Below, piece after piece: positions 1 to 36,832 of a stretch of 36,832 bases of DNA. The DNA lies in NCBI GenBank assembly GCA_022925895.1, contig JAKSYS010000627.1, positions 1 through 36,832 of the forward strand, in the 5' to 3' direction. Under the pieces are notes generated by a model. The model had not been told where the DNA came from and made no database searches. It worked only from the letters and a program-made list of their open reading frames with translations. How positions within the stretch are numbered: position 1 is the first letter of the stretch; each line of letters starts with the position of its first letter. Both the position numbers and the translations under genes were made by a program. Source of the DNA: Fragilaria crotonensis. Its lineage: Eukaryota; Bacillariophyta; Fragilariophyceae; Fragilariales; Fragilariaceae.

Positions 1-110
1 CAAGCCAACGCATCACTTCATCTCTTAATTCAGCACCTCAAAATGACACATGAGATTGCGACAATGGAGACATACCCAACGGTTTCGAGGAGTTCCAAGA
101 AAACTTAAAG

Positions 111-1709
111 CTTGGCGAGAGTCAACCACAACGTCTCCGTCTGGGATGCATCTTGGGCATTATAAGCTTTACTCGCGAATCACAAGTATTCTCATGTTCC
201 TCCACTTGGCAACTCAGAAAATCCCGATGATCCGGAGACGCAAGAACATATTCGGTTACCCACCTCAAGTCTGAGTATGACCAAATGCAGAGGTCCTTGC
301 TCGAACTCCATCTCTCCTTGTTGAATTACGCACTAGAACGCGGGTATTCCTTTCTACGATGGCAATGCATCGCCAATACCATTCTGTTCAAGGATCCCGG
401 GAATGTTAAAATCCATCGCACTAGAGTCATACACATTTATGAAGCTGATTTCAATCTCATGTTGGGGATAAAGTGGCGAGTGGCGTTATATCAATCAGCT
501 TTGAAACAACTCAACGAAGGTCAGTTCGGCTCAAGGCCGCGACGTAATGCAGTGGATCCAGTCATGATTGAAGAATTACAATTGAAATTTCAAGACTCAG
601 CCGCCGCATGTTTCTTCAGACAAACTATGATGCAACCGCATGTTATGACCGGATAATCCCGAATTTGGCCATGCTCGCAAGCCGTAGATTCGGCGTAGCA
701 AAGAAGTCACCAAGCGAACGCAACAACTCTCAACAAAGCAAAGTACCATATCCGGACCGAACTTGGAATGTCCGATTCATCATACTCTCATTCAGTTGAT
801 ATGCCTATCTATGGCACCGGACAAGGTAGCGGCAATTCTCCGATGATATGGTGCTTTTTGTCAAGTTTGCTCTTCGATTGCTATGACCTTCGAGCGTCTC
901 CCGCCCAGTATTGTAATCCGGATTGGACGAACCGAAACCAAGTCTCAATGATTGGTTTCGTGGACGACAGCAACGGACAAGTTAATTCGTTCTTTGACCA
1001 CGAGTCTCCCGAAACACTTCAAGCCTTAATCGAAAAAGCTCGCACCAACGCCATAGCATGGTCCGAATTGCTGCATGCAACAGGGGGAGCACTCGAGTTG
1101 ACCAAATGTTCTTATCACGTCGCATTCTGGAAGTTTTCCAGTCAAGGAGCTCCGGTCTTATCTAATATCTCCCGAGAGATACCTCCTTTGCACATCCTCG
1201 ATCCATTCACAGGTCAGGAGCAAGTATTAGAATACTTGCCTCCGTCAGTAGCCCATAAAACTTTGGGACATTATAAGGAGCCAATGGGGTTGCAAAAAAT
1301 GCAATTCCGACAATTGAAAGCAAAAGTGACGACATCACTGCGTTTCTTTGGAGTAACCATTTTCACTCGCGACGAGGCATGGACATTTTACCGCTCCTGT
1401 TATATTCCAGCTGTTGTATATCCATTGACGAGCTCGTTTCTTTCACAGTCGCAGTTAAAGCATATCCAAGGGAAGGCAATGTCCATTATAACAGCAAAAT
1501 GTGGCTTTAATCGGAACACAAAGACAGAAGTGTTGTACGGACCCAAGGACTTGGGAGGAGCAGACTTCCGCCATCTCATCGTTCAGCAAGGCATTTCCCA
1601 GACCATGTATTTTCTTCGGCATTGGCGATCACAGTCTTCCACGGTAAGCTCTTGCAGAATACAATGGCATGGGCACAATTGTCTGTCGGTATGTCATATC
1701 CAATTTTAG
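111..1709 (+). pseudogene. Reverse transcriptase domain of the retroelement
   Basis: The domain copies element RNA into DNA. The finger region includes SPSGMHLGHYK near 139-172. The stretch at 416-478 (HRTRVIHIYEADFNLMLG) is a conserved block before the palm. Motif A is NYDATACYDRI at about 624-656, motif B is GTGQGSGNSP at about 810-842, and the catalytic motif C is FVDD at 957-968. Motif A lies in a different frame from motif B and motif C, so at least two frameshifts occur between 600 and 800. All catalytic aspartates are present. Whether the shifts are biological or consensus errors is open. Confidence 0.8.
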
Positions 1710-2509
1710 AACGCACTCAAGAACCGCTTCCTCATCTGGAAGCTAAATGGATTGGGAGTCTTCGAACATTCCTCGGTTCAATCTCCGCATCTATTCAACT
1801 CGACGACTCGTTTGTTCCGTTACCACAAAGGGAAAATGACATATATCTGATGGACATGATAGTCCAATCGGCCCGGTACACTCCAAACGAGATTCGGAAG
1901 TTGAATTATTGTCGTTTATACTTACAGGCCGTCACGTTATCAGATATAGCGAAGCCCAATGGTTGTGAGCTCGATCCGAGTATGTTGTGTGGACAACCGT
2001 CATTAATGAGTAATCGCACACGCTGGCACACGGTCAACCAAGATAGACCGTCAGAAATCGAATGGAAGTTGTGGAAATCGGCAAATCGTCTTTGGAGTGA
2101 TGAGAAAGGAGTACTCTTTCAAGCGTTGGGCGAGTGGACTCAACCCTCTCAAAGCGACGGTTTCAATCGTTTGCTTATGTGCATCGAGGAACCCTGTATG
2201 TTCTCAATGAACACCACACCTACGCAGTCTATCGACACTCAGGTCATAACAGATATCGGCCATCAACTTCTAAACGACCCTGCACATACGCCCAGTTACC
2301 AGAGTACGCGAGTTCCTCAGAAGTCGCTCGACACTCAGGGATATTGGAAACTCCATGGAAATCCGTCGTCGACTTTCCGATCAATGCCTAGCGCCCCATC
2401 CGCATCGGCCACTTTCGAATTATTTGTAAGTACCTTAGATCCGTGGGAAGCCGAACTTTTGAGTCATGTCACTTTAAATGTCGACCCTTCACGTTATGTC
2501 TCGAGTTGA
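1622..2509 (+). pseudogene. Connector region between RT and RNase H
   Basis: An open frame of about 295 codons follows the RT thumb and precedes the RNase H core. It has no motif I can name. Tryptophans recur (EWKLWKSANRLW near 2060-2095), as is common in thumb and linker regions of this retroelement type. It overlaps the end of the RT frame and the start of the RNase H frame by less than 100 bases, which is what single-base shifts in one long reading frame would give. It is not proposed as an independent gene. Confidence 0.6.
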
Positions 2510-3370
2510 CACCAGGCTTCCGAGCTGTCAGCGACGGATCCGTGAAGCTGCAATGTCATGGATCGTTCGGATGGATTCTCAGTACTCTCCAGGGAGAGAG
2601 ATTGGCTTTGGTATGGGTCCAGCCCGCGGGAGATTACCAAAGTCTTACCGTGCTGAGGCATACGGTTTGCTTTTTCCTTCGATTTCTGCTTCGCATAAAG
2701 GAATTCACTTTCATGCATGAGCCCTGGATAGGAATACTGGCCACCGATAGTCAAGGTGTTCTCGATACTCTACAAGAAGGCGATCATGATCCTCAGGAAC
2801 AGGAGGTACCCGTTGATTTGGACCGTGGCGAGGTTATTTTGGACTGTCTTAGACCGGATTGGGACATCCTCATTGAAATCCAATTGGCATTGAAACAACT
2901 GCCCCGCGTCGCTCTTCAGTATGTAAAAGGCCACCAGGATGACAAAGTTCCATATCACTCTCTGGATCTCTTGGGACAACTTAATGTGGACGCAGACACG
3001 CAAGCTGGTCTCTTCAATCGCGAATTTGGAGCATATCGCGGCCACGTCATCATGTCTCCAGCGGCAAGAGCCCATTTATGTCTTCCACGGACAGTCACCA
3101 GTCGGTACCCAGTGTTGCTTCATGAGGCCACCACGACACCTTTACTTGACTACATTCGCCGCAAACATGGCTGGGATGCTTCCACTCTCCATTCCATTCA
3201 TTGGGGTGCGCACGCATTGGCTATAAAGAAGACCATGATCCCGCACACTCACTTGGTCAAACTGCTCCACCGCATGTTACCTACCCACGCGATGGCAAAC
3301 AAGTTCGACGGTGGTACTCGTACATGTCCGCTGTGTGGTTCCACCCACGAAGACTCGCCCATATTATTCG
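2478..3370 (+). pseudogene. RNase H domain and zinc cluster of the retroelement
   Basis: RNase H removes the RNA strand of the RNA-DNA hybrid. The core acidic residues are visible in order: SDGSVKL near 2530-2550, SYRAEAYGLL near 2644-2673, ATDSQGV near 2740-2760 and GHQDD near 2930-2945. The E-containing segment is in a different frame from the first D. After a spacer comes CPLCGSTHED at about 3327-3356, followed in another frame by HIIRCEHPSRERW. Together these make a C-x2-C ... H ... C cluster like the zf-RVT domain that follows RNase H in many non-LTR elements. The switch between the two halves sits at the CCC run 3358-3360. Confidence 0.75.
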
Positions 3371-4132
3371 ATGCGAGCATCCTTCACGTGAACGATGGCG
3401 TACCGAATTTCTCAGCGCACTGCGCGACCACCATATTCATACCAATACGTCACCACGGTTGAGCGCACTGATGTTAGATGGCATCCGTCTGTGGTTCATT
3501 CTCGGCCAGAGACTGCAGTGATGGTAACTCCAGAGGCTTATCACCCCACATTGAGATCTCTAGTGAACCAACAGAACCACATCGGTTGGGACCAGTTATT
3601 TCTGGGAAGATTTTGCAAAGAATGGGGCCATCATCAACAACGATACCTTTCCCAATGCGATGTTGAGAGTAGTGATGACCTCTCTCAAGCGGGTGCGAAG
3701 TGGCTGGCCAAAATCATCCAGCTATGCTGGCAGCACTGGTTCACGCTTTGGAAGACGAGAAACCAGGAGGTCCACGGACATGATGAGCGGTCCCGAACGG
3801 AAGCGACGAAACGTGAAGTTCGGTATCAACTCGCCAACATATATCGTCATCGAAACATGTACGAAAGTCACGTCCAACGATTGTTGCATCGAGATCCCAG
3901 CAGTCATGATCAACACGCTCTTAGCGTTACGAAGAATTGCTATCTATCAATCCCATCTTCCGGAAAGTTACAGAAGAGTGAAACAGAGAGCATTAAGCGG
4001 AATGAGATCTATTCGGGATTACTTTGTACATGGATAAGTCGGGTACCCGGAGTTTCAGTGACGGTGGCTGCTATACTCCCCAGTATAGTGCCTACCCGTG
4101 CGAGTCGAATGTCTTTTTCGTTATGGGCATAG
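3360..4132 (+). pseudogene. C-terminal region of the retroelement polyprotein
   Basis: Two overlapping frames (to 3521 and 3395-4132) carry the tail that follows the zinc cluster. Readable segments are GWDQLFLGRFCKEW near 3584-3628 and CWQHWFTLWKTRNQEVHG near 3724-3778. This W-rich RN-x-x-HG pattern is recurrent at the C-terminus of RT-RNase H proteins of this kind. The function is unknown. It ends with a stop codon at 4130-4132 and about 66 bases separate it from the end of the convergent helicase copy. Confidence 0.6.
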
Positions 4133-4198
4133 CGGCAGCACGTAAAATAGATTTGAGGTTTTTTTTTACATAAACGAGATCCAACATGGTATTCATTA

Positions 4199-7100
4199 CT
4201 ATGTAGTTCGAAGAATTGGAACACAATTAACGCCGGGTGTCGGTAATGCTGTCTCCTGGGAGGTCAAAAACTTACAAAAAGATGCTTCAGAAGTATAAAT
4301 TTCTTCGATATACGCCTGAAAGGTACCGGAAACTTTTGCTTGGAGGAAGTTGTGCGAGAGTAATCGTCGCAATCTGCCCTTTACTGGGCAGCTGTTGCTT
4401 TCGTGCTTTGGGGCACCTGCTGCTCCTTTGAAAACCCAGCACTCACAGCACGCTCGGTTGTTCATGTAATCTTTTAAACGGGCAAAGTTTGCGATCATGT
4501 GTACTCACACCGCATGCGTAGTACATTTTCCATTGGAAACAAATGTCTTTGTTCTCTGGCAGAGTCTTACTTCCAGTTCCACGTAAGAGTGGTATTCCTC
4601 GACATGACGGTTTTCCACACACAAGACATGCCGTCGTCAATTGTAAGAGAACACGTCGCGCAGCACTTTCGTTCTTTCAGCATGTCGAATACGGTGAGTG
4701 GCCTCAGTTTGGAGATTTGTCAATGGAATGGTGCGACAGAAAGGACATGCTCCACAGTTGGCAAGCGTTTCTCTCCCAAATGAAGCGGACAAAATCTTGA
4801 TCGCACAACCCTTTGTCCTTGGGATGCATCGAATAACCAGTCGCGAACTGCGCATGATGTCATAACAGCTTTGAAATCACAATGGTCTTGTGGTGTCACA
4901 ATGTGTTCATTCAAGAGACGAGTGTATCGATACTCATCATCCCTTACGCGGTGGTCAGAAAGGTTGTCTGGTACAGCAAATAGGACTTGGCCAAACTCTT
5001 TTCGCATGCTCTTCCGTAATCGACCAAACAATTGAACAATCTGCATGGAGTCATACAAATAGCCGACACATACCAAATGTCTGCAGGAGGGATTTTCGTT
5101 GCCAACCAAACCCATTGTTGTTGAAATGAGAACATCCAACTGTCCTTTGCTCCATTCCTGTGGCACTTTGATTAACATCGTCATGAGTGGAGTCAGAGGA
5201 AACAAATTTGCATTTGAACCTATTGCTCAACTGTTCAAATAGAAGAATCCCATCCCTTTCTCAGCGACGACAATATGGACAGCTGCAAGTCCCCTTCCAG
5301 ATTCCAACTTTGTTTTAACAAAGTGAGCGGCGACATACACATAACGTGAAGAAATTGACACTTTGATTTCAAACCCTGTGGGAATTTGCCAACCACATGA
5401 TTCCCAAGGATAAGTTTGACGTCGCTGAGGTCATCGGTTCTTGATAAGCCAAGATGCCTTGCAAATCTTTTAACCATAAAAATTGAAGCGACCCACTCAA
5501 GACAACAATGGGAATACCCAGACTCGGGAGTTCTGAATAAACCTTGTATTTGTTGTCCCGGAACCTCATTTCAGATAGGATGGTGTGCACTTCGTCAATA
5601 ACAATTTTATCGACAACGTCCACCCAAGACTTGAGAACTTCATAGAACCACATGAACAAATTGCTGATGGCATCGAGGCTCAAAAAGACCAAGCTTGGGA
5701 GATTTTCTTTCTCCCGAGTTCTTCTGGTAGTGGGCCATCAGAGGTGATGTCCCGCCCCAAAAAACACAGATGTTTGACTTGAGGAAAGCTTCTCGAATGC
5801 CGTGGATGCCATTGCAAACTGATACCCAGCCAAGAAACGATATGGTGAAACATGGATGATTGTCTTTGGTTTGGTCGCAAGGTGGCGAGCAATAGTCGGA
5901 ATTATATACGATTCCGATTTGCCCTCACCTGGTGCTAGTAGAGCAAGACAGTGCTGGGGCTTGTTGTTTAACTCAGTACCATAGCCAAACTCAACCAACT
6001 CTTTCTGCTGCAGCGATAGATAGTGTTCATGGCCATTATTTGGACTTAGAAGTTGGATACCGAAGTCGCATTGCAGTGCGTAGGTCTGCCAAGGAAAGGC
6101 GTGATGGTGGATTGGGATATTAGATAGGACGTCTCCAATAGCACAATGATACGCATTAAAGTGTGCCTCTTCTGAACCAACTTGCTGGCTGGAATACGCA
6201 ATGGCATGTGTCGTTGAAGAATGACCCATTTTTGATGCCCCCATGGCACTCGCTGACAAGAACATGCCAGGTTGATGGCCACCACCGGTCACGAAGTTAG
6301 AAACACCAGCCCAAAAATGCCTTACTTGTGTCATGTTCGGAATCGCAGATAAAGAAAAAATGTCTCGGATGATATGTGATGGTTGAATGACGGAAGCATT
6401 AATCCTTGTCGGGAATATGAGATTATGATTGTTGTCACTGGTGTTACTGCAGAACATACTGCTTGCTTTCGTTTGGATCAGAGATCGAAACAACAAAAGT
6501 ATCTGGAGATAACTGGGGTAGCTTGCGCTCAATTTCTTTGCAAGTGCGTCGTGATGCGCTATTGAACCCTTTCAATGAAGAAAGTGTGTAATAGACCGTA
6601 CCATTTGTGTAGAGACAGTGGAACATGGTCGGATCGCGGAGCTCATTCAACCTTGCGGAACCACCACCGAAACCGTGGAAAGACATTTCAAAAGTGCCTT
6701 CAAATGGTCGAAACAATCCAGAGAGAAAAGTGAACCTTGTTTCCACACGGGACTCACATCTGCTAGAAAAAGGTCACCTGTGTCACAATCAACGTGGACC
6801 TTTATATTGGTCAGAACATCGATTACCGGTTTCCACCAAATTCCCTCTGCTAAGTTTGAAATTGCAACCTTCATCAAATAAACTGTCTTTGGAACAATTT
6901 GCGACCAGTCATCAAACAGAAAAGAAAACTGATCAACGACAATGTTCCCCTTTTCATCAAGTGTCGTCTTCCTCCTTTTGGGGAGTCTGCGGTGCATTTC
7001 ACGAATTTGGCGGAGCATAGGTGACAGAGAATGGATGACATGCGATTTTCTTACCGCCGTGATGAGAGCAGGACCGTGTAACGTGAACGCGTCTTCAGAA

Positions 7101-8277
7101 AACGAACATATAACGGAACAAATACCGGCTTTCAAAACAGATGTTACCTTAGCGATAAGCGAGGAAACAGTGTCACACGATATCATTTTGATTTTGGAAT
7201 CCTCTTTTTGGACACGGAATCCAGACATTAAACAGAATTCAACCGCCAATGGATGATGTTGCACTGAAGGTGGTATTTCAAGCATTAAATCCTTCAGAAA
7301 GTATGCAATTGAAAATCCATCTCTCTCGTTGAATTTCTTGTTGACAAACAGACCTCGTCGGAAGGAATATGCTAAAAGCTTTTTGAGTTCAATTAGTAAT
7401 GTAGATGGATCGTGTTGCATGGTGTATGTGCATCGTTGTGACACATCTTCAATTTCACCACCTTCAAATGTTTGCAAAGCAGCCCGAAGATCACCAGGTA
7501 CCATTTTTATGTTCTTCTGGGCATAGTTCAGAAGCCAGACTTCAGCAAGCTGGTGAAGTTTAACCAGGAATACCTCAGTTGATGGATTTGGTGGTGAATG
7601 GATCAAGTTGAAGTCAGTTTTGATTTTTCAATAAAGTGCCACCGCCACAGCCAAAAATAAGTGGGGTGAACATATGAGTATACGTGTCGTCCTGTCTTTC
7701 CCTTTGAGGTAGTAGTGGCAACAAAGCAGTTCTCGCCTCGCCGTAATCAAATTGTTCCGTGATGCGAGGTGCTTTGTTGAAGAAAGCTGAGACTTGGGCA
7801 TGGGAAACGTATCGACCACAGCAGAGTTTGATGAGTTCAACTTCCCAGCTGCAACTCATTGCAACCCATATTTTTGCAATGTCGAAGAGCGTTATCTTTC
7901 CTCGGAAAGACGGAACCGCAAGTGCACACATATCCTGTATAAGTTTTTTTGTCACTACGGTACGGCTCTATGGTGCAGGATTCCTTCGCAACGAGAACTC
8001 TTTTAGTAAATTCGTTCAACACAGAACGGACTGTAGACATTCTACTGTCCATGTGATGTTTTTTAAGGTGATCGCGGATGGATCTCTCTTCCATGTTGAT
8101 CATGTTGTGAGCATTGCATTGACGGCAGCAAAGGCCGAATGGTGAGAAAGTGAAAAGTTCTCGAATAGGATCAAGGGGGTCGATCTCTGTGCTTTGCACC
8201 AGAAGACGGACAGAAACAACAGGACTGATAATTCCGTTAACCAGCTTTTGTATTGGAGGAGAGCTTGATGATGGCAT
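4199..8277 (-). pseudogene. DExH (RecQ-like SF2) helicase gene, copy 1, near full length
   Basis: About 1350 codons spread over some ten frame segments. The start is taken at the ATG at 8277-8275, because other copies also begin about 60-100 bases from the non-coding element. The N-terminus has two zinc-finger-like stretches: FSPFGLCCRQC with HLKKHH, then CTCGSVFPRKDNALRHCKNMGC. Helicase motif I is APGEGKSES (about 5910-5936), motif II is VIDEVHT (DEVH, about 5580-5613), motif III is VVLSGS, and motif VI is QLFGRLRKSMR (about 5005-5044). The C-terminus carries NCGACPFC, a CLVCGKPSC pair and a CX2CX4HX4C knuckle (CGVSTHDRKLC, about 4480-4523). The order resembles fungal telomere-linked RecQ helicases with OrsD-like fingers; that comparison is from family knowledge. 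Some breaks may be homopolymer errors. Confidence 0.75.
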
Positions 8278-8340
8278 GATGGGAATGATGAGTTTGTTAT
8301 GGACAAGCCGTGATGTTTGTGTGCCTGTGTAATAAAGTCA

Positions 8341-8575
8341 GTCGGGAGCCGCGCCAATTTCGATAGTACCGAATTCTACTTGGATCGATCGTAACTCCCG
8401 ACGTACAAAATCGAGCTGTCTAACGTAGGAATCATTACTGGGGGATCCCTCTCGACGTACAAAAATGTCCCTCCCGACGTACAAAAATCACTCCCAACGT
8501 ATCTAATAAAAGTATCCATACCTGAGGATATATAATCTACATAGAAGCTCGCCCCCTTAGGGCCTTCTCCTTAGG
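8341..8575 (-). repeat. Element E1: 5' region of a helicase unit, ends CCTTAGG on + strand
   Basis: A 222-bp core (8341-8562) is identical to those at 9321-9542 and 10703-10924. On the + strand it holds several copies of a CTCCCGACGTACAAAA-type motif, then a core with CTAATAAAAGTATCC, CATACCTGAGGATAT and TAATCTA, then GCCCCCTTAGGG, then one extra CCTTCTCCTTAGG (8563-8575). On the - strand it sits about 64 bases upstream of the helicase ATG at 8277, so it may hold the promoter or 5' leader. Confidence 0.8.
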
Positions 8576-9257
8576 TGGTGAATGGATCAAGTTGAAGTCA
8601 GTTTTGATTTTTTCAATAAATTGTGTGCCACCGCCACAGCCAAAAATAAGTGGGGTGAACATATGAGTATACGTGTCGTCCTGTCTTTCCCTTTGAGGTA
8701 GTAGTGGCAACAAAGCAGTTCTCGCCTCGCCGTAATCAAATTGTTCCGTGATGCGAGGTGCTTTGTTGAAGAAAGCTGAGACTTGGGCATGGGAAACGTA
8801 TCGACCACAGCAGAGTTTGATGAGTTCAACTTCCTGCAGCTGCAACTCATTGCAACCCATATTTTTGCAATGTCGAAGAGCGTTATCTTTCCTCGGAAAG
8901 ACGGAACCGCAAGTGCACAAATATCCTGTATAAGTTTTGTCACTACGGTACGGCTCTATGGTGCAGGATTCGCCGCAGCGAGAACTCTTTAGTAAATTCG
9001 TTCAACACAGAACGGACTGTAGACATTCTACTGTCCATGTGATGTTTTTAAGGTGATCGCGGATGGATCTCTCTTCCATGTTAATCATGTTGTGAGCATT
9101 GCATTGACAGCAAAGGCCGAATGGTGAGAAAGTGAAAAGTTCTCGAATAGGATCAAGGGTCGATCTCTGTGCTTTGCACCGGAAGACGGACAGAAACAAC
9201 AGGACTGATAATTCCGTTAACCAGCTTTTGTATTGGAGGAGAGCTTGATGATGGCAT
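8574..9257 (-). pseudogene. Helicase 5' fragment, copy 1b
   Basis: This repeats the first 230 or so codons of copy 1, from the ATG at 9257-9255 through both N-terminal zinc fingers to HSPP, where it stops at the CCTAAGG end of E1. No helicase motor motif is included, so it cannot encode an active helicase. In one frame the coding sequence reads on into the element. Indel differences from copy 1 make some stretches cleaner here (for example the segment FIEKIKTDFNLIHSPP). Confidence 0.8.
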
Positions 9258-9320
9258 GATGGGAATGATGAGTTTGTTATGGACAAGCCGTGATGTTTGT
9301 GTGCCTGTGTAGTAAAGTCA

Positions 9321-9542
9321 GTCGGGAGCCGCGCCAATTTCGATAGTACCGAATTCTACTTGGATCGATCGTAACTCCCGACGTACAAAATCGAGCTGTC
9401 TAACGTAGGAATCATTACTGGGGGATCCCTCTCGACGTACAAAAATGTCCCTCCCGACGTACAAAAATCACTCCCAACGTATCTAATAAAAGTATCCATA
9501 CCTGAGGATATATAATCTACATAGAAGCTCGCCCCCTTAGGG
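9321..9542 (-). repeat. Element E2, identical to E1 core
   Basis: By eye all 222 bases match 8341-8562. On the - strand it lies 64 bases upstream of the ATG of helicase fragment 1b. The + strand end GCCCCCTTAGGG (9531-9542) is followed directly by the remnant at 9543-9576. Confidence 0.85.
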
Positions 9543-9576
9543 TATTATATCTATTTTTAGGCCCGCCCCCTTAGGG
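9543..9576 (-). repeat. Element stub E2b, 34 bp
   Basis: A 34-base remnant of the element end, TATTATATCTATTTTTAGGC on the + strand, then CCGCCCCCTTAGGG. It matches the last bases of E7 (14628-14661). On the - strand it is a unit that starts with CCCTAAGG and is cut after 34 bases, where the next CCCTAAGG (9542) begins. It is the shortest unit of the array. Confidence 0.7.
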
Positions 9577-9654
9577 CAATCAAAGTAGCTTGTATATTGG
9601 AAAACTTGAAATTGTATGAGATTTTTTACACAAACCCTTGACTCTATCCATTTT

Positions 9655-9900
9655 CTATAACATTTCAACACCTAACATTAACCCTATTGGTATTATGTTT
9701 ATCAACAGCAATAACCCAAACCTTATCAATCTTAACCAGAAATTCAACACTAACCCTAAACCTTATCAGTCTTGTTTAGTCTTCAACAATAACCCTAAAC
9801 CCTATCAGTCTTGTTAAATTTTTCAACAGTAATCCCAAACCCTATCAGTCTTGTACTAATTTTCAACACTAAACCCAAACCCTATCAGTCTTGTGAAAAT
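9655..9900. repeat. Telomere-like minisatellite in K unit 1
   Basis: About six degenerate units of roughly 40 bases of the form AACACTAACCCTAAACCCTA then TCAGTCTTG plus a T-rich spacer. The CCCTAAACCCTA part looks like one to two telomeric repeats (TTAGGG/TTTAGGG type). The same array occurs at 14790-15056. Short ORFs crossing it, such as the PNPISLV repeats, are products of the repeat and are not genes. Confidence 0.8.
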
Positions 9901-10157
9901 TTTTGTCTCCATTCTAATCTTATTAAAAAATTAATTCACTATATAGTCGGCAATCAGAAATATTCACAGTGTTACACATGTTTTTACATACAATCCTTAG
10001 TCATGTAGAGGTCTTATTTAGCACTTCAATACAAATATTGACTCTTATTAAGCTTTTTGTAACAAGAATGCACATGCGCCTGTAACTAAGCATGTTTGGA
10101 ATCACTTTTTTTTCATTCTCATAAATCCTGCATCGCTACACTTTTGCACTTTAGTGT

Positions 10158-10439
10158 TTGAAGTGGCATTGTGAATTGGATCCTGCTCACCATGATGTAC
10201 CAGGTAGCCGCAGAGCCGAGACCAATGACTGGAGGAACATGATTAATGCGACGGCATACATGATTCCTCCTATCATTGAGAAAATGGACACAGCTAGTCT
10301 GGACATCACAAATGGTACCAGAGCCCAGCTCCACGCCACTACACAGGACACCAAAGACAACTGGAAATGCATATGTGGCAGTAGGATCAATGCAATCAAG
10401 CAACACTCCTTCTGTTTAGCCTCTTTCATTAAGATGTAA
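10158..10439 (+). CDS. K-module ORF, copy 1
   Basis: A 93-codon frame sharing about 45 residues (HHDVPGSRRAETND, INATAYMIPPIIEKMDTASL) with ORFs at 15313 and 16906. The C-terminal part WKCICGSRI aligns with WKCILCGKMFNAIKQH of copy 2, a possible C2H2/BED-like zinc finger damaged here by a missing base. All three copies are preceded by the same 90-base block (about 10060-10157 here) with a TTTTTTTT run and a TTTGCACTTTAG stretch that could be a 3' splice site, so the true 5' exon may lie upstream. Function unknown. Confidence 0.45.
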   Translation: MKWHCELDPAHHDVPGSRRAETNDWRNMINATAYMIPPIIEKMDTASLDITNGTRAQLHATTQDTKDNWKCICGSRINAIKQHSFCLASFIKM

Positions 10440-10702
10440 GGACGTTGACTAAGTTTGAACACGTATGCTTATCAATTACTGATGAAGTTGCAAAGGAACT
10501 TGTAAACAAGCCAAGCAACCAAACAACGAACAAATGAATGAAGGTGACGAGTGAAGAGCAACAGTATCAAAAACAATAGACTAGTAGTATGCTCGTGGAT
10601 GATAGTATTGTTATCATTGTAAGGTCCTCATCAGCAACAATACATTTTGTTGCTAGTGATCCTGACAAGCCGTGATGTTTGTGTGCCTGTGTAATAAAGT
10701 CA
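10440..10702. other. Tail of K unit 1 joined to a helicase leader fragment
   Basis: Bases 10440-10663 match the region after K copy 2 (15580-15832) with gaps. At 10664 the sequence switches to 39 bases identical in type to the helicase leader at 8302-8340. The join thus removes everything from 25 bases upstream of the helicase ATG onward. No gene is visible here. Confidence 0.7.
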
Positions 10703-10924
10703 GTCGGGAGCCGCGCCAATTTCGATAGTACCGAATTCTACTTGGATCGATCGTAACTCCCGACGTACAAAATCGAGCTGTCTAACGTAGGAATCATTAC
10801 TGGGGGATCCCTCTCGACGTACAAAAATGTCCCTCCCGACGTACAAAAATCACTCCCAACGTATCTAATAAAAGTATCCATACCTGAGGATATATAATCT
10901 ACATAGAAGCTCGCCCCCTTAGGG
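10703..10924 (-). repeat. Element E3, identical to E1 core
   Basis: All 222 bases match E1 and E2 by eye. The + strand end GCCCCCTTAGGG (10913-10924) is followed directly at 10925 by helicase copy 2 coding sequence, entered at an internal codon. Confidence 0.85.
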
Positions 10925-11864
10925 ACTTCAAGCAACAAGTCCTTCAAAAAGTAGGGCACTGCAAAGGCATTGCTTGTGTCAAAGCCTCTCGATGCAAAGA
11001 GACCTCGTCTGTAAGAAAAGGATAAAAGCTTTTTCAACTCTGGAAGCAAACTCCGTGGATCGTGTTGCATTGTGTAGGTACAACGATGTGATATCTCTTC
11101 TATTTCACCACCTTCAAATGTTTGAAGTCCAGCGCGGAGATTGCCAGGAACCATCAATATATTTTTGCACGAACTTAAGGAGCCAATCCTCAGCATGCTT
11201 GTGGATTTGAACCAACAAGAACTCAGTTGATGAGCACGGTGATGAATGGATCGAAGAAAGTCGGATTTATCTTCTGGACAAATTGTTTGCCACCACCGCA
11301 TCCATGAATAAGGGGTGTAAACATATGTGTGCGTATGATCCTGTTTTTCCCTTTTGGAAGAATAGGAAAAAGCACAGCTCTTGCCTCACAATAATCAAAT
11401 TGCTGTTTTGAATTGTGTGGTGATTCGTTGAAAAATGAAGTGACTTTAGCATGAGTCACATACCTGCAGCAAAGCTTGATGAGATCAACTTTCTGTAGTT
11501 TTGAAGAATCACAACCCACAGTCTTGCAGTGTCGATTTGCATTTCCAATCTTTACAAAGGATTGACCACACACACAAGAAAATCCAGCATAGGTTTTGCT
11601 GTCGCTCCGATACGGATCGATACTTCCCAAAGCCTTTGCATGAAGTAGTTCCTTTTTATATTCTTCAAGGAGAGAACGGACTGTCGAAACCCTACTGTCC
11701 AAACCATGTTTTTTCAAGTGGCGGCAGATGCATCTCTCGTCCAACTCAACTGTTGCACAGTTGTTGCTTTGAAGGCAGCGAAGACCAAATGGAGAGAAGG
11801 AAAATAGTTCTCGAATGGATGAAAGATGATGGTCAATGCAATTGAATGTGTTGGATGATGTCAT
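10925..11864 (-). pseudogene. Helicase 5' fragment, copy 2
   Basis: About 310 codons of the helicase N-terminal region, with ATG proposed at 11864 (MTSSNTFN); an in-frame ATG at 11933 is possible but reaches the edge of E4. It contains FSPFGLRC, HLKKHGLDSR, then CVCGQSFVKIGNANRHCKTVGC, the same finger pattern as copy 1. One frameshift lies near 11230-11300. The homology ends at FLKDLLLEV, where the CCCTAAGG end of E3 begins, so all helicase motor motifs are absent. The sequence is clearly diverged from copy 1, unlike copy 1b, so this is an older or separate family member. Confidence 0.8.
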
Positions 11865-11944
11865 GGTGCGATCAGTTTGATGATTTGTTTTGTACAAGTG
11901 GTGATTCAGTGATGTTCCAAGAGCACAGACCATGTGTTACTTTT

Positions 11945-12167
11945 AAATTTAAACATTACTGAAGCTTACGGGGGTGTCCTGTGGCTCCTATGGTATATTT
12001 CCCTATTTGAAAAGTGGCTCCGATGGCAGAAATTTGGCTCCTGTGGTACTTTTCTCTAAATAAAATAGCTCCTGTGGTATCAAGTAAAAATATTTATATC
12101 TGAGGAATATTTATCTAGTTTGAACCCCGCCCCCTTAGGGCCTTCTCCTTAGGGCCTTCTCCTTAGG
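11945..12167 (-). repeat. Element E4 with three CCTTAGG ends
   Basis: It has the same architecture as E1 but a different tandem motif: GGCTCCTATGGTA, GGCTCCGATGGCA, GGCTCCTGTGGTA and AGCTCCTGTGGTA. The last is followed by the core (TCAAGTAAAA, then TATATCTGAGGA, then TTTATCTA). The end reads CCGCCCCCTTAGGG followed by CCTTCTCCTTAGGG and CCTTCTCCTTAGG. The three CCTTAGG copies are at 12133, 12147 and 12161. On the - strand it is just upstream of helicase copy 2. Confidence 0.75.
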
Positions 12168-12864
12168 CGGATATCTGTTTGACAGTATTCTCCAGGCTTT
12201 TATGCTTTCTCTCGAATTCTTTGGATTGTTTGAGAAGGGCAGTATCGATGAGCGATTGTAACGTCTCCGAGCGCAATTCAATATTCGAATCAATTTGCAT
12301 GGATGCCGTTTCAGTAGCTTTCGTAACAGTTTGTTCCGTAAAATATGCACCCAACTTCTGTTTAGAAGATTGGTAAGCAACAGAGACAAAATATTGTTCC
12401 ATCGGTGTGTGGACGAAGCGTTGGATCTTAAGAAGGATTTCACCCGGTGGGTTTGTTTCCTCAATAAGAGAAGTGCAGTCCGCGAGCGATGCTGGGTTAT
12501 TAATCCAGCCTCTATCAAGAACCCTGGGGTCTTGAGTAGGGAAACGAGATGCGAGAACTTTTGAGAATTCGTCGCGTGTACAGAGTTCCTTGCTTGCATT
12601 CCTCCGTTCGTTCAACATACAAAGTAGAAAGTGAACTTTGTAGTCGCTTGGATCGGCAGACTTGGCAAGCAGAGAAGTGGAACAGATATGTGTTAAAAGA
12701 GAGACGAATCTTTGAACGACAGTATCATGTAGTACTTTCACTTCAAGTTCCGCTGCTTTGTGGATGAGGACCACGCGAGCACTATCTTGATAAGTAGTGA
12801 CCACAGTCTTCATAGATTCACGAAGAGCGAGGGCTTCAGGATGATCGGTCGCGTCGTTGGACAA
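12163..12864 (-). CDS. Unknown 233-residue ORF, 3'-truncated at element E4
   Basis: An uninterrupted - strand frame from a TTG at 12864 (in-frame sequence continues about 60 bases upstream without ATG) to a TAA at 12165-12163. The stop codon is supplied by the CCTAAGG end of E4, so the native 3' end is missing. The product is charged and rich in predicted helix (ELEVKVLHDTVVQRF, LKQSKEFERKHKSLENTVKQ), with a likely coiled coil at the C-terminus. No enzyme motif was recognised. A Gag-like structural protein of a mobile element is one possibility, based only on helix content and context. Confidence 0.5.
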   Translation of the reverse strand: MSNDATDHPEALALRESMKTVVTTYQDSARVVLIHKAAELEVKVLHDTVVQRFVSLLTHICSTSLLAKSADPSDYKVHFLLCMLNERRNASKELCTRDEFSKVLASRFPTQDPRVLDRGWINNPASLADCTSLIEETNPPGEILLKIQRFVHTPMEQYFVSVAYQSSKQKLGAYFTEQTVTKATETASMQIDSNIELRSETLQSLIDTALLKQSKEFERKHKSLENTVKQISA

Positions 12865-12867
12865 AAC

Positions 12868-13607
12868 GAGTAGAGTAGATAATCTGATGCTTCTTGGAAT
12901 GAATGAGGATCTTCAAGTCGATGTAGCGTAGATTTCTTTGTAGCAACAGTTGTAATTCAAAAGTTCGATACATAACGGGGTGAAGAATGATTTTCTTTAG
13001 AATCGTGCGACGCAAGTGCTTGAGTGATCGACGATTTTGCAGCGTTTGCTGGGGTAGTAATCGGATCTTGATTCTTTTTCCAGCAGCGAGTGCTGGGTTG
13101 GAGAGGGACTTTTGTTTGTTGCGCTGGTCGCAGGATTAGACATGGTGGAATGTAGGTTAGGGTAAAAGTGGAAGAAATACATGTGTCCGATCAAACGATA
13201 TTTAGAGAAGTGACAACTAACAAGTCTTTTATGTTTAAGACTTTCGCTGGATGCTTCGTCAGGCTGAGTTGTGAGATTGTCAGAACAAAAAATGCAAAAT
13301 AGGATTGCGGACAATGGCGAGGAAAAGGCGAGGTGTATCGCTTAAAACGATAACGTCTTTGTGACGTGTCGTGATAGCGATACTTAGCCAAAAAACTCGC
13401 GGTGGACGTTAGAAAGCGACTCCGGTGTTCGCAATGACGCGTTAGTCGGCGTCAGCGAGGCAATTGGCGAATCTAGTCGTGAAACGTGATAGGGTAACAG
13501 ACAGATAAGCGGAGTAACATTGTGGAACGTCACCTTGTGGAGCTAGGGTTGTCACGTTTGTCACGGGTTAAGGTGACGTTGTGACAAAAAGTTCCGTGCA
13601 TGGACCA
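12868..13607. other. Region with a possible N-terminal exon, otherwise no gene seen
   Basis: A short - strand frame (about 13143-12997) starts MSNPATSATNKSPSPTQHS, is rich in S/T/P and could be a displaced 5' exon of the 12163-12864 ORF, but no confident link was found. From 13320 to 13607 nothing coding, no tRNA and no clear repeat is visible. Confidence 0.4.
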
Positions 13608-13980
13608 CGAATTTCGAGTTTTCAATCACGAATGGCATGGCCACCAACTTCGCATTTCACACCGTAACTTCACTAAAAATAGACCAATTCTTAATCTGAA
13701 ACGACGAACGTTGAGAATGGGACAAGGCGAAGAAAGTTGTACATCGGGTCTTCGAACGAAACGTACCCACTGAGGCTGAACACAGCCATAAGAACGACGA
13801 AATTCGAGTTTTCAGTTGTGACTGGTATTTCCTCCAGCTTCACATTTCATACTGTATCTTCGCTAAAAATAGACCAATTTTGAATCTGAAGTAATAGTCG
13901 TTGAGACAGCTTCAAAGCGAAGAAAGTTGTATAAGAGGTCTTTGAACGAAATAAACCTGATGAGGATGAAAACTCAATCA
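13608..13980. repeat. Diverged tandem duplication, 190-bp period
   Basis: Bases 13608-13797 and 13798-13980 align along their length, sharing CGAGTTTTCA, CTAAAAATAGACCAATT, GCGAAGAAAGTTGTA and TTTGAACGAAA/CTTCGAACGAAA blocks. Divergence is clearly higher than between E1, E2 and E3. No ORF spans both copies. Confidence 0.75.
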
Positions 13981-14104
13981 TCAAGTGGTCTTCATGGTAG
14001 TTAGAGTAGTGCCGACGAGTGCACAAGAAGAAAATTGGGCAGCAAAGTATAAGTGAGCATACCAGGTTGTACATACTTCAAAGCACTTTTGACAATCCTC
14101 AACA

Positions 14105-14250
14105 TGGTACATAAATCTACGGGGATGTTCAGTACAAAGAAATCTCTCCGGACGTACCTCCGAACGTACAACGACGCCCTCGCAACGTATCAAGTAAAAA
14201 CATGCATACCTGAAGCTTTTTTATCTATATTTTCGGCCGCCCCCTTAGGG
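14105..14250 (-). repeat. Element E5
   Basis: Tandem motifs CTCCGGACGTAC, CTCCGAACGTAC and CTCGCAACGTA precede TCAAGTAAAAACATGCATAC, CTGAAGCTTTTTTATCTA and GCCGCCCCCTTAGGG (ends 14250). Read on the - strand it leads toward the 190-bp repeats and the unknown ORF at 12864-12163. The head boundary at 14105 is approximate. Confidence 0.7.
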
Positions 14251-14493
14251 CGAACGTCAAACGCTGATAACGTCATATTTCGGTCAACGGTCACTTTCAT
14301 AGCTAGCAAGTAAATTCCTCGCGGATCTCCGGGTTCGCCGGGATGGGGTACACACTTGAGTCCGTACGGTCTCAGGACGGTGACAACCCGATAATTAGGT
14401 TTCGTTTTGTTTTAAAAACACCACCAGTGGTATCAAGTAAAAGCATTCATACTTGAAGACTTTTTATCTAGAAACAGCCCCTTCTCCTTAGGG
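14251..14493 (-). repeat. Element E6 and short 3' segment
   Basis: The core of the element is at 14410-14493: CACCACCAGTGGTA, TCAAGTAAAAGCATTCATAC, TTGAAGACTTTTTATCTAG, then CCCCTTCTCCTTAGGG. The part 14251-14409 has no recognised gene or repeat and ends against the CCTTAGGG of E5. No gene is carried. Confidence 0.65.
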
Positions 14494-14661
14494 AACGCGG
14501 CGTAGCACCCGACGTACACGTCTCTAAATAAAAGTGACACACGACGTACAAAAAGTGACATCCACCGTACAAATCCTAAGTTAAAAATGACACCCGTCGT
14601 ATCAAGTAAAAGTATCTATATCTGTGGATATTTTATCTATTTTTAGGCCCGCCCCCTTAGG
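14494..14661 (-). repeat. Element E7
   Basis: The motif series reads CACCCGACGTAC, CACACGACGTAC, CATCCACCGTAC and CACCCGTCGTA, with CTAAATAAAA and CTAAGTTAAAA spacers. The core AAAGTATC ... GATATTTT and CCGCCCCCTTAGG follow. The unit contains no gene; it is cut directly by the end of E6. Its last 34 bases equal the stub at 9543-9576 apart from a few changes. Confidence 0.7.
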
Positions 14662-14789
14662 AGCATGAACATATTCAAGAAGGAAAGTATGAGACGAGCA
14701 GAGTAGCTTGTAAATCAGAAAAGTTGAAATTGTATGAGATTTTTTACACTAACCCTTAACTCTATCCATTTTGTATTACATTTCAACAC

Positions 14790-15056
14790 CTAACATTAAC
14801 CCTATTGGTATTGTGTTTATCATCAACAATAACCCAAACCTTATCAGTCTTAGAAAGAATTCCACACTAACCCTAAACCCTATCAGTCTTATTTTGTTTT
14901 CAACACTAACCCCAAACCCTATCAGTCTTGTTTTGTTTTCAACACTAACCCCAAACCCTATTAATCTTGTTAAATTTTTCAACAGTAACCCCAAACCCTA
15001 TCAGTCTTGTATTAATTTTCAACAACAAACCCAAACCCTATCAGTCTTGTGAAAAT
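14790..15056. repeat. Telomere-like minisatellite in K unit 2
   Basis: Six or so units of about 40 bases with AACCCCAAACCCTATCAGTC and a T-rich spacer, homologous to 9655-9900. The units are more regular here. Four consecutive units carry CCAAACCCTA or CTAAACCCTA. Confidence 0.85.
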
Positions 15057-15312
15057 TTTTGTTTCCATTCTAATCTTATTAAAAAATTAATTCACTTTTT
15101 AATCGGCAATCAGAAATATTCACAGTGCTACACATGTTTTTACATACAATCCTTAGTCATGTAGAGGTCTTATTAAGCACTTCAATACAAATATTCACTC
15201 TTATTAAGCCTTTGTAACAAGAAAGCACATGCGCCTGTTACTAAGCATGTTTGGAATCACTTTTTTTTCTTTCTCATAAATCCTGCATTGCTACAGTTTT
15301 GCACTTTAGTGC

Positions 15313-15675
15313 TTGAAGTGGCGTAGTGAATTGGACCCTGCTCACCATGATGTACCAGGTAGCCGCAGAGCCGAGACCAATGACTGGAGGAACATGATTA
15401 ATGCGACGGCATACATGATTCCTCCTATCATTGAGAAAATGGACACAGCTAGTCTGGACATTGCAAAGGGTAGCAGAGCCCAGCTCCACGCAACTACACA
15501 GCACACCAAAGACAACTGGAAATGCATTTTATGTGGGAAAATGTTCAATGCAATCAAGCAACACTCCTTCTCTTTAGCCTCATTGACTAAGTTCGATCAC
15601 GTATGCCTATCAATTACTAATGAAAATGCAAAGGAACTTGTGAACAAGCCAAGCAACCAAGCAACAAACAAATGA
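15313..15675 (+). CDS. K-module ORF, copy 2
   Basis: A 120-codon frame with the K module (HHDVPGSRRAETNDWRNM, INATAYMIPPIIEKMDTASL), then WKCILCGKMFNAIKQH and FDHVCLSI. C-x2-C with a following H and C suggests a small zinc finger of C2H2/BED type, hence possible DNA binding; this is an inference. The downstream 300 bases match those after copy 1. The conserved leader block is at about 15220-15312. It may be an exon of a spliced gene rather than a complete protein. Confidence 0.5.
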   Translation: MKWRSELDPAHHDVPGSRRAETNDWRNMINATAYMIPPIIEKMDTASLDIAKGSRAQLHATTQHTKDNWKCILCGKMFNAIKQHSFSLASLTKFDHVCLSITNENAKELVNKPSNQATNK

Positions 15676-16030
15676 ATGAAGGTGACGAGGAACACTTAAA
15701 TGATGACAAGCAATTAGGCAATGGAAAACAATAGACTGGTAGTGTTGAATAATTACGGAGTATCGTTATGGATGATAGTGTTGTTATGATTGTAAGGTCC
15801 TCATCGACAACAATACCTTGTGTTGCTAGTGATCCTGTCGTCCTCATCGTATAGTTGCCTTCATCCTTGTGGTTGCTAGCTTTAGTAGCGACTCGCTTGT
15901 AATGTTGTTGATAACCTGGAGTGTCACCTGCATAGCAAGGTGTTGTCAATAATGTGTAGTGTCTCCTTTGTCACAAGGTGAAGCGTCGTCGTCGCGAGGT
16001 GAACGAAGCAATGAACAAACGATTGAACAA
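15676..16030. other. Tail of K unit 2, no gene seen
   Basis: Partly shared with 10520-10663. Antisense ORFs here are short and not supported by any motif. It ends where E8 homology begins (GGCGCATGATTTTCAGTATT). Confidence 0.5.
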
Positions 16031-16372
16031 AGAAACTGGCGCATGATTTTCAGTATTGAATTCTACGGAGACGATCCGTAACTCCCGATGTACAAGTTTG
16101 AAATTGTGTCATAGGAATCATTACTAAGTTATCCCTCCCGATGTACCTCCGGACGTACAACAAAAAGCATTACCAGGATTGTTCACACTGCATTGGTAGT
16201 ATGGAGCTCGGTACCACCAGTGGTATATGATGCTAATTAAAAAGGCCCACCAGTGGTACAAAAATATACACCGGAGGTATGTGATCCTAAATAAAAACAC
16301 CACCAGTGGTATCAAGTAAAAGCATACATACTTGAAGACTTTTTATCTAGAAACAGGGCCTTCTCCTTAGGG
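16031..16372 (-). repeat. Element E8
   Basis: The first part resembles the head of E1 (GAATTCTAC, CCGTAACTCCCGATGTACAA, AGGAATCATTACT). From 16155 it switches to a block (AAAAGCATTACCAGGATTGT and on) that recurs at 16512, with CACCAGTGGTA-type motifs. It ends AAACAGGGCCTTCTCCTTAG GG at 16372. E8 therefore looks like a recombinant of two element subtypes. Confidence 0.75.
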
Positions 16373-16432
16373 AGAGAAAGTGAAAAGCATTACTGGTTCA
16401 ACCTCAATAGTTGCATTTGTTTTTGCAGACAT
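16373..16432 (-). pseudogene. Helicase 5' fragment, copy 4 (about 20 codons)
   Basis: On the - strand an ATG at 16432-16430 opens a frame beginning MSAKTNATIEVEPV and reaching FTFSP, the start of the FSPFGL finger seen in the other helicase copies. It then meets CCCTAAGG, which supplies TAA as a stop. The ATG lies about 80 bases from the head of E9, the same spacing as in copies 1, 1b and 2. It is too short to encode a functional protein. Confidence 0.65.
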
Positions 16433-16511
16433 GATGATGATGGGGTGTGATAGATTTTTTGCATGGCGAGTCCAATGGAATACTCACTCTTTTTTTGAAA
16501 AATTGTCTACA

Positions 16512-16721
16512 TAAAAGCATTACCAGGATTGTTCACAGTGCATTGGTAGTATGGAGCTCGGTACCACCAGTGGTATATATTGCTAGTTAAAAAGGCCCAC
16601 CAGTGGTACAAAAATCTACACCGGTGGTATGTGATCCTAAATAAAAACACCACCAGTGGTATCAAGTAAAAGCATTCATACTTGAAGACTTTTTATCTAG
16701 AAACAGGGCCTTCTCCTTAGG
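16512..16721 (-). repeat. Element E9
   Basis: A near-identical direct repeat of 16155-16372: GGTACCACCAGTGGTATATA, CCCACCAGTGGTAC, ACACCGGTGGTA, CACCACCAGTGGTA, then the core and CCTTCTCCTTAGG ending at 16721. GTACCAC-CA-GTGGTAC can form a short hairpin. Confidence 0.8.
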
Positions 16722-16905
16722 TTTCATGTATGTGCATTGAATGTGGATACTAATTAAATTGTTAGCAAATTAAGTCTTACTAAAAATTTATTACTTACAA
16801 ATATTCTTGACAAGAAAGCAAATGCGCCTGTAACTAAGCATGTTTGGAATCACTTTTTTTGGTTTCTCATTAATCCTGCATCGCTTCTGTGTTGCCCTTT
16901 AATGT
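16722..16905 (+). other. Leader of K unit 3
   Basis: Bases 16808-16905 match the blocks upstream of K copies 1 and 2 (GCAAATGCGCCTGTAACTAA, GCATGTTTGGAATCAC, T run). The minisatellite present in copies 1 and 2 is absent, because this unit joins the CTTAGG of E9 nearer the ORF. TTTGTACTCTTGTAG at 16904-16919 could be a 3' splice site. Confidence 0.5.
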
Positions 16906-17430
16906 TTGTACTCTTGTAGCGAAATGGACGCTGCTCATCATGATGTACCAGGTAGCCGCAGAGCCGAGACCAATGACCGGGGGGACATGATTAATGCGAC
17001 GGCATACATGCTTCCCCCTATCATTGAGAAAATGGACACAGCTAGTCTGGACATCGGGAATGGTGGCAGAGCCCAGATCCACATGAATACACACAGCAAA
17101 GAATACTCAGATGATGATGTAAGTGATGACAATCCCAATCCCAAGAAGGGGTTCCAGCATGTCTACAAGTCGAAGACAAATTCGAGTCACAGAGTGATGG
17201 TTGCACACGACGCATCGACGACAAAAGGTACGCCAAATAGCAAGCTGGGCAAACGAGATAATAAGAAGTCAAAGAAAATCGCCAGCCTTCAGGAGGTGTT
17301 GCCATCAAATGTGCACGCAATGGGAAGGTCATTCTTGAGCACGCGCCCTGTGTTTTATAGTGGGACACCCAGGAGAAGTCTCCCAATCCCATTGACAATG
17401 GCATTATGCTTTCAGCAATGGAAGATCTAA
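16906..17430 (+). CDS. K-module ORF, copy 3, upstream of the dioxygenase
   Basis: A 174-codon frame. The first 55 residues are the K module (MDAAHHDVPGSRRAETND, IIEKMDTASLDIGNG). After that it departs fully from copies 1 and 2 and becomes acidic then basic (SDDDVSDDNPNPKK, KLGKRDNKKSKKIAS), a pattern of a disordered, possibly nuclear-targeted region. From about 17330 another frame is more plausible (through DNGIMLSAMEDLK at 17393-17431), and that frame approaches the dioxygenase ORF. One or two single-base shifts, or an intron starting at the GTAATC after AAG near 17431, could join the two. Confidence 0.5.
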   Translation: MYSCSEMDAAHHDVPGSRRAETNDRGDMINATAYMLPPIIEKMDTASLDIGNGGRAQIHMNTHSKEYSDDDVSDDNPNPKKGFQHVYKSKTNSSHRVMVAHDASTTKGTPNSKLGKRDNKKSKKIASLQEVLPSNVHAMGRSFLSTRPVFYSGTPRRSLPIPLTMALCFQQWKI

Positions 17431-17458
17431 AGGTAATCGACACCATTTTGGAGCCAGA

Positions 17459-18184
17459 ATGGAGTCTGCTGCTGGTGACACTGTGTTTACCTTGATCCCC
17501 CGTCACGATGCAATCCATAAAATGACACATGTGAAAAAGACAATTGCTTCTCTGTATGCCTTAGATGATGCGAAGCGAGCAGCTGAAGTGCGTGGAAAGA
17601 CTCGAATCACAGTGGCGGAAGACAATGGCAAGTATGTGACAGTGGGCTTGAAACCAAACCGAGGCTCTGTGGGCGTTTCTGAGATCTGGCCGCAGAAATT
17701 GAACATTGCTGACAGGAACTCAATTAGAAAGTTAATGGCACGTTGTGAGGAAGCTGCCAAGGGCTACATTCCATCAAACGAACTCCGTGGTCTGCGCATT
17801 GCACAAGTACTTGGTGAGTGGAAGGAGATCAGTGGAGTGTCCTCCAATCCAATCTGGGGAAGTCTTGCTTGTGGGCGGAACTACTATTTGAATTCCCACG
17901 TTGATGAGGATTTCTTTTATTCTTTGACAACCGTTACTTCTGAGCACGGACTGCAACAAGACATTGACAGGTACAGCATGGATGCTGATGTCAGTAACTA
18001 TTTCACTTTTGCTGAACAAGGAATCGCTGTTGCATTGAGACCAGGTGACATGCTGATTTTCAATCCGCTGTATCACCACTGTTTGTCCTCTCGTACTTCT
18101 GCATTTCAAAGTGTGGATGTCTTTTGTTTGTCCTTGTACCTGAAGACGGCTGTGGTTGGTAAGAATGATAATAGTTTGAATTAG
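17459..18184 (+). CDS. 2-oxoglutarate/Fe(II) dioxygenase-like protein
   Basis: A clean 241-codon frame. The facial triad of the double-stranded beta-helix fold can be read as H147-x-D149 (NSHVDEDFF) and a distal H206 or H207 (FNPLYHHCLSSR), with R212 placed to bind 2-oxoglutarate and PGDMLIFNP before the distal H. This is known of the superfamily; the substrate is unknown. The N-terminal 120 residues show no motif. The frame probably continues an N-terminal part carrying the K module. It is the only long frame in the array without an obvious break. It lies convergent to helicase copy 3, with a minisatellite between. Confidence 0.6.
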   Translation: MESAAGDTVFTLIPRHDAIHKMTHVKKTIASLYALDDAKRAAEVRGKTRITVAEDNGKYVTVGLKPNRGSVGVSEIWPQKLNIADRNSIRKLMARCEEAAKGYIPSNELRGLRIAQVLGEWKEISGVSSNPIWGSLACGRNYYLNSHVDEDFFYSLTTVTSEHGLQQDIDRYSMDADVSNYFTFAEQGIAVALRPGDMLIFNPLYHHCLSSRTSAFQSVDVFCLSLYLKTAVVGKNDNSLN

Positions 18185-18261
18185 CTCTGTTTTAGTAGTT
18201 GTGTGTTTACAGGTGCAAACAATCTGGATGATTGTTACGCACTTCATGGTTACTTGATAAT

Positions 18262-18533
18262 ATTCCAGTGCCCCGCGTTCCCCGGTTGACGGACAGTAAA
18301 TCTCCGCAGGGCTACTCGAACAAAACATTCCAGTGCCCCGCGTTACACGGTTGGCGGACAGTAAATCTCTGCGGGGCTACTCGAACAAGACATTCCAGTG
18401 CACCGCGTTACACGGTTGACGGACAGTAAATCTCTGCGGGGCTACTCGAACAAAAACATTCCAGTGTCCCGCGTTCCCCGGTTGACGGACAGTAAATCTC
18501 CGCAGGGCTACTCGAACAAAACATTACAGTGCC
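18262..18533. repeat. 65-bp minisatellite, four units plus a partial
   Basis: Units start at 18262, 18327, 18392 and 18458, with a partial at 18523. Each runs ATTCCAGTGCCCCGCGTT, CCCCGGTTGACGGACAGTAA, ATCTCCGCAGGGCTACTCG, AACAAAAC. Units differ at a few positions (CCCC/ACAC, CCGCA/CTGCG). There are no unique spacers. It separates the dioxygenase stop from the helicase stop. Confidence 0.9.
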
Positions 18534-18554
18534 TTCCAACAACTTAGCTCTTCT

Positions 18555-19399
18555 CTAAATAGAATTATTTTTTGTATTGTAAGTACTATCAATCACAGCC
18601 ATGAACTCACAGAACGAGGTCGAGGAAGTGTAGATACCCTCAAGGAAGTCCTTGAATGATCCCTTAACCTTGGTGTTAACAAAATGATGTGACAACAACC
18701 GCCTCAACCTACCCTTTACTTCACAATCTGTCTTTGCGTGATGTTTAGAGCCTGGTACCTTTTTGAAAACCCAACACTCACAACAAGCCACATTATTCAA
18801 ATAGGTCTTATCAAAACAAAGCTGGCGGTCATGAGAACTCACACCGCATTGATAACAGTTTTTCCAGAGGAAACAACAACCTTTATTCTCAGGCAGTGAT
18901 TTGCTGCCCTTCCCATTCAATAAGGGGATTCCACGACAATAAGTCTTGTTGCACGCAAGACAACACAAAGCGAGCTTTTGAAGGACTCGTTCAATCGCTT
19001 GTTCGTTTCGCCTTTCAGTTGCCATCCGTTTGGTGGCCTCAGCCTGAGCATTATGGGTTGGAATGTGGCGACAAAAATGGCAAGCACCGCAATTCTCCAT
19101 CTCTTTTCCAAATGACTGTGACATAACCTTCAATGCACAGTCACGGTTTCCTGATGCTGCATCCATGGTCCAGTCACGTACACCGCCCGAAGTCATTGTT
19201 TGTCTAAAAAGTGCATGATCCCCCTCAGATACAAGGTTTTCATTCAGAAGCCTTGTGAATCGCTGTTCATCGTCCTTGATTCTTCGTTTTGACAAGGCTT
19301 CTGGTGCCGCAAAGAAGATTTGGCCGCTAGGAATTCTCATGTACTGTCGAAGACGACCAAACCCTTGAATAACCTGCATAGCATCGAACATGTACCCCG
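18555..19399 (-). pseudogene. Helicase copy 3, C-terminal part
   Basis: An open - strand frame of about 278 codons that continues the helicase interrupted by Copia-1. It begins GYMFDAMQVIQGFGRLRQ (motif VI Q-x2-G-R, about 19345-19399). It runs through FTRLLNENLVSEGDHA, NCGACHFC, CCLACNKTYC, the CX2CX4HX4C knuckle CGVSSHDRQLC (about 18812-18855) and CCECWVFKK to a stop at 18557-18555. No frame break is seen, in contrast with copy 1, so this is the best view of the family's C-terminal zinc region. Confidence 0.8.
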
Positions 19400-19553
19400 T
19401 GAACGAATTCTACTGTGTCTGCGTCATATTGGGCTACGGCCAGACCAAGTGGGGTTTCTCCGGACTTAGTTTATAATCTTGTTCTATCCTAATCACTAAT
19501 GCCATGCTGCCCCACAATGATGGATTTCCAGTAGTAACGGTAGGTTTTATTCA
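19400..19553 (+). repeat. Copia-1 5' LTR
   Basis: 154 bp from TGAACGAATTCTACTGTG to GGTAGGTTTTATTCA, identical to 26388-26541. It is short, as in several diatom Copia lineages. Confidence 0.95.
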
Positions 19554-19569
19554 GTTTATCAGACCCAGC
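19554..19569 (+). promoter_or_regulatory. Copia-1 primer binding site (half-tRNA type)
   Basis: GTTTATCAGACCCAGC starts at the base next to the LTR. Its complement GCTGGGTCTGATAAAC reads as the 5' strand of an anticodon stem followed by a seven-base loop CTGATAA (T33, anticodon GAT as written). It does not match a tRNA 3' end. It is therefore likely primed by a tRNA cleaved in the anticodon loop, as known for Drosophila copia with initiator tRNA-Met. Confidence 0.55.
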
Positions 19570-20666
19570 ACTCACGTGTTGGCACGCAAAAGGACTGGCG
19601 TGAATGATCTGGAGGGAACAGAACATTCGTCCTTGCAAACGAGCGCGTTGTAGTTCAACTGTGAAGGCGGGACGACAAAGTACAGTCGTCGGACCGGTGA
19701 TCTCAACTTCACACTACCCGATTAGCAGCGAAGGATCGTTCGCAAAACGGTAGCGGGAGTAGCTCTCCCGACGTAATCGTGCAGACCATAACCGTCGTGC
19801 TGACGAACGGTTTTGTCGACGATTGGATCGGTCATGTTCATCATGACGACCGTTTCCAGGAGCGGAAGTGCCCAGTTCAGCCTGGGAAGTGGCGTCTGCG
19901 ACGGCAGATGATGCCGCGAAAGGGACACCGAGCGGCAAAGGAATAGCCGGACACCATGAGGCCAGGGAGGTCAGAAAGGACATGGTTGGGCGAAACGGCG
20001 ATCACAGCTACGCTGCGGTCATCCGTTCCTCGAAGATTCGAGAGGAATCGCCTGGGGTCATGATTCCGATCGTGGCCACGACCAGGGTTCCAAATTGCAG
20101 CCTAAGTCTTGAAGGAACAAGATTGGAAAGCTCTTTAGAACCTTGGGGGAATTGACTGGTGACTGCATAGCCCTAGCTAACCTGGAGGGTTGCCGGGAGG
20201 TCATGCAGCGCAGGCTAAGTGGCACGGACAATTAATGTCTAAGTAAAGTGCTGCGTCGGACGTTTTCTAAGTGATTTTAACGTTACGGATTTTACTTAAG
20301 GAATCAAGTCCCGAGGATGGTCGTTAGCGAGCGGTTAGGGCAATACTGAGTTTTTATTCTGTGCAGTCGAATGAGTCGAATGGCACATGTGGCAGCGTTA
20401 CACACGCCAATCATGCGTAACGCACGCACGATGACGCGAATGTGAAACGCATCTACGTGTGGGCCGGTACAAACGCACGGCGATGCATGAAATGCACTGA
20501 GAAACTCCAGGAATGTCCTGACATACTATGACCTACGTAAATGCTACGTATAAAACTCGCGGATGATCCCAAACAATTGGCGACGAGTTTGTTTGTGGAA
20601 ATATCACAATATTCCAATAAAACAACTCAAGAAGGCACTTTTCCCAACATTCCAACATCTTCGACC
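19570..20666 (+). other. Copia-1 5' leader
   Basis: About 1.1 kb between the primer site and the first gag ATG. Small frames on both strands lack motifs. GAGGAATCGCCTGGGGTCAT and similar stretches show no repeat structure. Nothing else seen. Confidence 0.5.
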
Positions 20667-22037
20667 ATGGACGACGACGAGCAGTCCGAGGAGTTCACCG
20701 AGGCACTCGTTTACATCGGTTTCAACAGGGTCACCGCAGAGGCGATCGTTGCGCAGGGATTTACTTCCCCGTTGACGCTTCTGACCGTCTCTGAAGACAG
20801 TCTCTCCGATGACGAGGCAGGTTGCAAGGAACAACCCACGCCAAGGAGTTAACTTTCCCTTTGTCAGCGTTAACCTCCTTAAAGGTTTTCGCCATTGACT
20901 GCGTCGCAGATTCGATGTGGACTCGAGGCGAACTCGGAGGATTTCTCGAGGGCCAAGGCAGAGGAGGCGGTGGATAGGATGCAGGAGGAGAAGAAGTTGC
21001 TGGATGGCATGGATGCCATGACTCCAAGGAAGCCGGAGGTGCTCAAGAACCTCAGCTTGTGGGTTAAGTGGTGGGAGTCATGGGACAATTACATCTACCA
21101 CTTCCGAGCTGAGGCGAGATGCCCGTTGTCCTACATTCATCGAGCGCACACGGAGGTGACGAACGAAGTGCGGGACGTCGAGTACGATGATTTGGACGAC
21201 CATTTGGTCAACAATACCGTGCTCGAAGGCCAACATTACGCCATCGACAACAAGCGATACTATGCAGAGTTCAAGAGTTATATCTCGGACGGACCTGGTT
21301 GGACCTTTATCAAGCACTTTGACGCCAAGAAGGATGGTCGCGGCGCAGTTCTTGCTCTCAGGAAGCAGTGTGAGGGCGAGAGCGCTAACATGACTATCAA
21401 GGCGAAGGCTTATGCGAAGCTCGGTGCGTCCCAGTTTACTGGACATCGACGCAATTGGACGTTTCAGCATTATGTCCAAGCTCACCAGGAAGCTCACGCT
21501 GAACTGGAGCTGGTGGGTGAGGCCGTTCCCGAGACGAAGAAGGTTCAGGATTTCTTGGCGAACATCAAGGATCCGACTCTGCAGATGGGTGTGACGCATT
21601 GCTTTGGTGAGCCTGAGAAGCTCAAGTCGTTTGAAAGCTGTCAGCAGTATCTTTCGACGCTAGCGACGACGACGCGGGCCTACAAGGATGCTGGGAGTGC
21701 GGCAAGGAGCGTGAGCTCCGCGTCGACCGGCGCAGGTTCCAAGTCGTCGGGTGGCAAGGGAACCAAACGCAAGGGTGGCAAGAAGCAAGCAAACACCAAA
21801 GGTTACTCCAATGAGGAGTGGTGGGCTATGTCTGATGCCGAGCGGGCTGCGGTCGTTAAGGCACGCAAGGAAGCCGGCGGCAAAGGAAGAAGAAAGCCAA
21901 GAAGGAACGCCAAGCTTCTGTCTCTGGGGTTGATTCCGGGGACGGAAACGGGGACGGTAATGCCCGACTCCAACGTCAGCGTCCGCGAACGCAGGCGACC
22001 AGTTTGGGAGGAGAGCCCATTCTGGTGGGAGTGGTAA
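20667..22037 (+). pseudogene. Copia-1 gag region
   Basis: The first ATG of the polyprotein is at 20667 (MDDDEQSEEFTEALVYIGF), a small helical N-terminal domain typical of these elements. The frame is lost near 20810-20895, then resumes as a long frame to 22037. That frame carries KWWESWDNYIYHF, a helical capsid-like core, KYSNEEWW-type and lysine-rich segments (KRKGGKKQ). No CCHC knuckle is visible. At the C-terminal end another frame (KKERQASVSGVDSG) is equally plausible, so a further shift near 21890 is likely. The product packages element RNA. Confidence 0.75.
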
Positions 22038-22079
22038 CCGAGTGGCGGAAACGCCAACTCGGACTGACGCAAGGTCCTA

Positions 22080-22403
22080 ATGGTCACCGCTAGCACCGCT
22101 GAGCGCGTGATCAAGGCCATGTCAAGCGGAGCATGTGTGGACAGGTCCGAGATGGACTCGCATGCGGATACCTGTGTTGCGTGCAACATGGTGGTGTTGG
22201 AGGATACTGGTCAAACAGTTAGTGTAACTCCATTCACCTCAGAGTATAATGCTCTGAAAGGGGTCCCCATTGTGTCGGCGGCAACGGCGTATGATTGCCC
22301 GACTGATGGGGAGACATATTTGTTGATCTTCAACGAATGTTTATTCTTAGGAGAACGGTTACCTGTTTCACTCCTTTGTCCCAATCAACTAAGAGCTTTT
22401 GGG
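22080..22403 (+). pseudogene. Copia-1 aspartic protease
   Basis: The active site is in DSHADTCVAC (about 22154-22183), where the aspartate is followed by SHAD instead of the usual S/T-G. This is the form I know from diatom CoDi elements. The domain continues to LCPNQLRAFG, then the frame is lost at the GGG run 22401-22403, which needs one more base to continue into CDTPQQFDADSPHD. Confidence 0.75.
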
Positions 22404-23830
22404 CTGTTTGTGATACTCCTCAGCAATTTGATGCTGACTCACCTCACGATATATCCTTCCCGGATTCGAAGCTGAGGATTCCCTTGGAGATGGAGGGCGT
22501 GGTCTCGTATTTTACTTCGAGAAGACCAACTGACGATGAGATCGCCAACTGTACGCGGCTGGAAATGACGTCTGATGCGGCGTGGGATCCTAGATCACCA
22601 CACTTTCGTCAGGCTGAGACCCAACTCCGCGAGCGAACCGACTTCAACGTTTCTATGGTCAGCACCACGATGCAGCTTTCGGGGACAGGAACGCGGGGAA
22701 ACCTGCACGAAGTGATGAGTTTGATGACTCCGAGGGAAATTTTGGCTGTCGCAAGTGCAGACGATGGATTACTAGCGGAGCGACTCGAAGAAATGGTGCA
22801 AGTCTCAGGCGGTGACTTGAGAGGAGATGGGATCTGCATGATTGGTTTGGAACACGAGCTCTATGCAGTGGCGACGTCGTCACCTGATTCCGTTATCACG
22901 AAGGAGGTCCTGGCGAAACGTTGGGGATTGGGATTGGAGACTGCAAAGCGAACGCTGGAGGTTACGACGCAAGTCGGAGTAAGGAAGTACGTGCATCCAG
23001 TGTCGCGGCGATTCAAGACGAGGCAGCAGGCGATACGTTATCCAAGGTTGTCGGGGAAATTCTACACCGATACGATGTTTTCTCCGACGACGTCATTGCG
23101 TGGATACACTTGTGCCCAGGTCTTCACAGATGGGTACGGGTACGACGAGTTCTACCCTTTGAAGACGAAGGCGGACGCCTCCCGGGGACTTCTCGGTTTC
23201 ATCCAAGAGTCTGGGGTACCGGGTTGGCTGATTTCGGATGGCGCCTTGGAGCAGAGAACTAGGCACTGGCAGGACGTCGTCCGCGACTACCAGATCCGCC
23301 AAACTCTGACGGAGCCGTATAGCCCGTGGCAAAACAAGGCGGAGAGTTCCATTCGTGCTATCAAGCGTGGAATTCGTCGGTTCATGCAAGCCGAAGGATC
23401 ACCAAAGCGAACTTGGTGCTTCTGCGGCGAATGGTATGCCGGAACAAGGCGACTGACGGCGCACGATACGCCGGTTCTGAATGGTCGTGTTCCGGCGGAA
23501 AGGGTGGATGGTGACACGCCCGACATCTCGATGTACGTCCAGTTCAGTTGGTACCAATGGGTACATTACATGGATCATGACGGAGAGGTGAAGCTTGGTC
23601 GTTGGTTGGGACCGGCAAGAGGGATTGGGAGCGGCAACTGCCATTGGGTATTGCCAATCTCCTGCCGTCCGATCGCAAGGTCAACGGTCTTTCTGATCGG
23701 GGACGAGATCGAGCGGATGCAGCACACGATTGAGGCAAAGGAACGCTTCGACGAAGAGGTGCAAGACAAGATCGGCGACAGTAAGCGCCAATCAGAGGTT
23801 GACGACGACTTCGACGGGTTGTTCCTCGAT
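22404..23830 (+). pseudogene. Copia-1 integrase
   Basis: A long open frame. A segment KRWGLGLETAKRTLEVTTQ stands where an HHCC finger would be expected, a known variation in diatom elements. The catalytic D,D,E are D in KFYTDTMF, D in WLISDGALEQ and E in WQNKAESSIRAIKRG (about 23060-23365). The C-terminus includes KLGRWLGPARGIGSG and SRPIARSTV. It inserts the cDNA with the 4-bp duplication seen here. The frame is lost near 23830. Confidence 0.85.
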
Positions 23831-24567
23831 CGAAGAAGTTCAGGAGGCGGAACGGGATGCGGATGACGATCTCGAACCCTCGAACCTGAGTCAACCAGGA
23901 AGGATGCAGACGACTACACGCCTGAGTCGATGGACGAATACATCTCGGCAAGCGTGCTTCTGCCACGTGGCGAAGACGTGGTACGCGCAAAGGTCATTGG
24001 TCGGATGCACGGAAGAGACGGTAATCCACTTGGCATGCGGCACTCGAATCCTATCTTGGACACCCGGGAGTACCAGGTTGAGTTTCCGGACGGATCGACT
24101 GCGACGTATGCCGCGAATGTGATTGCCGAAAACTTGTATTCACAGGTGGACGACGAGGGTCGCCACTTTGCCATTTGCAAGAGATCACCGACCACAAGAA
24201 AGATGGATCGGCCCTGTCAAAGGACGACGGTTTCATTGAGAACCGTCATGGGCAGCGTCGTCCCAAGCTGACGACGAGGGGTTGGAAACTCTTGGTCTCT
24301 TGGAAGGATGGTACTTCGGATTGGATTCCGTTGAAGGACTTGAAAGAAGCGAACCCCGTTGAGGTGGCGGAGTATGCGGTTGCCAACAAGATCGCAGAGG
24401 AACCTGCATTTGCTTGGTGGGTTCGCGATGTGCTACGCCGCCGGGATCGTGTAATCAAGAAGGTAAAGTCCACCAAGTATTGGCTGAGGTCGCACAAGTA
24501 TGGCGTGGAACTGCCGAAGACTGTGGCCGAGGCGCTTGCGATTGATCGCAGAACGGGGACTACCTTT
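23831..24567 (+). pseudogene. Copia-1 linker with chromodomain-like segment
   Basis: Three short frames join once the runs CCC 23877-23879 and TTT 24174-24176 are each taken as one base short. First comes an acidic stretch (EEVQEAERDADDD), then YISASVLLPRGEDVVRAKVI and NPILDTREYQVEFPDG. After that is WKLLVSWKDGTSDWIPLKDL with NPVEVAEYAVANK (about 24283-24390). This last segment has the aromatic and W-x-D-G-x-x-x-W-x-P pattern of a chromodomain-like fold, which could guide integration or assembly. The assignment is by pattern only. The next shift is the TTT run 24565-24567. Confidence 0.6.
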
Positions 24568-25386
24568 GGCGTGATGCCATTGAAAAGGAGATGAGAAATG
24601 TGATGATTGCATTTGAGTTCAGCGACGACCCAAACCCGCCGGTTGGATTTGCAAAAGCGACATGTCACATGATATTCGACATCAAGTTTGATCTGACGAG
24701 GAAGGCGCGATTGGTCCTGAATGGCGCGAAGCATGATGTGCCGAAGGAAATGACCTTCTCGAGTGTCGTCTCACGCGACAGCGTTCGTATCGCTTTCACT
24801 CTTGCGGCTTTGAATGGGCTCGATATCTTGGCGGCCGACATCCAGAATGCCTATCTCTCGGCGCCGACTGAGGAGAGGTTATATGTCGTTGCTGGGTTGG
24901 AGTTCCCACCCGATTTAAGAGGACGACCAGCGAAGATAGTGCGTGCACTTTATGGAATGAAGTCGTCGGGAGCACGATTCAGGGACCACCTTGCTGCGTC
25001 GCTGCGGGATATGGGCTACAAGAGTTGTAAGGCGGACCCGGACGTGTGGATGAAGGCCGCGACGAAGGCCGATGGAACCAAGTTCTACAGCTATGTTCTG
25101 GCGTACGTTGATGACATCCTCTGCCTCGATACTAATCCGAAGAATGTGATGGACGCTTTGTCGAAGGTTTACAAGCTAAAGGATGGGAGCGTGAAGGCGC
25201 CTGACGTATATCTTGGGGCTGAGATCAAGCAGTTCAAGATTCCCGAGTCGGACGAGCCGGGAAAGATCAGGTGGGCCATGTCTTCATCCAAGTATGTGGC
25301 GAGGGCTGTCAAGGATGTTGAGACAGAGTTGGAGAACGTGGGGTTGGGGTTGCCGAAACGCACCACGACTCCATTAAGTCAGGGGG
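24568..25386 (+). pseudogene. Copia-1 reverse transcriptase
   Basis: RVT_2-type RT. Readable landmarks are FDIKFDLTRKARLVLNGAKH, LAADIQNAYLSAP (motif A aspartate), VRALYGMKSSGARFRDHL (motif B) and LAYVDDIL (YVDD at 25104-25115, motif C). All catalytic aspartates are intact. The frame ends at the GGGGG run 25382-25386, one base too long; with four G the RNase H region follows directly. Confidence 0.9.
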
Positions 25387-26197
25387 TATCGACCAGAGTT
25401 GGATCAGACGGCGGAGTTGGATGCACAGCGGCTCAATTACTACCAAGGGTTGGTCGGCGTCTTAAGGTGGATCTGTGAACTTGGGCGAGTGGACATCCTG
25501 ATGCCGGTTTCTCTGATGTCACGATATCTTGTGTCTGCCAGGGAGGGCCATCTTCAGCAGTTGTTCCATGTCTTTGCATATCTGAAACAGTATGACCGAT
25601 CAACGATGGTGTTTGATGACACAGAGCCGAGCTACGACCCGCGACGGTTTGCCACACAGGATTGGTCGAAGTACTACCCCCGATGCGAAGGAAGCGATAC
25701 CGGAGAACATGCCTGAACCGCGAGGGAAGCCAGTTATGATGACTTGTTTTGTCGACGCTGATCATGCAGGTTGTCAGTTGACGCGTCGGTCGCATACTGG
25801 TGTGATCCTTTATATCAATCGTGCGCCAATCATTTGGTACTCCAAGCGGCAGAACACGGTGGAATCCTCCACGTTTGGCTCGGAGTTCATCGCCATGAAG
25901 ATTGCGGTTGAGTTAATTGAAGGGTTGCGGTACAAGTTAAGGATGATGGGTGTTCCGGTTGAGGATCCGTGCAATGTTTTCTGTGATAATGAAGCGGTCG
26001 TCAAGAATTCTACCAGGCCGGAGTCAACCTTGAAAAAGAAACATCAGGCGATTGCATATCATCGGACTCGTGAGGCTCAAGCTGCGGGGACTGTGCGAAT
26101 TGCTAAAGAAGATGGTGAGACGAACCTGGCAGATATCTTTACGAAGCTCTTGGCAGGACCGAAACTTCGGGATTTATCGCAACGCATCCTATGGTAA
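25387..26197 (+). pseudogene. Copia-1 RNase H
   Basis: The connection segment LDAQRLNYYQGLVGVLRWIC is followed by a shift at the CCCCC run 25677-25681 (one base too long). The RNase H core then has CFVDADHAGC (about 25748-25777), SSTFGSEFIAMK, FCDNEAVVKN and NLADIFTKLL, with a stop at 26197. These are the expected D, E, D positions. The 3' untranslated part 26198-26387 holds no gene; GCGGGGAC before 26388 is a weak polypurine tract. Confidence 0.85.
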
Positions 26198-26387
26198 TGG
26201 GATGGCTTTTGGCCTGCGAAGCAGGTGGCTGGCCTTGGCCTACGAGCGTAGGTGTGGATGGGCTAATACTATTCGGTAATGGATGTCCGAACGGCCTCTG
26301 GTGTTACGTGATATTTGGTGTTTTGTGAGGAGTACGAATCCGGGGACGAGCGAATCACCGATGGATCGGTATTTTGCTCGCGGGGAC

Positions 26388-26541
26388 TGAACGAATTCTA
26401 CTGTGTCTGCGTCATATTGGGCTACGGCCAGACCAAGTGGGGTTTCTCCGGACTTAGTTTATAATCTTGTTCTATCCTAATCACTAATGCCATGCTGCCC
26501 CACAATGATGGATTTCCAGTAGTAACGGTAGGTTTTATTCA
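26388..26541 (+). repeat. Copia-1 3' LTR
   Basis: 154 bp identical to 19400-19553, followed by the CCCG target duplication at 26542-26545 and resumed helicase coding sequence. Confidence 0.95.
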
Positions 26542-29500
26542 CCCGCGCAAGCAACGAATCGGCAAGCAGGGTTTTCATTCCCAACTAACTCAATCGAGGT
26601 TGATATCAGGATGTCGAATCCACCCATGCCCCATTTTTTAGCAACAGCCTTCAAATCTTCTGCGGGGGTATCAGACGATACGAAGACACAATTTACAGAT
26701 TTGGATGTAATGCGCTGTTCAAGAAGTTCTCCATCACACTTGTCAACAACAAAGATATGAACTGCTCCCACACCTCATGCACACGATGAATAGCAAAACT
26801 GGCAACTTGGTATATGTATCTCGGTGTGACTGAAAATTTGATTCGGAATCCATGAGGAAAATGTCCAAAAAGGACCCGCCGTGAATAATCTTGATGTCAT
26901 TCATCTGTTTGTCACGAGACAAACAAAGTCGCATTGCAAATTTAGAAAGAATGAACAAAGGGACTGATCCACTCAATGCCACAATCGGAATCCCAAGAAC
27001 AGCAAGTCTCCAATAAACCTGATACTTCTCCCGAAAGCTTAATTCTGTAAGAAAAGTATGGACCTCATCAATAACAATCTTATCCATGACGTCAATCCAC
27101 GACTTGAATGTTTCAAAATGAAACGTGAACAAGTTGAAGAGAGCGTCCAGGCTGAGAAAGGAATGTTTGGGAGATCCTCCTTGTTGGAAAGCTCATCGGG
27201 TAACAATCCAACATTGATGTCCCCGCCAGTGAAGATGCAGTGGAAATGCTTGTTCCAAAGCCGACTTTGTCAAAAGCAGTGGTTGCATTATTGATTGGTA
27301 GAGGCCAAAAATTATAGGGCGACACATGAATTATCATTTTGCTTTGATTGCCGATCCGTCTTGCAATGGTGGGAATAATGAAAACTTCAATTTTCCTTCA
27401 CCAGGGAAGAAGTCCAAAGCAATGCTGTTGTTCTGCATTGAGTCATCGTGACAACCATATCCAAACTCAACAAGTTCCTTCTGTTGAGATGAAAGATAGT
27501 TGTGACCATCTGATGAAATAGCCTTCGGTACCGAAGTGACATTGCCATCCGAATATCACCCAATGAGTTTGCACAATTGGATTTTTGACATCTCGTATGT
27601 CCCCGATGGCGAAGTGATAAGCATTGAAGTGTGATTCCTCAGCCCGAAGTCGTTTGCTTGAATAAGCAACACCATGTGTCATCTTGGAGTGCCCCATTTT
27701 TGATGCCGCCACAGAGCTTGCCGTGGACGTCAAAAACGCCTTTCCATCCTCATCATCACCAGTAACGAAATTCGATACACAAGCCCAAAACTGACGAATC
27801 TGCCGCATATCGGGTGATGAATCCAAATTGAAAATATTCCTGATCACATTTGGAACACCAAAATTTGAAGGTGTTCTCCGCTTTGGAAAATCAAAAGGGA
27901 ATCGGATTGCTCAAAAAGATTTACATTCGCATTGACGAGAGATCGGTACAACAAAAAGTATCGAGTGATAACAGAGGGAGTTTCGCTCGACTTTCTTGAA
28001 CCGACGACGAGAAGAACTGTTAAAACCCTTCAGTGACGTCATGGAGTAATAAACAGCATCATTGCTGTACACGCAGTGGAACATAGTCGGTTCTGTCAAC
28101 TCTCTCATCCTTGCGGATCCTCCTCCAAAACCATGAAATGCCATCTTCAACAGTGCCATAAAACAATCCAACTGATCAACAAGGAAAGAAAGTCCAACAT
28201 TCCAACAGGGAGTGACATCGAGCAATGAAATGTCTGCCGTGTCATCATCGACACGGATTCTGATAAATGTTGATGGATCAACCACAGGCTCCCACCAGGA
28301 ACCATCAGCCAAATGAGTTAATGACTCACGCATCAAGGTGACAGCTGTGGGAACTATGCGTGACCAGATGTCGTATGGAAATGCGTGTTGGTCAACAATG
28401 ATATTTCCACCTGAGTCAACTGGTGTTTTGCCTTTTGGTAGTCGTTCGTGCATTTCTTATTTGTCGAACCATTGGTGAAAGAATATGTAGTACGGGAGCC
28501 TTGCGAACAGATGACACAAGCAAATCTCCAGAATGAGTGGATGACTGCTCTGAAAAGAACAGATGACGGAGCATGCTGCTGCTTTCAGAAGCGATGCTAC
28601 CTTGGCGAATAAAGACGACACCGTGTCACAGGATATCAGAGAGATTTTTGATTCCTGAGCGGATACACGAAAAGGAAACATGAGACAGAATTCCACCACA
28701 AAGGGGCGTGGCAACTGATGGTGGAACTTCAAGCAAAAAATCCTTCAAAAATATGCAACTGCAAATTGATCACTTTCATCAAAACCCTTGATGCAAATAG
28801 GCCCTTGCGGAACGAATAGGATAGAAGCTTCTTCAATTCAGGTAGTAAGCTGGTTGATCATGCTGCATTGTATAGGTCTTTCCTTGTGAAACATCATTGA
28901 CTTCACCACGATCAAAATTTTGAAGTCCAGCTCGGAGATTCCCTGGCACCATCAAAATATTCTTCTGTGCAAAATTTAATAGCCAATTTTCAGCTTGTTA
29001 TGAATTTTGATCAGAACTGACTCAAGAGTTTGACTCGGTGGAGAATGGATAGAAATGAAGTCATTTTAATCTTTCTTTCAAAGTCTTGTGGACGAGCACA
29101 ACCAGCAATGATGGGGTGTACATGTGAGTGTACGTATGATCTTGCTTTTCCCTTGGTGGAAGGAAGGAAGCAAAGCCGCTCTTGCCTGGCAGTAATCGAA
29201 TTGCTCCTGATACGCGGTGGTTGATCCTCAAAAAAAAACTTAACTTGAGATTCTGATACATATCAACCACAACAGAGCTTGATGAGGTTGACCTTCAGCA
29301 ATCTAGAAGGATCACAACCTGACCTTGTGCAATGTCGACGTGCACTATCCTTTCTTGAATTGAAATTTTGACCGCAGAGGCAGGAATAACCACTGTAAGT
29401 TTTCATATCACTTTGGTATTGGTCCATTGTGCCAGACGCCTTCACAACTTCAAGTTCTTTTTGGAATGTGTTGAAAAGAGAACGAGCAGTAGCAATGCTG

Positions 29501-29608
29501 CTGTCCATACCATGTTTTTTCAGATGACGGGAGATGCATCTTGTATCCAACTGAATAGTGAAATTGTTTGTACATTGCTGACAGGATAGGCCAAAGGGAG
29601 AGAAAGTG
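26542..29608 (-). pseudogene. Helicase copy 3, N-terminal and motor part
   Basis: It reads from 29608 (TFSPFGL, second half of the first finger) through CLCGQNFNSRKDSARRHC, WSRIVPTAVTLMRESL, FHGFGGGSARM, HFWACVSNFV-like and NAYHFAIGD segments to the motor. Motif II is VIDEVHT (about 27056-27086), motif III is VALSGSV, and STSIELVGNENPACR is a motif V region. It ends at CAG where Copia-1 begins. Motif I reads PGEGK followed by L or I, depending on frame, instead of S (about 27390-27410), so the P-loop is altered. Several frame breaks occur, many at short runs. The 5' end lies beyond Copia-2, outside the window. Confidence 0.75.
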
Positions 29609-30020
29609 TGTGAGACCCTCTCTAGTACGGCAGCTTCACATACGTTGGCTCGCTTGGGAGTCGAGTTAGTGCGAGACCGTCAGAAACAGAAGAGGGAGAA
29701 CACGACAGCACAATGAACGGAAGAGCGGCGATATCCGACGAGGTACGCAGTGGCGAGGGTGTCGGTGATAGTGATGTCGTGAGTTATAGATGGGGACGAA
29801 GCAACAACTGTACCTCTTCACCCTTACGATCGTAGACCGGCAAGAATGCAGTGGAGGTAATAGTTTTAGGCTAAGTTAAAGTTGTGAGCCGATGGAGTAC
29901 ATCGGCCTTAAGCTAAACTAGTCGGAGTTGCACATGCGTCATGCATGTCAGCGACTGTAGATAGTAGACTGTGCGCGATTAGACGATTGCACAGTAGCAA
30001 GAATGAAATATGCACTGACA
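29609..30020 (-). repeat. Copia-2 3' LTR (by coding direction)
   Basis: 412 bp. One difference from the other LTR was found: G at 29951 against A at 36757. On the - strand it is preceded by the purine tract AATGGGGAGTG (30021-30031 complement), a suitable polypurine tract. Confidence 0.95.
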
Positions 30021-30069
30021 CACTCCCCATTGTAAGCCATAGCATGCAATGAGCAACAGAAGTGTATCT

Positions 30070-30686
30070 TGAAGGATAAGAACTTCAGGGGGCCGGGTAT
30101 CCACGGGCACCATAGTGACCCATGAGGCGGCGAACATGACGATGATGAAGCGTGGGCCCAAGCGATTTCGTCAGGAATCCGCGGAGTTGACGACACCAGG
30201 AATGTGAGAAAGAACAATCTCATTCGCTGCCTTCCATTCTTGGAGGGCAAAATGCTGGATGTCGATATGACGAGCGCGCGGCGTGGGACGACTCGCATTA
30301 ACCATCAAGATGGCGGCAGCGTTGTCTTCGAACAACGTAGTTGGGCCGAGTTGTGCGTACCCAAGTTCTGAAAGGATCGATCGGAGGTACTTGGCAATCT
30401 TGGCGGCATGGACAGCTGCAAGGAACTCTGCTTCGGTGGAGCTTGTGGAAACGGTCGATTGAATCTTTGACTTGTAAGCCAGAGGGCCACCGCAGAACAT
30501 GAAGACGAGCCCGGTAATAGAACGACGCGTGACAAGGTCCGTTGCATGGGCTGCGTCGACGTAACCAGCAAGTTCGGTCGAGGATTGAACTTGCGGGAAA
30601 TCAGGGAGGACGAGTCCGAATGAGAATCTTGAAGTCGCCAGGCGGAAGTGATGAGAAGCACGTTTCTCCAATAGAACAAACCCCAA
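30070..30686 (-). pseudogene. Copia-2 RNase H
   Basis: The frame holds LAGYVDAAHATDLVTRRS, SSTEAEFLAAVHAAKIAKYL and LFEDNAAAILMVN with RHIDIQHFALQEW, the standard Copia RNase H sequence order. The frame stops at 30171 after NSADS. The following frame continues LTKSLGPTLHHRHVRRLMGH to about 30075, so one base is missing near 30182. Confidence 0.85.
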
Positions 30687-30699
30687 TTTTTCGTCATTC

Positions 30700-31821
30700 G
30701 TAGGTACCGTGCGACACGACGTAATGCGTCGTAGTGCACCTTTGCCGGGTGATCGGAGAAACGGGCAAGTGTCGTGACCGCGTATCCGATGTCCGGTCGA
30801 GCAACCACATAGGCGTAAATCAACGCTCCCAAGACACTTCGATACGAAAACCCAGCAGCCGTTTCAAGATCATAATATTCTGCGGTTCCGTCACGAGGTG
30901 CATTAGCGTAGTCGTCAAACATTTGTTGTGTTGTCGATGCGGCAAGTGGCTCGATGGGTTTCTCGTCCGTCTCTCGTGATCCGGATGACGACCAACCATA
31001 GTGCGCCAGCAATTTATCAATGTATGTTTCACACGTGATCTTGATGTATCGGTCGCGTTGGTCGACGTCGACACCATTGAACGAATTCAGGATACCTTCG
31101 TCGCGGAGATCGATGCCGTCTTCGGCGCAAATGACACGAACAAGGTCTTTGATGGCGTCAACGTTCACACATCCGATGGCCATATCGTCAACTTGGCGAC
31201 ATATAAGCATTCGGTGTCCCTTGTAAGTTCCTTGATAGAGACTGCGCTCGTGGGTGGTCGAAGTGAAACCGTGACGAGCGATGACAGAGTTCACGAACTT
31301 TTCCCAAAGCGCTCCGGATTCTGGATGGCCTTGAGCATGTTGAACAGGAGCACCATTTCGAGAGACGACCGTACCGTGACGAGCGAGATACCAGTCGGCG
31401 TATTGATCATCGATGACCACGAACGTGGGCTGATTTGGTGGCGGCGAGTTCGCATACGCGTTCGTCGCGTCCACTTTCAGACTGACATAACCCTCATGAG
31501 CACACAGAGCAAAGAAAAGGCGCATACAAGGTTGTTCGATGCAGCTAGAATAGGTGTTAGCCAACTTGAGCTGTGGAGCTGCGCGAGGGGATCCATCGCA
31601 GCAGTTTCTTGCTTTCCGAGAACCGTCGCCTTTGATGGCGTAGTTCCAATGTTGCCGGAGCACAATAGCATCTCTGGGAGCAGGAACAGGGCGCCATACA
31701 TTTCTTGTTTGGCCATCGAATCAAGCTGCTTGAATTCGGCGTCTTGCCATTCTTTCCAGTTTGGGAGGCGTCGGAGCTTACGTCGAGTGAAGCTCCAGGC
31801 TTTGTTCTTCCGGAGTCCCAT
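30700..31821 (-). pseudogene. Copia-2 reverse transcriptase
   Basis: It starts in a frame with WKEWQDAEFKQLDSM and FLLPEMLLCSGNI, then shifts near 31640 to NYAIKGDGSRKARNCCDGSP and the palm. Motif A is LKVDATNAYANSPP, motif B region HPESGALWEKFVN, and motif C is CRQVDDMAIG (about 31175-31205). The connection domain GALIYAYVVARPDIGYAVTT follows. Catalytic aspartates are intact. Confidence 0.88.
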
Positions 31822-32629
31822 GCGTCGTTGTATTCAGGGAGCGAAGGAGCAACTGAACATGGTCATCATCGATGGTGCTGTCTTCGTTGCATGCGATACC
31901 GCCGTCAGGCAGGTTCGGTTGCGGGGAGGAGGACCGGATGGCAGAGACTGTACGCAATTGTTCCACAGATAGATGAATCGGCTGGTCAAGATGCCGATCG
32001 ACAACTGGGATATATCGGTCCGGTGCGAAAACAATCTTGAACGTTTGCTCGTCCGATGCGGCCACAACACGAAGTGCGTCCAAGATAGATGCCGCAGTGA
32101 ACACGGCGACGTCATTAATGGATACAACGAAGGCGCCGATGTATTTACGGCGAACATTTCGGATCCGCGAGGCCGTGGTATTTGCAACAACACCGGAAAC
32201 ATACCCTCGTCTCCGAATGTGACACTCCATGATTTCGAAACCGAGGCAGGGATGCTCACAGGTGATGGACGGGGACAGTTCGTCAAGGCGTTCGAATGGG
32301 TCATCAGAGACTTCCAGGTTGAAGGCTGGGAGATCCAGACGGTCCGGACCGACGACGCCGTCATCGGCAAGGTTCCGGAGGAGCTTCACATTAGGAGGCG
32401 GTTCATCTAGATCGTTCATGCCCTCGTCGAAACGCGCATGGGTGGCGGTTTTGACGGTCGAGCTGCCAAGGTCGAAGTAATACATGACCTTCAGGAGCGC
32501 GAGTACCCGAGAAAATACCGAGGCGGGAGTTCGGAACGACGCGACCGTATCGAGCAGTCGTTGGACGAACGTGGATCCGACATCCAAAGGTCCGTAGCTT
32601 TGCCAGATTTGGGAGAGGGCACCACACAT
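31778..32629 (-). pseudogene. Copia-2 integrase tail and PDZ-like segment
   Basis: A 283-codon open frame. Residues about 50-75 (YFDLGSSTVKTATHARFDEG) are the end of integrase. Residues about 128-205 (32017-32248) have a PDZ-like order: LGFEIMEC, GYVSGVVANTTASRI, GAFVVSINDVAVFTAASI, then TFKIVFAPD. PDZ domains bind short C-terminal peptides; a role in element assembly or targeting would be inference. The RT N-terminal frame begins before this frame ends. Confidence 0.65.
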
Positions 32630-33381
32630 CTCGTATGGGCTTGTAGGTCGATCGCCGTGGGGACGAAGTTATACAAGCGAATGTAGTGGTAGAATGCATA
32701 CGGCCAGAAGTTGGGCTGGAGATTCGCACCGGAAAGCATGGTGCGAAGAGCATCGCCGATCGTCTGATGTGGACGCCTCCAGGTCCATTCTGATGCGACG
32801 AATCCGGACCGGTCAGTTCCACGGCATATCCAAAGTTTGCGAAGGTGCGATGGATGTCGCGGCACTTTCCGAGCTCACCACCTCCATCCATGCGAACATA
32901 CTTGTCGGGACATTGCGGGAGTTGCTTGCAAGCCAGCTGTTGATCCAATCGATGGGAGGTGCTTTCGTTGCGAAGGCGCGACCGAAGATTCGACCACTGA
33001 AGTGATCAGTAAGAAGGACATAACAAGTCTCTCCGTTGAGGCCGACGAGGTGTTGTGTCGAACTGAGTCCCGGCTCTTCTGGACCATGAAGCCAAAATCG
33101 ATCGACAATCCTTGGTTACACGTTGTCGCTCTCATTGTGGTTTCGATTCCTTTTGGTGCTTTGCGGAGTTTGGCAGCAAGACAGATGGGACATCCTTCAA
33201 GTTCGGTTGGAATCTGGAATTGCGGCATCCCTTTACAAAACGATGCATCTCCGACAGACGACGAAAATTGATGTGCCCAAGCCGTTGGTGCCACAACATT
33301 CGCAGAGCCGTACGACTCAGGGAGCGCACGGCATATGCATCCGTGCATAAAGGCGAAGAGAGTTCCGGAAATGAACGTCAC
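32438..33381 (-). pseudogene. Copia-2 integrase
   Basis: The finger is split over two frames: LWHQRLGHINFRRLSEMH gives the H-x4-H and EGCPICLAAKLRKAPKG the C-x2-C (about 33150-33295). The core has LSIDFGFM as the first aspartate, RMDGGGELGKCRDIH as the second (about 32850-32900), and NGPGERPHQTIGDALRTML as the glutamate (about 32750-32800), the last in a shifted frame. At least three shifts occur inside the domain. Confidence 0.8.
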
Positions 33382-34317
33382 CGTCCAGGATCGTTGGACG
33401 TTGAGCGAGGAGATCTTCTGAGCGATGGCCTTCGTGGCTTAAGCGGTCTGTGTCGATATTGACGGGGACAATGAAATCGAGACCCGCCGGAGCCATTCCT
33501 TGTCCAAAACGTAAGGTCTTGCGTTGCCGTCGGGTGAAGCGGGCAGCACATTAGAATTCGGGGCAGGTGGAGAATGACAGGCATCGCAGGTCATACCATC
33601 GATGGGATCAAGAATTGTTGCTGCGGTGACTGGTGCATGTTCGGTGCACAGTTTCCGAACGACTTGGTCCGATGGTAGCGGCGCTAAATGGGCCTCAGCT
33701 GTCGGGCAATCAAGGCCTCAGTGAACGTCAAGCCGCCGCGGCTTGCCGTCGGTTGCAAGATGATGTGTATATCTTGCGAGCGACGAAGGCGGTGCGGAAA
33801 GTGAATGTGTCCGATGTTTTCAGAGAAGCTTGACATGTGGTAGCCATCGGTACCGAGCTGCTTTGAAATAGCTGCATGGGAAATGATGATGCCTGGAATT
33901 GTGAGTGTAATATGTCCGAATGAATACGGACGATGGGCCTCCGGCATTTCCACGATTATCAACCGGCACGCACAGGAAGCCGACACCGATAGGTTGATGC
34001 GCATGGTGACCGGCGTCAAAGAGGCGGACGTTGGTGCGACTGAGAGGGCGGTAGGCAAAGAGAAGCTTGCGATCGTTGGCAGTGCATGCCATCGATCCGT
34101 TGTCGGCATGCGCGAACGAGAGTTGACGTTCGCGATCATACGTTTCAGCCAGTCGACGAAGTAGGATAGGTTCGGGAAGAACGTCGTCGATGTGAATTGT
34201 CTCTGACGCTGGAAGTGCAGGATTTGCATCAGCGACAGGGATGGTGATGGAGTTGGTGCTGGGGACGTCGAAACATGCCTCAAAGTCGACTTCTTCAGCA
34301 GCGGTGACGCGGAGGAA
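33382..34317 (-). pseudogene. Copia-2 aspartic protease region
   Basis: After a shift at the AATTTT run 34316-34321 the frame reads VTAAEEVDFEACFDV, then ADNGSMACTANDRKLLFAYR (active site D-N-G-S, about 34080-34110) and HQPIGVGFLCVPVDNRGNAG. A shift back near 33900 gives IPGIIISHAAISKQLGTDGY and HRLRRSQDIHIILQPTASRG to a stop at 33684. The stretch 33382-33683 is a low-confidence linker to the integrase finger with CDACHSPP-type sequence. Confidence 0.75.
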
Positions 34318-36346
34318 TTTTGTTGGAAGCCAACTAATTCGTCTTCATCCTCGTCGTCGTCCTTGTCTTCGGTGGCAGGGACCTCAACGCCGGCCGGCTC
34401 ATGTTCCAAGATGCGACGCATGGTCCGGTTGGTGGGAGGCGGTGGGCGACCACGGGTATTGGCCGAGTTCAGGCGGCTGCGAAACTGCTTGTGCGAGTTC
34501 GCGATCTGCGCCTTGAGCTGAGGATTGCGTTGTGCCAACCCTTCGGCGACAATGTAGTCAACGAAGCGATTGCAGTCCTCCAATTTATGACCTGGCAAAT
34601 GGCAACCAAGACAAACAGAAGATGCATCTTGGTTCTGGGAAATGGCGCGAACCATCAGGTTGATCTCCTCGTCGTCGAGGGTCGCTTCGGACATGGACGA
34701 CGAGAAGTCAGGCGACGCGGTTTCAATGCGTCGGATGATGGACGTCGGCGTCCTTCCCGTTGACGACTGCTGCGAGGACGGTGGGTCGCGGCCGATTTCG
34801 GATGCATACTCGACGAACGTCGTTGCGAGTTGCGCCAACGAGAGTTTGAACGGAAGCGCACCATCGTGTCCAGTGCGCTTATCGCGTTCGACTAAACGTC
34901 GGATCTCGGGACGCCATTCGGACGTCAGATTGCGGACCGAAAGGTCGAGAGCCTCTGATTCGGTGTACGTGCGAGTGGCTTGACGCTCGCGCACCATGAA
35001 GTCTTGAAGCCGACGGATGTACAAACTGAATGGTTCGGTACGACGCTGGCGAGGGATTTCGCTAGCAGTTGAGAACACTGAATGGAGAAGGGGATGATGT
35101 AGGCGGAACAATGAATACACCACGTGATATCCTGCTTGGGGAGGGCAGCCTTCAACGGCGCTCTGTTCTCGTGAACCATTCGGGAAGGTTGATTCTTGAG
35201 TGAGGGCGGTGTAGATTAACCCCGACATGAATGAGTCCTTCTCGCGGACGGACGCAGGAAGCCAAAGCCACCATTTTCCATGAATCGAATCCTCTTGTGC
35301 CGATTCATATGGTGGGCACCACACTCCCCATTGAAGGCAAGTGGAGCAAAATAATTTGTACCAATGAACGAATGAATCGTTTTTGGACGAATCGAATTTT
35401 GGAATGCTCGCTTTTCGGAAGTCTTTGAACTTTACCTCGCCACACATGAATTGGCACATGTAATCTTCAAAAGATTCGGCACCGAAGGTCACTTCGGCTG
35501 AAAAAGGGTGCATGCGAGTAGGCGTACGGGTCAACGTTCCCGTACGATTTGTCGCTGCGGAATTGAATAACGGGCGAGGCGGGACCGCGTCGGGTGGACT
35601 CTGAAAGCGATCAGCGGCCATTGGTGGCCCGTGGCCACCGGTGGGTCGGGTATCGACCGGTTGTCCTCGAAAGGTCGGGACGGTGATGACAGGATCGTCG
35701 CTAGTATCGACGTTGACACTTGGCGGGGGGATGATCTTCTTCCGTGGTAGCGGGAACAGGTGGCGTGTCGACATGTACGGATGTGTCGATTACCGATGGC
35801 GGCCCTCCTCGTCGGGAGTGCCGGGAACGGCTCTCGTGTACGCTATCGGAAGCAACCGAGGATCCTGGTGGTTTCGGAATGTCGATCGCAGACATAAGAA
35901 AACGGATCAGGACAGGGACATGGACGAGGTCCGAAGGACGAGCGATCTTTGAGGCGCTGGTTGATCAAGCGCTGCAATGCAGGCTTTCGCAACGAGATGA
36001 TGTGATTGCGATCACGGGCGTGATACATGCCGAAACCAGAGTCCGTCAGCAAAGGTATCAAATCCTCCGAGAGCCAGGTGGTATCTTGGAGTTGTTGGAG
36101 GACCGAATCGCGGATCACGTCGTGGTAGTTGTCAAGAAGTGTCTTCGTAAGGACGTTGAAGACTTCTGTGAGTGGGATTTCCGCCATTGGGCAGTCCACA
36201 ATGTCGATGGTGACAACGAGACAGTCATCATCGTGCCGGAGCCCCTGCGTCTGACATGTTAATATCAGGTCTTCAGAAATATGCGGTCCTGGATGGATGA
36301 TTCCGAATCGGAGTGGTAACGTGGTTCTTGGTATCGTACGACACAA
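34318..36346 (-). pseudogene. Copia-2 gag
   Basis: The main frame starts at 35774 (MSTRHLFPLPRKK) and runs through PKFDSSKNDSFVHWYKLFC, RRLQDFMVRERQATRTYTES and a CCHC knuckle CLGCHLPGHKLEDC (about 34570-34612) to an acidic EDKDDDEDEDELVGFQQN end. Upstream frames (36346-35843 and 35895-35701) carry a further 200 or so residues that probably belong to the same protein, the first starting with ATG at 36346, 68 bases from the LTR. Gag would form the particle that packages element RNA. Confidence 0.8.
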
Positions 36347-36398
36347 AGAACACGAGAACGCAGACTTATTCGGAGTGGCGCAGAATTCAATCGTATAC

Positions 36399-36414
36399 GT
36401 TTGGGCTCATAACC
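36399..36414 (-). promoter_or_regulatory. Copia-2 primer binding site (half-tRNA-Met type)
   Basis: On the - strand GGTTATGAGCCCAAAC follows the LTR directly. The + strand reads GGGCTCATAACC, the anticodon stem-loop of a methionine tRNA with CAT anticodon. AGTGGCGCAG at 36374-36383 resembles a tRNA D-arm start, but spacing to the anticodon is longer than in a normal tRNA. Priming by a 5' tRNA-Met half is the likely reading. Confidence 0.7.
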
Positions 36415-36826
36415 TGTGAGACCCTCTCTAGTACGGCAGCTTCACATACGTTGGCTCGCTTGGGAGTCGAGTTAGTGCGAGACCGTCAGAAACAGAAGAG
36501 GGAGAACACGACAGCACAATGAACGGAAGAGCGGCGATATCCGACGAGGTACGCAGTGGCGAGGGTGTCGGTGATAGTGATGTCGTGAGTTATAGATGGG
36601 GACGAAGCAACAACTGTACCTCTTCACCCTTACGATCGTAGACCGGCAAGAATGCAGTGGAGGTAATAGTTTTAGGCTAAGTTAAAGTTGTGAGCCGATG
36701 GAGTACATCGGCCTTAAGCTAAACTAGTCGGAGTTGCACATGCGTCATGCATGTCAACGACTGTAGATAGTAGACTGTGCGCGATTAGACGATTGCACAG
36801 TAGCAAGAATGAAATATGCACTGACA
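36415..36826 (-). repeat. Copia-2 5' LTR (by coding direction)
   Basis: 412 bp matching 29609-30020 with one mismatch found (36757). It is followed by the second AAGTG at 36827-36831, one base before the window ends. Confidence 0.95.
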
Positions 36827-36832
36827 AAGTGA

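Follow-up and report, generated by a model that had tools for sequence, protein, structure and literature searches.

Telomere-directed mobile elements and subtelomeric helicases have so far been described apart or side by side. HeT-A/TART elements and the Terminons of bdelloid rotifers are added to chromosome ends with a fixed end inward and a truncated end outward, and the helicase of yeast Y' elements reads toward the telomere. Y' elements encode a helicase, lie in tandem in subtelomeres and are gained by recombination, with copying of Y' RNA by Ty1 as a possibility (PMC13177704). According to that paper, interstitial telomere tracts precede about half of the Y' units and separate 62%, and not all junctions have tracts (PMC13177704). 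Fungal telomere-linked helicases (TLH) are multi-copy, partly truncated RecQ-like genes near telomeres (PMC7473861 and PMC12857005). MoTeR and FoTeR elements encode a reverse transcriptase (RT) and sit in telomere repeats. Their 5' end faces the terminus, truncated copies occur, and healed ends show seeds of 1-4 nt (PMC7367193 and PMC12857005).

We describe an array of units in the diatom Fragilaria crotonensis that is, on balance, probably a record of former chromosome ends, built by end-first addition of a helicase-bearing terminal module to receding ends. A literature search found no paper on such a helicase module in diatoms, which is not proof of absence. The window, that is, the whole stretch of DNA analysed, comprises 36,832 nucleotides of contig JAKSYS010000627.1. 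It contains 13 CCTTAGG sites between 8555 and 16721, all on the + strand (expectation 1.91; none of 100 shuffles reaches 13), in agreement with the original prediction of shared unit ends in one orientation. The head-to-tail layout that it described, with one fixed and one variable end, was likewise borne out, near telomeres where these are seen. Ten of the 13 sites end the longer signature WATCTA-N15-CCTTAGG and sit within a conserved element of ~63-80 bp (for example the 63 bp at 8499..8561, + strand), and the remaining three end 14-bp stubs (8562-8575, 12140-12153, 12154-12167), which are the last 14 bp of a GGGCCTTCTCCTTAGG-type end cut at its own AGG|G. On the + strand of the element CYTGARG pairs with CCTTAGG using G.U pairs, one side of this pairing being fixed by the search pattern. 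A conserved RNA fold of the element was rejected: RNAalifold returned no structure for the + strand (0.0) and, for the - strand, a trivial one, which leaves only the heptamer pairing.

The outermost unit of the window (4202..8561, - strand) consists of a RecQ-like helicase gene with broken frames, its 5' UTR and the constant end CCTTAGG at 8555-8561; positions 6003-8562 are 98.8% identical to contig C411. Next come a 14-bp stub (8562..8575, + strand) and a truncated helicase unit of ~230 codons (8576..9541, - strand; constant end 9535-9541), cut where uncut counterparts at window position 7592 and in C411 read TTTGG|TGGTGAA, followed by a 34-bp stub (9542..9575, + strand) that holds only the end of the conserved element. 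The unit at 9576..10923 (+ strand) is a chimaera in which K1 sequence, K being the distal part of the helicase module, is joined at ~10665 to helicase 5' UTR and a constant end. A truncated second-family helicase of ~310 codons (10924..12139, - strand; constant end 12133-12139) is cut at a point where 24 of 26 uncut counterparts have GG. Two 14-bp stubs (12140..12167, + strand) precede a unit with an unknown ORF (12163-12864, - strand) and 190-bp repeats (12168..14249, + strand; constant end 14243-14249). The array continues on the + strand with a 243-bp unit (14250..14492), a 169-bp unit whose left cut reads TACGG| in the uncut counterpart (14493..14661), the K2 unit (14662..16371; constant end 16365-16371) and a 350-bp unit (16372..16721; constant end 16715-16721; AAAGG| at the left cut in the uncut counterpart). 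K3 (16722..18540, + strand) represents an older module's distal part; it has 65-bp repeats and + strand ORFs at 16906-17430 and 17459-18184 that form a single 429-aa frame in C411. The helicase gene of this older module (18555..29601, - strand) is split by an LTR retrotransposon at 19400-26541, whose LTRs lie at 19400-19553 and 26388-26541, and the same helicase occurs in C592 without the insertion. The original prediction had named stubs of 34, 168 and 243 bp, of which the second measures 169 bp, and helicase fragments of about 20, 230 and 310 codons, of which the two longer were recovered and the shortest was not, the unit at 9576-10923 reading as helicase 5' UTR only. It had also rightly singled out the right end of K1, where K sequence meets the 5' UTR without a constant end.

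Genome-wide, the signature occurs at 80 sites (37 on the + and 43 on the - strand) on 30 contigs, and the reversed pattern nowhere. The original prediction had proposed to plot such sites against contig ends and telomeres and had named random orientation as evidence against itself; orientation is instead uniform on all 17 multi-copy contigs (67 sites). Where a telomere is seen together with units, it lies on the variable side: this was so for 9/9 sites on the four contigs (C23, C490, C592, C754) that have units as well as a telomere tract at their end, and for 5/5 sites on C411, whose beginning consists of telomere-junction repeats. The constant end CCTTAGG therefore faces the centromere, a polarity that rests on five contigs because no right-end telomeres adjoining units were found in the assembly. 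The loss of 3' ends that had been predicted thus holds in the sense of the gene, and the truncated side faces the telomere, a feature shared with known telomeric retroelements; the supposed truncation opposite to that of Terminons is likewise true for gene sense only, and seen from the telomere the units are shortened in the customary way.

Several observations on distribution count against end addition. Of the 30 outermost units, nine are closer to the opposite end of their contig, as in C273 (34 kb from that end versus 155 kb from the expected one), 8/50 unit spacings exceed the 7.4 kb of a complete module, and a two-copy TTAGGGG in C551 points the opposite way. Two others count in its favour: in C411, an interstitial CCCCTAA tract of three copies lies where a helicase unit is cut and points to the telomere, and spacings of at most 400 bp make up 10/50 (two of them duplicates in C783) despite the 7.4-kb length of the complete module.

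At one chromosome tip, C411 carries the module in complete form, with CCTTAGG at one end, the telomere junction at the other and a RecQ-like helicase gene in between; inner copies are truncated outward. From the telomere junction inward it consists of distal repeats, the K gene, the helicase gene (reading toward the telomere), the 5' region and CCTTAGG; C490, C592 and C754, too, have a telomere-ward helicase on the stretch from the outermost signature site to the telomere. Complete ends with a common terminus, which the original prediction had held to speak against it, thus exist in part, since the distal sequence of outer copies is shared and extends to the telomere. At least 50 helicase matches were found in the assembly, and on all 19 contigs with both features the helicase strand is opposite to that of the units and the reading direction is toward the telomere (34 of 190 candidates scored in both cases). 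The helicase homologue P0001 has DEAD and Helicase_C domains (Pfam), and some relatives carry the name 'superfamily II DNA helicase RecQ'; these are multi-copy SFII/RecQ-like helicase elements next to telomeres, with modules that reach the telomere. Frames of at least 150 aa in the C411 module (1-7568) comprise the helicase, the K ORF and, within repeats, two more; none of them is an RT gene, and the helicase and K homologues have no RT domain. A genome-wide RVT_1 search misses RT frames that are present on C411, C588 and C23:1-6000 and is no control for RT absence. Pfam gave no match for ten window ORFs and none above cut-off for the distal ORFs of C592 and C754; a further set of ten proteins yielded a match for P0001, a match to a glycosyltransferase family for one ORF near the C783 array and, below cut-off only, one for an ORF in C389. 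Neither Rfam (window) nor a plasmid collection gave a match, and a PDB search by sequence gave none for P0001 and only E >=0.12 for the K ORF.

The cut points follow a simple rule. Among 73 distinct right flanks, 39 have a counterpart with at least 60 aligned bases that starts within base 6, and GG stands at the cut in 32 of these. In a stricter set of 24 counterparts (at least 85% identity, aligned from base 1, best one per flank), for which the absence of filler bases is thus partly built in, GG lies exactly at the junction in 21; at other offsets it is found in 0-4/24, except for 13/24 at +1 (GGG). The count becomes 19/21 when the tandem repeats J40 and J49 are dropped together with J61, whose flank is that of J27. 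The three counterparts lacking GG are J41, J49 and J3, for which 24/26 copies have GG. After the rule was set, 19 of the 38 flanks without a good counterpart in the loci examined at first were searched; 12 had one at the flank start, seven loci were compared, and L093 (another unit copy) and L096 (a repeat of L095) were left out, which gave five further junctions, all with GG. More diverged counterparts often lack GG (J17, 3/9 with GG; J39, 4/9), which counts against end addition. So does the finding that different units are joined at the same base (flank 12139 here and in C783; C23:1490 and C122:30232), which exchange between constant ends explains equally well.

An array in one orientation, with a fixed and a variable end and near telomeres, is best explained by repeated addition. 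We propose that a chromosome end would recede or break and that its outward 3' strand, ending in CC, would pair with AGG(G) at the fixed + strand 3' end of the module; the module would then be added end-first and the new tip capped by telomerase. Our preferred intermediate, which carries about half of our belief, would be a + strand RNA with the 3' end ...CCTTAGG, copied by an RT supplied in trans. Copying might stop early and re-prime on the next RNA at GG, which would easily explain very short units and stubs. This template RNA would be antisense to the helicase, which counts against the RNA model. No RT gene was found in the complete C411 module, which counts against end addition. A non-LTR element in C411 (~15.86-21.2 kb; endonuclease and RNase H by reading, RT by Pfam, TTAGGGTTAGGG in the 3' region) was rejected as the partner: unlike the module, it is an ordinary insertion with a 14-16 bp duplication, one copy of which remains in the empty flank in C121. 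Tentatively, the module may stand for a new class of mobile element, a chromosome-end cassette with a helicase and without RT or transposase, whose fixed single-stranded 3' end ...CCTTAGG would pair with 2-4 bases at any receding end.

Capture at the DNA level, without RNA, is a conceivable if rather doubtful alternative, in which a terminal module with a fixed CCTTAGG end (linear or broken off, e.g., cleaved at CCTTAGG), or a microhomology-primed copy from CCTTAGG, would be joined to receding ends via AGG(G). It fits the same GG junction data, and it is favoured by a block bounded by constant ends (C588, 12140-14661) that recurs in C783 at 97.3% with different neighbours on both sides, by distal module parts of 1.8-2.7 kb that are 98-99% identical on four contigs, and by two modules in which both ends of the helicase gene are present and most of the gene between them is missing. 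However, the donor end would have to be fixed in ~70 distinct junctions (73 flanks), and capture does not predict the excess of 14-400 bp units. Two-base identity at the joint and shuffling at constant ends would also suit a site-specific recombination that swaps chromosome tips between CCTTAGG and any GG. A GG core is a trait of IS607-type serine recombinases. Yet just one half-site is conserved, and no Resolvase-domain match was found in the assembly at E 0.001 (PF00239 the only family searched; one candidate scored), so that a serine recombinase was rejected and the explanation as a whole is improbable.

GG targets and a fixed end could also reflect a transposon or gene cassette that inserted in the ordinary way at GG sites and was later arranged in rows, which we regard as distinctly improbable: neither a second fixed end nor a target duplication was seen, and uniform polarity to the telomere is not predicted. 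In C23, moreover, the 3' remainder of a cut RT gene is matched nowhere in the 3.7 kb before the telomeric end of the contig; in this one case traced as far as the telomere, distal sequence has been lost, which also favours end addition. Upstream matches of at least 98% were obtained for 6/28 junctions tested (J0, J37, J39, J40, J46, J64), with a left context of often only 1-1.5 kb, and were read as neighbouring copies or tandem repeats and not as the missing flank. Integron-like cassettes added at existing CCTTAGG sites were rejected, as the innermost flank in C23 is an RT gene, beyond which the 302-kb contig has no more signature sites, so that this flank is not a cassette. The original prediction itself, in which sense RNA is primed on a TTAGGG overhang and copied to an RNA 5' end encoding CCCTAA, remaking a telomere, agrees with the fixed 5' end in gene sense and is nonetheless extremely improbable. 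The telomere is on the other side on five contigs, the joints share GG with the cut sequence, and no telomere repeats (at least two copies) lie directly at constant ends in the loci examined, so that neither the overhang priming nor the remade telomere-like terminus is supported.

If end addition is true, subtelomeric helicases would be tied to chromosome-end repair, with a bearing on why RecQ-like helicases sit at many ends, and from the arrays one could read, as from a record kept in sequence, how fast chromosome ends are lost and renewed in diatoms. Should the cassette reading hold, a damaged chromosome would gain a ready-made subtelomere in one step and retain a legible history of its earlier ends. 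As in yeast Y', helicase elements lie in tandem at chromosome ends with the helicase read toward the telomere, whereas the diatom units are truncated and joined at GG, not at Y'-type telomere-repeat tracts, a tract at a unit end being seen once. With TLH they share multi-copy, partly truncated RecQ-like genes near telomeres; the diatom host and the precise mobile proximal end with its GG rule set them apart. Like MoTeR and FoTeR, they have truncated copies and a constant end toward the centromere, but the module has no RT found and its joints lie in non-telomeric sequence, with a single tract, at a truncated end, in the loci examined. The orientation of HeT-A/TART and Terminons, fixed end toward the centromere and truncated end toward the telomere, is the same, but no RT, including a Penelope-like RT of the Terminon type, was found in the C411 module, and the helicase is antisense to the RNA that this polarity requires. 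The module also differs from non-LTR retrotransposons (LINEs), which have their own RT and target-site duplications. What distinguishes the diatom case is that the helicase gene would belong to the very module that is added to chromosome ends, under a simple GG joining rule.

The original prediction that CCTTAGG unit ends share a single orientation was borne out in the window, which is the whole of contig C588 in the 62.1-Mb, 881-contig assembly: all 13 CCTTAGG sites lie on the + strand (expectation 1.9), and 10 of them form the terminus of a conserved element (approximately 63-80 bp) or of its last part. A whole-assembly search for the signature WATCTA-N15-CCTTAGG, a pattern that misses sites whose terminus has changed, returned 80 sites on 30 contigs, while the reversed pattern returned none. 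Orientation was uniform on all 17 contigs with at least two signature sites (67 sites). The 50 unit spacings had a median of 1,768 bp; 10 were at most 400 bp (including two duplicates in C783) and eight exceeded 7.4 kb.

Exact matching to the TTAGGG and TTAGGGG forms placed telomere tracts at the left ends of contigs C23, C490, C592 and C754, and C411 begins in telomere-junction repeats similar to those of C490. Because all signature sites on these contigs are on the + strand (9/9 on the former four, 5/5 on C411), the constant CCTTAGG end of the units faces the centromere and the variable, truncated end faces the telomere. This contradicts the proposal that RNA primed on a TTAGGG overhang remakes a telomere-like terminus at the CCTTAGG end. 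One C411 helicase unit has a CCCCTAA tract, in the telomere-left sense, at its truncated end, as would be expected of a former tip; in C551, a unit contains a two-copy TTAGGGG of the opposite sense. Despite internal telomere-type repeats at 70402-70628 and 97119-97150, which are oppositely oriented and about 26 kb apart, C427 had no units by the signature pattern.

The gene adjoining the constant end encodes a RecQ-like helicase. A protein search gave 38 matches, the best relatives being 1,329-1,370 aa long and 71-74% identical across roughly half of the query, and the homologue P0001 contains DEAD and Helicase_C domains. At least 50 helicase matches occur in the assembly (34 of 190 candidates scored). 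On all 19 contigs with both a helicase match and units, the two occupy opposite strands, so that the helicase reads toward the telomere; four further contigs have a helicase match and no signature site. Past the helicase stop, common sequence extends another 2.7 kb or more in C592, C783 and C84 (99% identity) and over 1.8 kb in C121 (98-99%), and C490 and C754 have more than 2 kb of distal sequence in common at 99.8%. The tip of C411 carries a complete module, whose constant end lies at 7,568 and which extends 7.4 kb up to the telomere junction, with the K ORF (L081:1746-3032, 429 aa, + strand) between the repeats and the helicase and convergent with the latter. The window K ORF (17459-18184) is likewise convergent with the helicase, and the surrounding K sequence is the distal part of the helicase module, as 16824-19399 matches C592 at 97.4%. 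The K protein family had 159 matches (120 listed), and the ORF had no Pfam match above cut-off. Modules without most of the helicase were found in C411 near 15.0-15.8 kb, where P0001 residues 1-70 adjoin 1229-1349, and in C23, where the last 57 residues adjoin the 5' region. The distal parts of terminal modules also contain long ORFs in C490 (L080:1-2244), C754 (L050:2286-3998) and C592 (L048:3648-5998), the latter two with no Pfam match above cut-off.

Two LTR retrotransposons, presumably Copia-like, lie inside (19400-26541) and beside (29609-36714) the older helicase gene of the window; their repeat pairs, at least 154 and 300 bp long, are 100% identical. In C592 the helicase is free of the insertion found at 19400-26541. 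Reading of the sequence suggested + strand frames for non-LTR type reverse transcriptase (RT) and RNase H at 231-4129, one of which had no RVT_1 match at E 1. In C411, a non-LTR element (L059:862-6290) whose 3' region includes TTAGGGTTAGGG shows a target duplication of 14-16 bp, and C121 provides the empty site. Many strong RVT_1 matches on a single contig, C880, may represent organellar group II introns.

Uncut counterparts of 73 distinct flanks to the right of constant ends were sought in part of the assembly, and 24 good cases were retained (best counterpart per flank, identity of 85% or more, alignment starting at base 1). GG stood exactly at the cut in 21 of these 24, preceded by A in 14 of the 24; at the 30 other offsets (-15 to +15) it occurred in 0-4 cases, except at +1 (13, GGG). 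The exceptions were flanks J41, J49 (a tandem repeat) and J3; for J3 the top-scoring copy lacks one G, while 24 of the 26 copies have GG. Leaving out two tandem repeats and a duplicated flank changed the count to 19/21, and looser alignment starts gave 32/39. More diverged counterparts often had no GG (J17, GG in three of nine), as would follow if the cut had affected one particular copy. The joints showed no inserted bases in the 24 counterparts, a result favoured by the selection for base-1 alignment. In a later whole-assembly search with 19 of the flanks that had no good counterpart, 12 had one at the flank start, and the five that were read all ended in GG (TTAGG, CTCGG, TAAGG, CATGG, CTCGG). 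The 14-bp stubs, each the last part of a cut unit, also fit this rule, since their cut falls at AGGG, 14 bp from the terminus of that end type.

An RT gene of opposite sense to the RT frames at window 231-4129 is cut by the C23 unit that ends at 3,690, and the rest of this gene gave no match at E 1 between the junction and the telomere end of the contig, a stretch of 3.7 kb. C588 and C592 have an older module in common that was cut at 16722 and 16824, respectively, before unit addition. Among 28 junctions with upstream sequence (left context often only 1-1.5 kb), six gave matches of at least 98%, all of which we interpret as adjacent copies or tandem repeats. Together, these observations favour recurrent loss and addition of ends rather than insertion.

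At the joint, the fixed + strand 3' end ...TTAGG(G) would pair with CC(C) carried by the outward strand of the receding end. A + strand RNA might serve as template; this would account for one end being fixed, for truncation on the outward side and for the surplus of short units, and we give this RNA-templated version of end addition about half of the weight. In the conserved element, CYTGARG can pair with its own terminal CCTTAGG, and the G.U pairs involved on the + strand would be A.C on the other. This pairing lends weak support to a + strand RNA, because the search pattern dictates one side and A.C is present on the + strand as well, at one position (10 of 48). Many element copies carry an inverted repeat, TCAAGTA...TACTTGA, roughly between -60 and -37 relative to the terminus, overlapping the pairing heptamer. 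However, a + strand RNA would have antisense polarity relative to the helicase, the C411 module yielded no RT gene, and different units are joined to two flanks at the same base, a pattern well explained by exchange at the constant end. Capture of the module at the DNA level is an alternative that we consider less likely.

According to two reports on FoTeR and MoTeR (PMC12857005, PMC7367193), the 5', often truncated, side of these elements faces outward, as does the truncated side of the diatom module. The module acts like the end-addition systems HeT-A, Terminons and MoTeR, and its helicase gene is of the type present in Y' and TLH elements. Yet it differs from each of them in tested features, with no RT found and no telomere repeats at the joints, and there is a fair chance that it represents a class of its own.
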